From Phreatobacter aquaticus (GTDB lineage Bacteria; Pseudomonadota; Alphaproteobacteria; Rhizobiales; Phreatobacteraceae): DNA of 64,000 nt. The notes under the pieces are model-generated. The model searched no databases. It was given only the letters and a program-made list of their open reading frames with translations, and was not told the origin of the DNA. Positions 1 to 64,000 of the stretch are shown here, piece by piece. The stretch covers positions 3,000,828-3,064,827 of the forward strand of contig NZ_CP039865.1 of NCBI RefSeq assembly GCF_005160265.1. Direction: 5' to 3'. Every line of letters begins with the position of its first letter. The stretch's first letter is position 1. The position numbers and the translations under genes were made by a program.

Positions 1-1572
1 CGCCACGCGCTGCTTCTCGCCGCCCGAGAGCTTCAGGCCGCGTTCACCGACCTCCGTCTCGTAGCCCTCGGGGCTGCGGGCGATGAAATCGTGGATCTGG
101 GCAAGGCCCGCCGCATGTTCCACTTCCGTGTTGCTGGCATCCCAGCGCCCGTAGCGGATGTTGTAGCGGATCGTGTCGTTGAACAGCACGGTGTCCTGCG
201 GGACCATGCCGATGGCGTGGCGCAGCGAGGCCTGCGTCACCTCGCGGATGTCCTGGCCATCGACCAGGATGCGGCCGCCGGACACTTCGTAGAAGCGGAA
301 CAGCAGGCGCGAGATGGTCGACTTGCCGGCGCCTGACGGGCCGACGATCGCCACCGTCTTGCCGGCCGGCACGTCGAACGACACGCCTTTCAGGATCGGC
401 CGGGCTGGATCATAGGCGAAGGTCACGTCCTCGAAGCGGATCGACCCGCCGGAGACCTTCAGCGCCGGTGCGCCGGGCCTGTCCTCGATCTCGGGATTGC
501 GGCCGAGAATGCCGAACATCGCCTCGATGTCTGTGACTGCCTGTTTGATCTCGCGATAGACCATGCCCATGAAATTCAGCGGCTGGTAGAGCTGGATCAT
601 CATGGTGTTGATCATGACGAAATCGCCGACCGTGTTGCGGCCGGCGGAAATGTCGATGGCGCACATCACCATGCAGGCGGTCATGCCGAGCGTGAAGATC
701 GCGGCCTGGCCGGCATTGAGCACGGCCAGCGACGTGTAGGCCTTGGTCGAGGCCTGCTCGTATTTCGCCATGGAGACGTCGTAGCGGGCGCGCTCGCGCT
801 CTTCGGCCGAGAAATACTTCACCGTCTCGTAGTTGAGCAGCGAGTCGATGGCCTTGACGTTGGCGTTGTTGTCGCTGTCGTTCATGTCGCGGCGGATGCC
901 GATGCGCCACTCGGTCGCCGCATAGGTGAACCAGAGATAGCCGGCGACGGTCGCCAGGATCGCCACCACATAGCGCCAGTCGAACATCCACAAGAGCACG
1001 CCGATGATCATCAGGAGCTCGAGGATGGTCGGGGCCAACTGCAGCACCAGCATGCGCACGATGGTCTCGATGCCACTGCGCCCGCGCTCCAGCACCCGCG
1101 TCAGGCCGCCGGTCTTGCGCTCCAGGTGGAAGCGCAGCGACAGGCGGTGCATGTGCTCGAAGGTGATGAGGGCGAGCTTGCGCACCGCATGCATCGACAC
1201 CTTGGCGAACAGGCCGTCGCGCAACTGAGTGACGAAGGCCATCAGGATGCGCGCGATGCCATAGCTCACCGTCAGCGCCACCGGCGCGGCGATCAGCCAG
1301 GCCCACCAGGACGCCGCTTCCACCCTGGGCAAGGCAAGCGCATCGGTCGCCCATTTGAAGGTGAACGGCACCACCATGGTGATCGCCTTGGCGATGACCA
1401 GCATGACGGTGGCCCAGACCACCCGCATCTTCAGGTCGGCCCGGTCTCCCGGCCAGATATAGGGCCAAAGATGAACGATGGTGCGCGTCAGCGCGCCGCC
1501 CTCGGCCGAGACGGCGGGCAGGGCAGCGGCTTTCGGAGCGCTCTGGGGCGCGGCGGCAGGAGCGGAAGACAA
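1..1572 (-). CDS. Atm1/ABCB7-type ABC exporter, fused permease and ATPase, C-terminus beyond left edge
   Basis: Half-size ABC exporter of the Atm1 (ABCB7/HMT1) class, a family that exports glutathione- or persulfide-linked compounds across the inner membrane. The N-terminal part (about residues 25-330) is a six-helix exporter domain and contains the family-like stretch ERKTGGLTRVLERG. The ATPase domain shows Walker A GPSGAGKST, a Q-loop in VPQDTVLFNDT, and the signature LSGGEKQR at the very edge, so Walker B and the C-terminus lie outside. The start is not ATG: an in-frame stop sits at 1621-1623 and the first in-frame ATG (1428) would cut into conserved sequence. TTG at 1572 is preceded by AAGGA about 10 bases upstream and is my choice. 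Divergent from the LOG-family gene. Family call is firm; start and exact substrate are not. Confidence 0.85.
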   Translation of the reverse strand, partial: MSSAPAAAPQSAPKAAALPAVSAEGGALTRTIVHLWPYIWPGDRADLKMRVVWATVMLVIAKAITMVVPFTFKWATDALALPRVEAASWWAWLIAAPVALTVSYGIARILMAFVTQLRDGLFAKVSMHAVRKLALITFEHMHRLSLRFHLERKTGGLTRVLERGRSGIETIVRMLVLQLAPTILELLMIIGVLLWMFDWRYVVAILATVAGYLWFTYAATEWRIGIRRDMNDSDNNANVKAIDSLLNYETVKYFSAEERERARYDVSMAKYEQASTKAYTSLAVLNAGQAAIFTLGMTACMVMCAIDISAGRNTVGDFVMINTMMIQLYQPLNFMGMVYREIKQAVTDIEAMFGILGRNPEIEDRPGAPALKVSGGSIRFEDVTFAYDPARPILKGVSFDVPAGKTVAIVGPSGAGKSTISRLLFRFYEVSGGRILVDGQDIREVTQASLRHAIGMVPQDTVLFNDTIRYNIRYGRWDASNTEVEHAAGLAQIHDFIARSPEGYETEVGERGLKLSGGEKQRVA

Positions 1573-1858
1573 GGCGATGCGGTCCTTGGGATTGGGGCGA
1601 GCCCCCGTGGCGTCCGGAGGTCATGGTTGTCGTGAGGTGGCAGCGCGCAAGCACAACGACTCTGCCGCGCACCGCCAGGTTGGAATGGATATAAGCATGC
1701 GGGCGCCGGATTGCAGAGGGCAGCCCGCATGGCAGCCGTCTTTGTCCCCGCGCAATGGCAGGCGTGCTGACCGCGCCGCGCTTCACCGCTATGGTGGGCG
1801 GACTGATTCAACATCGTTTGCGGTGGGCCGCGGTGCCCGCCGGCATCTGGAGGGCAGA

Positions 1859-2470
1859 ATGGCCACCATCCGCTCCATCTGTGTCTATTGCGGATCCGGC
1901 GCCGGGCACGCGCCCATTCATGTCGCAGCGGCCAAGGAACTGGGCACGGCCATGGCGAAGGCCGGGCTGCGGCTGATCTATGGCGGCGGCGGCACCGGCC
2001 TGATGGGCGCGGTCGCCCAGGCCGTCATCGATGGCGGCGGACAGGTGACCGGCATCATCCCGGACTTCCTCAAGCGCAAGGAAATGGCGCTGTCGGACGT
2101 GCAGGAGATGATCAACGTACCCGACATGCATGTGCGCAAGATGGAGATGTTCCACCGCGCCGACGCCTTCGTGGCGCTGCCGGGCGGCATCGGCACGCTG
2201 GAGGAACTGGTCGAGCAGTTGACCTGGGCGCAACTCGGCCGTCACCGCAAGCCGGTGGTGATCGCCAATGTCGGCGGCTTCTGGGACCCCTTGCGCGTGC
2301 TGCTCACCCACATGCGCGAGGAAGGCTTCATCCGCCCCGAACTGTCGGTGAAATATGCCGTGGTCGACCATGTCGCCGACATCATCCCGACCCTGCAGAA
2401 GGCGGTGGCCGACCTGCCGGACGACGCCCTGACGCAGGAACAGGAGCCGGTGCTGATAGGCAAGATGTGA
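1859..2470 (+). CDS. LOG-family protein (TIGR00730 type), cytokinin riboside 5'-monophosphate phosphoribohydrolase-like
   Basis: 203-residue Rossmann-fold protein of the LOG / lysine-decarboxylase-like family. Characterised members hydrolyse nucleoside 5'-monophosphates (AMP or cytokinin ribotides) to the free base and ribose 5-phosphate. The two diagnostic motifs are present: GGGGTGLMG near residue 40 and PGGIGTLEE near residue 107. Length is normal for the family. The ATG at 1859 follows GGAGG directly upstream, so I prefer it to longer in-frame extensions reaching back to 1478, which run into the divergent exporter gene. The bacterial physiological substrate is not shown by the sequence. 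The older label 'lysine decarboxylase' is not supported for this family. Confidence 0.9.
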   Translation: MATIRSICVYCGSGAGHAPIHVAAAKELGTAMAKAGLRLIYGGGGTGLMGAVAQAVIDGGGQVTGIIPDFLKRKEMALSDVQEMINVPDMHVRKMEMFHRADAFVALPGGIGTLEELVEQLTWAQLGRHRKPVVIANVGGFWDPLRVLLTHMREEGFIRPELSVKYAVVDHVADIIPTLQKAVADLPDDALTQEQEPVLIGKM

Positions 2471-2520
2471 GGCGCGGTGGGCCATTGGCGGGGGCTGGTG
2501 CCTGTGCCTAATCTGCGCCT

Positions 2521-3594
2521 TTGCCTGTCCCGGATCTGCTCCTGCCGATGATCGCCTCCGCCGACCTTGCCCTGCGTGCCGGAACGGCCATGCTCCTGGT
2601 CGTCATGGCGGTGTTGCTGCTGCGCGACGTCGGCCGCAGCCAGGCTGGCCGGATCGCTGCGGCCTTTGCTCTCGGATCGGCCGCCTATGCCCTGTCCTCG
2701 GCGGCCGGCTTTTTCGCCGAGCGCGAGGCCTGGCGCTCTCTCCTTTTGGCGCTGGCCACGGCGAACACCGTGACCTTCTGGCTCTTCGCTCGCGCGCTGT
2801 TCGACGATGGCTTCACGCTGAAGCCCTGGCATGGGCTGGCCTGGCTCGCGTTCTTCGCCGCCAGCCTCTGGCTCTGCAATGCGCCGGGTGCGCCGCCCGG
2901 GCTCGGCCTGGCGCTGGGTCTTGCGGCGCTTGCGGTCAATCTTGCAGCCCTCGGCGCCTCGCTTGGCTCGTGGCAGACCGATCTGGTCGAACGTCGCCGG
3001 CGGCTCCGCGTGGTGGTTCTGGTCGCCGGCGCCCTCCACGGCGCGGCCTATGCCGCAACCGGCCTGCTTGTGCCAGTCGGGGGCGTGTCGCCGGAAGCCA
3101 GTCTGGCGCATGCCGCCTCGCTCGCCCTCATCGTCGCGGTGGCGGCCTGGTCATTCCTGTCGACGGCCGCCGGCGATCTCTTCCCCGTCGCGGCCTCCAC
3201 GGACGTGCCTGCGGCAGTCGGAGCGCCGTCATCCGATCCCGCCGACGGGCTGCTTGCCGCAGCCCTGTCGCGCCTGATGACGGAGGAGCGCGCCTATCGT
3301 CAGGAGGGCCTGACCATCGGCATGCTCGCCAACCGTCTCCATGTGCCGGAATATCGGCTGCGCCGGCTGATCAACGGCCGGCTCGGCTACCGGAACTTCA
3401 GCGCCTACCTGAATGGCTACCGGATCGCCGAGGCGCAGGCGGCGCTTGCCGATCCCAAGCAGGCTGAGGTGCCGATCACCACCATCGCGCTCGATGCCGG
3501 TTTCCAGTCGCTCGGACCGTTCAACCGCGCCTTCAAGACCGAGACGGGCGTGACGCCGAGCGAATATCGCCGCGCGGCCATCATCGCCGCCTGA
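2521..3594 (+). CDS. AraC-family transcriptional regulator with N-terminal membrane domain
   Basis: 357 residues if started at TTG 2521; ATG 2548 is an alternative and neither has a convincing ribosome-binding site. The first 220 or so residues contain about six or seven hydrophobic segments rich in Ala and Leu, so the protein should sit in the inner membrane. The last 110 residues are an AraC/XylS DNA-binding domain with two helix-turn-helix units: a first around LTIGMLANRLHVPEYRLRRL, and a second with the classic ending ALDAGFQSLGPFNRAFKTET. Membrane-anchored AraC regulators of this layout probably respond to a membrane or periplasmic cue. A serine hydrolase gene lies 155 bases downstream on the same strand and may be a target; this is inference. 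Confidence 0.85.
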   Translation: MPVPDLLLPMIASADLALRAGTAMLLVVMAVLLLRDVGRSQAGRIAAAFALGSAAYALSSAAGFFAEREAWRSLLLALATANTVTFWLFARALFDDGFTLKPWHGLAWLAFFAASLWLCNAPGAPPGLGLALGLAALAVNLAALGASLGSWQTDLVERRRRLRVVVLVAGALHGAAYAATGLLVPVGGVSPEASLAHAASLALIVAVAAWSFLSTAAGDLFPVAASTDVPAAVGAPSSDPADGLLAAALSRLMTEERAYRQEGLTIGMLANRLHVPEYRLRRLINGRLGYRNFSAYLNGYRIAEAQAALADPKQAEVPITTIALDAGFQSLGPFNRAFKTETGVTPSEYRRAAIIAA

Positions 3595-3749
3595 CCGCAA
3601 GCCTCTGACGAAACAAGCGAAGTCCGAAATCGGCGGCCCGCTGCAAGGATCCGGCCTGATCGATTTCGACATTCGGCGCGCGCGTCACCTGCCCGTCCGG
3701 CTTCCTCAAGCTCCGGCCTCATCCGAGGCGTTGCGAGGAGTTATCCCCC

Positions 3750-5153
3750 ATGTCCAGACGTCGATGGATCATTGCAGGCGCGGCCACTGGTCTGATCAGT
3801 CTCGGGGCGGTCGCGGCCGCCCGCGCCAGCGATGCGCCCCGGCTTGTGACCGGTTTCGTCGCCCATACCCTGTGCTCGGCCACCTTCGTGTCGGACTTGT
3901 CTCCCGACCTGACGTTCAATCAGACGGTCGAGGGCCTGCCGGGCGTCAGCCTGATCCGCTGGATGATCGGCTATTCCGTCGACCGCGCGCGCCGGCAGGT
4001 GACCGCAACCGTGCTCGGTGGCGTCGAAAGCCGCGCGATCTTCCGCGACGGCCTCGGCTGCATGCTCGATCATGGCGGCCCGGTTGATGCGGCTCTCCCG
4101 CCCGCCAGGCCGTTCGGCGCGCCGCTTCTGGCATCGATCGCCGGGCCGGGGCTGGTCGCACCGCAGACGTCCGCTCTCGCCACCGCCCTGTCGCGCGCCT
4201 TTGCCGAGCCGGATGGCCCACCCTTCAGGAACACACGCGCCGTGGTGGTGCTGCATCGCGGACGCATCATTGCCGAGCGCTATGCCGCTGGCATCAGTCT
4301 GGACACAAGGCTGCAGGGCTGGTCCGCGACCAAATCGGTGATCAATGCGCTGGTCGGTATTCTCGTCCGTCAGGGACGGCTGTCAGTCGCCGGGCCGTTG
4401 CCGATCGCAGCCTGGCGCCAGCCCGGCGATCCGCGCGGCGCGATCACCCTCGACCACCTCATGCGCCATACCAGCGGTCTCGCCATGGGCCAGTCGCTGC
4501 AATCCTCGCTCGCCAGCGCCACCGCGCCGGTCAACCGGATGAAGTTCCTGGCGCACGACATGGCGGCCGTCGCCATGGCAGCGCCGCTCGAATTCTCCCC
4601 CGGCACCGGCTGGACCTACCACGACGGCAACACGATCCTGACCGGCCGGCTGATCCGCGATGCGGTCGGCGGCCATGCCGCCGATGTCGCGGCCTTTGCC
4701 CGGCGCGAACTGTTCGAGCCGCTCGGCATGGCCTCCGCCCTGATCGAATTCGACGGGACAGGCACGCCCGAAGGCTCCAGCCAGATGTTCGCCACTGCCC
4801 GCGACTGGGCGCGGTTCGGCCAGCTGTTCCTTGCCAATGGCATGGCCGGCGGCCGCCGCATCCTGCCCGAGGGCTGGACCGATTATTCGTCGCGGCCGAC
4901 GCCGGCCGGATGGGTCGGCTATGGCGCCGGCTTCTGGACCAATCGCGGCGACAGCTATGGCGCGCGCCACCGGCGCGAGGTGCTGGGCCTGCCAGCCGAT
5001 GCCTTCCAGGCCACCGGCACCTTCGGCCAATATGTCGTGATCATTCCCTCGCGCGATCTGGTCGTGGTGCGTCTCGGGCTCTCCGCCGCCAATGGCGACA
5101 TGGAGGGGCTAGCACGGCTGATCCGGGATGTCGTGGGTGCGGTGGCGCCGTGA
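3750..5153 (+). CDS. Beta-lactamase-related serine hydrolase (class C / penicillin-binding-protein fold), exported
   Basis: 467-residue serine hydrolase of the beta-lactamase/6-aminohexanoate-dimer-hydrolase superfamily. It begins with a Tat- or Sec-like signal (MSRRRW followed by a hydrophobic stretch ending near ARAS), so it is probably periplasmic. The nucleophile motif SATK places Ser192 and Lys195; WTYHDGN near residue 290 supplies the Tyr of the second motif. The first 130 residues are an extra region before the catalytic domain, common in this 'serine hydrolase' group and not in true AmpC enzymes, so a role in beta-lactam resistance should not be assumed. ATG 3750 has a GAGGAG ribosome-binding site. 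Substrate unknown. It follows the membrane AraC gene and may be controlled by it. Confidence 0.85.
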   Translation: MSRRRWIIAGAATGLISLGAVAAARASDAPRLVTGFVAHTLCSATFVSDLSPDLTFNQTVEGLPGVSLIRWMIGYSVDRARRQVTATVLGGVESRAIFRDGLGCMLDHGGPVDAALPPARPFGAPLLASIAGPGLVAPQTSALATALSRAFAEPDGPPFRNTRAVVVLHRGRIIAERYAAGISLDTRLQGWSATKSVINALVGILVRQGRLSVAGPLPIAAWRQPGDPRGAITLDHLMRHTSGLAMGQSLQSSLASATAPVNRMKFLAHDMAAVAMAAPLEFSPGTGWTYHDGNTILTGRLIRDAVGGHAADVAAFARRELFEPLGMASALIEFDGTGTPEGSSQMFATARDWARFGQLFLANGMAGGRRILPEGWTDYSSRPTPAGWVGYGAGFWTNRGDSYGARHRREVLGLPADAFQATGTFGQYVVIIPSRDLVVVRLGLSAANGDMEGLARLIRDVVGAVAP

Positions 5154-5301
5154 GGGGGTGGGCGCGGCGTCAGCAGATCAAGACAGGCGCCGGCTGACCG
5201 GCAAGCGCGGAGCCGGTTGCGAGGAGCTTCGTAGTAGACCTAGGGTTGTGTAAATGCAGCAAAGCTCTGTATGGTTGCGTCCTTGACGGTCTTCACCGGG
5301 G

Positions 5302-6585
5302 ATGCCGATGCACTTGCTGTTCGAAGCCTTGCCCTACCTGTCGATCGTCCTCCTGAGCGCGATCCTGCCGATCGGCATCTTCATCGCGCGGAGCAATATC
5401 CGCGCGAGCCGCTACGAGATCATCAGTGATCTCGAGCGCCTGTTCCGTTTCGCCAAGGACGATGGCGGTGATCCGCTCATCCTGCCGTCCTTCGAACTGG
5501 TGAAATACAAGTACCAGCCGCCGGAGAGCCGTGAGGCGCCGAGCGATGCGCAGCGGGCGACCTTCTACTTCGTGCCGGTACTGACCTTCATCCTTCTCTC
5601 GGCATCGGGGTTCTGCCTTGCCTTCCTGAAGCTGGAGAGCTTCAGGGACGTGGCGCTGAACGCCTTCGCGATCGGCTCAAAGGTCCTGGGCGGAGAACCT
5701 TGCGTAGCCGACATGGATCGCGGGCTTCTGGTCGTGCTGACCTATGCCTTTCTCGGCTCCTATGTGTGGTGCATGCAGTTCCTGGTGCGGCGGGTCGCCA
5801 ATTTCGATCTGTCGCCGATCTCTTTCTTTCGCTGCACGCTGCATTTGCTGTTCGCGTCCTTCGTCTCCGCAACGCTCTATCACAGCGGCCTGCTGACCCT
5901 CACGGGCCAGGGCCTCGCCATAGGGCTCGCCTTCGTCATCGGCATGTTCCCGACACTCGGCCTGCATGTCGTGTTGGCCAAGTTTCCCTGGCTGTCGCTG
6001 AAGCGGATCTCGCCCGACACCACAGCGCTCCAGGAGGAATATCCACTCGACATGATCCTGGGGATCGACTCGTTCATGAAATTCCGTCTGGGCGAATTCG
6101 AGATCGAGGACGTCCAGAACCTCGCGACGATCAATCCGATCCAGATCTTCGTGGAGACGCCCTACGGCCTCTACGAAGTTATCGATTGGGTCGCGCAGGC
6201 GCAGTTGATCCTGGCCGTGGGCTCGGCCAAGACGCGCCGTCTCCGCGAGCTGAACCTGCGGACCATCTTCGATCTGGAAAGGGGCCTCGGCAGCCCGGTA
6301 CTCAAGGACCGCATCCGGGCCATACTCGATCCATCGAGCGCGGATGCGCGTTCGCAGGACAATGGGCCGAGCGGGAAAGCGGCCCGCAACCTGACGGCCG
6401 CCAAGCCTGGCAGCACGGAATCGCAGCTCGATCTCAATGATTTCACCGATGCGCTGGTCAGCATGATCCGCGACGATCTGCACGTGAAGCGGCTACGCCA
6501 GATCTGGGACGTGATTGCCTGGCGCATCGATGGGCGGCCGGACGAGTTGAAGCACCCGGAGGGCGCGGAGCCCGCCGCGACGTGA
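5302..6585 (+). CDS. Unknown membrane protein with possible helix-hairpin-helix segment in the C-terminal half
   Basis: 427 residues, function not recognised. The sequence shows an N-terminal membrane helix (residues 5-28), a soluble Arg/Lys-containing segment, then several hydrophobic helices between about residues 95 and 230. The C-terminal half is soluble. Near residues 300-330 the run [20 protein letters not shown] reads like a helix-hairpin-helix, a fold that often binds DNA or mediates protein contacts; that is a resemblance by eye only. A low-complexity Ser/Ala/Asp linker and a helical tail follow. A second ATG at 5308 is equally possible. It converges with cimA, leaving only three bases between stop codons. 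Codon use looks like that of the neighbours. Confidence 0.75.
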
Positions 6586-6588
6586 ACC

Positions 6589-8190
6589 TCACACGCCCAC
6601 CCCCTCCTTCACCAGCTTGTAGGTGATCGAATCCGTCAGCGCCTGGAAGCTCGCATCGATGATGTTGGCCGACACGCCGACCGTGGTCCATGTGTCGCCC
6701 GTCGCATCCTTGCTCTCGATCAGTACACGGGTGACCGCGCCCGTGCCGCCGTTCAGAATACGCACGCGGAAGTCGACGAGTTCGAGATCCTCGATATAGC
6801 GCTGGTATTGGCCGAGATCCTTGCGCAGCGCCGCGTCCAGGGCGTTCACCGGGCCATTGCCCTCGGCCGCCGAGATCATCACCTCGGAGCCGACCTTCAC
6901 CTTCACGGTGGCCTCCGAGAAGGTGACGAGATCGCCCACCGCATTGTAGCGGCGCTCGACATTGACCTTGAATCGCTCCACCTCGAAGAAGGCCGGCACC
7001 TCACCCATCACCCGCTTGGCGAGCAGGAAGAACGAGGCGTCCGCGCCCTCATAGGCATAGCCGAGGCTCTCGCGATCCTTCACCTCGTCGAGGATGCGGG
7101 CGACGCGGGGATCGTCCTTCGCGATGGTGAGACCGACGCGCTCCAGCTCGTAGATGATGTTCGACTTGCCGGCCTGTTCGGACACCAGCACGTGGCGGCG
7201 GTTGCCCACCGTCTCCGGCGGCACGTGCTCGTAGGTCTCCGGCTCCTTCAGCACGGCGGAGGCGTGGATGCCGGCTTTGGTCGCAAAGGCCGAGGCGCCG
7301 ACGTAAGGCGCGTGCCGGTTCGGCGAGCGATTGAGCAACTCGTCGAGCTTGCGCGAGGCCTTGGTGAGCTGGCCGAGCTTCTCCTTCGTCACGCCGATGG
7401 CGAAGCGGTCGGCATAGGCGGACTTGAGCAGCAGGGTGGGGATCAGGGACGTCAGATTGGCATTGCCGCAGCGCTCGCCAAGGCCGTTCAGCGTGCCCTG
7501 GATCTGGCGGGCGCCCGCGCGCACGGCGGCAAGCGACACGGCCACCGCCTGTTCGGTGTCATTGTGCGCGTGGATGCCGAGATGGTCGCCCGGAACGGTC
7601 GATGAGACCGTGCGGACGATCGCCTCGATCTCCTCGGGCAGCGTGCCGCCATTGGTGTCGCACAGCACCACCCAGCGTGCGCCGGCCTCATAGGCATTGC
7701 GCGCGCAGGACAGCGCATAGTCGGGATTGGCCTTGTAGCCGTCGAAGAAGTGCTCGCAATCGACCAGCACCTCGAAGCCGCGGGCCTTCGCGGCGGCAAC
7801 GGAATCCCGGATGCCCTCGAGATTCTCCTCCAGCGTGCAGCCGAGTGCGACATGGACGTGATAGTCCCAGGCCTTGGCGACGAAACAGATGGCCTTGGCC
7901 TTGGCGTCGAGCAGCGCCGCGACGCCGGGATCGTTCGCCGCCGAGCGGCCCGCCCGCTTGGTCATGCCGAAGGCGGTGAACGTCGCCTTCAGGCGCCGGT
8001 CCTCGCCGAACAGGGCGGTGTCGGTCGCATTCGCGCCGGGATAGCCGCCCTCGACATAGTCGATGCCGAGATCGTCCAGAATCCCCGCGATCTTCACCTT
8101 GTCCTCCAGCGTGAAGTCGACGCCAGTGGTCTGCGCACCGTCGCGCAGCGTCGTGTCGAAGAGATAGAGGCGTTCGGTCGAGGCGGTCAT
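6589..8190 (-). CDS. cimA: (R)-citramalate synthase
   Basis: 533-residue enzyme of the isopropylmalate/citramalate/homocitrate synthase family. It would condense acetyl-CoA with pyruvate to (R)-citramalate, the entry to threonine-independent isoleucine synthesis. The N-terminal TIM barrel shows the family opening LFDTTLRDGAQTTGVDFTLE and the metal-binding HAHNDTEQAVA motif; the C-terminal part fits the LeuA allosteric dimer domain. The variant ending GAQTTGVDFT, rather than GEQ.PG, is typical of the CimA (TIGR00977) branch. It is the last gene of the cysS operon, 10 bases after a 44-residue membrane protein. ilvA, the competing threonine route to 2-oxobutyrate, is also in this window (19870-21096), so both routes may exist in this cell. 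Confidence 0.93.
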   Translation of the reverse strand: MTASTERLYLFDTTLRDGAQTTGVDFTLEDKVKIAGILDDLGIDYVEGGYPGANATDTALFGEDRRLKATFTAFGMTKRAGRSAANDPGVAALLDAKAKAICFVAKAWDYHVHVALGCTLEENLEGIRDSVAAAKARGFEVLVDCEHFFDGYKANPDYALSCARNAYEAGARWVVLCDTNGGTLPEEIEAIVRTVSSTVPGDHLGIHAHNDTEQAVAVSLAAVRAGARQIQGTLNGLGERCGNANLTSLIPTLLLKSAYADRFAIGVTKEKLGQLTKASRKLDELLNRSPNRHAPYVGASAFATKAGIHASAVLKEPETYEHVPPETVGNRRHVLVSEQAGKSNIIYELERVGLTIAKDDPRVARILDEVKDRESLGYAYEGADASFFLLAKRVMGEVPAFFEVERFKVNVERRYNAVGDLVTFSEATVKVKVGSEVMISAAEGNGPVNALDAALRKDLGQYQRYIEDLELVDFRVRILNGGTGAVTRVLIESKDATGDTWTTVGVSANIIDASFQALTDSITYKLVKEGVGV

Positions 8191-8200
8191 GTCACTGTCT

Positions 8201-8335
8201 CTAGATCAGGCCCTTCCACCGCAGGACGCCGAGCGTCAGCGCGATGAGAACCAGGAATTTCAAGGCCACCCAGAAGGCGATGCGTTTGAGCGCCCGGGCC
8301 GTGTCGTCATTGGCGTTGGGCCGGTCGTCGCTCAC
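8201..8335 (-). CDS. 44-residue single-pass membrane protein
   Basis: A 44-codon gene starting at GTG 8335. Its start overlaps the stop of the GFA gene in a GTGA arrangement, and it ends 10 bases before cimA. The product has a charged N-terminus (MSDDRPNANDD...) and one membrane helix at about residues 20-40 (FWVALKFLVLIALTLGVL), ending WKGLI. Function is unknown. The four-base overlap, continuous reading frame and hydrophobic segment make it a likely real, translationally coupled gene that gene finders would miss because of its size and GTG start. Confidence 0.65.
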   Translation of the reverse strand: MSDDRPNANDDTARALKRIAFWVALKFLVLIALTLGVLRWKGLI

Positions 8336-8793
8336 GGCGGCCAATGGTCGGTGTCGTGGTCGGGATGCTGTTTCGACACGATGCTGTTGAAATAGGCGGC
8401 GAACTTGACCTTCTCCTCCTCGGAGAAGCTCGGCAGGCTGGCGAGCTGGTCGAACCACGGCATGCGCGTCTCGGTATTGACCTGGATGACCGGCGGAATG
8501 GCCTCCGGATGGTCGAAGGCGCCAAGCGCCATTTCGTGATGGCCGGGTGCTGGATTGTAGTTCAACGGCGTGCCGCAACTGGCACAGAAGCCGCGCCGCG
8601 CCAGGTTGGAACTCTGGAAATATTTCGGCTTGCCGCGTGTCCAGGTGAGCCCATTGGCGGTGACGAAGGCGCCGAAATAGCTGCCGAAGGCCTTCTGGCA
8701 CATGCGGCAATGGCAGATCGACGGGCGACCCAGGCTCTCGCAGGCAAAGCGCACGGCGCCGCACTGGCAGCCGCCGGTGAGGGATGTTGTCAT
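8332..8793 (-). CDS. GFA/CENP-V domain zinc protein (glutathione-dependent formaldehyde-activating family)
   Basis: 153 residues beginning [16 protein letters not shown], the standard start of the GFA fold. Zinc-binding cysteines are visible in GGCQCG, CHCRMCQ and FCASCGTPL, matching the family pattern. GFA proteins were named after an enzyme that binds S-hydroxymethylglutathione, but most members, including this one, have no proven activity. The ATG at 8793 overlaps the stop of the upstream small membrane gene (ATGA), so I prefer it to an earlier in-frame start at 8832. It lies inside the cysS-cimA operon. The link of a GFA protein to Cys-tRNA synthetase and citramalate synthase may be simple co-transcription. 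Confidence 0.88.
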   Translation of the reverse strand: MTTSLTGGCQCGAVRFACESLGRPSICHCRMCQKAFGSYFGAFVTANGLTWTRGKPKYFQSSNLARRGFCASCGTPLNYNPAPGHHEMALGAFDHPEAIPPVIQVNTETRMPWFDQLASLPSFSEEEKVKFAAYFNSIVSKQHPDHDTDHWPP

Positions 8794-9011
8794 GGCTTGC
8801 GCTCGTTGCAATTGGGTTCGGAGAGCGGGCACAGGCGGAAGCCACTCATAGATCGATTGACCGAATCCTGAGCTTCAGTGCGCATCCGCTCTTGGGTCGC
8901 CTGGTCGTTGCGGGCCTGACGGCGGGTCTCGAGGCGCCAGGCCACCACCGTGCCGAAGCCGACGATCACGATGGCTGCCACCCACCAACTGTTCTTCAGC
9001 TTCTCCATCAT
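8790..9011 (-). CDS. 73-residue membrane-anchored protein, unknown
   Basis: Small protein with one membrane helix (residues 9-25, [17 protein letters not shown]) followed by an Arg/Gln/Glu-rich tail that looks helical and then a short Cys-containing end ([16 protein letters not shown]). The two cysteines lie on the C-terminal side of the membrane segment. Its ATG overlaps the cysS stop (ATGA) and its stop overlaps the GFA start (ATGA), so it is embedded in the operon by coupled overlaps on both sides. I do not recognise the family. Likely orientation is N-in with a periplasmic tail, but the sequence does not settle this. Confidence 0.7.
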
Positions 9012-10393
9012 CGCGCCACCTCCCAGGTTGTCATCGGTTCACCGGTTGCCGGATCCTTGCCGTCCTTGAGCGCGATGCCCATGGCGGCGAGCTCGTCGCG
9101 GATGCGGTCGCTTTCGGCGAAATCCTTCGCCTTGCGGGCCGCGAGCCGGGCGGCGATCAGGTCGTCGATGCGATCGGTATCCTTCATGTCGGCCTCCTGG
9201 TCGGAGGCCGCCGACAATTCGCCCGCACGCGCCGCGTCAAAGCCCATGAGCGCGAGGGCGCCCTTGAGGCCTGCGAGGTCGCCGCGCTTGTCGAGCCCGT
9301 GCAGTTCGGCAATCGCCTTCGGCGTGTTGAGGTCGTCCGACAGGGCCTCGATGAGGCCTGCGGGAGGGGCCCCGGCCTCGACCGTTTCGGTCGCGCGATA
9401 CCAGCCCTGCAGCGTCTTCCAGCTTTCCTCCATGGCGCGCACCGTCCAGTCGATCGGCTGGCGGTAATGCGTCTTCATCATGGTCAGGCGCAGCACCTCG
9501 CCCGGCCAGGCCTTGCCCTGCCAGCCGTCGAGCAGCTCCTGGATGGTGACGAAATTGCCCAGGCTCTTGGACATTTTCTCGCCCTCTACCTGCAGGAAGC
9601 CGTTGTGCATCCAGACATTGGCCATCACGTGCGTGCCGAAGGCGCAGGTCGTCTGCGCCACCTCGTTCTCGTGGTGGGGGAAGACGAGGTCGATGCCGCC
9701 GCCATGGATGTCGAAGACCTCGCCGAGGTGCTTCCAGCTCATCGCCGAGCATTCAATATGCCAGCCGGGACGGCCTGGCTGCGCAATGCCGCAGGGGCTC
9801 GGCCAGCCGGGCTCATGGGCCTCGACCGACGGCTTCCACAGCACGAAATCCATCTCCGAGCGCTTGTAGGGCGCCACATCGACGCGGGCGCCGGCGATCA
9901 TGTCGTCGAGCGGCCGTTTCGACAGCCCGCCATAACTGGGCATGGACGGCACTGAGAACAGCACATGGTCCTCGGCGACATAGGCATGGCCGGCCGCGAC
10001 CAGCTTCTCGCAGAGCGCCTTCATCTCCTCGATATGGTCGGTGGCGCGCGGCTCGACCGTGGGACGCAGGTTGCCCAGGGCGTCGATCGCCGCGTGGAAA
10101 CGCGCGGCGGTCCCCTCGGTCAGCTGCTTGATCGTGATGCCGCGCTCATAGGCGCGCTTGTTGATCTTGTCGTCGAGGTCCGTGATGTTGCGGGCATAGG
10201 TCACCGCGCCCTCGCCATAGGTGTGGCGGAGCAGGCGGAACAGCAGGTCGAACATGATGACCGGCCGCGCATTGCCGATATGGGCATCGTCATAGACGGT
10301 CGGGCCGCAAACATACATGCGGACATTCGTGTCATCGATCGGGACGAACACGTCCTTCGACCGGGTCAGGGTGTTGTAGAGCTTCAGGGCCAT
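9008..10393 (-). CDS. cysS: Cysteinyl-tRNA synthetase
   Basis: 461-residue class I synthetase that charges tRNA-Cys in the cytoplasm. HIGH-type motif DAHIGNARP lies near residue 38 with the zinc-binding CGPTVYD just before it. The second signature [13 protein letters not shown] is near residue 270, preceded by [15 protein letters not shown], which supplies further zinc ligands. Length and order match the family. It heads a five-gene minus-strand unit (cysS, small membrane gene, GFA gene, small membrane gene, cimA) joined by four-base overlaps. The 219 bases upstream (10394-10612) contain no gene and probably carry the promoter. Confidence 0.97.
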
Positions 10394-10612
10394 ACCCGCC
10401 TCGCCAAACCTTCAGTGCCGCATGCACGTGCCCACGGCGAAGCCGCCGCTGGCCTGTCAGTGTCTTTTGCGCTTTTGAAGTGACTTGGCAAAGAACGGCG
10501 ACCGGCCAGCGATGACGCTTAGCCGCAAATAATCCCGCAAATGATCGCGAAACCGTTCATGACCGCCAGATAGCGCAGAAGCGCCGCTTTTCGTCAAGCT
10601 TGATCCGGAGCG

Positions 10613-11068
10613 TCAACCCTCGACCGAACAGGCGACCCCGCCGGTGACGCGGCGCGTGCGGAACTCGCCGTCAACGACCTCGCCAATGCTCAGCGTGTAG
10701 CGGCCGCGCCAGGTCGGAGCCTCCGCCCGGCCACGTACCTCGACGGTGAGGTCGACCGTGCCGTGCGGCTCGCCCTCACGCTCGAAATGGACATGCATCT
10801 TCAGGTCGCGCGCATCGAACCAGCTCTGGGTGAGGTGGCTTGCTGCCAGCGTGATCTTGCGGAAATCAGCCGCGACGGCCGGACCCCGCACCTCGATCTC
10901 GCCGGCGAACTGGTAGAGCGCACCACCGGTCGACCGGCCGACCGGGCTGCCGATGGAGAATTTTGCTCCGCGATCGTCGGCGGTGCAGGAGACGCCGCCC
11001 GAGGCGAGGGCAGGGGATGCCAATGAAAGGCAGGCGAACAGGGCGGGGGCGAGAAGGCGCGGCGTCAT
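10613..11068 (-). CDS. Secreted protein of unknown function
   Basis: 151 residues with a clear signal peptide (cleavage expected after LASPALA, around residue 22). The mature part contains two cysteines, one near the start (GVSCTADD) and one near the end (GGVACSVEG), which could form a disulfide joining the ends of a small beta-rich domain. No membrane segment, no recognised motif. It lies in tandem with the CreA-like gene on the same strand, 112 bases after it, and may share periplasmic biology with it, but no function can be given. Confidence 0.7.
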   Translation of the reverse strand: MTPRLLAPALFACLSLASPALASGGVSCTADDRGAKFSIGSPVGRSTGGALYQFAGEIEVRGPAVAADFRKITLAASHLTQSWFDARDLKMHVHFEREGEPHGTVDLTVEVRGRAEAPTWRGRYTLSIGEVVDGEFRTRRVTGGVACSVEG

Positions 11069-11180
11069 GGGGGCTCCGGTCAGGCAGCAAGGCTCAGTCC
11101 TGTGATGCCCGCCCAGTCTTTCAGCCCGTTGGCATGGCGCCGGCCTCCGCTGAAACGCAGGAAACGATCCCGCCGCAACC

Positions 11181-11690
11181 CTACTGGATGAACTGCTCGC
11201 ACCGCTGGATCTCGGCGCCGGCGCCCCACGGCATGATCGGGACGGTGGAGGTCGAGTTCTGCGGCGAGCCGTCGATCAGCTTGTCGGAATAGATCATGTA
11301 GACCAGCACGTTGCGCCGCGCGTCGCAGCCGCGCACGATCTGCACGCGCTTGAAGAAGAACGACCGGCCCTCGCGGAATACCACGTCGCCTTGGGCCGAG
11401 CGGTTGCGGAAGCTGATCGGCCCGATCTGCCGGCAGGCGAGTGACACCTCCGACAATTGTTCGGCAAAGCCGAATGTGCCGGCCCAGCCGCCCTTTTCCG
11501 GCACCGTGAAATGGCAGGCCACACCCTGCACGTCGGGATCGTCGATGCCATAGGTCGCCAGCCGGTCATTGGGCGAGAGCAGCCGGAACACGGTGGAGCG
11601 GCGGAAGATCAGCTCCGGCGACTGGGCGAGAGCGGGTGCCGCGGGAAGCGCAAGCGCCAGGGCGAGGAGGGCAGCGGCGAGACGGGACAT
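11181..11690 (-). CDS. creA: CreA family periplasmic protein
   Basis: 169-residue exported protein (signal MSRLAAALLALALALPAAPALA). The mature sequence carries typical CreA elements: DDPDVQGVACHFT, a central FRNRSAQGDVVFREGRSFFF, and SDKLIDGSPQNSTSTVP before the C-terminal GAGAEIQRCEQF. CreA is widespread in Proteobacteria and its role is unknown. ATG 11690 has a GGAG ribosome-binding site about 7 bases upstream; the open frame continues to 11924 but those residues are not CreA-like. Divergent from parC, with about 175 bases between start codons for both promoters. Confidence 0.9.
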   Translation of the reverse strand: MSRLAAALLALALALPAAPALAQSPELIFRRSTVFRLLSPNDRLATYGIDDPDVQGVACHFTVPEKGGWAGTFGFAEQLSEVSLACRQIGPISFRNRSAQGDVVFREGRSFFFKRVQIVRGCDARRNVLVYMIYSDKLIDGSPQNSTSTVPIMPWGAGAEIQRCEQFIQ

Positions 11691-11865
11691 CCTGATCTCC
11701 GGGAGGCGATGGGAAACGGCTGGGGACTTGTAGCAAGCCTGACGTCTGCGAGCACGGCCTGATCCGTCCACAGGCCCCTTAACGCTTGCGTTCCCCGCTT
11801 GTTCACGCCACCTCGCCCGCCTATCCAAGGGGCATGATCCGACATCCGATTCGCGAGGCTCACCG

Positions 11866-14118
11866 ATGGGCGAGCGCATAAATCCTCCCGGCGGCGGCAG
11901 CGGCGACGGCATCGAGCCGATCAACCTGCGCGAGGCGCTGGAAGAGCGTTATCTCGCCTATGCGCTCTCCACCATCATGGGCCGCGCACTGCCCGATGCC
12001 CGCGACGGCCTGAAGCCGGTCCACCGGCGCATCCTGCACGCCATGCGGCTCCTGAAGCTCGACCCGGGCACCGCGTTCAAGAAATGCGCCCGTATCGTCG
12101 GCGACGTCATCGGTAAGTTCCACCCGCACGGCGACCAGTCGGTCTATGACGCGCTGGTGCGCCTCGCCCAGGACTTCTCGCAGCGCTACCCCCTCGTCGA
12201 CGGGCAGGGCAATTTCGGCAATATCGACGGCGATAACGCCGCCGCCTACCGATACACCGAAGCGCGCATGACCGAGGTCGCGCGCCTCCTGCTCGACGGC
12301 ATCGACGAGGATTCCGTCGATTTCCGCAAGACCTACAACGAGGAGGACGAGGAGCCGGTGGTGCTCCCCGGCGCCTTCCCCAATCTTCTGGCCAATGGCA
12401 GCCAGGGCATCGCGGTCGGCATGGCGACCTCGATCCCGCCGCACAATGCCGCCGAGATCTGCGACGCCGCGCTGCACATCATTGCCAATCCCGACTGCAC
12501 GACGCGCGACCTCGTCGCCCATGTGCCGGGCCCTGATTTCCCGACCGGCGGCATCATCGTCGAGGGCCAGGCTTCCATCCTGGAGGCCTATGAGACCGGT
12601 CGCGGCGCATTCCGCACCCGCGCCCGCTGGATCCAGGAGGATACCGGCCGCGGCACCTACCAGATCATCGTCACCGAGATCCCCTATGGCGTGACCAAGG
12701 GCCGGCTGATCGAGAAGATCGCCGAACTGATCATCGAGAAGAAGCTGCCGCTGGTCGCCGATGTCCGCGACGAGAGCACCGAGGACATCCGCCTGGTCTT
12801 CGAGCCGAAATCGCGCAATGTCGACGGCGCGCTGTTGATGGAGAGCCTGTTCAAGCTGACCGAGCTTGAGAGCCGCATCCCGCTCAACATGAACGTGCTG
12901 CTCAAGGGCAAGATCCCCAAGGTCGTCGGCCTCAAGGAAGTGCTGCGCGAATGGCTCGACCATCGCCGCGAGGTGCTGGTGCGCCGCTCCTCGCACCGCC
13001 TGTCCGTCATCGACAAGCGGCTGGAGGTGCTGGCCGGCCTCATCATCGCCTATCTCAATATCGACGAGGTCATCCACATCATCCGCACCGCGGATGTGCC
13101 CAAGCAGGCGTTGATCGCCCGTTTCGAACTGACCGACGTGCAGGCCGAAGCCATCCTCAACATGCGGCTGCGGTCGCTGGCCAAGCTCGAGGAAATGGAG
13201 CTTCGCAAGGAGCATGGCGAATTGTCGAAGGAGAAGGAGGGCATCGAGAAGCTGTTGGCGTCCGAAGCGCTGCAGTGGAAGACGGTCTCCTGGGAAATCG
13301 GCAATGTGAAGAAGCAGTTCTCCAAGGAGACGCCGCTCGGCAAGCGCCGCACCACCTTTGCCGAGGCGACCGAGGTCGATGTCGACGCCTTCGCCGAGGC
13401 GCTGGTGGAGCGCGAGCCGATCACCGTGGTCGTCTCCGAAAAGGGCTGGATCCGCGCACTGAAGGGCCATGTGCAGGACCTCTCGGCCCTGACCTTCAAG
13501 ACCGATGACCGGCTGAAGGTGTCGTTCTTCGCCGAGACCACGTCGAAGCTGCTGGTCTTTGCCACCAACGGCAAGGTGTTCACGCTGGAAGGCTCCAAGC
13601 TGCCCGGCGGCCGCGGCGCCGGCGAACCCATGCGCCTCATGTTCGACCTCGAACAGGAACACGACATCGTCGACGTCGTGCAGTTCAAGGGCGGCCGCAA
13701 GGCGCTGGTCGCCTCCCGCGAGGGCAAGGGCTTCGTGGTGGCCGAGGACGAACTGGTCGCCAACACCCGCAAGGGCAAGGGCGTGATGGGCGTGGATCAG
13801 CCCGATGAGCTCGCCTGCGTGCGCTTCGTCGAGGGCGACCATGTCGCCGTCGTCGGCGAGAACCGCAAGCTCGTCGTGTTCCCGCTCAACCAGGTGCCCG
13901 AGATGAGCCGCGGCAAGGGCGTGCGGTTGCAGAAGTACAAGGGCGGCGGCCTCGCCGACGTGAAGACCTTCAAGCTCGCCGATGGCCTCACCTGGAAGGA
14001 TTCCTCCGACCGCACCTGGACCGTCTCCGAGAAGGACCTGATCGAATGGCTCGGCAACCGCGCCGACGCCGGCAAGCTGCCGCCGAAGGGGTTCCCGAAG
14101 AACAACAAGTTCGGGTGA
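11866..14118 (+). CDS. parC: DNA topoisomerase IV subunit A
   Basis: 750-residue ParC, the breakage-reunion subunit that decatenates daughter chromosomes with ParE. The winged-helix region has [20 protein letters not shown] and the quinolone-determining segment [14 protein letters not shown]. By alignment the E. coli Ser80 position is Gln here. The catalytic tyrosine is Tyr130 in [11 protein letters not shown]. The C-terminal pinwheel blades include [10 protein letters not shown] and KGKGVMGV. ParC rather than GyrA is supported by the length and by the absence of the GyrA box QRRGGKG. The ATG at 11866 is the natural start. The gene stops 4 bases before the converging Bug-type gene; no terminator is visible there. 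Confidence 0.95.
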
Positions 14119-14122
14119 GACC

Positions 14123-15094
14123 CTAGTCCGCCAGTTCGATCCGCGCGGCCTTGACCACCGCGCGGAAGCTCTCGATCTGGGCGGCCAGATAGCGCCCCGT
14201 CTCATCCGCCGACGCATCCGCAATGGCAGTGGTGCCGGCGTTCGCGAGCTTGGTCCTGAGCGCGTCGGTCGCAAGGGCCGCGCGGGCGATGCGCCCGATC
14301 TGCTCGATCCGCTCCGGCGGTGTCGCCCTGGGCGCCAGAAGCATGTTCCAGGTGGCCAGTTCGACGCCGGCAAGGCCAGCTTCGGCGAAGGTCGGCACAT
14401 CCGGCAGGGCGGCGTGGCGCGCGGTCGAGCCGACAGCGAGTGCCAGCACGCGGCCGCCCTGGATCAGCGATGCGGCCGAGGCCACGCTCTCGATGGTGAA
14501 GGCCACTTCCCCCGTCAGCACGGCCTGCATGGCCGGCCCGCCGCCCCGATAGGGGATGTGGACGATGTCCTTGAGACCCGCCTTCAGCTTGAACACCTCG
14601 CCCGCCAGATGGGTGATCGAACCGGCGCCGGCCGAGGCATAGCTGTGCCGACCGGGTTCCAGGCGCAGTCTGGCAAGCAACTGATCGAGCGTCGTCGCAC
14701 CGAAGGCCGGCGATGTCACCAGCACCAGCGGGGTCGTCCCGATCATGGTGACGGGGGCGAAATCGGCGACGGCATCGAAGGAGAGATGACGCGCAACCGC
14801 CGGGTTGACGCCATGGGTCGAGGCGGAGGCAACCAGCAGGACATGGCCGTCCGGTTCGGAGCGGATGACGGCTTCCGATGCGACCTGGCCATTGGCGCCG
14901 GCGCGGTTCTCAACCACCACATTCTGCCCGAGTAAGGGGCCCATCGCCTCGGCGAGCAGGCGCGCGGCGACATCGGTCGATCCGCCGGGGGCGAACGGCA
15001 CGATCAGGCGGAGCGGGCGGTCGGGAAAGGCGAAAGCCGGACGCGCGAGCGCACCCGATGCGAGCAGAACGGCAAGGGCGCGGCGCGACAGCAC
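14123..15094 (-). CDS. Bug-type tripartite tricarboxylate transporter substrate-binding protein
   Basis: 323 residues when started at GTG 15094, which has GGAG seven bases upstream. A short Arg-containing signal (VLSRRALAVLLASGALARPAFA) leads into FPDRPLRLIVPFAPGGSTDV, the hallmark start of the Bug (TctC) fold. Later signatures ENRAGANGQVASEAV and HIPYRGGGPAMQAVLTGEV are also standard. Bug proteins capture carboxylates or other small molecules in the periplasm; many are orphans with no TctA/TctB partner nearby, as here. The open frame continues upstream to 16048, antisense to the ATPase gene, and that extension is not real. Ligand unknown. Confidence 0.9.
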   Translation of the reverse strand: MLSRRALAVLLASGALARPAFAFPDRPLRLIVPFAPGGSTDVAARLLAEAMGPLLGQNVVVENRAGANGQVASEAVIRSEPDGHVLLVASASTHGVNPAVARHLSFDAVADFAPVTMIGTTPLVLVTSPAFGATTLDQLLARLRLEPGRHSYASAGAGSITHLAGEVFKLKAGLKDIVHIPYRGGGPAMQAVLTGEVAFTIESVASAASLIQGGRVLALAVGSTARHAALPDVPTFAEAGLAGVELATWNMLLAPRATPPERIEQIGRIARAALATDALRTKLANAGTTAIADASADETGRYLAAQIESFRAVVKAARIELAD

Positions 15095-15271
15095 GGAGGG
15101 TCTCCACAATGCAAAGGGAATGACCGGACCTCTAGTGCGGGTCTGTGACGGGCCGGCGACGGGGAAAGCGGTGCCGGCTGCCTGAGGCGTGGCCGCCACC
15201 GCTGCCGGTTGCCGAAGGGCGGTTCGTTCGGCTAGACAAGCGATGGGACAGGAGACGACAACGGATTTGCG

Positions 15272-16039
15272 ATGGCCCGCCAGCGCCGCCCTCTTCGCCT
15301 GCCGCCGCCCTTCCTCAAGCGTGTCAGTCTCGTCCCCGAGCGGGTGACCGACTGGGATGCCTATCCCTTCTGCATCCCGCTGTTCCGCGATCGCAGCTTC
15401 GAGTTTGCCTTCGAGCGCCCGATCACGATCATCGTCGGCGAAAACGGCACCGGCAAATCGACCCTGCTGGAGGCCTTCGCGGCTCTCGCCAATTTCGACG
15501 AGGCGGGCGGTGGCAGCGGCTACCGGCTTGTCGACCATTCCAAGGCCATCGATACGAGCGGCACGGCACTCGCACCCATGCTGCGGGCCTCCTGGCTGCC
15601 GCGCATGACCAGCGGCTGGTTCTTCAAGGCGGAAACGTTCTTCTCGGTCGCCCGCAGCCTGGATGAGGCTGCTCTTGAGCCCATGAGCGGTCCGCCACCC
15701 GACTTCCTCTCCCATTCCCATGGCGAGGGCTTCCTGCGCTTCTTCGAGGAGCGCTGCCGGCGCCAGGGCGTCTATATTTTCGACGAGCCGGAAAGCGCGC
15801 TCTCGCCATCCCGCCAGATGGAATTCATGAAACTGATGCGCCGGATGGAGGAATCGAACCTCTGCCAGGTGGTGATTGCCACCCATTCGCCGATGCTGAT
15901 GGCCTATCCCGGCGCGCAATTGCTGGAGATCACCAAATATGGGGTCGAGCCGACCGAGCTTGAGCTCATTCCGCACTATCGGCTGATGCGCGAGTTCTTC
16001 CAGGACCCAAGCGGCTTCCTCGACGCGTTTCTCGACTGA
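15272..16039 (+). CDS. Stand-alone AAA/ABC-type ATPase (RecF/SMC-like nucleotide-binding domain)
   Basis: 255-residue soluble ATPase with a complete ABC-like set: Walker A GENGTGKST (near residue 60), a signature-like LSHSHGEGF, Walker B VYIFDEPESALSP, and an H-loop VVIATHSPML. There is no transmembrane region and no permease neighbour. Such short proteins (COG3910-like) resemble the ATPase heads of DNA-repair or OLD/Abi-type proteins more than transporters, but lack a coiled coil or nuclease domain. Function unknown. Upstream spacing to the divergent Bug gene is about 177 bases. Confidence 0.85.
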   Translation: MARQRRPLRLPPPFLKRVSLVPERVTDWDAYPFCIPLFRDRSFEFAFERPITIIVGENGTGKSTLLEAFAALANFDEAGGGSGYRLVDHSKAIDTSGTALAPMLRASWLPRMTSGWFFKAETFFSVARSLDEAALEPMSGPPPDFLSHSHGEGFLRFFEERCRRQGVYIFDEPESALSPSRQMEFMKLMRRMEESNLCQVVIATHSPMLMAYPGAQLLEITKYGVEPTELELIPHYRLMREFFQDPSGFLDAFLD

Positions 16040-16161
16040 TCCGGCCACCGTCCGGGCGCATCACGGGATAACCTCGACCGAGGCCTTCCCGAACGGTGCC
16101 AAGTCCGCTTGAATGCTCAGCCTCAGGCCGCCATGAAGAGCGGCCCCGCAGGAGAGCGTCC

Positions 16162-17193
16162 ATGATATCGTTGAAATCGGTCTCGGCGGCAGCCATCGCC
16201 TTGATCGTCGGCGCGGGCGCGGCCCTCGCCCAGACATCCGCCCAGTCGACGCTCGCCCGCATCAAGGAGCGCGGCCATATCCTCTGCGGATCGAGCCAGG
16301 GCGTGCCCGGCTTCTCGCAGCCGGACAATGCCGGCGTCTGGCGCGGCTTCGATACCGATTTCTGTCGGGCGCTCGCCGCCGCCATCTTCGACGATCCCGA
16401 CAAGGCGCGCTATCTGCCGCTCGCCTCAAAGGACCGGCTGATCGCGCTGCAGGGCGGCAATATCGACGTGCTCTCGCGCACCACCACCTGGTCGATCGGC
16501 CGCGAACTCGGCCAGGGCCTCGCCTTCACCGCCATCAATTATTACGACGGCCAGGGCTTTCTGGTGCGCAAGTCCGCCAATCTCAAGTCGGTGCGCGAGC
16601 TGAACGGCGCCACGATCTGCGTCTCGCAGGGCACCACCAACGAGCTCAATCTCGCCGACTATTTCCGCACCAACGGGCTGACCTACCAGGTCGTCACCTT
16701 CGGCAGCCTCGACGAGGTGTCCAAGGCCTATGACACCGGCCGCTGCGATGCCTACACCACCGACATGTCGCAGCTGGCCACCAATCGTCTGCTGCTGACG
16801 AAACCCGACGACCACATGGTCTTGCCGGAAGTGATCTCCAAGGAGCCACTGGGACCCTGGGTGCGCAAGGGCGACCCGCAATGGTTCGACATCGTCCGCT
16901 GGACGCTGTTCGCCATGATCGGCGCCGAGGAACTGGGTGTCACCCAGGCCAATCTCCCGGACATGCTGAAAAGCACCAATCCCGAGATCAAGCGGCTGCT
17001 CGGCGTCGACGGCAATTTCGGCGAGCAATTGGGCCTCACCCGCGACTGGGCGGCGCGCATCATCCGCCATGTCGGCAATTACGGCGAGAGTTTCGACCGC
17101 AATCTCGGCGCCGGCAGCCGCGTCGGCCTGCCGCGCGGGCCGAATGCGCTCTGGAATGCCGGCGGCCTCCAATATTCGCCACCGTTCCGGTGA
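16162..17193 (+). CDS. General amino-acid ABC transporter substrate-binding protein (AapJ-like), copy 1
   Basis: 343-residue periplasmic binding protein of the polar amino acid family, closest by eye to AapJ of rhizobial general amino acid permeases. It has a cleavable signal ending ALAQ, then TLARIKERGHILCGSSQGVPGF and the family landmarks FDTDFCRALAAAIFDDPDK, STTW-like sensing loops, YDGQGFLVRK, DAYTTDMSQLA and PLGPWVRKGDPQW. ATG 16162 follows AGGAG and fits the signal peptide. The next gene (17322) is a close paralogue, so this is a tandem duplication. No permease or ATPase subunit is present nearby, so both proteins must feed a transporter encoded elsewhere. Confidence 0.92.
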   Translation: MISLKSVSAAAIALIVGAGAALAQTSAQSTLARIKERGHILCGSSQGVPGFSQPDNAGVWRGFDTDFCRALAAAIFDDPDKARYLPLASKDRLIALQGGNIDVLSRTTTWSIGRELGQGLAFTAINYYDGQGFLVRKSANLKSVRELNGATICVSQGTTNELNLADYFRTNGLTYQVVTFGSLDEVSKAYDTGRCDAYTTDMSQLATNRLLLTKPDDHMVLPEVISKEPLGPWVRKGDPQWFDIVRWTLFAMIGAEELGVTQANLPDMLKSTNPEIKRLLGVDGNFGEQLGLTRDWAARIIRHVGNYGESFDRNLGAGSRVGLPRGPNALWNAGGLQYSPPFR

Positions 17194-17321
17194 ATGTGCC
17201 GGCTTGCCGGATGTGCCGCAATTCGGGGCAATCGACGCCAAAAACTGAGGCTTAAGCCGACCCCGCGCCCGTGGTGAACTTGTCCCGTTCGGCCTGCTGG
17301 CCACAGAGAAGGGGACGATCC

Positions 17322-18362
17322 ATGACATTGGCGAAATCCGCATCCACCGCCTGCGCGGCGGTGCTGCTGATCCTGGCTGGCGGCGTCGCCTCGGCCCAAA
17401 CGCCCAGCAGTCAGAACACGCTGGCCCGCATCAAGGAGCGCGGCGTGCTGGAATGCGGCACCAATCAGGGCGTGCCGGGCTTTTCCATGCCCGACAGCCA
17501 GGGCCGCTGGACCGGCTTCGACGTCGAATTCTGCCGCGGGCTGGCCGCAGCCATTTTTGACGATCCGAACAAGGTGCGCTTCAGCCCGCTCTCGTCCAAG
17601 GACCGCTTCGTCGCCCTGCAATCGAGCCAGATCGACGTTCTGGCGCGCCAGACCACCTGGACCATCAGCCGCGAGATCAGCCAGGGCCTGTCGTTCACGG
17701 CCATCAATTACTACGACGGCCAGGGTTTCCTGGTGCGCAAGTCGCTCGGCGTGAAATCGGCGCTGGAATTTGCTGGCGCCACCGTCTGCGTGCCGCAGGG
17801 CACCACCAGCGAACTCAATGCCGCCGACTATTTCCGCACCAACAATATCCGCTACCAGATGGTCGCCTTCGCCACCGTCGACGAGGTGATCAAGGCCTAT
17901 GAGAGCGGCCGCTGCGACACCTACACCACCGACATGTCGGCGCTCGCCGGTTCGCGCTTCCTCATGCAGAACCCCGACGACCACATGATCCTGCCGGAGG
18001 TCATCTCCAAGGAGCCGCTGGGCCCATGGGTGCGCAAGGCCGATCCACAATGGTTCGACATCGTCCGCTGGACCCTGTTCGCCATGCTCTCGGCGGAGGA
18101 ACTGGGCGTCACCCAGGCCAATGTCCAGGAGATGCTGAAAAGCGCCAATCCCGAGATCAAGCGGCTGCTCGGCGTCGACAGCAATTATGGCGAGACGCTG
18201 GGGCTGACGCGCGACTGGGCGTTCCGCATCATCAAGCACATGGGCAATTACGGCGAGAGCTTCGAGCGCAATCTTGGGAGCGGCAGCCGCATCGGCCTGC
18301 CGCGCGGCCCAAACCGGATGTGGAACGCCGGCGGTCTGCAATATTCGCCGCCGTTCCGCTGA
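17322..18362 (+). CDS. General amino-acid ABC transporter substrate-binding protein (AapJ-like), copy 2
   Basis: 346 residues, strongly similar along its whole length to the product of 16162-17193 and sharing the same landmarks: TLARIKERGVLECGTNQGVPGF, FDVEFCRGLAAAIFDDPNK, YDGQGFLVRK, DTYTTDMSALA, PLGPWVRKADPQW and the C-terminal GGLQYSPPFR. ATG 17322 has AAGGGG upstream and precedes a signal peptide ending ASAQ. The 128-base spacer between the twins could hold its own promoter. Differences cluster in the presumed ligand pocket region (for example TNQGVPGFSMPDSQGRW against SSQGVPGFSQPDNAGVW), which would fit specialisation for different amino acids; that is inference. Confidence 0.92.
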   Translation: MTLAKSASTACAAVLLILAGGVASAQTPSSQNTLARIKERGVLECGTNQGVPGFSMPDSQGRWTGFDVEFCRGLAAAIFDDPNKVRFSPLSSKDRFVALQSSQIDVLARQTTWTISREISQGLSFTAINYYDGQGFLVRKSLGVKSALEFAGATVCVPQGTTSELNAADYFRTNNIRYQMVAFATVDEVIKAYESGRCDTYTTDMSALAGSRFLMQNPDDHMILPEVISKEPLGPWVRKADPQWFDIVRWTLFAMLSAEELGVTQANVQEMLKSANPEIKRLLGVDSNYGETLGLTRDWAFRIIKHMGNYGESFERNLGSGSRIGLPRGPNRMWNAGGLQYSPPFR

Positions 18363-18366
18363 GAGC

Positions 18367-19005
18367 TCAGGCGGCCTTCAGCGCCGCGATCAGCGGTTCG
18401 GCGTCTCCGAACAGGGCATTCGCCGGCAGAAGCTGGCGACCGCCCTGGCCGGTGACGATCACCGCCGGCACGCCGTTGACGCGGAAGGCTGCCATCAGCT
18501 GCCCCGCCTTGGCCATGCGGGCCTGGTTCTCCGCGATCAGCTCGCCATCCGGCGCGGCAAGCCTTGCCGCCGCCGCATCGAGGCCGAGACCTTGGAGAAC
18601 AGCGGCAGCGCCGGCCTCGGTGACGATATTGCCGCCCTCGACATAGCGGGCCTTCTGGAGGGCCGTGAGCGCCTCCCATTCCCGCTCCGGCGCGGTCAGC
18701 CGCACCGCGGTCAGCGCCAGCGTCGCCGGGCCTGAATCGAACCGGCCGCCGGCCGCCAGCACCTGGTCGCGATAGGCTTCGGAAAAGGGCTGGCCGCTCA
18801 GCTTCGCGATCCGCTGGTCGTTCGACCAGGCATAGGCGGCAAAGCCCTCGTCCATGGGCCGCGCGCCATGGCCGGAAAACAGCCCGGTCGGGCTCAGCTC
18901 GACGGCAAGGCCGGGTTCGGCGGCGAGCCTGCGCATCATCGGGGCGGCGCCATAGCACCAGCCGCAGAGCGGATCGAACAGATAGGTCAGAGCAATATCG
19001 GCCAT
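18367..19005 (-). CDS. DsbA-family thioredoxin-fold protein (CGWC active site), cytoplasmic
   Basis: 212 residues opening MADIALTYLFDPLCGWCYGA. The Cys14-Gly-Trp-Cys17 redox motif and the later NGVPAVIV (cis-proline loop) place it in the DsbA superfamily, in the branch of COG3531-like predicted disulfide isomerases. There is no signal peptide, so it is likely cytoplasmic, unlike classical DsbA. Client unknown. It converges with the second binding-protein gene (4-base gap) and lies 21 bases downstream of bpt on the same strand, so the two are probably co-transcribed. Confidence 0.87.
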   Translation of the reverse strand: MADIALTYLFDPLCGWCYGAAPMMRRLAAEPGLAVELSPTGLFSGHGARPMDEGFAAYAWSNDQRIAKLSGQPFSEAYRDQVLAAGGRFDSGPATLALTAVRLTAPEREWEALTALQKARYVEGGNIVTEAGAAAVLQGLGLDAAAARLAAPDGELIAENQARMAKAGQLMAAFRVNGVPAVIVTGQGGRQLLPANALFGDAEPLIAALKAA

Positions 19006-19026
19006 GGTGGTTCCCGGCGGGTTGGT

Positions 19027-19776
19027 TCACCCGTCATAGGAGACCCAGCCCTCGGGCTGCAGGCGCTCCTGCGGCAGGAAGCGCGCCTTGTAGTCCATCT
19101 TGGGCGAGCCCTGAACCCAATAGCCGAGATAGACGAAGGGAAGTCCCATCATCTTTGCGCGAGCGATGTGGTCGAGGATGACCAGCGTGCCGAGCGAGCG
19201 CTCCGCCTCGCCGGGCTCGAAGAACGAATAGACCAGCGACAACCCGTCGGAGAGGATGTCGGTGAGAACGCAGGCGACCAGTTCGCCCTTCGACTTGCCG
19301 GTGACGGAGGTGTTGATGTCGCGCCGGCGATATTCCACCAGCCGCGTCTTCACGTGTGAGTCCTCCACCATCATCGCGTAGTCGAGCACGGTCATGTCGG
19401 CCATGCCGCCGGCGCGGTGGCGCCAGTCCAGATAGGCGCGGAAGGTCGAATATTGTTCGGAGGTCGGCACGGCCATCCGCATCTCGCCGACCAGATCGGC
19501 ATTGCGCCGCATCACTCGTCGGTAGGAGCGGCTCAGCCGGAACGTGTCCACCGGCACGCGCACCGACACGCAGGCCCGGCAATTCTCGCAGGCCGGGCGG
19601 TAGGCGATCGACTGCGAACGCCGGAATCCGCCCTGGGTCAGCACATCGTTGAGGTCAGGTGCCTTGGGCCCGACCAGATGGGTGAACACCTTCCGCTCGA
19701 ACTGGCCCGGCAGATAGGGACAGGTCGTCGGCGCGGTCAGGTAGAATTGCGGTGTGTCGCGCGGCTGCTGGGTCAA
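19027..19776 (-). CDS. bpt: Aspartate/glutamate leucyltransferase
   Basis: 249-residue bacterial protein transferase of the ATE fold. Bpt transfers leucine from Leu-tRNA to proteins with N-terminal Asp or Glu, feeding them to the ClpS/ClpAP N-end rule pathway. Visible landmarks are [17 protein letters not shown] at the N-terminus, the Cys-rich [18 protein letters not shown] near residue 60, and [20 protein letters not shown] with [16 protein letters not shown] towards the end. The length and the second half match Bpt rather than eukaryotic Ate1. No other N-end rule gene is in the window. Confidence 0.95.
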
Positions 19777-19869
19777 GGTCCGCTTCTGCCGTGAATCGAT
19801 CGCGGCGGCGGGCGCGACCTACGACAGCGAGGATAACCGAGCAGGACCCGCCGGCAAAGGCCTGACGCG

Positions 19870-21096
19870 TCAGGCGAGGTCCCCGCCACCAGCAATAATC
19901 TTCGCCATCGGCAGCCCTTCGGCCGCGAACGCCGTCATGATCTCGCGGACATGCTCGCTGTCGCGGGTCTCAACCGTCACGTCGAGCTTGGCGCCCTTGG
20001 CCGGCGTGTCGAGGAACAGCCTGCGGTGCTCCACCTCCAGCACATTGGCGCCCAGTCGACCGAGCAGCGTCGCGACCTTGCCCAGCATGCCCGGACGGTC
20101 GGGGATGGAGATGCGGAACGAGGCGATGCGGTCCTCACGCTCCAGTTCGCGCACCATGATGGCGGCGAGGATGCGCGGGTCGATATTGCCGCCGCACAGG
20201 ATCAGGCCGACCTTGCGGCCGCGGAACCGCTCGGGCTCGGCGAGCAGCGCGGCAAGGCCGGCCGCGCCAGCGCCTTCGGCAATGGTCTTCTGGCGGGTGA
20301 GATAAAGGTTGACCGCGCGTTCCAGCAGCGTTTCGCCGACCAGCACCACATCGGACACGAGCTCGCGGACGATCGGCAGGGTCGAGCGACCGACGATCTT
20401 GACCGCGATGCCCTCGGCCAGCGTCGGGCCGCCGATCGGGCGCGTCTCGCCCTTCAGCGCATTGCGCATGGAGGGATAGAGCTCGGCCTCCACGCCGACG
20501 ATCTCGATGGCCGGGCGGATCGTCTTGGCGGCAATGGCATTGCCGGAGATCAGCCCGCCGCCGCCGATCGGGATCACCAGACAGTCGAGATCGGGAACGT
20601 CCTCCAGCATTTCGCAGGCGATCGAGCCCTGGCCGGTGATCACCGCCTCGTCGTCATAGGGATGGACCCAGACCAGCCCCTCGGCAATCTGGATCTCCTC
20701 GGCGCGGGCCTGGGCTTCCGCCACGGTCTCGCCGTCCAGCACGACGCGCGCGCCGTGGGCACGGGTCGCGGCCACTTTCACGTAGGGCGTCGTCTCCGGC
20801 ATCACGATGGTGGCGGCAATGCCGAGCCGGGCGGCGTGGAGCGCGACCGCCTGGGCATGGTTGCCGGCCGACATGGCGATGACGCCGCGTTTGCGGTCGA
20901 CCTCGCCCAGGCTCGTCAGCTTCACCAGCCCGCCGCGCTCCTTGAAGGAATTGGTCGCCTGCATGTTCTCGTATTTCACAAAGACATCGGCGCCGGTGAT
21001 GGCGGACAGGCCCTGCGCCGGCAGCATCGGGGTGCGCACCACCCGCCCCGCAAGGATCTTCCGGGCGGCCTCGATATCGGCGAATGAAACGGTCAA
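19870..21096 (-). CDS. ilvA: Threonine ammonia-lyase (threonine dehydratase) with ACT-like regulatory domain
   Basis: 408-residue PLP enzyme converting threonine to 2-oxobutyrate and ammonia. The PLP lysine lies in ATNSFKERGGLVKL near residue 55, SAGNHAQAVALHA binds the substrate, and the phosphate-binding loop is IPIGGGGLISGNA. A C-terminal ACT-type domain (SFRISIPDRPGMLGKVATLL onwards) is present, as in the roughly 400-residue TIGR01127 class. The start is TTG 21096: GGAGG sits five bases upstream, and the TTG overlaps the stop of the upstream permease gene (TTGA), so the two are translationally coupled. Biosynthetic or catabolic role cannot be decided from the sequence. Confidence 0.92.
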   Translation of the reverse strand: MTVSFADIEAARKILAGRVVRTPMLPAQGLSAITGADVFVKYENMQATNSFKERGGLVKLTSLGEVDRKRGVIAMSAGNHAQAVALHAARLGIAATIVMPETTPYVKVAATRAHGARVVLDGETVAEAQARAEEIQIAEGLVWVHPYDDEAVITGQGSIACEMLEDVPDLDCLVIPIGGGGLISGNAIAAKTIRPAIEIVGVEAELYPSMRNALKGETRPIGGPTLAEGIAVKIVGRSTLPIVRELVSDVVLVGETLLERAVNLYLTRQKTIAEGAGAAGLAALLAEPERFRGRKVGLILCGGNIDPRILAAIMVRELEREDRIASFRISIPDRPGMLGKVATLLGRLGANVLEVEHRRLFLDTPAKGAKLDVTVETRDSEHVREIMTAFAAEGLPMAKIIAGGGDLA

Positions 21097-22430
21097 ACCG
21101 GCCTCCGGTCGGGAGAGAACAGCCCCTGCGGGCGGATCACGATGATGAGGACGAGCGCGGAGAAGACCGCGACATCGCGCCACTGGATCGGCAGATAACC
21201 CGACCAGAGCGTTTCCGCGAGCCCCAGGGCGATGCCGCCCAGCAATGCGCCGGGCAGCGAGCCGATGCCCCCGAGGATCGCAGCGGTCAGCGCCTTCAGT
21301 CCGAACACCGTCCCAAGCGCGAAATGGGCCGAGCCGAAATGCAGCGCATGGGCCGTGCCGGCAAGGCCGGCAGCGGCGCCCGCCAGCGCGAAGGTGAGGG
21401 CGACCAGCCGGCCGGCATCGATGCCGGACAATGCCGCCATGCCGGGATCGTCTGCAAAGGCGCGCCAGGCGCGGCCGAACCGGCTGAACCGCATCACCAG
21501 AAGCAGGGAGATTGCGGCGAGAGATGCCAGCGCGAACACGGCCAACTGGTTCGCAGTCACCGTCGTGACGAACTCGCCAGCCCGCATCAGCGGGATCGGC
21601 TCGGAGCCCACCGGCGGCGCCCAGCGTGCGCTGGATCCATGGATGATCCGCAGGCCCTCCGACAGCGCGACCGCCAGCCCGATGGTGGCGACCAGCACGG
21701 TCTGGCCGCTCCGTCCGCCGCTGGCGCCGAGCAGCGGGGTTATCAGGCCGCGCGCGACGGCAAGGCCGAAGCAGGCGGCGGTCAGGCTTCCGAGAAGGGT
21801 TGCGAGTGCCAACCCGAGGGGCAATCCGAGCGCGGCGGATGTGGCGGCCACCATGCCCAGCGCCGCATAGGCACCGGCAACCGCGATCTCGCCGAAGGCC
21901 AGGTTGATCCGGCCGAGCAGGCCATAGACGAGGGCATAGGCTGAGGCGAGCAGGCCATAAAGCGCTGCCGGTACCAGGCCGTTGGCCACTTGCTGCGCGC
22001 CATAGGCGACGGCCATCGGCACGCGCGCGATGGTTTGAGCCTGCCGCTGCCGCGAGGCCTCCGCCAGCGCTGCTGCATCGCCCAGCCACCAGCGCTGGAT
22101 GATTGTCCGCTTCACCTCGCTGACAGGCCCGGCATCGGTCAGGAGCGCCGCAAGCTCGAAACGGCCGGCATCATTGCCACCGCCGGCGAATTGGCAGACG
22201 AGATAGCGAACCTGCTGCAAACGGCCGGGTTCTCGGGCGAGATAGTCGATCCTGACGGTGAAGGGCACGCCCTCGACCGGCATCTGCCGCGTCTCGCGCA
22301 GCGCCGTGCCCTCGGGATGCAGCGCCGGCAGCACGTCCCGGCAGATCCTGAGGTGATCGGGTTCGATTGTCGTGGCGCAGCCGGCCAGCATCAGGCAGAG
22401 CCCGATGAGACCGGCGCCAAGGCGCCACAT
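21093..22430 (-). CDS. Lipoprotein-like domain fused to LivH-type branched-chain amino acid ABC permease
   Basis: 445 residues in one uninterrupted frame. The N-terminus is a lipoprotein signal (lipobox LAGC, Cys18) followed by about 120 soluble residues that are not permease-like (RICRDVLPALHPEGTALRET and on). From about residue 150 the protein becomes a LivH-type inner-membrane permease: LVYGLLGRINLAFGEIAVAGAY, multiple helices, FGLKALTAAILGGIGSLPGALLGG and the C-terminal VLIIVIRPQGLFSP. The family is normally about 290-300 residues without such an N-terminal part. LivM, LivG, LivF and LivK are absent nearby. The stop overlaps the ilvA start. A lipid-anchored N-terminus on a polytopic permease would be unusual; a plain signal anchor is the alternative. 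Confidence 0.8.
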   Translation of the reverse strand: MWRLGAGLIGLCLMLAGCATTIEPDHLRICRDVLPALHPEGTALRETRQMPVEGVPFTVRIDYLAREPGRLQQVRYLVCQFAGGGNDAGRFELAALLTDAGPVSEVKRTIIQRWWLGDAAALAEASRQRQAQTIARVPMAVAYGAQQVANGLVPAALYGLLASAYALVYGLLGRINLAFGEIAVAGAYAALGMVAATSAALGLPLGLALATLLGSLTAACFGLAVARGLITPLLGASGGRSGQTVLVATIGLAVALSEGLRIIHGSSARWAPPVGSEPIPLMRAGEFVTTVTANQLAVFALASLAAISLLLVMRFSRFGRAWRAFADDPGMAALSGIDAGRLVALTFALAGAAAGLAGTAHALHFGSAHFALGTVFGLKALTAAILGGIGSLPGALLGGIALGLAETLWSGYLPIQWRDVAVFSALVLIIVIRPQGLFSPDRRPV

Positions 22431-22439
22431 GCCCGGGCC

Positions 22440-23489
<1,050 letters not shown>

Positions 23490-23683
23490 GGGAAAGACCC
23501 CCTCAGTCGACAGCCCGCTCAGTCTTCGAGGACACCTGCGGGACGAGCCCTGCTTATCATTCTGGAATTGTTCCGAACAGCCTCCGGATGCCAAGCCTGC
23601 TGTGCAGGCCGTCGCACTCTGTCGGCCGGCCGAATTGACCACTGCCGCCGGGGTCTCCTAAGCCAGATGAGGAGGATTCAATA

Positions 23684-24823
23684 ATGGATTTCGCGCTGAC
23701 CGAGGAGCAGGAAGCCTTCCAGGGTGTTGCCCGCGACTTCGCGGAGTCCGAGATGGCGCCCTTCGCCCGCGACTGGGACGCCGGCTCTGTCTTTCCAGAG
23801 GAGACGCTGCGCAAGGCGGCAGCCCTCGGCTTTGGCGGCATCTATGTGAAGGAGGATGTCGGCGGCTCGGGCCTGACCCGTCTCGACGCCGCCGTGATCT
23901 TCGAGGAACTGGCCAAGGGCTGCGTTTCCACCACGGCCTATATCTCGATCCACAACATGGCCGCCTGGATGATCGACACCTATGGCCACGAGGATCTGCG
24001 CCGGCGCTATCTGCCCGACCTCTGCACGATGAAGACCTTTTCCAGCTATTGCCTGACCGAGGCTGGAGCGGGATCGGATGCGGCCTCGCTGCGCACCCGC
24101 GCGGTCAAGGATGGCAATTCCTATGTGATCAATGGCGCCAAGGCCTTCATTTCGGGCGGCGGCCGGTCCGACGTCTATGTCGTGATGGCACGCACCGGCG
24201 GGGAGGGCGCCAAGGGCGTCTCCTGCTTCGTCGTCGACAAGGACACGCCGGGCCTCTCATTCGGCGCGCAGGAGAAGAAGCTCGGCTGGAAGAGCCAGCC
24301 GACCGCCGTGGTCGACTTCGACAATGTCCGCGTGCCCGCCGAGAACCTGGTGGGCGAGGAAGGCCAAGGCTTCCGCATCGCCATGGCCGGCCTCGACGGC
24401 GGCCGGCTCAACATCGCGGCCTGTTCGCTCGGCGGCGCGCAGTTCTGTCTCGACCGCACGGTTGCCTACATGACCGACCGCAAGCAGTTCGGCTCTGCCC
24501 TCAAGGATTTCCAGGCCCTGCGCTTCCGCATCGCCGATTATGCGACCGAACTGGAAGCCGCCCGCCTGATGGTGCGCCGCGCCGCTGTCGCCGTCGGCGC
24601 CAAGGAGCCGCGCGCCACGACACTCGCCGCCATGGCCAAGCGCTTCGCCACCGATATCGGCTTCGAGGTGGTCAATGGCTGCCTGCAACTGCACGGCGGC
24701 TACGGCTATCTGAACGACCATCCGATCGAACGTGTGCTGCGCGACGTCCGCGTGCACCAGATTCTCGAAGGCACCAACGAGATCATGCGCGTCATAGTCT
24801 CGCGCGATGTTCTCGGCGCGTGA
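23684..24823 (+). CDS. Acyl-CoA dehydrogenase, probably isobutyryl-CoA dehydrogenase
   Basis: 379-residue flavoprotein of the acyl-CoA dehydrogenase family. FAD and substrate signatures are visible: YCLTEAGAGSDAASLRT near residue 125 and the C-terminal LQLHGGYGYLNDHPIERVLRD. The catalytic base is expected in ILEGTNEIMR. GGAGG lies ten bases upstream of ATG 23684. The next genes encode a 3-hydroxyisobutyryl-CoA hydrolase-like protein and 3-hydroxyisobutyrate dehydrogenase, so the natural substrate is isobutyryl-CoA from valine. The sequence alone cannot exclude other short branched acyl-CoAs. Confidence 0.9.
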   Translation: MDFALTEEQEAFQGVARDFAESEMAPFARDWDAGSVFPEETLRKAAALGFGGIYVKEDVGGSGLTRLDAAVIFEELAKGCVSTTAYISIHNMAAWMIDTYGHEDLRRRYLPDLCTMKTFSSYCLTEAGAGSDAASLRTRAVKDGNSYVINGAKAFISGGGRSDVYVVMARTGGEGAKGVSCFVVDKDTPGLSFGAQEKKLGWKSQPTAVVDFDNVRVPAENLVGEEGQGFRIAMAGLDGGRLNIAACSLGGAQFCLDRTVAYMTDRKQFGSALKDFQALRFRIADYATELEAARLMVRRAAVAVGAKEPRATTLAAMAKRFATDIGFEVVNGCLQLHGGYGYLNDHPIERVLRDVRVHQILEGTNEIMRVIVSRDVLGA

Positions 24824-24834
24824 TATCAGGCCCC

Positions 24835-25914
24835 ATGACATCACCTGACGCTCTCCCCCCCGAAGTCCTGCTGGAACGCCGCGGCTCGTGCGGTCTCATC
24901 ACGCTGAACCGCCCGCAGGCGCTGAACGCGCTGACGCTGACCATGGTGCGCGCCATGCGCCCGGCCCTCGAGGCCTGGGCGATCGATCCGGCGGTCACTC
25001 GCGTCGTCATCATCGGCGCCGGCGGCAAGGCCTTCTGCGCCGGCGGCGACATTCGCGTGCTGCATGATCTGGGCAAGGCGGGCCGCCAGGACGAGGCTTT
25101 GACCTTCTGGCGCGAGGAATATGAGCTCAACTGCCTGATCAAGCGCTACCCGAAGCCCTATATCGCTCTCATCGACGGCATCGTCATGGGCGGCGGCGTC
25201 GGTGTCTCGATCCATGGCAGCCATGTGGTCGCCGGCGAGAAATTCGCCTTCGCCATGCCGGAAGTCGGTATCGGCTTCTTCCCTGATGTTGGCGGCACCT
25301 ATTTCCTGCCGCGCGTGCCGGGTGAGGTCGGCGCCTATATGGCGCTGACCGGCGCCCGCATGAACCAGGGCGATGCGCTGGCAAGCGGCCTTGCCACCCA
25401 TGCACTGGCTTCATCGCGCTTTGCCGAACTGCTCGATGCGCTTTGCCGGCCGGATGCGGTGGATTCCACGCTCGAGGCCTTCGCCGATGTGTCCGTCGTG
25501 CCGCCGTCGGTCACCGCGCAGCGCCAGGGCATCGATGCCTCCTTCGCGGCAAGCCGGGTCGAGGACGTCCTTGCAGCGCTCGACCGGGCAGGGGCCACCA
25601 GCGAATGGGCGGCGAAGACCGCTGCCACCATCCGCACCAAATCGCCAACCTCGCTCAAGCTGGCGCTCGCCCAGGTGCGGCGCGGCAAGGGGATGAGCTT
25701 TGAAGATGCGATGATCACCGAATTCCGCATCGTCTCGCGCATCTGCCATGGCGATGACTTCTATGAGGGCGTGCGGGCCGTCATCATCGACAAGGACAAC
25801 AAGCCGAACTGGCACCCGGCCGACCTGGCCGACGTGTCCGATGCGGCGATCGACGCGCATTTCGCGCCGCTTGGACCTGACGAACTGATGCCGCCCGCGA
25901 GGCGCACCCGGTGA
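24835..25914 (+). CDS. 3-hydroxyisobutyryl-CoA hydrolase-type crotonase
   Basis: 359 residues, a crotonase-fold protein of the enoyl-CoA hydratase/HIBYL-CoA hydrolase group. The N-terminal LITLNRPQALNALTLTMV and AFCAGGDIRVLHD form the CoA pocket. IALIDGIVMGGGVGVSIHG is the oxyanion region, and MPEVGIGFFPDVGGTYFLPR carries the acidic residues of the hydrolase branch. Length (about 360) fits the hydrolase rather than the 260-residue hydratases. ATG 24835 lies 11 bases after the dehydrogenase stop. In valine breakdown it would release 3-hydroxyisobutyrate, the substrate of the downstream mmsB product. Confidence 0.9.
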   Translation: MTSPDALPPEVLLERRGSCGLITLNRPQALNALTLTMVRAMRPALEAWAIDPAVTRVVIIGAGGKAFCAGGDIRVLHDLGKAGRQDEALTFWREEYELNCLIKRYPKPYIALIDGIVMGGGVGVSIHGSHVVAGEKFAFAMPEVGIGFFPDVGGTYFLPRVPGEVGAYMALTGARMNQGDALASGLATHALASSRFAELLDALCRPDAVDSTLEAFADVSVVPPSVTAQRQGIDASFAASRVEDVLAALDRAGATSEWAAKTAATIRTKSPTSLKLALAQVRRGKGMSFEDAMITEFRIVSRICHGDDFYEGVRAVIIDKDNKPNWHPADLADVSDAAIDAHFAPLGPDELMPPARRTR

Positions 25915-26384
25915 GCATCACCAAACAGCGCCTGTCGAGCGACGCGCCGATCCAGGCGGAGCCAGAACACCGGCTCGACTGGAGCAAGATCCTGACCGTG
26001 TTCCTGCGGACGCTGGCGATCCTCAGCCTTGTCCGCGGCCTGTCCAACTGGGCGACGATCTGCGGACTATGGTCGGGTGCGGAGACCAGCGGCTTCGAGG
26101 ATCTTGCTCCGGCGCATCAGGCGACAATCGTCTTCTTCGCCGTCATCGAGCTGGTGGCGGGTGTCGGCCTCTGGCTCACCTCCGCGTGGGGCGGCGTTGT
26201 CTGGCTGCTGGCCGCGCTTGTCTCGCTCACCATCGACGCATCCGCCTGGTTCGGCGTGCCGGGCTGGGTGAACATTGCGGCCAGGCCGCATCTGGCCACT
26301 CTCGCCGACCTGGCTCTGATGGCCTTCTATCTGGTCGCAGCGGGTGCCGCGGCGCGACAGTCCGACGATCCGGACGACGAATAG
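25911..26384 (+). CDS. Four-helix membrane protein of unknown function (DUF6163-like)
   Basis: 157 residues starting at GTG 25911, overlapping the stop of the upstream hydrolase gene by four bases (GTGA). Hydrophobic helices are visible around residues 28-50, 70-92, 93-113 and 130-150, with a soluble charged N-terminus and an acidic tail DDPDDE. I think it resembles the DUF6163 family of Rhizobiales membrane proteins, but this is from memory and not certain. Its insertion between two valine-degradation enzymes by coupled translation suggests co-expression; a transport or regulatory role is only a guess. Confidence 0.75.
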   Translation: MSITKQRLSSDAPIQAEPEHRLDWSKILTVFLRTLAILSLVRGLSNWATICGLWSGAETSGFEDLAPAHQATIVFFAVIELVAGVGLWLTSAWGGVVWLLAALVSLTIDASAWFGVPGWVNIAARPHLATLADLALMAFYLVAAGAAARQSDDPDDE

Positions 26385-26434
26385 GGGGCCGGCAAACAGG
26401 CCCGACGAGACCAAGGTTCAGGGAGAAGACAGAC

Positions 26435-27322
26435 ATGAGCACGATCGCCTTCATCGGTCTTGGCAATATGGGCGGTCCGATGGCCGCCAATCTGATCAAG
26501 GCCGGCCACCGCGTCATCGGCACGGATCTCGCCGAGGCGGCGCTTGCCCGTCACGAGGCCGCCGGCGGCGTGCGCGGCGCCTCGATCGCGGCCGCAGTCA
26601 GCGAAGCCGATGTCGTCGTCACCATGCTGCCATCGGGCCGCGAGGTCATGGCGCTCTATGGCGGCGATGCCGGCATCATCGCCAAGGCAAAGGCCGGCGC
26701 CCTGCTGATCGACTCTTCCACCATCGACGTCGATACCGCTCGCGCGGTGGCCAAGCTCGCTGCAGCCCGGGGTCTCGCCATGCTTGATGGCCCGGTCTCG
26801 GGTGGCGTCGGCGGCGCCTCGGCCGGCACGCTTACCTTCATGTGCGGCGGCGAGGACGCAACCTTCGAGCGGGCCAGGCCTTATCTCGAGGCCATGGGCA
26901 AGACGATTGTCCATGCCGGCGGGCCCGGCAACGGCCAGGCGGCCAAGATCTGCAACAACATGATCCTCGGCATCACGATGATCGCCACCTCCGAGGCCTT
27001 CGTGCTGGCCGAGAAGCTCGGCCTCGAGGCCCAGAAGCTGTTCGACATCGCCTCGAAGTCCTCGGGACAATCCTGGTCGCTCACCACCTATTGCCCTGTG
27101 CCGGGCCCGGTGCCGACCAGCCCGGCCAATCGCGACTATCAGGCGGGCTTCACCGCCGCGATGATGCTGAAGGACCTGAAGCTTGCCCAGGCTGCGGCAA
27201 GCTCGGCGGGAGCGGTGACGCCGCTTGGCGCCGAAGCCGCGGCCCTCTACGGCCTCTATGCTGCTCAAGGCGAGGCCGGCACCGACTTTTCCGGGATTGT
27301 GAACTTCCTGCGCGGCACGTGA
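26435..27322 (+). CDS. mmsB: 3-hydroxyisobutyrate dehydrogenase
   Basis: 295-residue NAD-dependent beta-hydroxyacid dehydrogenase, converting 3-hydroxyisobutyrate to methylmalonate semialdehyde in valine catabolism. The Rossmann motif is FIGLGNMGGPMAANL, the substrate motif DGPVSGGVGGASAGTL, and the catalytic lysine is in GNGQAAKICNNM. The C-terminal half carries the extended loop YCPVPGPVPTSPANRDYQ typical of 3-hydroxyisobutyrate dehydrogenases rather than tartronate semialdehyde reductases. ATG 26435 has GGGAG upstream. mmsA, the next enzyme of the pathway, is not in the window. Confidence 0.94.
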   Translation: MSTIAFIGLGNMGGPMAANLIKAGHRVIGTDLAEAALARHEAAGGVRGASIAAAVSEADVVVTMLPSGREVMALYGGDAGIIAKAKAGALLIDSSTIDVDTARAVAKLAAARGLAMLDGPVSGGVGGASAGTLTFMCGGEDATFERARPYLEAMGKTIVHAGGPGNGQAAKICNNMILGITMIATSEAFVLAEKLGLEAQKLFDIASKSSGQSWSLTTYCPVPGPVPTSPANRDYQAGFTAAMMLKDLKLAQAAASSAGAVTPLGAEAAALYGLYAAQGEAGTDFSGIVNFLRGT

Positions 27323-27365
27323 GCCGGACCGCTTTCCCCTGCGTCAGCGGTTTTCGAAATCACTG

Positions 27366-27420
27366 CCCTTGGGAGATGCTCAACGCTTCATGAACAGCGT
27401 CGGAGCAATTCTCCCAAGGG
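27366..27420. other. Long stem-loop downstream of mmsB
   Basis: CCCTTGGGAGA (27366-27376) and TCTCCCAAGGG (27410-27420) are perfect 11-base inverted repeats. Inside them TGCTC (27377-27381) pairs with GAGCA (27403-27407) across a two-base bulge, and ACGCT (27383-27387) pairs with AGCGT (27396-27400) around an 8-base loop. The whole 55-base unit folds as one rod 44 bases after the mmsB stop. No T-run follows, so it may be an mRNA-end stabiliser, a dispersed repeat or a non-canonical terminator. Confidence 0.6.
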
Positions 27421-27582
27421 CCGGCCGGCGGATGGTTTCCCGATGGTTTCCGGGTGGCCTTAAGAGAAATGTCAAATTGCCGGCAAGGCTTGGCTCCATG
27501 CGCATTCTGATCGTGAATCGAATCTTGCGCCGGCCCGGCTAGGTTTATGAAGAGACAACAAGAGATTTGCAAAAGATCAATT

Positions 27583-27592
27583 CAATATATTG
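27583..27592. promoter_or_regulatory. AT-rich palindrome upstream of ldtR
   Basis: CAATATATTG is a perfect 10-base palindrome within a locally AT-rich stretch (about 27540-27600) in otherwise GC-rich DNA, 153 bases before the ldtR start. It could be an operator or part of a promoter for ldtR. The rest of the 27323-27744 gap holds the stem-loop described above and a weak terminator-like hairpin, but no gene that I can support. Confidence 0.35.
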
Positions 27593-27600
27593 TTTAGCTT

Positions 27601-27632
27601 GAAGGGGTTAAGCCCTCTTCATCTTGTTTTTT
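27601..27632 (+). terminator. Terminator-like hairpin ahead of ldtR
   Basis: GAAGGGG (27601-27607) can pair with CCCTCTTC (27613-27620, one mismatch/GU), followed by TTTTTT at 27627-27632 after a short gap. It could end read-through from the mmsB operon or act as an attenuator in the ldtR leader. The stem is imperfect, so confidence is low. Confidence 0.35.
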
Positions 27633-27744
27633 CGGAGCCTCTTAAAACTCGCCGGCTTACCTTGTCATCACAACGAGCGGAGGACAGGGCCGCTCGGCCG
27701 AGGGCCAAAAAACGCCCCGGCGCCAACAGGACAAGAGGCGTCTT

Positions 27745-28275
27745 ATGAGCACGAACACCAAGACCCGCGAGATCGCGGCTCCGCCCATTTCCCCCGAGCG
27801 CCAGGAGCGCTTCGAACAGATCAGCCCGATCTATCTGGAGTCTCTGACCCTCATCGAGCGGCTGCATCGCCGCCTGCTCGACGTGATCAAGGACGAGTTC
27901 GACCGCCGCAATCGTTCCGACATCAATGCGGTCCAGGCGCTGCTCTTGTTCAACATTGGCGATCGCGAGCTGACCGCCGGCGAACTGCGCACCAAGGGCT
28001 ACTATCTGGGCTCCAACGTCTCGTACAACCTGAAGAAGCTGGTCGAGATGGGCTATCTGTCCCACCAGCGCTCCAGGATCGATCGCCGCTCGGTGCGGAT
28101 CAGCCTGACCGACAAGGGCCATGAAGTGGCCGACGTCGTGGGCTCGCTCTACGCCAAGCACGTCCGCACCGTCGAACCGGTCGGCGGCGTCTCGCTCGAC
28201 GACTTCAAGAGCCTGAACAAGGCGCTGCTGCGGCTCGAGCGGTTCTGGACCGACCAGATCCTCTACCGCCTCTAG
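27745..28275 (+). CDS. ldtR: LdtR-type MarR-family winged-helix regulator
   Basis: 176-residue DNA-binding protein of the MarR superfamily. The winged-helix core reads INAVQALLLFNIGDRELTAGEL, then TKGYYLGSNVSYNLKKLVEMGYL, with the wing SRIDRRSVRISLTDKG. This pattern matches LdtR, described in Liberibacter and Sinorhizobium as a regulator of a nearby L,D-transpeptidase gene (ldtP) and of osmotic stress tolerance. An L,D-transpeptidase gene does lie downstream here (29648-30907), which supports the call. The start ATG 27745 has a plausible AGGAC/AAGAGG region upstream. The gene is followed by a 44-codon membrane gene and a good terminator. Confidence 0.87.
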   Translation: MSTNTKTREIAAPPISPERQERFEQISPIYLESLTLIERLHRRLLDVIKDEFDRRNRSDINAVQALLLFNIGDRELTAGELRTKGYYLGSNVSYNLKKLVEMGYLSHQRSRIDRRSVRISLTDKGHEVADVVGSLYAKHVRTVEPVGGVSLDDFKSLNKALLRLERFWTDQILYRL

Positions 28276-28285
28276 GACCGTCGCG

Positions 28286-28420
28286 ATGGCTATGCTTCTC
28301 GACTGGCCTCTCGCCTTCGCTGGCCTGACGCTTCTGCTGCTTCTTGCCGAGAACGTGATCGGTGTGACGGGCGGTGCCCTGCTCGCCGCCGATCATGGCG
28401 CCCGCCGTCAGGACGGCTGA
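28286..28420 (+). CDS. 44-residue hydrophobic small protein after ldtR
   Basis: An ATG-initiated 44-codon frame begins 10 bases after the ldtR stop and ends just before a terminator. The product starts MAMLLDWPLAFAGLTLLLLL, one membrane helix, followed by AENVIGVTGGALLAADHG and a charged end. The position inside the ldtR transcript, the immediate terminator after it, and codon choice like the neighbours make it credible, but no family is recognised and no strong ribosome-binding site is visible. Confidence 0.5.
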   Translation: MAMLLDWPLAFAGLTLLLLLAENVIGVTGGALLAADHGARRQDG

Positions 28421-28454
28421 CGCTTCCTCTTCCTTCTGCCCGCAGACCTCGACT

Positions 28455-28488
28455 GACCCGGCCGGACCTGTCCGCGCCGGGTCTTTTT
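28455..28488 (+). terminator. Rho-independent terminator of the ldtR unit
   Basis: GACCCGGC (28455-28462) pairs perfectly with GCCGGGTC (28476-28483), followed directly by TTTTT (28484-28488). It closes the ldtR plus small-protein transcript. Confidence 0.85.
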
Positions 28489-28616
28489 CGTGGTTGGAGC
28501 CACGCAAATATTGGTAATAGAATGAAATGAAATACATCGGATATGATGCAAGTCGTTTTGCATTTTAAAATATCGATCTGATTGTTTCGTGCTGACATCA
28601 TGGGAGATGCTTCCGC

Positions 28617-29429
28617 ATGTGGCCATTTCCGGTCCGGATCATTGACGACACCACCGTCGAGTGGCAGTTGCAGGCCTTCGAGTGGTTGATCAACCGACTT
28701 TGCGACGGCGCGGGCATCGCGGGCACCAGCCTTGTGGTTCCGGGGAGGAGCCATTTCATCGCCGACGGTGAGCAAGGGCACGCTTTGGCGCTACGGCTGT
28801 TCGAACAGGTCAAGGCCTATGTCCGGGTCGATGACACGACGGTCATCCATCTTCTGCAGCAGCCGGAACGGCGCGGTTCCATCGTCAACGAGCGAACGGC
28901 TCTTGTCCACCAAGCGGCCGAACCCCTTGGAACCTGTCTTGCCAATGACGAGGGCGATTGGGAAATCAGTTACGATCCGGCGCTTCTGAGCGACCGAGAA
29001 GGTCTGATCGCGACCCTCGCCCACGAGGTCGCCCACGTGCTCGTTCCTATGAGCGACGACCTGCCTGTCGAGCCAGAAGAATATGAGTTCCTCACCGATC
29101 TCTGCGTGGCATTCCTCGGATTCGGCGTGTTCTTGTCGAATGGCCGTTCGGAGCGGATAACCGATGGCGAATGGAGTTGGTGGCGCGGCGGCGGCTACTT
29201 GCCGATCAACGATTGCCTGATGGCCACGGCGCTGTTTATCGACATCAAGGGAAGTCCCGCCGACCGCGACACGGCGAACAGCTTCCTACAGCCGGCATGG
29301 CGGCCCGCCTTCGGCAAGGCGTTCAAGCAGCTTCGGCGATTTGACGGCGAAATCGCGCGGTTGCGCGCCCTCGACAGGCGGCTGACCAAGGAGCGCACGG
29401 TCGAAACCTTCGCCGAGATCGACGCTTGA
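28617..29429 (+). CDS. Putative zinc metallopeptidase-like protein, unknown family
   Basis: 270 residues with no signal peptide and no membrane segment. The only catalytic-looking feature is LAHEVAHVLV near residue 138, a HExxH zinc motif, with downstream acidic residues (EPEEYEFLTDLC) that could give a third ligand as in gluzincin-like enzymes. I do not recognise the family. It sits between the ldtR terminator and the L,D-transpeptidase gene. Just upstream (about 28500-28610) is an AT-rich spacer, strikingly unlike the surrounding DNA, and the gene itself looks less GC-rich than its neighbours. These signs suggest insertion by horizontal transfer into the ldtR-ldtP interval. ATG 28617 is the first start in frame. 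Confidence 0.7.
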   Translation: MWPFPVRIIDDTTVEWQLQAFEWLINRLCDGAGIAGTSLVVPGRSHFIADGEQGHALALRLFEQVKAYVRVDDTTVIHLLQQPERRGSIVNERTALVHQAAEPLGTCLANDEGDWEISYDPALLSDREGLIATLAHEVAHVLVPMSDDLPVEPEEYEFLTDLCVAFLGFGVFLSNGRSERITDGEWSWWRGGGYLPINDCLMATALFIDIKGSPADRDTANSFLQPAWRPAFGKAFKQLRRFDGEIARLRALDRRLTKERTVETFAEIDA

Positions 29430-29647
29430 TCGCCGTGCTCCTCGCTGTTGCAGATTTCCCGCTCCAGGCCTGATTTCGCCGAGCTCACGCGAATATGCGC
29501 GGCCGCCCTGCATCTTTTGCCTTGAGTTGGTCACATTGCCTGCCATACGTGACGCTGAGTAGGCCTGATCGTTGTTCCTTAACGATGTTGGTGTTCAATT
29601 CATCCGATATGGCGGGGCTCGCCCCCGCTCCCAGCCGGAGACGCTTC

Positions 29648-30907
29648 GTGTCGCACCGTCCCTCGCCGCTTTCGGGCGCGCTGTCCCCCGACCGCCGTTC
29701 TATCCTTGGCGGTCTCCTGTCGATCGGCGCGATGATGGCGGGTGCCCCCGCGGCCTTCGCGCAGACGCGTGGCGCCATGAGCGCCGAATGGGGCGACAGC
29801 TTCGATGCCGGTTCCCGGTCGCGCGCCACCCGCAATCCCTATCCTGTTCTCGGCCCGCACACCGTGCAGGGCCTGGAGCAGGCGATCGGCCAGTACCAGC
29901 AGATCGTCGCACGCGGCGGCTGGCAGCCGGTTCCCGCCGGCGAGCGTCTGCGGATCGGCGCCCGGCGTCCGGCCGTGGTGCTGCTGCGCGACCGCCTGAT
30001 CGCCACCGGCGACCTCGATGCCTCATCCGGCCGCTCCGACATTTTCGACAGTTTCGTCGACACCGCCGTGAAGCGCTTCCAGACCCGCCACGGCATCTCG
30101 CCGGATGGCCTCGTCCGGGAATCGACCTATGCCGCGCTGAATGTTCCCGCCGACATGCGCCTGCGCCAGCTCGAGACCAATCTCGTCCGCGTTCGCGCCT
30201 ATTCGGGCAATCTCGGCAACAAGTTCATCGCCATGAACATCCCGGCCGCCCAGCTTGAGGCGGTCGAGAACGGCCAGGTGGTCTCTCGCCATGTCACGGT
30301 GGTCGGCAAGATCGACCGTCAGTCGCCGATCATCTCGACCCGCGTCGAGAACATCAACTTCAACCCCTATTGGACCGTGCCCTCGTCGATCATCCGCAAG
30401 GACCTGATCCCGAAGATGCAGGCGGAGCCGGACTATCTGGCCAAGAACCGCATCCGCATCTTCAATGGCCAGGGCCAGGAAGTGACGCCGGAATCCATCA
30501 ACTGGAATTCCATGGATGCGATGAACTATCGCTTCCGGCAGGACCCCTTCGAAGGCAATTCGATGGGCAATGTCCGCATCAACATCCCGAACCAGCACGC
30601 CGTCTACATGCATGACACGCCCTCCAAGGGCCTGTTCGGCGAGGACCAGCGCTTCCATTCCTCGGGCTGCGCGCGCGTCCAGAACGTCCGCGAACTGATC
30701 GCCTGGATCCTGCAGGGCACGCAGTGGAACCGCTCCGAGATCGACCGGGTGTTCCGCACCGTCGACCGGGTCGACGCCAAGCCGCTGCAGCCGGTGCCGG
30801 TCTATTGGGTCTACATCACCGCCTGGGCCAATCCGGACGGCAATGTCCAGTTCCGCGACGACATCTATCAGCGTGACGGCATGAGCGCGCAGGCCGCCCT
30901 GCGCTGA
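29648..30907 (+). CDS. ldtP: L,D-transpeptidase (YkuD domain) with peptidoglycan-binding domain, LdtP-like
   Basis: About 419 residues from GTG 29648, which has GGAG seven bases upstream; in-frame ATGs at 29585 and 29609 are alternatives. A signal or anchor (RRSILGGLLSIGAMMAGAPAAFAQ) directs export. Next comes a peptidoglycan-binding-type domain (residues about 85-150, DTAVKRFQTRHGISPDGLVRE), then the YkuD catalytic domain. The catalytic motif reads HSSGCARVQN, with the active cysteine in SGC, and HDTPSKGLF is the conserved His-containing loop. The enzyme would make 3-3 crosslinks in peptidoglycan or attach proteins to it. In relatives, LdtR controls this gene; ldtR is 1.4 kb upstream here. 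A terminator follows 26 bases after the stop. Confidence 0.92.
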   Translation: MSHRPSPLSGALSPDRRSILGGLLSIGAMMAGAPAAFAQTRGAMSAEWGDSFDAGSRSRATRNPYPVLGPHTVQGLEQAIGQYQQIVARGGWQPVPAGERLRIGARRPAVVLLRDRLIATGDLDASSGRSDIFDSFVDTAVKRFQTRHGISPDGLVRESTYAALNVPADMRLRQLETNLVRVRAYSGNLGNKFIAMNIPAAQLEAVENGQVVSRHVTVVGKIDRQSPIISTRVENINFNPYWTVPSSIIRKDLIPKMQAEPDYLAKNRIRIFNGQGQEVTPESINWNSMDAMNYRFRQDPFEGNSMGNVRINIPNQHAVYMHDTPSKGLFGEDQRFHSSGCARVQNVRELIAWILQGTQWNRSEIDRVFRTVDRVDAKPLQPVPVYWVYITAWANPDGNVQFRDDIYQRDGMSAQAALR

Positions 30908-30933
30908 CGCGGCGGCGCCCCTCATCGGACGAT

Positions 30934-30967
30934 CAACAAGCCCGGCCTCGCGCCGGGCTTTTTGTTG
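30934..30967 (+). terminator. Rho-independent terminator after the L,D-transpeptidase gene
   Basis: CAACAAGCCCGGC and GCCGGGCTTTTTGTTG form a long stem (30934-30967) with a GC core and A/T arms, giving a T-run of five on the plus strand. The A-tract means it may work in both directions. Confidence 0.85.
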
Positions 30968-30996
30968 CTGAACCTCTCTCATGTCATGATGGCGAC

Positions 30997-31200
30997 ATGG
31001 TCGAATCGCGCGACGCCACGGTCTATTTCGAGCATATCCGGATCGGCCAGGTCGTCCGGGTCGCCGCCGTCTGCGCGCTGACCGGGACCGAGGTCGTGGT
31101 GATGGGGCCGGCCAATACCGCGCCGAGCGCGCTGGAGAAACTGGCGCTGCGCAAGCTCAAGCTGCGCATCGAGCGCGACGGCAGCGAACCGCTCCGCTGA
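30997..31200 (+). CDS. 67-residue conserved-looking small protein upstream of glyA
   Basis: Small soluble protein (VYFEHIRIGQVVRVAAVCALTGTEVVVMGPANTAPSALEKLALRKLKL...). The first 40 residues look like beta strands around TGTEVVVMGP, and the last 25 form a basic amphipathic helix. I believe it belongs to a small family (DUF6898-like) usually found beside glyA in Rhizobiales, but this is from memory. It is separated from glyA by a 151-base leader with paired segments. Function unknown. Confidence 0.75.
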   Translation: MVESRDATVYFEHIRIGQVVRVAAVCALTGTEVVVMGPANTAPSALEKLALRKLKLRIERDGSEPLR

Positions 31201-31238
31201 ATCCTGCCCGGGGCCCAAGCCGGTCACCCCCTAAATAT

Positions 31239-31305
31239 GGTAGCAGGCGCGGTCTGCCGCTTGGACTCGGCACCAGCCCTGTGCTACCGGCAGGGCCACG
31301 CCCTG
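31239..31305 (+). promoter_or_regulatory. Candidate switching leader upstream of glyA
   Basis: GGTAGCA (31239-31245) pairs perfectly with TGCTACC (31282-31288). Overlapping this, GCCCTG (31276-31281) pairs with CAGGGC (31291-31296), which can instead pair with a second GCCCTG (31300-31305) around a CAC loop. The first two stems exclude each other sterically and the last two share one strand. This is the layout of an RNA switch or attenuator, located 46 bases before the glyA start. I do not recognise a known riboswitch class. Confidence 0.45.
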
Positions 31306-31351
31306 AACCCTGCGCTTCATGCCGAGGCGCCGAGACTTACGGAGTTTCCGG

Positions 31352-32659
31352 ATGTCCTCTTCCGTCGCCCGGTCCAACCAGCCTTTTGATGGCTTCTTCT
31401 CGGCCTCGCTCGCCGATGCCGATCCCGTCATCTTCGACGCGATTCAGAAGGAACTCGGTCGCCAGCAGCACGAGATCGAGCTGATCGCGTCTGAGAACAT
31501 CGTCTCGAAGGCGGTGATGGAGGCTCAGGGCTCCGTCATGACCAACAAGTACGCCGAGGGCTATCCGGGCAAGCGCTACTATGGCGGCTGCCAGTTCGTC
31601 GACATCGCCGAGACGGTGGCGATCGAGCGCGCGACCAAGCTGTTCGGCTGCAAGTTCGCCAATGTGCAGCCGAATTCCGGCAGCCAGGCCAACCAGGCGG
31701 TGTTCCTGGCGCTGCTCCAGCCGGGCGATACTTTCATGGGTCTCGATCTCGCCGCTGGCGGCCATCTCACCCACGGCTCGCCGGTCAATGTCTCCGGCAA
31801 GTGGTTCAAGGTCGCGCCCTATACGGTGCGCCAGGACGACCAGCTGATCGACATGGACGAGGTCGCCCGCATCGCCCGCGAGACCAAGCCGAAGCTGATC
31901 GTCGCTGGCGGCTCGGCCTATGCGCGGGCCTGGGATTTCGCCCGCTTCCGCGCGATCGCCGATGAGGTTGGCGCCCTGTTCTTCGTCGACATGGCCCATT
32001 TCGCAGGCCTCGTCGCCGGTGGCGCCCACGCCTCGCCCTTCCCGCATGCGCATGTGGCCACCACCACCACGCACAAGACGTTGCGCGGCCCCCGTGGCGG
32101 CATGATCCTCACCAATGACGAGGACATCGCCAAGAAGATCAATTCGGCCGTGTTCCCCGGGATGCAGGGCGGCCCGCTCATGCATGTCATCGCGGCCAAG
32201 GCGGTGTCATTCGGCGAGGCGCTGCGCCCCGAGTTCAAGACCTATGCCCATGCTGTGGTCGCCAATGCCAAGGCGCTGGCCGAGACGCTGAAGGCGGCGG
32301 GCTTCGACCTCGTCACCGGCGGCACCGACAACCACCTCATGCTGGTCGACCTTCGTCCGAAGAACCTGACCGGCAAGGCGTCGGAGGCAGCCCTTGGGCG
32401 CGCCTACATCACCTGCAACAAGAACGGCATCCCGTTCGACCCGCAGAAGCCCTTCGTCACCTCGGGCGTGCGCCTCGGTACCCCGGCCGGCACCACCCGC
32501 GGTTTCGGCATTGCCGAGTTCAAGCGCATCGGCGAGCTGATCGCCGAGACGCTGGACGGCCTCTCGAAGGCCAATTCCGAGGAGGGCAACGCGGCTGTCG
32601 AGGCCGCTGTGCGCGAGAAGGTGAAAGATCTCACCGCCCGCTTCCCGATCTATTCCTGA
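31352..32659 (+). CDS. glyA: Serine hydroxymethyltransferase
   Basis: 435-residue PLP enzyme interconverting serine and glycine with tetrahydrofolate, the main source of one-carbon units. The PLP lysine is in [17 protein letters not shown]. Other landmarks are [30 protein letters not shown] and [17 protein letters not shown] 31352 follows ACGGAG and gives the usual N-terminus; an earlier ATG at 31319 lies in the structured leader. It heads a same-strand run glyA-nrdR-ribD-ribE-ribH-nusB. A 15-base gap separates it from nrdR. Confidence 0.97.
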
Positions 32660-32674
32660 CGAAGGGGGCGAGCG

Positions 32675-33157
32675 GTGCGCTGCCCCTTCTGCGGCTTCGC
32701 CGATACCCAGGTGAAGGACTCGCGTCCGACCGAGGATGGCTCCGCCATCCGCCGCCGGCGCGTCTGCACGGAATGCAACGGCCGCTTCACCACCTTTGAA
32801 CGCGTTCAGCTGCGGGAACTCGTCCTGGTCAAGCGGTCCGGTCGCCGTGTGCCGTTCGACCGCGACAAGCTGATGCGCTCGATCCAGGTGGCCTTGCGCA
32901 AGCGCCCGGTCGACCCTGAGCGCGTCGAGCGGCTGGTCTCCGGCATCGTCCGGCAGCTGGAAGCCTCGGGCGAAAGTGAAATCCCCGCCGAGAATGTTGG
33001 TCGCATCGTCATGGAGGCGCTGAAGGCGCTCGACGATGTCGCCTATGTCCGCTTCGCCTCGGTCTATCGCAATTTCCGCGAGGCCAAGGATTTCGAGCAG
33101 CTGATCGGCGAAATGGCGGAGGACGGCGAGCCCGAGCCACCGGCCAAGCCCCGTTAG
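32675..33157 (+). CDS. nrdR: Transcriptional repressor NrdR
   Basis: 160-residue zinc-ribbon plus ATP-cone repressor of ribonucleotide reductase genes. The N-terminus [22 protein letters not shown] and [16 protein letters not shown] give the four zinc cysteines (Cys3, Cys6, Cys31, Cys34). The ATP-cone follows ([21 protein letters not shown]). Start is GTG 32675 with an AAGGGGG ribosome-binding site. Two sites matching NrdR boxes lie upstream of nrdJ in this same window (37506-37546), giving a clear candidate target. The short C-terminal tail EPEPPAKPR is variable in the family. Confidence 0.96.
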
Positions 33158-33161
33158 GGCC

Positions 33162-34253
33162 ATGGCCGAGGCGCGCTTCTCGGAAGCCGACCGCCAGTTC
33201 ATGGACCATGCGCTGCGTCTCGGCCGGCGCAATCTCGGCCGCGTTGCGCCCAATCCGTCGGTCGGCTGCGTTCTGGTGAAAGACGGCGTGATCGTCGGCC
33301 GCGGCGTGACCCAGCCCGGCGGCCGGCCCCATGGCGAGACGACCGCCCTTGCCCATGCCGGCGAGGCAGCGCGTGGCGCCACCGCCTATGTGACGCTTGA
33401 ACCCTGCTCGCATTTCGGCCGGACCGGCCCCTGTTCCGATGCGCTGGCGCGCGCCGGCGTGACGCGCGTCGTCTGCGCCATCGGCGATCCCGATCCCAGA
33501 GTGCGGGGCCGCGGCTTCACCATGCTCCGGGCCTACGGGATCACGGTCGATACCGGCCTGTTCGAAGCCGAGTCTGGCCTCGACCATCGCGGCCATTTCA
33601 ACCGTGTCCGGCTTGGCCGCCCCTTCGTCCAGATGAAGATGGCGCTGTCCGAGGATGGCTTCGTCGCGGGTGAGGGCGGCCGGCGCGTGCAGATCTCTGG
33701 TCCACATGCGCAGGCCCAGGTCCACATGATGCGCGCCATGGCGGATGCCATCATGATCGGCGCCGGGACGGCGCTGGCCGACGATCCGGAACTCACCTGC
33801 CGCCTGCCGGGCATGGCCGATCGCTCGCCGGTGCGCATCGTCATCGATTCCCAGCTCCGGCTGCCGCTGACCTCGAAACTCGTCCAGACAGCCGCGGATG
33901 TGCCGACCTGGGTCCTCTCCACCGTTGGTGCGCCCCCCGAGGCCGAACGCGCGCTCAGGGCCGCTGGCTGCCAGGTCATGCTGGTGCGCCGCCACGCCGA
34001 CGGACGGCTCGATCTCGGTGAGGCGATGCGGCTCATTGCCGTGCGCGGCATCACCCGCGTGCTTGCTGAAACGGGCCCGGCCCTTGCGGCGGGCCTGATG
34101 GATGCCGATCTGGCGGATGAGGTCGTGCTGGTGCGGTCACCGAACACGCTGGGTCACGGCCTTGCCGGTCTCCCAACGCCGCTGAGCCCCCGCTTCCAGC
34201 TCGCCGAGACCCGGCCGGCCGGAGCCGATATGTTCGAAACCTACCGACGCTAG
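33162..34253 (+). CDS. ribD: Bifunctional riboflavin biosynthesis deaminase/reductase
   Basis: 363 residues. The N-terminal deaminase domain has the zinc motif HGETTALAHAGE and PCSHFGRTGPCSDAL; the C-terminal reductase domain runs from about residue 145 (FVQMKMALSEDGFVA) to the end. The enzyme carries out the second and third steps from GTP to riboflavin. It starts 4 bases after the nrdR stop. ribE and ribH follow directly. ribBA is not in the window. Confidence 0.96.
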   Translation: MAEARFSEADRQFMDHALRLGRRNLGRVAPNPSVGCVLVKDGVIVGRGVTQPGGRPHGETTALAHAGEAARGATAYVTLEPCSHFGRTGPCSDALARAGVTRVVCAIGDPDPRVRGRGFTMLRAYGITVDTGLFEAESGLDHRGHFNRVRLGRPFVQMKMALSEDGFVAGEGGRRVQISGPHAQAQVHMMRAMADAIMIGAGTALADDPELTCRLPGMADRSPVRIVIDSQLRLPLTSKLVQTAADVPTWVLSTVGAPPEAERALRAAGCQVMLVRRHADGRLDLGEAMRLIAVRGITRVLAETGPALAAGLMDADLADEVVLVRSPNTLGHGLAGLPTPLSPRFQLAETRPAGADMFETYRR

Positions 34254-34264
34254 AGGAAGAGCCC

Positions 34265-34879
34265 ATGTTCACCGGCATCATCACCGACGTGGGCGAGGTC
34301 GTCGCCATCGAGACGCGCGGCTCGGCGCTCAACCTCGCCATCGCCTGTTCCTATCCGGCCGAGAGCCTGCCGCTCGGCGCTTCCGTCTGCCACATGGGCA
34401 TCTGCCTGACGGTGACATCGCTGAAGCAGAACGCCGACCATACCCTGATCACGGTCGATGCCTCCGGCGAGACGCTGGCGCGCACCACGATCGGCTCGTG
34501 GAGCGTCGGGCAGAAGCTCAATCTGGAGCGCTCCCTGCGCATCGGCGACGAGCTCGGCGGCCATATCGTCACCGGCCATGTCGATGGCGTGGCCGAGATC
34601 GTTTCACGCGAGGACCGCGACGGCACGGCCTGGTTCGTCTTCCGGGCGCCACGCGAACTTGCCAAGTTCATCGCCGAGAAGGGTTCGGTCGGCCTCGACG
34701 GCACCTCGCTCACCGTCAATGGCGTAAAGGGCGACACTTTCACCGTCACCATGATCCCCCACACGCTGGCCGTGACCACCTGGGGCGGTGCCAAGGCCGG
34801 CGACCGCATCAATCTCGAGGTCGACATGATGGCCCGCTATTCCGCGCGCCTTGCCGAGGCGAAGGCGGAAGGGTACTAA
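34265..34879 (+). CDS. ribE: Riboflavin synthase alpha subunit
   Basis: 204 residues forming two tandem lumazine-binding domains. The first begins [16 protein letters not shown] and the second at [15 protein letters not shown], each with the expected repeat of strand and helix elements (for example LTVTSLKQN and LTVNGVKGD). It dismutates two 6,7-dimethyl-8-ribityllumazine molecules to riboflavin. ATG 34265 has GAGGAAGAG upstream, and the gene is 11 bases after ribD. Named ribE here; some schemes call it ribC. Confidence 0.96.
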
Positions 34880-34910
34880 GCCGCTCCGCATTCAAAGGAC
34901 CAAGCCCGCC

Positions 34911-35396
34911 ATGGCCGCCCCGCGCTCCGCGCCAGACCTGATCATTCCGACGCATGGCCGCGTGCTGATCGTCGAGGCCCGCTTCTATGACGATCTGGCT
35001 GATGCCCTGCTCGAAGGCGCCAAGGCTGCGATCACCGAGGCCGGCGCGACCTATGAGGTGCACACCGTGCCGGGTGCTCTCGAGATCCCCGCGGCCATTG
35101 CCATTCTGGTCGATGGTGCGGCTGCCCGCGGCAAGCCGTTCGATGGCGCGGTGGCGCTCGGCTCGGTCATTCGCGGCGAGACCACCCATTACGAGATCGT
35201 CTCGATCGAATCCTCCCGCGCGCTGATGGACCTCTCCGTTGCCCGCAAGCTGCCGCTCGGCAACGGCATCCTCACCGTCGAGAACGACGCTCAGGCCTGG
35301 GCGCGCGCCAAGCGCTCGGAGATGGACAAGGGCGGTGGCGCCGCCAAGGCCTGCCTCGCCATGATCCGCCTCAAGCGCGCCGCCGAGGCCGTCTGA
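34911..35396 (+). CDS. ribH: 6,7-dimethyl-8-ribityllumazine synthase
   Basis: 161-residue lumazine synthase, supplying the substrate of ribE. Landmarks are [28 protein letters not shown] and the catalytic loop [17 protein letters not shown] with its histidine. ATG 34911 fits the family N-terminus; the frame upstream to 34851 overlaps ribE and is not conserved-looking. The stop overlaps the nusB ATG (TGATG), coupling the two genes. Confidence 0.96.
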
Positions 35397-35926
35397 TGGC
35401 CGATCGCTCGTCGAAGCCGGATACGGCTGCCAAGTCCGATACCGCCAAGTCCGGCCCCAAACAGGCCAACAAGCGTGGCACCGCCCGGCTCGCGGCCGTC
35501 CAGGCGCTCTACCAGATGGACGTCGCCCATACCGACATCAACGATGTCATCGGCTCGTTCCAGACCTTCTGGATGGGCCAGGAAGTCGAGGGCGACACCT
35601 ATCTGCCCGCCGACCACCAGTTCTTCCGCGACATCATCCAGGGCGTGATGCGCGATCAGACGCGCATTGACCAGTCGGTGGACTTCATTCTGGCCGACGA
35701 ATGGCCGCTGCGCCGCATCGAGGCCGTGCTGCGGGCCGTGCTGCGCGCTGGCACCTACGAGCTGTTCGAGCGGCTCGACATTCCCGCCAAGGTGATCATC
35801 GCCGAATATGTCGACGTGGCCGACGCCTTCGTCGACCGCGAGGAAGTCGGCATGGCCAATGCCGTGCTCGACAAGATCGCCAAGCGTGTTCGCCCGCAGG
35901 ACATGGGCGAGGCGCCGAAGGCGTGA
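35396..35926 (+). CDS. nusB: Transcription antitermination factor NusB
   Basis: 176-residue all-helical RNA-binding protein that acts with NusE (S10) at boxA in rRNA operon antitermination. The core begins RGTARLAAVQALYQMDV and ends with LFERLDIPAKVIIAEYVDVA and VGMANAVLDKIAK, all typical. The first 25 residues are a Lys/Ser/Asp-rich extension, common in alphaproteobacterial NusB. Overlaps the ribH stop. The following 250 bases carry an inverted repeat and no gene. Confidence 0.95.
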   Translation: MADRSSKPDTAAKSDTAKSGPKQANKRGTARLAAVQALYQMDVAHTDINDVIGSFQTFWMGQEVEGDTYLPADHQFFRDIIQGVMRDQTRIDQSVDFILADEWPLRRIEAVLRAVLRAGTYELFERLDIPAKVIIAEYVDVADAFVDREEVGMANAVLDKIAKRVRPQDMGEAPKA

Positions 35927-35961
35927 GCGTCTGACGCTGCATTGTAGCGGGTGGCAAGGAT

Positions 35962-36104
35962 CCCCACCCCAACCCTCCCCGCAAGCGGGGAGGGGGCTCC
36001 AGCGACCATGCTGCATATTCGACCTTGGTGATTGCAGGTTGCGGGCAGCTTCCGGGCTTGGCGCCGATGCTCCCTCCCCGCTTGCGGGGAGGGTTGGGGT
36101 GGGG
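35962..36104. repeat. 33-base perfect inverted repeat pair (REP/BIME-like)
   Basis: The arm at 35962-35994 (CCCCACCCCAACCCTCCCCG...) is the exact reverse complement of the arm at 36072-36104, with 77 bases between. Each arm also contains its own hairpin, CCTCCCCGC/GCGGGGAGG around a short AA or TT centre. GC-hairpin elements of this kind occur in many copies between genes in alphaproteobacterial chromosomes. It separates nusB from thiL and could affect mRNA stability or termination. Confidence 0.85.
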
Positions 36105-36176
36105 CCTTGCCTCTCGAAACAGGCGGCTCTCATCTTCCCTCTCCCGCCGACCGCCGGTTCCAGTCATAGTCGCCCG

Positions 36177-37172
36177 ATGACGCGCCCCTCCGAAGACGAT
36201 CTCATCGCCCGCTATTTCGCCCCCCTCGCCATCAGTGCCGGTGCGGACGGGCTTAACGACGATGCGGCCGTGGTTCCGCCAGGGGAGGGTGACCTCGTCG
36301 TCACCAAGGACATGGTGGTGGCGGGTGTCCACTTCTTCCCGGACGATCCGCCGTCGTCGATCGTCAAGAAGGCCCTCCGGGTCAATCTGTCCGATCTCGC
36401 CGCGAAGGGTGCGAAGCCCGCAGGCTTCCTGCTGGGGCTCGGCCTGCCGCCGGATTGGACCGAAGCCTTCCTGGAGGAATCGGCCAGGGGGCTGGCCCAG
36501 GACATCGAGGTCTTCGACTGTCCGCTGCTTGGCGGCGATACGGTGAAAATGCCGGGGCCGCTGACGTTGTCGGTGACCGCCTTTGGCTATGCGCCGAGGA
36601 TCGTCCGGCGGCGGGGCGCCAGACCCGGCGATATCATCGCGGTCACCGGCACGATCGGCGATGGCGCGCTCGGCCTGGCGGTTCGTGCGGCCGAACGCGA
36701 GCCTGCCAAGGCACCAGCCTGGGTCGCCGGTCTCGATGACCGTCATCGGGCGCTCCTCGCCCTCCGATACATGTTTCCGATGCCGCGGGTCAGAGCGGCC
36801 TCGGCTGTCGCGGCGTTCGCCAGTGCGTCTATGGATGTGTCCGACGGATTGGCTGGTGATCTCGCCAAGCTTCTCAAGGCTTCCGGCGTGGGCGCCACGG
36901 CCGCGATCGACGATGTGCCGCTGTCGGAATCGGCCAGGGGAGCTCTCGCGCTCGATCCATCGCTGATCCGCACCGTGCTCACCGGTGGCGACGATTACGA
37001 ATTGCTGGTGACATGCCCGCCGGACCGGTTTGCCGCCTTCGCGTCCGCCGTGAATGCCGAGGGTCTGGATCTGACCGCGATCGGCCGGATCACAGCGGGC
37101 GAGGGCCTCGTCATCTCCGATCGCTCAGGTCAAGCCGTCGATCTTGGCGCCGGGCGATTCCAGCACTTCTGA
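36177..37172 (+). CDS. thiL: Thiamine-monophosphate kinase
   Basis: 331-residue ATP-dependent kinase making thiamine diphosphate from thiamine monophosphate. Family landmarks are GLNDDAAVVPPGEGDLV (Mg/ATP binding), VNLSDLAAKGAKPAGFLLGL, LLGGDTVKMPGPLTLSVTAFG and the second aspartate site SMDVSDGLAGDLAKLL, then GGDDYELLVTCP. ATG 36177 lies just after the inverted repeat; the open frame extends further upstream through that repeat but is not conserved there. It ends the riboflavin-nusB-thiL run. Confidence 0.95.
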   Translation: MTRPSEDDLIARYFAPLAISAGADGLNDDAAVVPPGEGDLVVTKDMVVAGVHFFPDDPPSSIVKKALRVNLSDLAAKGAKPAGFLLGLGLPPDWTEAFLEESARGLAQDIEVFDCPLLGGDTVKMPGPLTLSVTAFGYAPRIVRRRGARPGDIIAVTGTIGDGALGLAVRAAEREPAKAPAWVAGLDDRHRALLALRYMFPMPRVRAASAVAAFASASMDVSDGLAGDLAKLLKASGVGATAAIDDVPLSESARGALALDPSLIRTVLTGGDDYELLVTCPPDRFAAFASAVNAEGLDLTAIGRITAGEGLVISDRSGQAVDLGAGRFQHF

Positions 37173-37500
37173 GCGGCGGAGCAGGGGGCGGGAATCGCGT
37201 GTTGGCGATTCGACAGCGACTGCGCCGATTCTCCGGGGGTTCCGCCCCGTCAAAATAGGACAAGATGTGGGACATGTTGTTGTGGGCGTGCCTCTGAGGC
37301 AGTTTGCGGCGCGGGCCGTTGTCACGATTCTGCCACACAATCGCCGCCCCGCCTGTGCGCAACGCAGGGCACCTGTGGGTATCCGGTGACCTCCGCAGGG
37401 GGACCCGTGCGTCGGCCGATGATTTCGCTTGCCGAATCTCCCCGAGATTCCCGACACTTGGCATCAGCCGCAGCGGCTGCCCCCTCAAAATTTGTGCCTC
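37173..37500. other. Non-coding gap between thiL and the nrdJ control region
   Basis: Short open frames occur here on both strands (for example 37111-37509 minus) but none shows a ribosome-binding site, a conserved-looking protein or neighbour overlap. No clear terminator for thiL is seen. I see nothing else that I can support. Confidence 0.5.
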
Positions 37501-37505
37501 ACACA

Positions 37506-37546
37506 CCATATTTAGGGCTCTGTTTACTGATAGCCCCTATATCTTG
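37506..37546 (+). promoter_or_regulatory. Pair of NrdR-box-like sites upstream of nrdJ
   Basis: CCATATTTAG (37506-37515) and CTATATCTTG (37537-37546) both resemble the core of the NrdR box (C-w-ATATAT-w-G). They start exactly 31 bases apart, the three-turn spacing usual for paired NrdR boxes. The second overlaps a plausible -35 element. nrdR itself is at 32675-33157. Repression of nrdJ by NrdR with ATP/dATP is the natural reading. Confidence 0.7.
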
Positions 37547-37571
37547 ACGACACGAAGACGCGCCGCATAAG
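37544..37571 (+). promoter_or_regulatory. Candidate nrdJ promoter
   Basis: TTGACG (37544-37549) and CATAAG (37566-37571) are separated by 16 bases, a reasonable sigma-70-like pair. The -35 overlaps the second NrdR-like box, which fits repression. Transcription from here would give a leader of about 300 bases before nrdJ. Confidence 0.5.
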
Positions 37572-37621
37572 TTCGCATCAGGTTTGGCGGGTCGTTCGAA
37601 GTTCCAGCCGTGCCTATTCCC

Positions 37622-37860
37622 CATCAGGTCCCCGGGCTGCCGCAGCGTTCGCGCCGCGCGACCGGAGCGCTGTCGCCGCAAGGCGGGCGGCGCCTGTCGG
37701 GGACATGCGTGATGCGTCGAAACAGGCGGCCTCCTGGCGCGTTCTCCCTGTGGAGAACGGTAACAAGCGGCCGCAGCGAAAACGGGGCCCGGGACAACCG
37801 GGCGGGGCAGGGGTCCGACCCATGGACCCCAGACTGGCGTGGGAGTTAGGCTCCCAGCCT
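37622..37860 (+). promoter_or_regulatory. Long hairpin-rich leader RNA of nrdJ
   Basis: The 5' leader contains at least five strong pairings: GTCCCCG (37628-37634) with CGGGGAC (37698-37704), flanked by CATCA (37622-37626) with TGATG (37710-37714); GTTCTCC (37741-37747) with GGAGAAC (37752-37758); GCCCGG (37787-37792) with CCGGGC (37798-37803); GGGGTCC (37810-37816) with GGACCCC (37824-37830); and TGGGAG (37840-37845) with CTCCCA (37851-37856). The last stem ends nine bases before the AAGGA ribosome-binding site. Canonical cobalamin-riboswitch boxes are not visible. It may be a structured RNA regulating nrdJ. Confidence 0.55.
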
Positions 37861-37879
37861 GATGTAAGGATTGAAGACC

Positions 37880-40800
37880 ATGCGCATCGACAGGCGTTTC
37901 ACGACCACGGGCCAGTCGCCCTACGCGTCCATCGCGTTCCGCAAGGCGACTTCGGAAATCCGCAATCCGGATGGCTCGATCGTGTTCCGCCTGGAGGGCA
38001 TTGAGGTGCCCGAGGCCTGGAGCCAGGTGGCAGCCGACATCCTCGCGCAGAAATATTTCCGCAAGGCCGGCGTGCCCGCGCGCATGAAGAAGGTCGAGGA
38101 GAACTCGGTTCCCTCCTGGCTGTGGCGCTCGGTGCCCGATGATGCCGCCATCAAGGACCTGCCGGAGAAGGAGCGCTGGATCGGCGAGACCTCGTCCACC
38201 CAGGTCTTCGATCGTCTCGCCGGCACCTGGACCTATTGGGGCTGGAAGGGCGGCTACTTCGCCCAGGAGGCCGACGCCCAGACCTTCTTCGACGAGCTCC
38301 GCTACATGCTCGCCCGCCAGATGGTCGCGCCGAATTCGCCCCAGTGGTTCAACACCGGCCTGCATTGGGCCTATGGCATCGATGGTCCCGGCCAGGGCCA
38401 TTATTACGTCGACTTCGAGACCGGCAAGCTCACCAAGTCCACCTCGGCCTATGAGCATCCCCAGCCGCACGCCTGCTTCATCCAGGGCGTGCAGGACGAC
38501 CTCGTCAACGAGGGCGGCATCATGGACCTGTGGGTCCGCGAAGCCCGCCTGTTCAAGTACGGCTCGGGCACCGGCTCCAATTTCAGCCAGCTGCGCGGCG
38601 AGGGCGAGAAGCTCGCCGGCGGCGGCCGTTCCTCCGGCCTCATGTCGTTCCTGAAGATCGGTGACCGCGCGGCCGGCGCCATCAAGTCGGGCGGCACCAC
38701 GCGCCGCGCCGCCAAGATGGTGGTGGTCGATGCCGACCATCCGGATATCGAGGCCTATATCGACTGGAAGGTGATGGAGGAGCAGAAGGTTGCTTCCCTC
38801 GTCACCGGCTCCAAGATCAACGCCAAGCATCTCAAGGCCATCATGAAGGCCTGCGTGAATTGCGACGGCGACGGCGATGCCTGTTTCGATCCGAGCCTGA
38901 ACTCGGCGCTGAAGCGCGAGATCAAGGCCGCCCGCAAGTCGATGGTGCCCGACAATTACATCAAGCGGGTGATCCAGTTCGCCAAGCAGGGCTACAAGGA
39001 CATCGAGTTCCCGATCTACGACACCGACTGGGACTCGGAAGCCTATCTGACGGTGGCTGGTCAGAACTCCAACAACTCGGTCTCGCTGAAGGACGATTTC
39101 CTGCGCGCCGTCGAGAACGACAGCGACTGGAACCTCACCGCCCGCACGTCGGGCAAGGTGACCAAGACGCTGAAGGCCCGCGACCTCTGGGAGAAGATCG
39201 GCCACGCCGCCTGGGCCTCCGCCGATCCGGGCCTGCACTTCAACTCGACCATGAACGACTGGCACACGTGTCCCGAGGGCGGCCCGATCCGCGCCTCCAA
39301 CCCGTGCTCGGAATACATGTTCCTGGACGACACGGCCTGCAATCTCGCCTCCGCCAACCTGCTGCAGTTCTACGATCCGAAGGCCAAGATCTTCGACATC
39401 GAGGGCTACGAGCATCTCTGCCGGCTGTGGACCGTGGTGCTCGAAGTCTCCGTGCTGATGGCGCAGTTCCCCTCGCGCCAGATCGCCGAACTGTCCTACC
39501 AGTACCGCACCCTTGGCCTCGGCTTCGCCAATATCGGCGGCCTCCTGATGACCATGGGCATTCCCTATGATTCCGATCAGGGCCGGGCTCTTGCTGGCGC
39601 GCTGACCGCCATCATGACGGGCATTGCCTACAAGACCTCCGCCGAGATGGCCGGCGAACTCGGCCCCTTCCCGAGCTTTGCGCCGAACCGCGAGCACATG
39701 CTCAAGGTCATCCGCAACCATCGCCGCGCCGCCCATGGCGAGGCCGCAGGCTATGAGGCCCTGTCGGTCAACCCGGTGCCGCTCGACCATGCCAATTGCC
39801 CGATCCCGTCGCTGATCGCCCATGCGACCCGCGCCTGGGACGAGGCACTGGCGCTCGGCGAGACCCATGGCTACCGCAATGCCCAGTCCACCGTGATTGC
39901 GCCCACCGGCACGATCGGCCTGGTCATGGATTGCGACACCACCGGCATCGAGCCTGATTTCGCCCTGGTGAAGTTCAAGAAGCTGGCCGGCGGCGGCTAT
40001 TTCAAGATCATCAACCAGGCGGTTCCGGCGGCGCTGCGCACGCTCGGCTATTCGGAAAGCCAGATTGCAGAGATGGAGGCCTATGCGGTCGGCCATGGCA
40101 CGCTGGCGCAGTCACCGGCCATCAACACCACGTCGCTGACCGCCAAGGGCTTCACGCCCGAGGCGCTGGCCAAGGTCGAGGCGCAGCTCAAGACCGCCTT
40201 CGACATCAAGTTCGTCTTCAACAAGTGGACGCTCGGCGAGGACTTCGTCACCCGCACCCTCGCCATTCCGGCCGAGGAGGTGAACGCGCCGGGCTTCGAG
40301 CTTCTGGCCCGCATCGGCTTCTCGAAGAAGGACATCGAGGCGGCCAACGAGCATGTCTGCGGTGCCATGACGCTGGAAGGCGCGCCTCACCTCAAGCTCG
40401 AGCACTATGCCGTGTTCGATTGCGCCAGCCCCTGCGGCCGCAAGGGCAAGCGCTACCTCTCGGTCGAGAGCCACATCCGCATGATGGCGGCCTCCCAGCC
40501 GTTCATCTCGGGCGCCATCTCCAAGACCATCAACATGCCGAACGACGCAACCGTCGACGACTGCAAGTCGGCCTACATGCTGTCGTGGAAGCTCGCGCTG
40601 AAGGCGAACGCCCTCTACCGCGACGGCTCCAAGCTCTCGCAGCCGCTGAATTCGCAGCTGATCGAGGACGAGGACGACGAGGACGGCGTCGAGGAGCTGA
40701 TGGAAAAGCCCCAGGCGGCCCGTGCCGCCGCTCTTGCCGAGCGCATCGTCGAGAAGGTGGTCGAGCGCGTCCAGGTGATCCGGGATCGCGAGCGCATGCC

Positions 40801-41599
40801 GGACCGCCGCAAGGGCTATACCCAGAAGGCGGTGGTCGGTGGCCACAAGGTCTATCTGCGCACCGGCGAATATGACGATGGCCGGATCGGCGAGATCTTC
40901 ATCGACATGCACAAGGAGGGCGCGGCGCTTCGTTCGCTCCTCAACAACTTCGCCATCGCCATCTCGCTGGGTCTCCAGTACGGCGTGCCGCTGGACGAAT
41001 ATGTCGAGGCCTTCACCTTCACCCGCTTCGAGCCCGCGGGCCCGGTGCAGGGCAACGACACGATCAAATACGCGACTTCGATCCTCGACTACGTGTTCCG
41101 TGAGCTCGCGGTGAGCTATCTCGGCCGCGCCGATCTCGGCCATGTCGATCCCGGCGAGAGCCGTTACGACGCGCTGGGAACCGGTGCCACTGAAGGCGCG
41201 CGCAGCGTGCTGTCCAAGGGCTTGGTGCGCGGCAAGACCGACAAGTTTACGGTCGTCACCAGCCAGGGCGGGCAGGGTACTCCCGCCACGCTGACGCCGG
41301 GCTCGCTCGCCAATGACGGCCGCACCACCGGTACGGTCGTCACCATGGCGCGCACCTCTGGCGCCAATGCGCTGAAGGAAGAGGTCGCGGCAGCGGTTGC
41401 CCCGACACTCGGCGTGCTGTTCGACCAGGCGCCAGCCCCGGAAGTGAAGTCGGAACGCTCGACCTCCGACCGGCGCGCGGAAGCCAAGCTCCGCGGCTAT
41501 GTCGGCGATGCCTGCCCGGAATGCTCGAACTTCACGATGGTGCGGAACGGCACGTGCTTGAAGTGCGACACGTGTGGCTCGACGACGGGGTGTTCGTGA
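37880..41599 (+). CDS. nrdJ: Vitamin B12-dependent (class II) ribonucleotide reductase
   Basis: 1239-residue adenosylcobalamin-dependent reductase that makes deoxyribonucleotides with or without oxygen. Active-site elements are visible: [11 protein letters not shown] (first redox cysteine), [18 protein letters not shown] (thiyl-radical cysteine loop) and [20 protein letters not shown]. The C-terminus is a zinc-ribbon-like [18 protein letters not shown] plus [10 protein letters not shown] with the reducing cysteines. Length of about 1240 is typical for rhizobial NrdJ. Start is ATG 37880, with AAGGA nine bases upstream; a TTG at 37871 abuts that site and is not a usable start. Upstream lie NrdR-like boxes and a structured leader. 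A strong terminator follows. Confidence 0.97.
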
Positions 41600-41644
41600 T
41601 CGCGGCCACCAAGCCGCGAGCGAGACCTGACTGAGCAATACGAA

Positions 41645-41680
41645 AGAAAAAGGGCGGGCACGCGTTGCCCGCCTTTTTCT
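41645..41680 (+). terminator. Rho-independent terminator after nrdJ
   Basis: GGCGGGCA (41653-41660) pairs with TGCCCGCC (41666-41673) around CGCGT, with an A-run before and TTTTT after. The symmetric A and T runs mean it can serve nrdJ and the converging gene at 41699. Confidence 0.9.
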
Positions 41681-41698
41681 ATGCACGCCGCCGCAGTG

Positions 41699-42028
41699 TC
41701 ACAGCAGCCTGTCTGCACCTTGGTAAAGATCGCGCATGCTGGGCGACAGCGGAAATCCATAACCGTCACCGGGCGTCTTCCAGGCGAGTTGTCCGGAGCG
41801 GTGGTACTCGCTTGTATAGATTTCGATGCCGATCTTCTGCAGTGCGAGCTGCAGCGCCTGAATGCCGTCGATGCCGCTGGCGCTGCCCTTCGCCAACCCG
41901 TGGGGCCACGCAATGGCGTATGCGCACTCCCATGCCTGACCGGCTTCAACAGGAGCAAATATCCGGATCAGGACCAGTTGATCGCCGCCGGGTGTGGTCC
42001 GTGTGAGCGTGCGTGTGGCGATTTCCAT
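41699..42028 (-). CDS. Small soluble protein of unknown function (DUF6968-like)
   Basis: 109 residues from ATG 42028. The sequence (MEIATRTLTRTTPGGDQLVLI..., VDGIQALQLALQKIGIEIYTS near the middle, GDGYGFPLSPSMRDLYQ at the end) looks like a small alpha/beta domain. It resembles the DUF6968 proteins of Rhizobiales as I remember them, which have no known function. No signal peptide. It converges on nrdJ across a shared terminator. Confidence 0.75.
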   Translation of the reverse strand: MEIATRTLTRTTPGGDQLVLIRIFAPVEAGQAWECAYAIAWPHGLAKGSASGIDGIQALQLALQKIGIEIYTSEYHRSGQLAWKTPGDGYGFPLSPSMRDLYQGADRLL

Positions 42029-42126
42029 CAATCACCCCGTGGACGAACTCTTCCCCGACCTCATGCCTTCGGTGCTGACATCAGCGAGCCTCCAAGACGA
42101 GGTCGCAGGCGGATCAAAAGAGACAA

Positions 42127-42178
42127 GGTCCTTCGAGGCTCGGCCGCTGCGCGACCTCGCACCTCAGGCTGAGGTGCG
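42127..42178. repeat. Dispersed palindromic intergenic element
   Basis: CGCACCTCAG (42158-42167) and CTGAGGTGCG (42169-42178) are a perfect inverted repeat with a one-base centre. It is preceded by GGTCCTTCGAGGCTCGG (42127-42143), whose CCTTCGAGG...CCTCAGG arrangement is typical of imperfect REP-like units scattered in Bradyrhizobium- and Methylobacterium-type genomes. It occupies the gap between the genes at 41699 and 42226. Confidence 0.6.
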
Positions 42179-42225
42179 TAGAGGAGGGCGCATAGGAATA
42201 CGCCCTGCCAACCGCCACCCCACCC

Positions 42226-42915
42226 CTACCTCGCCCGGAGCACCGCCAGGAAATACCCGTTATGCCAGTCGCTGTTCTCGCCGATATGCTGCTGCGGGTG
42301 GCTGTTGTCCTGAGTGGTGCGGATCTCGATCCCATAGGTGATGGCGCGGCCGAGCTGGGTGATCGCATCGATCGTGCCCTGTCGCACTTCCGGCCAGTTC
42401 CAGTCATCGACGATCTGGATATATTCCGCGTCCACCGCCGGTTGGGCGATGGTCACGCCGTCGAACTGGTCCTGATAGGCGTGCGGCCCGTCGAACAGAT
42501 AGATGTTGTACTTGCCGATGTCAGAATAGTTGACGTTGCGGAAGTCGTCCTCGATGAATCGGAAGGTTACATCGTCGGAGCGGGCCATGTCGGTATGGGC
42601 CATGAACTGGTCCTTCGGCCCGCCGAATTCCGACCAGTTGTCGATGCAGGTCGCGGTCACGCGGTTGCCCGAGATCGCCGAGCAGGCGGTGGAGCCAGCC
42701 CAGGAGCCGACCTCGAGGTAACGCGCGTCCGGAACCAGGCCGACCAGCGTATTGACGAGCCGGCGATACTTGCGCCCCGACATGCCCTGCATGCCGAGGA
42801 TCCAGTCGGGCACCTTGGTCTTCAGGGCCAGCGCGTCGCGGAAGGCGCGGTCGAGGCTGAACGAGAGGAGGGTGTCGGCGGCATTGCCATAGAAGGCGTA
42901 GGATGTCTCTTCCAC
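42226..42915 (-). CDS. Class I SAM-dependent methyltransferase (Methyltransf_24-like)
   Basis: About 229 residues from GTG 42915. The SAM-binding motif I reads RYLEVGSWAGSTACSA (near residue 70), followed by VTATCIDNWSEFGGP, an acidic strand end, and NIYLFDGPHAYQDQFDGV with a DGxH metal-type motif. VDDWNWPEVRQGT continues the family pattern seen in macrocin- or sugar O-methyltransferase-like proteins. The open frame continues upstream to 43530, but that part runs antisense across 43050-43349 and does not look like protein. The gene lies near the giant repeat gene and a sugar-nucleotide/GT41 cluster, so a sugar or glycan acceptor is possible; this is inference. Confidence 0.75.
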   Translation of the reverse strand: MEETSYAFYGNAADTLLSFSLDRAFRDALALKTKVPDWILGMQGMSGRKYRRLVNTLVGLVPDARYLEVGSWAGSTACSAISGNRVTATCIDNWSEFGGPKDQFMAHTDMARSDDVTFRFIEDDFRNVNYSDIGKYNIYLFDGPHAYQDQFDGVTIAQPAVDAEYIQIVDDWNWPEVRQGTIDAITQLGRAITYGIEIRTTQDNSHPQQHIGENSDWHNGYFLAVLRAR

Positions 42916-43049
42916 TGGGGCTCTCGGTGCGGCGCGCGCGGGATTCCGCGGAGCGCCACAATGAGCGGCCAGCTTGCGCGGGCGCAACCCGGCGAGGTCC
43001 GAAACAGACCGATACACACAGATTTGGCGGGAAAGAAGCGCCGATCGTG

Positions 43050-43349
43050 TCAGGCTGCGGCGCGCACGGCCTTCACAACGGCCTGGACGGCCTCGACAGG
43101 GCCCTTGATGGCGCCCTGGTGCAGAACGGCGAAATAACGCGAGGAGCCGGTGCCGGCGATCGGCGAGATCCAGGCATAGGCCTTGGTGGCGCTGGCATGG
43201 CCGGTCACCGCGAAGACATGCACGACGCCGTCCCACAGGCCGGGCCGGGGCGCGAAGCGATGCGTCGAGACCGAATGCAGATAGGCACTGCTTCCGCCAT
43301 GCTGCGTGTCGATGACCTTTTTGAGCAGGTCCATTGTCGCCGGATTCAT
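43050..43349 (-). CDS. 99-residue protein of unknown function
   Basis: Soluble-looking protein with a normal composition (MNPATMDLLKKVIDTQHGGS..., WDGVVHVFAVTGHASATKAY, SSRYFAVLHQGAIKGPVEAV). Alternating hydrophobic patterns suggest a mixed alpha/beta fold ending in a helix rich in Val and Ala. No signal peptide or catalytic motif is recognised. It is divergent from the giant gene across a 427-base gap and lies 134 bases upstream of the methyltransferase on the same strand. Confidence 0.65.
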   Translation of the reverse strand: MNPATMDLLKKVIDTQHGGSSAYLHSVSTHRFAPRPGLWDGVVHVFAVTGHASATKAYAWISPIAGTGSSRYFAVLHQGAIKGPVEAVQAVVKAVRAAA

Positions 43350-43776
43350 CTATGCGCCTCGTCCTGAGGATCGGGCATTTCTTGCCCCCCTCGACGACCC
43401 TAGGCGGCAATCGTTTGGGAAGCGTTAAGCATGGAAATCGAGCGGCGGCGACGCGCGGCTGGCGCAGCCCTGCCGGGCATTCCGAATTCCTGTGCTCAAA
43501 TGTAACGGGGCGTATCCGGGCCTGTTGCAATGGCTTGCAGAATCGCAGCTATATCCGCATCGGTAAAGTAGAACCCGCATCATGGGTTCTTTGGGGCAGC
43601 ACGCAATTCTTTAAGGGACCATGGCGGCGGCTTGGATCTGAGTGTCGAGTGCCTGACGGTAGTCGGGTAGACATAAGGTTCCGGCCAGTTCGGACGGACA
43701 TAGCAAAATCCGGTTCGACGCCTCCGGCACCAGGGATTGTGGGCCGTGCAGCGGTGGCTGCATCTGGAGGGTGGAC
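43350..43776. other. Regulatory gap ahead of the giant repeat gene
   Basis: No gene is supported in these 427 bases. AGAACCC (43570-43576) and GGGTTCT (43584-43590) form a perfect 7-base inverted repeat with a 7-base loop, a candidate operator or leader hairpin. TTGCAA (43525-43530) and TATATC (43550-43555) could be promoter elements, though their 19-base spacing is long. GGAGG at 43766-43770 is the ribosome-binding site of the giant gene. Confidence 0.45.
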
Positions 43777-46700
43777 ATGGCGATTTCGAATATTAGCGTC
43801 ACGCAGATTGCTGCGCTGTCGACCACGGCCATCTCCTCTCTCTCGATCACCGACATCCAGGGCCTCAGCGCCACCCAGATCGGGGCGATCAGCACCAGCG
43901 GCATCGCGGTGTTGAGCGAAACCCAGGTCGCGGCGCTCAATACCACGCAGGTCAAGGGGCTCACGGCCACCCAGGTGCCCAACCTGAAGCCTTCCCTGCT
44001 CCTCGCGGTCTCCCAGCTGGTGGCCCTCTCCAGCCAGCAGGTCGCAGCCTTCACCGAGACCCAGCTCGACATCTTCGACACCACCCACATCGCCGCCCTC
44101 AGCCGCGCCCAGGTCTCTGCCCTCAGCACCACCAAGATCAACTCCTTCGAGGCGACCCAGGTCGGCGCGCTCAGCTCCACACAGCTCGGCGGCCTCAGCA
44201 CCGACCAGCTGAACGCACTGACGGCGGACGGCCTCGCCGCCATCTCGGTTGCCCAGGCCGCAGGCCTCGGCGCCACGCAGGTCGCGGGCCTGACCACCAC
44301 CTCGTTCAATGCGCTGTCGACGACCACCATTGCCGGCCTGTCGACCACCCAGGCGCGCACCATCACCACCACCCAGCTCTCGGGCCTTGATGAGACGGCC
44401 GTCACCGGTCTGACCTCGACCCAGCTCGGTAGCCTCGCCACCACCCAGCTGCGCGCCCTCTCGTCGACCAATCTGAGCGGTCTGTCGCAGACCCAGATCT
44501 CCGGCCTGTCGTCGACCCAGATCGGCAGTCTCACCACCACCCAGGTCGCCGGCCTCGCGACCAGCGATATCGACGAACTGACCTCGACCCAGGTTCGCGG
44601 CCTCACCTCCACGCAGATCGGGGCACTTGGCTCGTCGAACCTCAACGAACTGACCTCGACCCAGCTGTCCGGCCTGTCGTCGGCGCAGGTCGCCGGCATC
44701 ACGGCAACCCAGCTTGGCGGCCTTGATGCCACCAACATCGCCGACTTTGCGGCGACCCAGCTGACCGGCCTGTCGACCACGCAGCTGAATGCCCTGTCGA
44801 CGGACGCCCTTGGTGGCCTGTCCCGCACGCAGGCGGCTGGCCTCGCCGTCACGCAGGTGTCCGGCCTGAGCACGACCTCACTCAATTCGCTGACCTCGAC
44901 CGCAGTCGGCGGCCTGACCACGACCCAGGCGCGTGCGCTGACCACGACCCAGCTTGCCGGCCTCAATGAAACCGCCGTCTCCGGTCTCACCTCGACCCAG
45001 CTCGGCAGCCTTGCGACCACGCAGCTGCGGGCCCTGACCGAGACCAATATCAGCGGTCTGACGCAGACCCAGGTGTCGGGCCTGACCTCGACCCAGGTCG
45101 GCGGATTGACGACCACCCAGATCGCCGGCCTGTCGACCTCCGACATTGATGAACTGACCTCGACCCAGGTCCGCGGCCTGACCTCCACGCAGGTCGGTGC
45201 GCTCGGTTCGACCAATCTGAACCAGCTGACCTCGACCCAGCTTTCTGGCCTGACCTCGACCCAGGTCTCCGGCCTCTCGACAACCCAGCTCAGCGGTCTG
45301 GATTCGACCAACATCGCCGATTTCGCCGCGACCCAGCTGACCGGCCTGTCGACCACCCAGCTGAACGGCCTGGCGACGGATGCTCTTGGAGGCCTTTCCT
45401 CCACTCAGGCGGCCGCGCTGACCACGCCCCAGATTGCCGGTCTGACCACGACCTCGCTCAATTCCCTGACCTCGACGGCGGTTGGTGGCCTGACCACGAC
45501 CCAGGCTCGCGGTCTGACCACCACGCAGCTTGCCGGCCTGAACGAGACGGCCGTGTCGGGTCTGACCTCGACCCAGCTGGGCAGCCTGTCGACGACGCAG
45601 CTGCGGTCGCTGACCGAAACCAATATCAGCGGCCTGACGCAGACCCAGGTCGGCGGCTTGAGTTCAACCCAGGTCGGTGGCCTGACCACCACGCAGATCG
45701 CCGGTCTCGCCACGGGCGACATTGATGAACTGACCTCGACCCAGTTGCGCGGCCTCACCTCCACGCAGGTTGGCGCGCTCGGCTCGACCAATCTGAACCA
45801 GCTGACCTCGACCCAGCTCTCGGGCCTGACCTCGACCCAGGTTGCCGGCCTCAATGCCACCCAGCTCGGTGGCCTGGATTCCACCAATATCGCCGACTTC
45901 GCGGCGACCCAGCTGACCGGTCTGTCGACCACCCAGCTGAATGGCCTCTCGACCGACGCGCTCGGCGGTGTCTCAACCACCCAGGCCGCCGCCCTGTCGG
46001 TGGCCCAGGTCGCCGGCCTGACCACGACCTCGCTCAATGCACTGACATCGACGGCGGTTGGTGGTCTGACCACGACCCAGGCGCGCGCGCTGACGACCAC
46101 GCAGCTCGCTGGCCTCAGCGAGACCGCCGTGTCGGGTCTGACCTCGACGCAGATCGGCAGCTTGAGCAATACCCAGGTCGCCGCGCTCTCCTCCACCAAT
46201 ATCAGCGGGCTGACGCAGACCCAGTCATCCGGCCTGACCTCGACCCAGGTCGGTGGTCTGACCACCACGCAGGTCGCCGGCCTCTCCACCACCGACGTCA
46301 GCGATCTGACCTCGACCCAGGTGCGCGGCCTGACCTCCACGCAGGTTGGCGCGCTCGGCTCGTCGAATCTCAATCAGCTCACCTCCACCCAGCTGTCCGG
46401 GCTGACTTCGACCCAGGTCGCCGGTCTGAACGCCACCGAACTCGGCGGACTTGACGCGACCAACATCGCTGACTTCGCGGCGACCCAGCTCACGGGTCTG
46501 TCGACGACACAGCTGAATGCCCTGTCCACCGATGCCCTGGGCGGCCTCTCGACCACCCAGGCCGCCGCTCTGTCGGTGGCCCAGGTCGCCGGCCTGACCA
46601 CGACCTCGCTCAACGCCCTGAGTTCGACCGCGGTTGGTGGCCTGACGACGACCCAGGCGCGTGGCCTGACCACGACGCAGCTCGCCGGCCTGAACGAAAC

Positions 46701-49700
46701 GGCCGTGTCGGGCCTGACCTCGACGCAGCTTGGCAGCCTGACCAACACGCAGGTCGCGGCGCTCTCCTCCACCAATGTCAGTGGCCTGACCTCGACGCAG
46801 GTGTCCGGTCTGACCTCGACCCAGGCGGGCGGTCTCACCACCACGCAGATCGCCGGTCTCGCCACTGGCGACATCGACGAACTGACCTCGACGCAACTGC
46901 GCGGCCTGAGTTCCACGCAGGTTGGCGCGCTCGGCTCGACCAATCTGAACCAGCTGACCTCGACGCAGCTCTCCGGCTTGACGTCCACTCAGGTCTCCGG
47001 CCTGACCGCGACGCAGCTCAGCGGCCTTGACGCGACCAATATCACCGACTTCGCTGCAACCCAGCTGACCGGTCTCTCGACCACCCAGCTGAACGGCCTC
47101 TCGACCGATGCGCTGGGTGGCTTGACCACCACGCAGGCGGCGGCCCTGACCACCGGCCAGGTGGCTGGCCTTACGACGACGTCGCTGAACGCCCTGACCT
47201 CGACAGCCGTCGGTGGACTGACGACGACCCAGGCCCGCAGTCTGACCACCACGCAGGTGGCTGGCCTCAACGAGACCTCGGTTTCCGGCCTCACCTCGAC
47301 CCAGCTCGGCAGCCTGTCGACGACCCAGCTGCGCTCGCTCACCGCGACCAATCTCAGCGGCCTGACCCAGACCCAGGCATCCGGCCTGACCTCGACGCAG
47401 GTCGGTGGCCTGACCACCACGCAGATCGCCGGTCTCGCCACCACCGATATCGACGAACTGACCTCTACCCAGGTCCGTGGCCTGACCTCCACCCAGGTCG
47501 GCGCACTCGGCTCCTCCAACCTCAACGAACTGACGTCGACCCAGCTGTCCGGACTGACCTCCACGCAGGTCTCAGGTCTGAACGCGACGCAGCTCAGCGG
47601 CCTTGACGCGACCAATGTCGCGGACTTCGCCGCCACCCAGCTGACCGGCCTCTCGACCACCCAGCTGAACGGCCTCTCGACCGACGCGCTCGGTGGCCTC
47701 TCGACGACGCAGGCCTCGGCACTGACCACGTCGCAGGTGGCTGGTCTCACGACCACCTCGCTGAACGCGCTCACCTCGACCGCCGTCGGCGGCCTGACGA
47801 CGACCCAGGCCCGCAGCCTGACGACGACCCAGCTTGCCGGCCTCAACGAGACGGCCGTGTCGGGTCTGACCTCGACCCAGCTTGGCAGCCTGAGCAACGC
47901 CCAGGTCGCCGCGCTCTCCTCGACCAATATCAGCGGCCTGACGCAGACCCAGTCGTCCGGCCTGACCTCGACCCAGGTCGGTGGTCTGACCACGACCCAG
48001 GTCGCAGGGCTCTCCACCACCGATGTCAGCGAGCTGACCTCGACCCAGGTCCGTGGCCTGACCTCGACTCAGGTCGGCGCACTCGGTTCCTCGAACCTCA
48101 ACGAACTGACCTCGACCCAGCTCTCGGGCCTGACCTCGACCCAGGTCTCCGGGCTGTCGGCGACGCAGCTGAGCGGTCTCGACACGACCAACATCGCGGA
48201 CTTCGCGGCAACCCAGCTGACCGGTCTGTCGACGACGCAGTTGAACGGGCTGTCGACCGACGCACTCGGCGGCCTGTCCTCCACTCAGGCGGCAGCGCTG
48301 ACCACGCCTCAGGTGGCTGGTCTCACCACCACCTCGCTCAACGCCCTCACCTCGACCGCCGTCGGTGGCCTGACCACGACACAGGCCCGCGCTCTGACGA
48401 CCACGCAGCTCGCTGGTCTCAATGAGACGGCGGTGTCGGGCCTGACCTCGACCCAGCTTGGCAGCCTGACCAACACGCAGATCGGGGCCCTTTCCTCCAC
48501 CAATGTCAGCGGGCTGACGCAGACCCAGGTCTCCGGTCTCTCGTCGACCCAGCTCGGTGGCCTGACCACGACGCAGGTCTCTGGCCTCGCCACCACCGAC
48601 ATCGGTGAACTGACCTCGACCCAGGTGCGTGGCCTGTCCTCGACCCAGGTCGGCGCACTCGGTTCCTCCAACCTCAACGAACTGACCTCGACCCAGCTGT
48701 CGGGCCTGACCTCGACCCAGGTCTCCGGCCTGTCGACGACGCAGCTGAGCGGTCTCGACACCACCAACATCGCGGACTTCGCGGCAACCCAGCTGACCGG
48801 CCTTTCGACCACCCAGCTGAACGGCCTCTCGACCGACGCACTCAGCGGCCTGTCCTCCACTCAGGCGGCAGCGCTGACCACGCCACAGGTGGCTGGTCTG
48901 ACCACCACCTCGCTCAACGCGCTCACCTCGACCGCCGTCGGCGGCCTGACGACGACCCAGGCCCGCAGCCTGACGACGACCCAGCTTGCCGGCCTCAACG
49001 AGACGGCCGTGTCTGGTCTGACCTCGACCCAGCTTGGCAGCCTGAGCAACACGCAGGTCGCCGCGCTCTCCTCCACCAATGTCAGCGGGCTGACGCAGAC
49101 CCAGGTCTCCGGTCTCTCGTCGACCCAGCTCGGTGGCCTGACCACGACGCAGGTCTCTGGCCTCGCCACGACCGATATCGGCGAACTGACCTCGACCCAG
49201 GTGCGCGGCCTGACCTCGACCCAGATCGGTGCGCTCGGTTCCTCGAACCTCAACGAGCTGACCTCGACGCAGCTCTCCGGCCTGACCTCGACCCAGGTCT
49301 CCGGCCTGTCGGCGACGCAGCTGGGCGGTCTCGACACCACCAATATTGCGGACTTCGCGGCAACCCAGCTGACCGGTCTGTCGACCACCCAGCTGAATGC
49401 CATCTCGGCGGACGCACTCGGCGGCCTGTCCTCCACTCAGGCGGCAGCGCTGGCCACGACGCAGGTCGCTGGTCTGACCACCACATCGCTGAACACGCTC
49501 ACCTCGACCGCCGTCGGTGGCCTGACCACGACACAGGCTCGCGCTCTGACGACCACGCAGCTCGCTGGTCTCAACGAGACGGCCGTGTCCGGCCTGACCT
49601 CGACCCAGCTGGGCAGCCTGAGCAATACCCAGGTCGCCGCGCTCTCCTCCACCAATGTCAGCGGGCTGACGCAGACCCAGGTCTCCGGTCTCTCGTCGAC

Positions 49701-52700
49701 TCAGCTCGGTGGGCTGACCACGACGCAGGTCTCTGGCCTCGCCACGACCGATATCGACGAACTGACCTCGACACAGGCCCGTGGCCTGACCTCCACGCAG
49801 GTAGGGGCACTCGGTTCGACCAATCTCAACCAGCTGACCTCGACGCAGCTCTCCGGCCTGACCTCGACCCAGGTCTCCGGCCTGACCGCGACGCAGCTGA
49901 GCGGCCTTGACGCGACCAATATCGCCGACTTCGCGGCAACCCAGCTGACCGGTCTCTCGACCACGCAGCTGAATGGCTTGTCGACAGATGCGCTCGCAGG
50001 CTTGACCACGACGCAGGCGGCGGCCCTCACCACCGGCCAGGTTGCCGGCCTCACGACGACGTCGCTGAACGCCCTGACCTCGACAGCCGTCGGTGGTCTG
50101 ACGACGACGCAGGCCCGCAGCCTGACCACCACCCAGGTGGCCGGCCTCAACGAGACATCGGTTTCCGGCCTGACCTCGACCCAGCTCGGCAGCCTCTCGA
50201 CGACCCAGCTGCGCTCGCTCACAGAGACGAATGTGAGTGCCCTGACACAGACCCAGGTGTCCGGCCTCTCGTCGACGCAGGTTGGCGGCCTGACCACCAC
50301 GCAGATCGCTGGTCTCGCCACGACCGACATCGACGAGTTGACCTCGACGCAGGTTCGCGGCCTGACCTCGACCCAGGTCGGCGCGCTCGGCTCCTCCAAC
50401 CTCAACGAGCTGACCTCGACGCAGCTCTCCGGTCTGACCTCGACGCAGGTTTCGGGCCTCAACGCGACCCAGCTTGGCGGGCTTGATGCCACCAATGTCG
50501 CGGACTTCGCAGCCACCCAGCTGACCGGCCTCTCGACGACCCAGCTCAATGGGCTGTCGACCGACGCCCTTGGCGGCCTGAGCACAACGCAGGCATCTGC
50601 GCTCACCACAACGCAGGTGGCGGGTCTCACGACCACCTCCCTGAACGCCCTGACCTCGACGGCCGTCGGTGGTCTGACGACCACGCAGGCCCGCGCCCTG
50701 ACGACCACCCAGCTTGCCGGTCTCAACGAGACGGCGGTCGCAGGCTTGACCTCGACCCAGCTTGGCAGCCTGAGCAACACCCAGGTCGCTGCGCTGAGCT
50801 CGACCAATGTCAGCGGCCTGACACAGACCCAGGTGTCCGGCCTGAGTTCGACCCAGGTTGGCGGACTGTCGACCACTCAGGTTGGCGGTCTCGCCACTAC
50901 CGATATCGGCGAGTTGACCTCGACCCAGGTCCGGGGCCTGACCTCGACCCAGGTCGGCGCACTCGGCTCCTCGAACCTCAACGAACTGACCTCGACCCAG
51001 CTCTCCGGCCTGACCTCGACGCAGGTCTCGGGTCTCACCGCCACCCAGCTGAGTGGCCTCGACGCAACCAATATCGCCGACTTCGCGGCCACCCAGCTGA
51101 TCGGTCTCTCGACCACGCAGTTGAATGGCCTGTCGACCGACGCACTTGGCGGCCTTTCGACCACCCAGGCCTCGACCCTCTCGGTGACCCAGGTCTCGGG
51201 TCTCACCACCACCGCGCTTAACGCGCTCACGTCCACTGCGGTCGGCGGCCTGACGACGACCCAGGCCCGCGCGCTGACGACGACCCAGCTAGCCGGTCTC
51301 AACGAGACGGCGGTCGCAGGGTTGACCTCGACCCAGCTCGGCAGCCTGAGCAATACCCAGGTTGCGGCGCTGAGCTCGACGAATGTCAGCGGCCTGACGC
51401 AGACCCAGGTTTCGGGCCTCAGCTCGACCCAGGTCGGCGCCTTGACGACGACCCAGGTCGCCGGTCTCGCCACCAGCGACATCGACGAACTGACCTCGAC
51501 GCAGGTTCGTGGCCTGACCTCGACCCAGGTCGGCGCACTCGGCTCGACCAACCTGAACCAGCTGACCTCGACGCAGCTGTCCGGCCTGACCTCCACTCAG
51601 GTCTCCGGGCTGACGACCACCCAGCTTAGCGGCCTCGACGCAACCAACATTGCCGACTTCGCGGCGACCCAGCTGACCGGCCTCTCGACGACCCAGCTGA
51701 ACACGCTCTCGACCGACGCCATCGCTGGTCTGAGCACCACGCAGGCCTCGGCTCTCACCACTACCCAGGTGGCGGGCCTGACGACCACCTCGCTGAACGC
51801 CCTGACCTCCACGGCGATTGGCGGCCTGACGACAACGCAGGCGCGCAGCCTGACGACCACGCAGATCGACGGCCTGACCGAAACCGCGGTCGCTGGATTG
51901 ACCTCGACGCAGATCGGCACACTGACCAACACGCAGGTCGCTGCTCTGAGTTCGACCAATCTGGACAGCCTGACCACGACGCAGGCTGCGGGCCTCACCT
52001 CGACCCAGGTCGGTGGCCTGACGACGACACAGGTCTCCGGTCTGGCGACGACCGATATCGACGAGCTGACCTCCACCCAGCTTCGTGGCCTCAGCTCCAC
52101 GCAGGTTGGCGCCCTTGGCTCCACCAACCTGAACCAGCTGACCTCGACGCAGCTGTCTGGCTTGACCTCCACTCAGGTGAGTGGCCTGACCGCCACGCAG
52201 CTGAGCGGCCTTGATGCGGCCAATGTCGCCGACTTCGCAGCAACGCAGCTGACCGGTCTCTCGACGACGCAGCTCAACGGCCTGTCGACCGATGCGCTTG
52301 GCGGCCTGAGCACCACGCAGGCCTCGGCGCTGACCACCACGCAGGTGGCTGGCCTCACCACGACCTCGCTGAACGCCCTGACCTCCACCGCGGTCGGCGG
52401 CCTGTCGACGACCCAGGCGCGCAGCCTGACGACGACACAGCTCGCCGGTCTCAACGAGACGGCGGTCAGCGGCCTGACCTCGACCCAGCTGGGCAGTCTG
52501 ACCAATACCCAGATCGCCTCGCTGACCTCGACCAATGTCAGCGGCCTGACCTCCACGCAGGTCTCCGGCCTCTCGTCGACCCAGCTCGGTGGGCTGACCA
52601 CGACGCAGGTTTCCGGTCTTGCCACCACCGATATCGGCGAACTGAGTTCCACACAGCTCCGTGGGTTCACCGGCGCACAGATCAGCGCGCTGGGGTCCTC

Positions 52701-53643
52701 GAACTTCAATGAGTTGAGCTCGACCCAGGTCTCGGCCCTCGGCATGACCCAGATCGCGGGCATGTCGACGACCCAGCTCGCCGCTCTGTCGACCGGCGAT
52801 GTCGGGGAGCTGAGTTCCACGCAGCTGCGTGGTCTCTCGGCAACCCAGCTGAACGCGCTGTCGACCGACGCACTCGGCGGCCTTGCGGCAACGCAGGTCG
52901 AGGGTCTGCTGACCGCCCAGGTCAGTGGCTTGAGCACGACCTCGCTGAATACGCTCTCGACAACGGCGCTCGCCGGCCTGACCACCACGCAGGTCAAGAG
53001 CCTGACGACCACCCAGATCGATGGCCTCAACGAGACCGCGCTCGGCGGCCTGACTTCGACACAGGTCGGTGCGCTGCTGACCACTCAGCTGAACGCGCTG
53101 GATACGACAAGCCTGAACGTCCTCACCAGCACGCAGATCGGTGGGCTCTCGACCACGCAGATCTCCAGCCTGACGACGACGCAGCTGTCGTCGCTGACCA
53201 CCACCGATGTCGGCGAGTTCACCTCGACGCAGCTTGGCGGTCTCACCGCGACGCAGATCGGCGGGCTCGGTTCGACCAACTTCAACGAGTTGTCGAGCAC
53301 GCAGCTCTCCGGCCTCAGCTCCACGCAGGTTGGTGGCCTGACGACGACCGAGATCGGCGCCTTGTCCGAAACCAGGATCGGCGAGTTCACGTCGACCCAG
53401 CTGAGGTCGCTGAATGCCACGCAGGTCGGGGCCATCTCCACGACCGCGATCGCCGGCCTGACATCCACCGGTGTGGGGGCCTTGGCATCGACCACCATCG
53501 GCCTGCTGACGACGACCCAGATCGGTTCGCTCGCAGCAACGTCGATCAGTGCGATGACCTCGACCCAGACCGCTGGCTTCACGGACACCCAGATCGGCCA
53601 GTTCACCGAGGATCAGATCCTCGCCTATCTCTCGGTCTCCTGA
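43777..53643 (+). CDS. Giant Ser/Thr/Gln/Leu-rich octapeptide-repeat protein (3288 residues)
   Basis: One unbroken frame of 9.87 kb. Nearly the whole protein is a run of about 410 octapeptides of the type [S/T]-x-T-Q-[L/V/I]-x-[G/A]-L. From residue 205, 24 octads form a 192-residue super-repeat with fixed landmarks in order, among them NETAVSGL, TSDIDEL-type, GSSNLNEL, DATNIADF, STDALGGL and TTTSLNAL, repeated about 15 times. The first 200 and last 340 residues keep the octad rhythm but diverge. There is no Cys or Trp that I can see, almost no Lys, and Phe mainly in the ADF octad. No N-terminal signal peptide or membrane helix; the C-terminus ends QILAYLSVS. ATG 43777 lies six bases after GGAGG. 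Likely a surface or secreted fibrous protein, perhaps exported by type I secretion; structure (solenoid of strands or short helices) is undecided. Confidence 0.9.
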   Translation: MAISNISVTQIAALSTTAISSLSITDIQGLSATQIGAISTSGIAVLSETQVAALNTTQVKGLTATQVPNLKPSLLLAVSQLVALSSQQVAAFTETQLDIFDTTHIAALSRAQVSALSTTKINSFEATQVGALSSTQLGGLSTDQLNALTADGLAAISVAQAAGLGATQVAGLTTTSFNALSTTTIAGLSTTQARTITTTQLSGLDETAVTGLTSTQLGSLATTQLRALSSTNLSGLSQTQISGLSSTQIGSLTTTQVAGLATSDIDELTSTQVRGLTSTQIGALGSSNLNELTSTQLSGLSSAQVAGITATQLGGLDATNIADFAATQLTGLSTTQLNALSTDALGGLSRTQAAGLAVTQVSGLSTTSLNSLTSTAVGGLTTTQARALTTTQLAGLNETAVSGLTSTQLGSLATTQLRALTETNISGLTQTQVSGLTSTQVGGLTTTQIAGLSTSDIDELTSTQVRGLTSTQVGALGSTNLNQLTSTQLSGLTSTQVSGLSTTQLSGLDSTNIADFAATQLTGLSTTQLNGLATDALGGLSSTQAAALTTPQIAGLTTTSLNSLTSTAVGGLTTTQARGLTTTQLAGLNETAVSGLTSTQLGSLSTTQLRSLTETNISGLTQTQVGGLSSTQVGGLTTTQIAGLATGDIDELTSTQLRGLTSTQVGALGSTNLNQLTSTQLSGLTSTQVAGLNATQLGGLDSTNIADFAATQLTGLSTTQLNGLSTDALGGVSTTQAAALSVAQVAGLTTTSLNALTSTAVGGLTTTQARALTTTQLAGLSETAVSGLTSTQIGSLSNTQVAALSSTNISGLTQTQSSGLTSTQVGGLTTTQVAGLSTTDVSDLTSTQVRGLTSTQVGALGSSNLNQLTSTQLSGLTSTQVAGLNATELGGLDATNIADFAATQLTGLSTTQLNALSTDALGGLSTTQAAALSVAQVAGLTTTSLNALSSTAVGGLTTTQARGLTTTQLAGLNETAVSGLTSTQLGSLTNTQVAALSSTNVSGLTSTQVSGLTSTQAGGLTTTQIAGLATGDIDELTSTQLRGLSSTQVGALGSTNLNQLTSTQLSGLTSTQVSGLTATQLSGLDATNITDFAATQLTGLSTTQLNGLSTDALGGLTTTQAAALTTGQVAGLTTTSLNALTSTAVGGLTTTQARSLTTTQVAGLNETSVSGLTSTQLGSLSTTQLRSLTATNLSGLTQTQASGLTSTQVGGLTTTQIAGLATTDIDELTSTQVRGLTSTQVGALGSSNLNELTSTQLSGLTSTQVSGLNATQLSGLDATNVADFAATQLTGLSTTQLNGLSTDALGGLSTTQASALTTSQVAGLTTTSLNALTSTAVGGLTTTQARSLTTTQLAGLNETAVSGLTSTQLGSLSNAQVAALSSTNISGLTQTQSSGLTSTQVGGLTTTQVAGLSTTDVSELTSTQVRGLTSTQVGALGSSNLNELTSTQLSGLTSTQVSGLSATQLSGLDTTNIADFAATQLTGLSTTQLNGLSTDALGGLSSTQAAALTTPQVAGLTTTSLNALTSTAVGGLTTTQARALTTTQLAGLNETAVSGLTSTQLGSLTNTQIGALSSTNVSGLTQTQVSGLSSTQLGGLTTTQVSGLATTDIGELTSTQVRGLSSTQVGALGSSNLNELTSTQLSGLTSTQVSGLSTTQLSGLDTTNIADFAATQLTGLSTTQLNGLSTDALSGLSSTQAAALTTPQVAGLTTTSLNALTSTAVGGLTTTQARSLTTTQLAGLNETAVSGLTSTQLGSLSNTQVAALSSTNVSGLTQTQVSGLSSTQLGGLTTTQVSGLATTDIGELTSTQVRGLTSTQIGALGSSNLNELTSTQLSGLTSTQVSGLSATQLGGLDTTNIADFAATQLTGLSTTQLNAISADALGGLSSTQAAALATTQVAGLTTTSLNTLTSTAVGGLTTTQARALTTTQLAGLNETAVSGLTSTQLGSLSNTQVAALSSTNVSGLTQTQVSGLSSTQLGGLTTTQVSGLATTDIDELTSTQARGLTSTQVGALGSTNLNQLTSTQLSGLTSTQVSGLTATQLSGLDATNIADFAATQLTGLSTTQLNGLSTDALAGLTTTQAAALTTGQVAGLTTTSLNALTSTAVGGLTTTQARSLTTTQVAGLNETSVSGLTSTQLGSLSTTQLRSLTETNVSALTQTQVSGLSSTQVGGLTTTQIAGLATTDIDELTSTQVRGLTSTQVGALGSSNLNELTSTQLSGLTSTQVSGLNATQLGGLDATNVADFAATQLTGLSTTQLNGLSTDALGGLSTTQASALTTTQVAGLTTTSLNALTSTAVGGLTTTQARALTTTQLAGLNETAVAGLTSTQLGSLSNTQVAALSSTNVSGLTQTQVSGLSSTQVGGLSTTQVGGLATTDIGELTSTQVRGLTSTQVGALGSSNLNELTSTQLSGLTSTQVSGLTATQLSGLDATNIADFAATQLIGLSTTQLNGLSTDALGGLSTTQASTLSVTQVSGLTTTALNALTSTAVGGLTTTQARALTTTQLAGLNETAVAGLTSTQLGSLSNTQVAALSSTNVSGLTQTQVSGLSSTQVGALTTTQVAGLATSDIDELTSTQVRGLTSTQVGALGSTNLNQLTSTQLSGLTSTQVSGLTTTQLSGLDATNIADFAATQLTGLSTTQLNTLSTDAIAGLSTTQASALTTTQVAGLTTTSLNALTSTAIGGLTTTQARSLTTTQIDGLTETAVAGLTSTQIGTLTNTQVAALSSTNLDSLTTTQAAGLTSTQVGGLTTTQVSGLATTDIDELTSTQLRGLSSTQVGALGSTNLNQLTSTQLSGLTSTQVSGLTATQLSGLDAANVADFAATQLTGLSTTQLNGLSTDALGGLSTTQASALTTTQVAGLTTTSLNALTSTAVGGLSTTQARSLTTTQLAGLNETAVSGLTSTQLGSLTNTQIASLTSTNVSGLTSTQVSGLSSTQLGGLTTTQVSGLATTDIGELSSTQLRGFTGAQISALGSSNFNELSSTQVSALGMTQIAGMSTTQLAALSTGDVGELSSTQLRGLSATQLNALSTDALGGLAATQVEGLLTAQVSGLSTTSLNTLSTTALAGLTTTQVKSLTTTQIDGLNETALGGLTSTQVGALLTTQLNALDTTSLNVLTSTQIGGLSTTQISSLTTTQLSSLTTTDVGEFTSTQLGGLTATQIGGLGSTNFNELSSTQLSGLSSTQVGGLTTTEIGALSETRIGEFTSTQLRSLNATQVGAISTTAIAGLTSTGVGALASTTIGLLTTTQIGSLAATSISAMTSTQTAGFTDTQIGQFTEDQILAYLSVS
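44389..53028 (+). repeat. Tandem 576-bp super-repeat inside the giant gene (about 15 periods)
   Basis: The codons for the [D/N]ETAV landmark recur at 44389 and every 576 bases after that up to 53029, without a single register slip. Each period encodes 24 octapeptides. Copies are very similar in DNA, but the last period diverges after about 52620. Variant octads are shared between copies five periods apart (near 47110-47350 and 49990-50230, both with TTGQVAGL and NETSVSGL) and three periods apart (46117 and 47845, both with TQTQSSGL). This shows block duplication or gene conversion. Collapse or expansion during assembly is a real risk here. Confidence 0.95.
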
Positions 53644-53750
53644 TCGGGCAGGGCGGGAAGTTCGGAGCAATGCCATATGATGCCAGCGGCCTAGCGGCCG
53701 CCAGCACCATCTGGGTCTCGTCTTGGCGGTGACGTGTCGGTGTGTACGCG

Positions 53751-55778
53751 ATGAGTGGACAGCAACTTCCCGGGCACGAGTCCCTCGCGCTTCCGCAACT
53801 GGTGCACGCCGTCAACCTGTTGACCCAGCAGGGTCAGACAACGGCTGCCTGTCACCTTTATCAGGGCTGGATCGAGGCCAATCCCACCCATCCGCTGCTG
53901 TTCGCGGCCCTGTTCAACCTGTCGGTGATCCAGGGCGATCTTGGCGACGTCACGGGCGGCATCAAGTCGCTGCAACGGGTCATCGAGGTCAATCCCGACT
54001 TTGTCGGCGCCTATATCAACCTCGGCCGTTTCTTCGAGCGGGCTCAGCAGGCCGACAAGGCGCTGCAGATCTGGTACACCGGCATCAACCGGCCGCTGCC
54101 GATGACGGGCCAGTCGGTCATCCACGCCATCACCGCGCTCAAGCAGATCGCCCGCGTCCACATGGATCGCGAGGAGCCGGAACAGGCGGAACAGGCGTTG
54201 TCGCGCTGCCTCGGCCTGTCACCGTCCGAGGATGACGCGCTCGAGCAGTTCCTGGCACTGCGCATGCGGGAATGGCGCCGGCCGGTCCTAACTCAGATCG
54301 AGGCCCTGGACGGCAAGGCAATGCTCAAGCGGTTCCATCCGCTGAGCGTTGCAGCCTTCACCGACGACCCGCTGCTGCAGCTGGCCTCCGCTCACGGCTA
54401 TGTCCGCCGCCTCTTGAACAATAGCGGCCCGCTGCCACGGGAGTCCGATCGCCGCGACGCACCGATCGACCTCAAGGGCCGCCGGATCCGTGTCGGCTAT
54501 CTCTCGTCCGACCTGCGCGACCACGCCATCGGCTATCTGATGGCCGAGTTCCTGGAGCTTCAGGAGCGGGCGGATTTCGAGGTCTTCGCCTATTTCACCG
54601 GTGCTGCGCCGACGTCGGCCATGACCACCCGCATCCAGGATGCGGTCGAGCACTGGGTTGATATCCGCACCCTCGGTGATGACGCCGCCGCTGCCCGTAT
54701 CGCAGCCGACGGCCTCGATATCCTGGTGGACGTGAACGGCCACACGCGGGATGCCCGGCTTGGCGTATTTGCGCGCCGTCCGGCGCCGATCCAGGTCAAC
54801 TGGCTGGGCTTTCCCGGCACGATGGCCAGCTCCTTCCATCATTACGTCATCGCCGACCCCTGGATCATCCCCGAGGGATCCGAGAGCTATTTCTCGGAAA
54901 AGGTGCTGCGTCTGCCGTGCTACCAGCCCAATGATCGCAAGCGCGTGGTGGGCGAGCCGACGACGCGCGCGGAGCGGGGCCTGCCGGACGACAAGTTCGT
55001 CTTCTGCAGCTTCAATGCGCTTCACAAGATCACCGCCTTCACACTCGATCGCTGGATCGCGATCCTCAAGGCGGTGCCGAACAGCGTCATGTGGATGCTC
55101 GACTGCTCGGCGCAGGCGAAGCGCGAGCTTGCGCAGCGGTTCGAGGCGAACGGCATCGAGGCGTCGCGGCTGATCTATGCGCCCAAGCTCGCCAATCCGC
55201 TGCATCTCGCACGCTATCCGCTGGCCGACCTGTTCCTCGACGCCTTGCCCTATGGCGCGCACACCACCGCCTCGGATGCACTGTGGATGGGCGTGCCCGT
55301 GCTGACGCTGTCAGGGCGCAGCTTTGCCTCGCGGGTCTGCGGCAGCCTGGTCCGCTCGGCCGGGCTTCCCGATCTCGTCGTCAACGACCCGCAAGCCTAT
55401 GTCGCGCGCGCCATCGAACTCGCCAATGATCCGGCGGCTCTCGCCGAGATCAAGGCCCGCCTGGCGGCCGGCCGCGACAGCTGCGCGCTGTTCGATCAGG
55501 AGCTGCTGGTCCGCTCCATCGGCGATCTCTACCGCAGCATGATCGCGGACTATCAGGCGGGAACCATGCCCGAGCCTGATCTGCGCAATCTCGAATCCTA
55601 TCTCAATGCCGGCATCGCCCATGACCACGAGGGCGTGGAAATCTCCTGGGTGCCGGACTACGAGGAGGCCTATCGCGTCCGCCTTGCCGAGATTGACCGG
55701 CGCGATCCTCTGGAGGCCGACAGCCGGCTCTGGCCGCACGCGACCTCGCTGCTGCGCCGCTCTGGCGCCAGCCGCTGA
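53751..55778 (+). CDS. TPR-containing GT41 glycosyltransferase (O-GlcNAc transferase/SPINDLY-like)
   Basis: 675 residues from ATG 53751 (GTG 53742 is an alternative). About residues 15-165 form degenerate TPR helices (HLYQGWIEANPTHPLLFAAL, FVGAYINLGRFFERAQQADKAL). The C-terminal GT-B catalytic part belongs to family GT41: RVGYLSSDLRDHAIGYLM with the catalytic-type His at about 258, DILVDVNGHTRDARLGVFA, VNWLGFPGTMASSF, FNALHKITAFTLDRWIAILK, and the nucleotide-sugar loop HTTASDALWMGVPVLTLSGRS. GT41 enzymes transfer a sugar from a UDP (or GDP) donor to Ser/Thr of proteins in the cytoplasm. It lies 107 bases after the giant Ser/Thr-rich gene on the same strand, with no terminator seen between them, so that protein is the obvious candidate acceptor. 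Confidence 0.92.
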   Translation: MSGQQLPGHESLALPQLVHAVNLLTQQGQTTAACHLYQGWIEANPTHPLLFAALFNLSVIQGDLGDVTGGIKSLQRVIEVNPDFVGAYINLGRFFERAQQADKALQIWYTGINRPLPMTGQSVIHAITALKQIARVHMDREEPEQAEQALSRCLGLSPSEDDALEQFLALRMREWRRPVLTQIEALDGKAMLKRFHPLSVAAFTDDPLLQLASAHGYVRRLLNNSGPLPRESDRRDAPIDLKGRRIRVGYLSSDLRDHAIGYLMAEFLELQERADFEVFAYFTGAAPTSAMTTRIQDAVEHWVDIRTLGDDAAAARIAADGLDILVDVNGHTRDARLGVFARRPAPIQVNWLGFPGTMASSFHHYVIADPWIIPEGSESYFSEKVLRLPCYQPNDRKRVVGEPTTRAERGLPDDKFVFCSFNALHKITAFTLDRWIAILKAVPNSVMWMLDCSAQAKRELAQRFEANGIEASRLIYAPKLANPLHLARYPLADLFLDALPYGAHTTASDALWMGVPVLTLSGRSFASRVCGSLVRSAGLPDLVVNDPQAYVARAIELANDPAALAEIKARLAAGRDSCALFDQELLVRSIGDLYRSMIADYQAGTMPEPDLRNLESYLNAGIAHDHEGVEISWVPDYEEAYRVRLAEIDRRDPLEADSRLWPHATSLLRRSGASR

Positions 55779-55784
55779 TCGGGA

Positions 55785-57113
55785 TCAGTTGGCCTTGGTC
55801 GATAGTCCCAGGGCGGAATAGCTGGCAAAACCCGCCTGTTCGGCTTCAGCCGGGCTGAACAGGTTGCGCAGGTCGACCAGGGTCTTGGTGCGCATCCGGC
55901 TGGCAAGTGTTGCGAGATCGTACGACCGGAACACCTTCCACTCGGTCACGACCACCAGAACGTCGGCATCTGCGACCGCGTCCAGCGGATCGGCGACAAG
56001 GCGGACATCGCCGAGCAGCGCCTGGGCATCGCGCGGCTGGGCCGGATCATAGGCATCGACGCTCGCACCCATCGCGATCAGCCGCGGTAGGATGCTGAGG
56101 CTCGGGCTCTCGCGCATGTCGTCGGTCTGGCCCTTGAAAGTGACGCCCAGCACCGCGACCTTCTTGCCCTCGAGGCTGCCGCCGCAGGCCGCCAGCACGC
56201 GGTCGGCCATCGAAGCCTTGCGGGCGTCATTGGCGGCGATCGCGGCACCGATGATGCGGGCGGGTACGCCGGCATCCTGCGCCGTCATTTGGAAAGCCAG
56301 CGTGTCCTTCGGGAAGCATGAGCCACCCCAGCCGGGCCCGACCTTCAGGAACGGCAGGCCGATCCGCTTGTCGAGGCCGATGCCGCGCGCCACCTCCTCG
56401 ATATTGGCGCCAACGGCCTCGCAGAGATCGGAAACCTCGTTGATGAAGCTGAGCTTGGTCGCGAGGAAGCTGTTGGCGGCATATTTGATCATCTCGGCGG
56501 TCTCGATGCCGGTCACCAGCATCGGCACCTCGGCTTCCACCAGCGGCGCGTAGATGCGCTGCATGATGGTGCTGGCGCGCGGGTCCTCGACGCCGATCAC
56601 CACCCGGTCCGGCTCCATGAAGTCGGAGATCGCAGCACCCTCGCGCATGAATTCCGGGTTCGAGGCCACGGCGACGAAATCGGGCGAGGCTGCGACAGCG
56701 CGGGCGAGTTCGGCGACCATGCGGTTGGTGCCGACCGGCACCGTCGACTTGGTGATGATGACCGAGAACTGGCTGAGCGCCCGGCCAATTTCCTCGGCGG
56801 CGCCATGGACCTGGGAGAGGTCGGCGCGCCCGGTCTCCGGATCGCTCGGCGTGCCGACGGCGATATAGATCGCATCGCGATCCCTGCAGCTCTCGGCGAG
56901 GTCGAGGCTGAAGCTCAGGCGCCCGGCCTTCATGTTGCGCTCGACCATGTCCTCGAGGCCGGGCTCGTAAATCGGCACGCGGCCGCTTTCCAGCATGCCG
57001 ATCTTGCGCGCGTCCTTGTCGACGCAGATCACCTCATGGCCGATCTCGGCGAAGCATGTGCCCGTCACGAGCCCGACATAGCCGGTGCCGATCACCGTGA
57101 TCTTGCAACGCAT
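55785..57113 (-). CDS. ugd: UDP-glucose 6-dehydrogenase
   Basis: 442-residue NAD-dependent enzyme oxidising UDP-glucose twice to UDP-glucuronate. The N-terminal Rossmann motif is VIGTGYVGLVTGTCFAEIGH, the catalytic cysteine is in GPGWGGSCFPKDTLAF near residue 265, and the C-terminal domain holds GVTFKGQTDDMRESPS. The family name in rhizobia is often rkpK. It converges with the GT41 gene (6-base gap). The next gene upstream on the same strand encodes a UDP-glucuronate decarboxylase-type enzyme, so the pair would make UDP-GlcA and UDP-xylose. Confidence 0.94.
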   Translation of the reverse strand: MRCKITVIGTGYVGLVTGTCFAEIGHEVICVDKDARKIGMLESGRVPIYEPGLEDMVERNMKAGRLSFSLDLAESCRDRDAIYIAVGTPSDPETGRADLSQVHGAAEEIGRALSQFSVIITKSTVPVGTNRMVAELARAVAASPDFVAVASNPEFMREGAAISDFMEPDRVVIGVEDPRASTIMQRIYAPLVEAEVPMLVTGIETAEMIKYAANSFLATKLSFINEVSDLCEAVGANIEEVARGIGLDKRIGLPFLKVGPGWGGSCFPKDTLAFQMTAQDAGVPARIIGAAIAANDARKASMADRVLAACGGSLEGKKVAVLGVTFKGQTDDMRESPSLSILPRLIAMGASVDAYDPAQPRDAQALLGDVRLVADPLDAVADADVLVVVTEWKVFRSYDLATLASRMRTKTLVDLRNLFSPAEAEQAGFASYSALGLSTKAN

Positions 57114-57180
57114 CAGCTGAACTCCCCGGAATCAGGCGCTACCGCTTGGCTTCGAGCGGTAGGCGCACTTGTCGTCGCGC

Positions 57181-58125
57181 TCATGACGGCCGCGCGAGGC
57201 CGGCGAAATAGGGCAGGCAGCGGGCGAGACCCTCGGCAAGCGGCACCTTGGGGGTCCAGCCGAGCAGGGCCTGGGCACGGGTGATGTCAGGGCAGCGCTG
57301 CTTCGGATCGTCGGTCGGCAGCGGCCGGAAGGCGAGGGGAGACCGTGATCCCGTCAGCTCCAGCACCGCATCGGCGAGTTCCCGGATGGTGAACTCGCCG
57401 GGATTGCCGAGATTGACCGGTCCGTCGATCGGCTGGGCCGAGCGCATCATCCGGAAGAAGCCCTCGACGAGATCGTCGACATAGCAGAACGAGCGCGTCT
57501 GGCTGCCGTCGCCATAGAGTTCGAGCGGCTCCCCGGCCAGTGCCTTCATCAGGAAATTGGATACGACCCGCCCATCCAGCGGGTCCATGCGGGGACCATA
57601 GGTGTTGAAGATGCGGACGACCCGGACATCGGTGCCATAGGTGCGCCGGTAGTCGAAGCATAGCGCCTCGGCGGCCCGCTTGCCCTCATCGTAGCAGGCG
57701 CGGGGACCGGTCGAATTGACATTGCCCCAATAGGCCTCGGTCTGCGGATGGACAGAGGGGTCGCCATAGACCTCGCTGGTGGAGGCCTGGAAGAACCGGG
57801 CGCCATCGCGCCTGGCCCAGGCGAGCATGGCCTCGGTGCCGACCACGTTGATCATCAGCGTGCCGACCGGATCGCGCTGGTAATGCGGCGGCGAGGCGGG
57901 CGAGGCCAGGTTCCAGATCTCGTCGACCCGGCGGTCGGGTTGAAACGTCCGCACATCCGCCTGCACGAAGGTGAAGGCCGGATGGTTCAGCAGCGGCTCG
58001 ATATTGCAGAGCCGGCCGGTCATCAGATTGTCCAGGCAGACGACGGCATGGCCTTCGGCCAGCAACCGGTCGCAGACATGGCTTCCGACAAAGCCGGCGC
58101 CGCCGGTCACCAACGCTGTCCCCAT
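57181..58125 (-). CDS. UDP-glucuronate decarboxylase-type short-chain dehydrogenase (UDP-xylose synthase)
   Basis: 314 residues from ATG 58125 (ATG 58140 is possible). Extended SDR enzyme with [16 protein letters not shown] at the N-terminus, the catalytic region [20 protein letters not shown], and YDEGKRAAE containing the YxxxK pair. The runs [19 protein letters not shown] and [20 protein letters not shown] match UDP-xylose synthases closely. It would decarboxylate UDP-GlcA, made by the adjacent ugd product, to UDP-xylose. A dTDP-glucose 4,6-dehydratase is a less likely alternative given the pairing and motif details. Divergent from the gene at 58396. Confidence 0.88.
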
Positions 58126-58395
58126 GGTGGGCGCTCTCATCCTCGGCCTGTGGCGCGCTCGAAAGAGCTGCACCACCTTGTGCTTAGGTCTCCCCGCGCC
58201 TTGTGACAACGCGATGGGCGGCGTGCGGCCAACGCTGCACCGGATGCCCACAGAAAAGCGCAGGACCTGCCAATGCATCTCTCCGGATCGCGAGCCGTGC
58301 GCGCCTGAAATCCACGCTTGCAGGAATGCGGGGTTGCGTCGGGCACAAGTGCGCCCCCATGTGCCGCTCTTCATCCTGCTGGAACGGACAAGCGC

Positions 58396-59427
58396 ATGGC
58401 ACAGGATCTGGAACTCGGTCTCGACACGTTCGGCGATGTCACATCCGGCCCGGATGGCAGCCTGCTGCCTCATGCCCAGGTGATCCGCAATGTCGTCGAG
58501 GAGGCCGTGCTCGCCGATCAGCTCGGCATCGACTTCATCGGGCTTGGTGAGCACCACCGCTCGGATTTTGCCATTTCCTCGCCCGAAGTGGCCCTTGCCG
58601 CCATCGCCGCTCGGACCAGCCGCATCCGGCTTGGGTCCGCTGTCACAGTGTTGAGCTCAGACGATCCGATCCGTGTGTTCCAGCGCTTCTCGACACTGGA
58701 TGCGGTCTCCAACGGCCGCGCCGAGGTCATTCTCGGGCGCGGATCCTTCACCGAATCCTTCCCACTCTTCGGCTTCCAGCTCAGCGATTACGAGACCCTG
58801 TTCGAGGACAAGCTCGACCTGTTCGCAGCACTCGCCCATGGCGGGCCGGTGACCTGGGAGGGGCAGACGCGTCCGCCGCTCGCCAACCAGCACGTCTTCC
58901 CGCCGATGGAGGCCGGCCGGTTGAAGACATGGATCGGTGTCGGCGGCAGTCCGGAATCGGTGGTGCGTGCCGCGCGCTACAATCTGCCCATGATGCTCGC
59001 CATCATCGGCGGCGATCCCAAGCGCTTCCGCCCCTATGTCGACCTCTATCACCGGGCCTTTGCCCAGCTGGGCGAGCCGTCGCAGGCCCTTGGCGTCCAC
59101 TCGCCGGGCTATGTCGCCGACACCGACGCGCAGGCGCGGGCCGAGTTCTTCCCCGATTACAAGCGCATGCGTGACAGGATCGGCGGCGAACGCGGCTGGC
59201 CGCCGATGCAGCGGGCCGAGTTCGAGCAGGAGATCGAGCATGGCTCGCTCTATCTGGGTTCGCCGGAGACGGTGGCGCGCAAGATCGCGGCGACCGCCAA
59301 GGCGCTTGGCATCCAGCGCTTCGACCTGAAATACAGCGCCGGGCCGCTGCCGCACGACAAGCTGATGCGCTGCATCGAGCTCTACGGCACGAAGGTCATG
59401 CCGATGGTGCGCGACATGCTCGCCTGA
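58396..59427 (+). CDS. Luciferase-like (LLM class) flavin-dependent oxidoreductase
   Basis: 343-residue TIM-barrel flavoprotein of the bacterial luciferase superfamily. The N-terminal [16 protein letters not shown], then [20 protein letters not shown] and [27 protein letters not shown], are the family's FMN-site landmarks; [16 protein letters not shown] and [16 protein letters not shown] follow. Members include alkane monooxygenases and F420-dependent enzymes; the subgroup with this exact opening is usually uncharacterised. Substrate unknown. ATG 58396 has only a weak ribosome-binding site. It converges with the deformylase-like gene (9-base gap). Confidence 0.9.
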
Positions 59428-59436
59428 GGCGACGCC

Positions 59437-59937
59437 TCAGGCCTTCTTGCGGGTCTTTTCGAAGCGTTTCACGGCACGCTCGCGCTTCAGCCGTGACAGC
59501 CGGTCGATCCAGAAGATGCCGTCGAGCTGGTCGATCTCGTGCTGCAGGACAACCGCCAGGAATCCCTCTGCCTCGCCCTCCTGAGGCTTGCCGGACAAGT
59601 CCTGCCAGGTCAGCCCAATGCGGGCCGGCCGCTCGATCTGTTCGGAAATGCCGGGCATCGAGACGCTGCCTTCCGTCTCGGTCTTCAATTCGGGTGAGGT
59701 CCAGACGATCACCGGATTGGCATAGACCCGCATGATCGCATCGTCGGCGAGGCGGATCACCACAAGGCGCTTGGCGACACCGAAATGCGAGGCGGTGAGA
59801 CCGATGGCCGGGGCTGCCACCAGCGTGTCGATCAGGTCCTGGGCAAGGGTCGCCAGAGCCTCGTCAAAGACGTCGATGGGCTCGGCCTTCTGCCGGAGGC
59901 GGGGATCGGGGAACATGACGAGCGGGCGGGCGGGCAA
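59437..59937 (-). CDS. Peptide deformylase-like protein with lost metal ligands (probably not a deformylase)
   Basis: 166 residues with the peptide-deformylase fold pattern (PLVMFPDPRLRQKAEPID..., ANPVIV, LQHEIDQLDGIFWIDRLSRLKR). Active enzymes carry three motifs: GxGLAAxQ, EGCLS and HExDH. Here they read IGLTASHFG, EGSVS and HEIDQ. The metal-binding Cys is Ser91 and the second His is Gln137, leaving only His133 of three ligands; the Gln of motif I is replaced too. It should not bind the catalytic metal normally. The cell presumably has a true def elsewhere. A structural, ribosome-associated or altered-metal role is open. Frame and length are intact, so it is not simply a decayed gene. Confidence 0.85.
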   Translation of the reverse strand: MPARPLVMFPDPRLRQKAEPIDVFDEALATLAQDLIDTLVAAPAIGLTASHFGVAKRLVVIRLADDAIMRVYANPVIVWTSPELKTETEGSVSMPGISEQIERPARIGLTWQDLSGKPQEGEAEGFLAVVLQHEIDQLDGIFWIDRLSRLKRERAVKRFEKTRKKA

Positions 59938-60102
59938 GATCTTCGGCCTTTCATCGATCGGACGAGATGTCTAGCCGACGGGATGGCATGCCGGGAAGCG
60001 GCAGCTCTGCATGACTTGCTGATGGCTTTCCCCGGCGGGGAGGCGCAGAAGGCGAGCCGGCCGAGAATCCCCCCCTGGCCACACATCAGAAAGTGCCTTC
60101 CC

Positions 60103-60339
60103 ATGAAATCGATCCTGTCCCTCGCCCTGCTCGTTGGGCTCTCCGGCGCCACCATGGCGCAAGGCGCCGACACCTGCGCCGGCTACCTCAAGACGCTCGA
60201 AGAGATGCGCACCGCCATGCGGGCCTCCGGCACCGCACTGCCGGCCCCCGAGCCGACCGATGCCGCCATCGAGGCCTATTGCAAGAAGAACCCGACCGCG
60301 CCGCTGGCGACCGCGATGGAAAAGGCTCTCAGCCAGTAA
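60103..60339 (+). CDS. 78-residue secreted protein with two cysteines
   Basis: Signal peptide MKSILSLALLVGLSGATMAQ, then a mature part of about 58 residues: ADTCAGYLKTLEEMRTAMRA, a Pro/Ala-rich turn, and AIEAYCKKNPTAPLATAMEK. Two helices joined by a probable Cys-Cys bridge would fit a small HdeA-like periplasmic fold, but the similarity is only in size and pattern. ATG 60103 is the clear start by signal peptide. Function unknown. Confidence 0.7.
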   Translation: MKSILSLALLVGLSGATMAQGADTCAGYLKTLEEMRTAMRASGTALPAPEPTDAAIEAYCKKNPTAPLATAMEKALSQ

Positions 60340-60466
60340 TTTCCGCATATCGTCACGACGTGGGGGCCGCCGTGAGGCGGCCCTTTGCGTTGGTCTGTTG
60401 TTTTAGACCAAGAAGCTCTTCCCCTGCGGCATGCTTGCGCTAGTCTGGCGGGCGGGAGGACACACC

Positions 60467-60721
60467 ATGCGCCGCTTCACCACCATCATCGGATCGGGCA
60501 TTGCTCTGGCTGGCCTGATCGCCTCGACTTCGGGCGCCCTTGCCTATGGGGTCTATTGCGCCAACAACAGAATCGAGATCGACAGCCGGTCCTTCGATCA
60601 GATGCGCATCGCACGCGGCTCCGGCATCTGCGCGTTCGGCCAGTTCAATTATCTGTCCGACGCCCAGAATTTCGCCCGCCGCAACAACATGCAGCCCGGC
60701 GCCACCTGCTCCTGCCGGTAA
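60467..60721 (+). CDS. 84-residue secreted Cys-containing protein
   Basis: ATG 60467 has GGGAGGA upstream and opens a signal peptide (MRRFTTIIGSGIALAGLIAS, ending near GALA). The mature part is YGVYCANNRIEIDSRSFDQM, then GICAFGQFNYLSDAQNFARR and PGATCSCR at the end. Four cysteines suggest two disulfides. No family recognised. It precedes the binding-protein gene by about 100 bases on the same strand, but its relation to it is unclear. Confidence 0.65.
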   Translation: MRRFTTIIGSGIALAGLIASTSGALAYGVYCANNRIEIDSRSFDQMRIARGSGICAFGQFNYLSDAQNFARRNNMQPGATCSCR

Positions 60722-60823
60722 ACGGCCCGACCGGCCTCGCATCTGGCACGGATTTCGCGACCGCGATAATGGGCGAGGCTTTTCGCCCTGCTGGATGGAT
60801 TTCGGCTGCAAACGGAGCAAGGG

Positions 60824-61825
60824 ATGACATTCTCAGTCACGCGGCGGACTGCGATTGCCGCAGTTGCAGGCAGTGTCGCGGCGCCGGCACTGGGGCAGCA
60901 GGCGCGCGATCGCTTCGTGTTCGGCACCAACTGGCTGCCGGATGTCGAGCGCGGCGGGTTCTATCACGCCGAGGCCGCGGGCATTTTCCGCAAGTATGGG
61001 CTGGATGTGACAATTCAGGCGGGGGGACCGCAGCTGAACAACCCGCAGCTCCTCGTCGCGGGCCGTCTCGATGGCGTGATGATCTCCTCTTCCATCGAGG
61101 CGCTGAATTACGCCCACTCGGATGTGCCGCTGGTGACGGTTGCGGCGATCTATCAGAAGAGCCCGCAGATCCTCGTGGCCCATGCCGCCTCAGGGGTGAA
61201 GTCGCTGGAGGACCTGCGCGGCAAGCCGATCCTGATTTCCGGCCTGGCGCGCAATGGCTATTGGCGCTGGCTTAAGGCCAAATATGGCTACACCGACGAT
61301 CAGATCCGGCCCTACACGTTCAATCTCGGTCCTTTCGTCGCCAATCCCCAGGCGATCCAGCAGGGCTTCATCACCTACGAGCCGAACCAGGTCAGGCAGG
61401 CCGGGATCGAACCGGTCGTCTTCCTGTTCGCCGATCACGGCTTCAACGATTTCGGCGGGATCATCACCATGCGCCGCGAGACGCTGGAGACCCGCCGCGA
61501 TGTGGCGCAGCGATTCGTCCAGGCTGTCAGCGAGGGTTGGCGCGATTTCCTGTTCGGCGACCCGGCGCCGGGGCTCGCCCTGATCAAGAGCGTCAATGAC
61601 CGGCTGACCGACGAGATCATTGCCAACTCCCTGAAGGTCATCAAGGAGCGCGAGCTCATTCATGGCGGCGAGGGGCGGCGCGGCATCGGCTTCATGACGG
61701 CGGAGCGCTGGGCCGCCATCTATGAGACGATGGCAAGCTCCGAGATCGTCCCGCGCGGTGACTACTGGCGGCGCGCCTTCGACACCAGCCTGCTCGGTAC
61801 GGGCCTCGCCTTGCCGCCAGCCTGA
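60824..61825 (+). CDS. ABC transporter substrate-binding protein, THI5/NMT1 (SsuA-like) family
   Basis: 333-residue periplasmic protein with a short Tat-like signal (TRRTAIAAVAGSVAAPALG). The mature part starts FGTNWLPDVERGGFYHAEAA, a form typical of NMT1/THI5-like proteins that bind pyrimidines or thiamine precursors (compare W-x-P-x-x-x-x-G-F/Y-Y-x-A). Further features are AAIYQKSPQILVAH and EPNQVRQAGIEPVVF. The neighbouring gene 28 bases downstream encodes a cytosine-deaminase-like enzyme, which makes a pyrimidine-type ligand plausible. No permease or ATPase gene is beside it. Confidence 0.88.
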   Translation: MTFSVTRRTAIAAVAGSVAAPALGQQARDRFVFGTNWLPDVERGGFYHAEAAGIFRKYGLDVTIQAGGPQLNNPQLLVAGRLDGVMISSSIEALNYAHSDVPLVTVAAIYQKSPQILVAHAASGVKSLEDLRGKPILISGLARNGYWRWLKAKYGYTDDQIRPYTFNLGPFVANPQAIQQGFITYEPNQVRQAGIEPVVFLFADHGFNDFGGIITMRRETLETRRDVAQRFVQAVSEGWRDFLFGDPAPGLALIKSVNDRLTDEIIANSLKVIKERELIHGGEGRRGIGFMTAERWAAIYETMASSEIVPRGDYWRRAFDTSLLGTGLALPPA

Positions 61826-61853
61826 CCTGGCCCATCTCTCGCGGGAGCGACCC

Positions 61854-63200
61854 ATGACACGGCATGCCGAACTCGTCGTCCCAGGCGGCCGCTATGTGCT
61901 GCGGCGTGCACGCATTCCCGGCTGTTTCCTGCATGCGCCGTCGGCCTTCGGTCCGGCTGACGCCGATGGCTCGTTTCTCGTCGACCTGCTGATCGACAAC
62001 GGCCTTGTCGCGGACATCAGCGCCGCAGGCGCATCCATGCCTGCCGATGGTCCGGCCATCGACCTTGCTGGACGGCAGGTCTGGTCCACCTTGCTCGACG
62101 TGCATACCCATCTCGACAAGGGCCAGGTCATTCCCCGCGCGGTGCCGGACGGAACGCTTGAGGGCGGTGCACGGGCGACCATCGCCGACCGCCAGTTCTG
62201 GACGGAGGAAGATATCGCGGCCCGCATGCGGTTCGGCCTGCAATGCGCCTATGTCCACGGCGTGTCGATGATCCGCACGCATCTGGATTCCCACGAACAT
62301 CTCGCGCCGCGGAGTTTCCAGGTGTTTCGCGCCATGCGCGACGAATGGGCCGGTCGCATCGATCTTCAGGCTGTCGGTTTGGCGCCGCTGGCCGTCTTCC
62401 GCACCGACTGGGGCAACCGCCTCGCGGATCTGGTTCTGCAATCCGGCGGGGTACTCGGTGGCGTCACCGATGCTCTGGGCGTCTATGAGGGGGCAGGGGA
62501 CGCCGAGATGGATCGGCTGCTCGACGCGTTTCTGATGGCCGCCGCCGAGCGCGGGCTCGATGTCGATCTGCATGTCGACCAGACCGAGGCGCTCGATCCC
62601 TTTGCCCTGCCGCGGATCGCAGCGGCGGTGCTGCGTACCAAGTTCAAGGGACGGGTCCTCTGCGGGCACTGCGTATCGCTCGCCCTTCAGCCCGACGACG
62701 TCGCCCGCGAGACGATTGCCCGCTCGGTCGATGCCGGCCTCGATTTCGTGACCCTGCCGACCCCGATGATCTATCTGCAGGATCGAAAGCCCGGGCGCAC
62801 GCCGCGCTGGCGTGGTGTGACGCTGGCGCAGGAGCTTCTCGATGCGGGATTGAAGGTCGCGATCGGCGGCGACAATTGCCGGGACGCCTGGTTCCCCTTC
62901 GGCGATCACGACATGGTCGACACGCTTCACCAGTCGGTTCGCATCTTCCATCTCGATCAGCCGTTCTCGCGGGCGCTCGCCATGGCAGGCCCGATGGCGT
63001 CCGACATTGCAGGCGCCGGGCGCCATGGGCGCATCGCCGTTGGCGCGCCGGCCGACATGATCCTCTTGTCCGCGCGCACGCTGAACGAGGCCATGTGCCG
63101 CCCGCAGGCTGATCGCATCGTCCTGCGCCGGGGCAAGCGGGTGATGGACCCTTTGCCCGACTATGCGGAACTGGACGCGCTGGCCGGCATGCCTGCCTGA
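61854..63200 (+). CDS. Cytosine deaminase-like amidohydrolase
   Basis: 448-residue metal-dependent hydrolase of the amidohydrolase superfamily, in the CodA / N-isopropylammelide branch. Metal and catalytic residues are visible in LDVHTHLDKGQ, HVDQTEALD, LCGHCVSLA and GGDNCRDAWFPFGDHDM, which line up with the HxH, HxDE, GH and GxDD elements of CodA. ATG 61854 has GGGAG upstream. It is co-directional with a THI5-type binding protein 28 bases upstream, so the two probably take up and deaminate a pyrimidine or triazine. A terminator shared with rne follows. Confidence 0.88.
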   Translation: MTRHAELVVPGGRYVLRRARIPGCFLHAPSAFGPADADGSFLVDLLIDNGLVADISAAGASMPADGPAIDLAGRQVWSTLLDVHTHLDKGQVIPRAVPDGTLEGGARATIADRQFWTEEDIAARMRFGLQCAYVHGVSMIRTHLDSHEHLAPRSFQVFRAMRDEWAGRIDLQAVGLAPLAVFRTDWGNRLADLVLQSGGVLGGVTDALGVYEGAGDAEMDRLLDAFLMAAAERGLDVDLHVDQTEALDPFALPRIAAAVLRTKFKGRVLCGHCVSLALQPDDVARETIARSVDAGLDFVTLPTPMIYLQDRKPGRTPRWRGVTLAQELLDAGLKVAIGGDNCRDAWFPFGDHDMVDTLHQSVRIFHLDQPFSRALAMAGPMASDIAGAGRHGRIAVGAPADMILLSARTLNEAMCRPQADRIVLRRGKRVMDPLPDYAELDALAGMPA

Positions 63201-63246
63201 TCGGTTGAGCGTCAGCCTGCGGCCCTGGTCGAAGGACTCGGAATCA

Positions 63247-63274
63247 AAACGGCCAGGGAAAACCCTGGCCGTTT
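63247..63274. terminator. Bidirectional terminator between the deaminase-like gene and rne
   Basis: AAACGGCCAGGG (63247-63258) and CCCTGGCCGTTT (63263-63274) form a perfect 12-base stem around AAAA. It lies between two converging genes and can serve both. Confidence 0.85.
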
Positions 63275-63300
63275 GTCTGTTGTCTCGGGATCGCCGAGCG

Positions 63301-64000
63301 TCAGCCCTTGCGGCTCCACCAGCCGGCGCGGCGCGCGGCCGGGTTCTCTGCCGGCTTGGCCACTTCGACCGGTTCCGGATCCGGAGTGCGGCGACGCTTC
63401 ACCGGCTCCTCGACCACGGCGACCGGGGCTGCGGCGACCGGAGCCGGCGCTGCCACAGGTGCAGGTGCGACGGGAGCAGGCGCGGTCACAACCTCTGCAG
63501 CCGGGACTTCGGCGGCAATCGCCTCGGCCTTCGGCGTGCGGCGCTTGCGGGCCGCAGGGGCAGGAGCTGCGGCCACTTCGGCCTCAGGCGCGACTGGTGC
63601 AGCCGGCTCGGCTCCATCGGTCGCTTCCGCGATCGGGATGCGCTTGCGGCCACGACGACCAGCATGACGGGGAGCCTCTTCGGCGACCGCTGCCGGCTCG
63701 CCGGCCTCGACCGCTTCGGCTGCGTTCTCGACAATGGCATCGCCACCGGTCGCATCCGCGGCCACAGCGTCTTGCGCCTCGGCTGCGCCTTCCCCCTCGG
63801 CCTCGTCGGCACGGTTGCGACGGCCGCCGCGACGGCCGCGGCGACGCTTGCGGCGCTCGCTCTCGCCGCCATCATCGGCTTCCTGCGTGGTGACGGCCTC
63901 GCCCTCGGCGCCGGTCTCCTCGTCGTCCTCGCCATCCTCGTCGCTGCCGGCTTCGGCAGGCGAGCCATCGGAGGCAACGCGCGGCTCGCCGCCCTCGTCG
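63301..64000 (-). CDS. rne: Ribonuclease E, C-terminal part (5' part beyond right edge)
   Basis: The minus-strand frame enters from the right edge and ends at 63301; about 232 residues are visible. They are low-complexity and natively unfolded-looking. An acidic stretch (SDEDGEDDEETG) comes first, then an Arg-rich block (RRKRRRGRRGGRRNR) and a second basic patch (HAGRRGRKRIPI). Long Ala/Pro/Val runs follow, and the protein ends RRAGWWSRKG. This order and the AGWWSR ending match the C-terminal scaffold of alphaproteobacterial RNase E, which binds RNA and degradosome partners. The catalytic S1/DNase-like half is outside, so the call rests on the tail only. Confidence 0.8.
   Translation of the reverse strand, partial: DEGGEPRVASDGSPAEAGSDEDGEDDEETGAEGEAVTTQEADDGGESERRKRRRGRRGGRRNRADEAEGEGAAEAQDAVAADATGGDAIVENAAEAVEAGEPAAVAEEAPRHAGRRGRKRIPIAEATDGAEPAAPVAPEAEVAAAPAPAARKRRTPKAEAIAAEVPAAEVVTAPAPVAPAPVAAPAPVAAAPVAVVEEPVKRRRTPDPEPVEVAKPAENPAARRAGWWSRKG

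Follow-up and report, generated by a model that had tools for sequence, protein, structure and literature searches.

A candidate dedicated O-glycosylation system built from a giant ALTTAQ octad-repeat protein and a TPR-GT41 glycosyltransferase in Phreatobacter aquaticus

Introduction

The closest known systems to the locus described here are HMW1C/HMW1 and FlmG/flagellin. According to PMC3983070, HMW1C is a cytoplasmic GT41 N-glycosyltransferase that modifies the HMW1 adhesin from a UDP-sugar donor; it carries an AAD domain, its target is Asn, and its substrate leaves the cell by two-partner secretion. The pair proposed here would resemble it in having a cytoplasmic GT41 whose gene adjoins that of a giant exported protein and in the use of single simple sugars from a UDP-sugar. 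However, our glycosyltransferase has a TPR domain, its proposed acceptor contains few N-x-S/T sequons (35 in 3,290 aa), and an N-terminal two-partner secretion domain of the HMW1/FHA type was not among the Pfam matches of that acceptor at E values up to 1. Caulobacter FlmG, as described in PMC7591256, combines TPRs with a GT-B domain, binds its substrate through the TPRs and O-glycosylates flagellins in the cytoplasm before export. The proposed system would share the TPR plus GT-B transferase and the cytoplasmic O-glycosylation ahead of export. The FlmG system, however, involves flagellins and pseudaminic acid, whereas the locus described here has an ALTTAQ rod as conserved partner and UXS as the sugar gene in linkage. 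OGT, XcOGT and SPINDLY belong to the same GT41 family and have the same active-site framework, but our enzyme is proposed to have one dedicated giant partner. To our knowledge, O-glycosylation of a dedicated substrate in the cytoplasm has been described in few cases.

Results

The window is a stretch of 64,000 nucleotides from P. aquaticus. The initial annotation had described in it a giant Ser/Thr-rich repeat gene, a GT41 gene 107 bases downstream, and converging ugd and UXS genes, and Pfam, NCBIfam and PDB matches confirmed this layout (Table 1). The ATG of the GT41 gene at 53751 lies 107 bases past the end of the repeat gene on the same strand, and ugd and UXS are convergent with this pair. 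A scan of the window for Rfam families (gathering score) and tRNAs gave no finds, and no strong GC anomaly was found over 34-64 kb. When the stretches 3' of the gene at 37871-41599 were compared in eight sister genomes, a clean empty site was not found: in six of the eight no other gene from the window flanks was found, and L174 and L176 had two flank genes, 12-18 kb away and in changed order.

Table 1. Features of the proposed locus in the window
Feature	Coordinates	Strand	Basis
Giant ALTTAQ octad-repeat protein, proposed acceptor	43771..53643	+	PF20080, 1,143 bits; octad statistics; AlphaFold models of the ends
TPR-GT41 glycosyltransferase, proposed dedicated transferase	53742..55778	+	PF13844, 269 bits; TPR matches
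Ugd, UDP-glucose dehydrogenase family, proposed UDP-GlcA supply	55785..57113	-	TIGR03026 over cut-off
UXS, UDP-glucuronate decarboxylase (UDP-xylose synthase), proposed donor supply	57181..58125	-	Human UXS1 match; YxxxK
Possible SAM methyltransferase, role in system doubtful	42226..43530	-	PF13578 barely over cut-off

That the GT41 is dedicated to the repeat protein had been proposed together with a neighbourhood test, and the outcome of this test was positive. The clade of the window GT41 (E 3.8e-170 or better, the next match being at 4e-110) is present in 14 of 397 genomes sampled from the order, and in all 14 an ALTTAQ gene lies immediately upstream on the same strand. In threshold counts, 13 genomes are common to the 14 with this GT41 and the 15 with PF20080 (Fisher 1.8e-21, relatedness ignored); in a class sample of 347 genomes, the four clade-positive genomes all have the repeats. 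Among the nearest named relatives (the best 80 of 582 matches), the same holds for 74 of 80 loci, misses counted. The two counts overlap, because at least three of the 80 loci (L143, L151 and L157) are the same contigs as G282, G381 and G267 of the order sample. The tie to the repeats belongs to one GT41 clade and not to the family, which as a whole also occurs in 8 of 14 genomes without the repeats. The association has exceptions: L095 has GT41 and UXS, and ALTTAQ was not found within 10 kb on either side; the third array of G604 (L195) and the second array of G577 (L197) have no GT41 in the stretch examined; and G004 has an array, cut by a contig end, without a clade GT41 in the assembly. 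Flagellin-like genes, which would recall FlmG, are found in the flanks of L104 and L147 and near the array of L081; the conserved neighbour is ALTTAQ. A C. vibrioides GT41 (L198) has the same length as FlmG.

A patchy distribution, with PF20080 in 2 of the 12 genomes of the genus, is what one might see if the two genes merely shared an ancient or mobile neighbourhood and had no functional tie. We consider this very improbable, as the GT41s are only 43-49% identical, the pairs span nine genera and five families in the order plus other orders while the other neighbours mostly change, and the pair is kept in divergent orientation at L153 and at a separation of 6-7 kb in L192 and L193. The fact that both genes stay adjacent in many bacteria suggests instead that the GT41 most likely decorates the rod.

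The enzyme itself exceeds the PF13844 cut-off of 25 bits more than tenfold, and the HMW1C-like NGT model NF049992 gives 35 bits against a cut-off of 1000. His261, Lys429, His507-Thr-Thr and Asp512 align with the OGTs (OGT and XcOGT alignment), and His261, Lys429, Thr508 and Asp512 are invariant in an alignment of 11 GT41s. Judged by sequence, these kept active-site residues are as expected of an active enzyme. They argue against the alternative that the rod is not modified, the GT41 having another target or chaperoning the rod through its TPRs and the genes being merely co-expressed. Any modification here is indeed a prediction from sequence, and TPR proteins can be chaperones, a role proposed for HMW1C in PMC3983070; on the other hand, the UXS and FkbM partners described below suit sugar chemistry, and we hold this alternative to be improbable. 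At the position of human OGT Cys917 the window enzyme has Tyr504. Tyr is found there in 96 of 96 clade sequences (duplicates included), in SPY and XcOGT, and in further GT41s outside the clade. GlcNAc, one of the donors initially suggested, is disfavoured because Tyr replaces this Cys.

The suggestion that the pair has its own supply of UDP-GlcA and UDP-Xyl fared better. Ugd scores 448 bits with TIGR03026 (cut-off 190), its best family being TuaD-like; as a linked marker it is uninformative, since a match at 1e-90 is present in 12 of 12 genomes of the genus. The UXS ORF extends to 58557, with the matched part beginning near the ATG at 58125. Its best PDB match is human UXS1 (E 4e-107, 362 bits; next kind 1e-52, 182 bits) and its YxxxK motif reads YDEGK, so that by sequence the gene is a UXS, closest to UXS1 among the SDR sugar enzymes. 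In the order sample, UXS is present in 13 of 14 clade-positive genomes versus 152 of 383 others (p 7e-5), and 17 of the 80 loci (best 80 of 582) have it in their flanks, where 0.13-0.51 would be expected. It is possible, though rather unlikely in our view, that the GT41 modifies the rod with another donor, such as UDP-Glc, UDP-GlcA, GlcNAc or a sugar of other origin, and that ugd and UXS are adjacent for another purpose, e.g., polysaccharide. The known GT41 donors are UDP-Glc (HMW1C), GDP-Fuc (SPY) and UDP-GlcNAc (OGT), as many as 165 of the 397 order genomes carry UXS, the clade-positive G144 does not, and 63 of those 80 loci lack it in their flanks, many of which are short. Its enrichment both in genomes and near the pair, where it occurs in several orientations, speaks against such a donor, as does the Tyr at the Cys917 position in the case of GlcNAc.

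A SAM methyltransferase upstream, and with it a methylated sugar, had also been suggested. The window gene has little claim to this role: its ORF, which opens with TTG, reaches 27.4 bits with PF13578 (cut-off 26.3) over residues 272-376, and no relatives of it were found in the flanks of the 80 loci (best 80 of 582). A different methyltransferase, of the FkbM type, was found in 18 of these 80 loci.

The repeat ORF encodes 3,290 aa from a GTG, or 3,288 from the ATG at 43777, and matches PF20080 (ALTTAQ_rpt; cut-off 26.4 bits) in 119 stretches. It consists of 410 octads in a single register, where 265 of the 292 Gln share a phase, and has a 24-octad super-repeat of about 80% self-identity; Cys, Trp, Tyr and His are all absent. 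Run on 13 control loci totalling 219,879 bases, the octad detector gave zero finds. The protein starts straight in octads, which also run from the N-terminus in the AlphaFold model, and an evident signal peptide was not found; RTX nonapeptide families, as in RTX adhesins, were not among its Pfam matches at E values up to 1. Elsewhere, the octads can be part of other proteins: in G543 they are embedded in a VCBS/cadherin-type protein, and in G250, nonetheless counted as PF20080 positive, the protein that contains them is 4,152 aa long and also carries LysM and SH3 domains.

For the first and last 360 residues, AlphaFold predicts an alpha-solenoid in which each octad forms one short helix (pLDDT 94.7 and 95.1). 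The sequence periodicity of the arrays is 3.43 octads, with an acidic and a basic side. One array comparison covered 55 of the 83 listed arrays, those within the register and length limits, and was repeated without three duplicates. The abundance of Ser and Thr behind the earlier estimate of hundreds of potential sites is real (1,176 of 3,290 residues). However, the Ser/Thr at octad position 2 sits just before each predicted helix, so part of this richness is, on the model, probably structural helix capping, and Ser/Thr richness alone is therefore no proof of hundreds of sites.

Export genes accompany some pairs. In L148, L150 and L155 the array is immediately preceded by a type I ABC gene (HlyB-like) and HlyD; in L192 and L193 these two genes separate the GT41 from the array, and L154 and L161 have HlyD. 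Altogether, no more than 3-5 loci among the best 80 of 582 were found to have a type I exporter, and next to the window pair none was found. One ABC gene, at the start of the window, grouped with type I exporters; on inspection by eye we took it for a generic ABC transporter.

Discussion

We consider it about evenly balanced whether the two-gene core of ALTTAQ solenoid and TPR-GT41 is a dedicated cytoplasmic glycosylation system acting before type I export, the sugar probably being xylose or one that has no N-acetyl group. In such a system, the GT41 would hold the octad rod via its TPR domain and move single sugars from a UDP-sugar onto Ser/Thr of the rod. For this sugar, xylose or another without a C2 N-acetyl group is most likely; the adjacent Ugd and UXS would make it, and an FkbM enzyme may methylate it in some relatives. 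The rod would then leave the cell, most likely by type I secretion, to become a surface or secreted rod. A more specific version, which we put forward tentatively and regard as doubtful, is bacterial protein O-xylosylation, in which the TPR-GT41 would place xylose, methylated in some lineages, along a giant helical-screw rod; after type I export, the rods would associate side by side by way of acidic and basic stripes and build a glycosylated surface sheet or fibre.

For an uncharacterised giant repeat family, the enzyme, the donor pathway and the fold can now be predicted. If the proposal is true, such a highly regular acceptor would reveal by what rules a GT41 selects its sites along a lattice, and there may be a route to making glycosylated rods. 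A word search of a partial library did not find the ALTTAQ-GT41 pair in the literature, and the entries for PDB 9zem and PF20080 state no glycosyltransferase link.

Structural relatives of the rod are of interest as well. The top Foldseek match is mesothelin (E about 2e-4 to 4e-4), described in PMC10035497 as a short-helix ARM/HEAT-like solenoid. Both are solenoids built of short helices, but mesothelin is a GPI-anchored animal protein with irregular repeats of 27-37 residues; the TM-score is 0.2-0.4, and we take the match as resemblance only. Leucine-rich-repeat PDB matches of the octad profile were rejected as composition bias. The same profile matches HeliScrew4 (PDB 9zem) without gaps over 109 residues at E 8.6e-26; this chain has the same octad pattern as the PF20080 array but is 120 residues long.

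Gene layout and linkage

The initial annotation had asked whether octad-repeat and GT41 genes co-occur more often than chance, and this is borne out for the clade GT41, that is, the enzyme of the window and its close relatives. With the window GT41 as query, a sharp E-value gap separated 14 of 397 genomes of the order (at or below 3.8e-170) from the next one (4e-110). In all 14, belonging to nine genera and five families, the GT41 is immediately preceded, in the same orientation, by an ORF of the Pfam family ALTTAQ (ALTTAQ_rpt, PF20080); in G295 (L077), the GT41 N-terminus comes after the array at the contig end. A search of genome contigs with 11 GT41s (set A1) gave 582 confirmed loci, and among the best 80 this arrangement is present in 74, with the GT41 match beginning 38 to 328 nt past the end of the repeat frame. 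Among the six exceptions, the pair is divergent (L153), the GT41 is at a contig end (L097 and L167) or the upstream flank is shorter than 3 kb (L154 and L161); L095 has UXS (UDP-glucuronate decarboxylase) and GT41 but no ALTTAQ within 10 kb on each side. The 74 with this arrangement include Caulobacter, Phenylobacterium, Hyphomonadaceae, Magnetospirillum, Nitrospirillum, Humitalea, Rhodoplanes, Siculibacillus, and MAGs labelled Deltaproteobacteria or Polyangiaceae.

Coordinates of the features discussed (positions in the window unless a locus is named)
Feature	Position	Strand	Remark
ALTTAQ octad-repeat ORF	43771-53643	+	3,290 aa
Clade GT41	53742-55778	+	Starts 98 (GTG) or 107 (ATG) bases 3' of the repeat ORF, same strand
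ugd			Converges on GT41, 6-base gap
UXS	Matched part from near 58125		Next beyond ugd; listed ORF overlong at start
Order-sample pairs	Window; L062, L063, L066, L067, L068, L070, L072, L076, L078, L080, L082; L168; G295
1,242-aa gene	37871-41599
Tandem distant GT41	L192:5811-7682; L193:8333-10186
VCBS/cadherin-domain protein, G543	L196:7558-10986
LysM/SH3 protein, G250	L073:1663-14121		4,152 aa
Non-clade GT41 region, G004	L084:4410-9408
Second GT41, window genome	L085, 4667665-4668891
EF-hand proteins, G144 and G295	L066:11078-12373; L083:1886-2806

At a threshold of 1e-8, 15 of the 397 order genomes are PF20080 positive, and 13 of these are also in the GT41 set (Fisher 1.8e-21, relatedness ignored), whereas G142 falls below the PF20080 cut though it is in the GT41 set. 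Two positives lack the clade GT41: in G004 the array is cut by the contig end, and in G250 a different protein is matched. The GT41 family as a whole is not tied to octad repeats: among 29 genomes tried, it occurs in 14/15 PF20080-positive genomes versus 8/14 others. The G250 protein combines LysM and SH3 with LTPEQIAAL-type octads, and it weakly matches ADP-ribosyltransferase-like families (E about 1e-5).

Five of 347 genomes of the class were PF20080 positive at 1e-9, four of them with the clade GT41. In G604, the clade GT41 immediately follows one array and is itself followed by another, while UXS lies in front; no GT41 occurs in the stretch examined around a third array elsewhere, nor around a further array of G577. 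A distance of 6 to 7 kb separates array and GT41 in G577 and G672, where UXS, a second GT41, and a type I exporter belong to the same block. At L192 and L193, a distant GT41 (31 to 33% identical), with GTV or GTI replacing the HTT motif, is in tandem with the clade GT41. The fifth positive, G543, has its octads embedded in a VCBS/cadherin-domain protein and no clade GT41 in the genome.

Within the genus (12 genomes examined), PF20080 occurs in two genomes, UXS at 1e-85 in two, and the clade GT41 only in the window genome (one contig, 4.97 Mb). The surroundings of the 1,242-aa gene, which is 90 to 91% identical in 10 sister genomes, vary between species, which indicates chromosomal rearrangement in this region.

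The repeat protein and its fold

The repeat protein matches PF20080 with 1,143 bits over 119 stretches. It keeps a single register across 410 octads, with the consensus L-[TS]-[TS]-T-Q-[LVI]-x-[GA] and 265/292 Gln in one phase. Ser and Thr make up 1,176 of 3,290 residues; Cys, Trp, Tyr, and His are all absent. A super-repeat of 24 octads (192 residues) shows about 80% self-identity. AlphaFold2 models of the first and last 360 residues (pLDDT 94.7 and 95.1, pTM 0.84 and 0.85, 34 and 44 sequences, respectively) predict that each octad is one short helix and that neither end has a separate domain. The octad profile matches PDB 9zem (HeliScrew4) without gaps.

The spectrum of octad content across 55 arrays peaks at 0.292 per octad, i.e., 3.43 octads per turn (24/7); the height is 6.2 for all positions (shuffle maximum, 1.10) and 15.9 for position 5 (shuffle maximum, 1.28). 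As super-repeats alone can produce peaks, the arrays were split by super-repeat strength after removal of three duplicates. The 26 arrays lacking a strong super-repeat still peak at this frequency (height, 19.7; shuffle maximum, 2.1), which is the top peak of 16/26 individually, and so do the 26 that have one (33.9; 21/26). The commonest repeat lags (7, 10, 14, 17, 24, 31, 41, 48, and 55) are close to whole numbers of turns. Folded on this period, D/E fall on one side and K/R (position 7) on the opposite side; because the non-Gln signal was used to set the phases, the contrast for Gln in this folding is built in. The period and the acidic and basic sides suggest a screw-like rod with unlike faces that could pack side by side. 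The rise per turn of an alpha-solenoid is about 1 nm, at which 410 octads would give a rod length of roughly 0.1 micrometre.

Donor sugar and accessory genes

GlcNAc, GlcA, and xylose had been put forward as donors. Y504 of the window GT41 aligns with the human OGT Cys (C917 in the paper's numbering), and Tyr is present there in 96/96 clade sequences (94 matched by pattern and 2 read by eye; the total includes duplicates). In a study of SPINDLY, a Tyr at this position is argued to clash with GlcNAc and to set donor size in GT41 (PMC9715652). GT41s outside the clade share this Tyr, so it speaks against GlcNAc without singling out xylose. UXS is present in 13/14 clade-positive genomes (G144 is the exception) versus 152/383 other order genomes (p 7e-5). 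It lies in the flanks of 5/14 order-sample pairs, window counted, and, at 50% identity or more, in the examined flanks of 17 of the best 80 of 582 loci, with 0.13 expected by chance, or 0.51 with two copies per genome. Xylose is a tentative assignment, with the odds somewhat against it.

A methyltransferase upstream had also been noted. The upstream gene of the window gives only a marginal Pfam match, but an FkbM methyltransferase (PF05050) is found in 18 of the best 80 of 582 loci, mostly immediately behind the GT41.

Proposed modification and export

Most likely, the TPRs of the GT41 would bind the rod, single sugars would be attached from cytoplasmic UDP-sugar, and the rod would then exit by type I secretion. 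Computation supports the linkage, the families, the fold, and the periodicity, whereas modification, the sites used, the sugar, export, and a role of the rod at the surface are inferred. That the GT41 modifies the rod we consider quite probable. Type I export is favoured by a small margin. An HlyB-type ABC gene and HlyD lie ahead of the array at L148, L150, and L155, HlyD lies ahead of UXS-GT41 at L154 and L161, and both are present at L192 and L193. HlyD is over the TIGR01843 cut-off; two ABC genes tested have TIGR01846 as best family but are under its cut-off (584 and 606 versus 726). Neither gene was found beside the window pair, and no signal peptide is evident by eye at the repeat-protein start.

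Examples of a GT41 devoted to a neighbouring or specific exported protein are already known in HMW1C (PMC3983070) and FlmG (PMC7591256). ALTTAQ is itself an already named family. A word-based literature search with partial coverage returned no description of an ALTTAQ-GT41 tie, of UXS/FkbM accessories, or of the 3.43-octad stripe.

Other neighbouring genes

In G004, of the same genus, two flagellin genes immediately precede a non-clade GT41, which may therefore glycosylate flagellin. The second GT41 of the window genome is related to this enzyme, with no flagellin called beside it. In G144 and G295, of one genus, the gene that follows the GT41 encodes an EF-hand protein, which would place calcium binding near the system.
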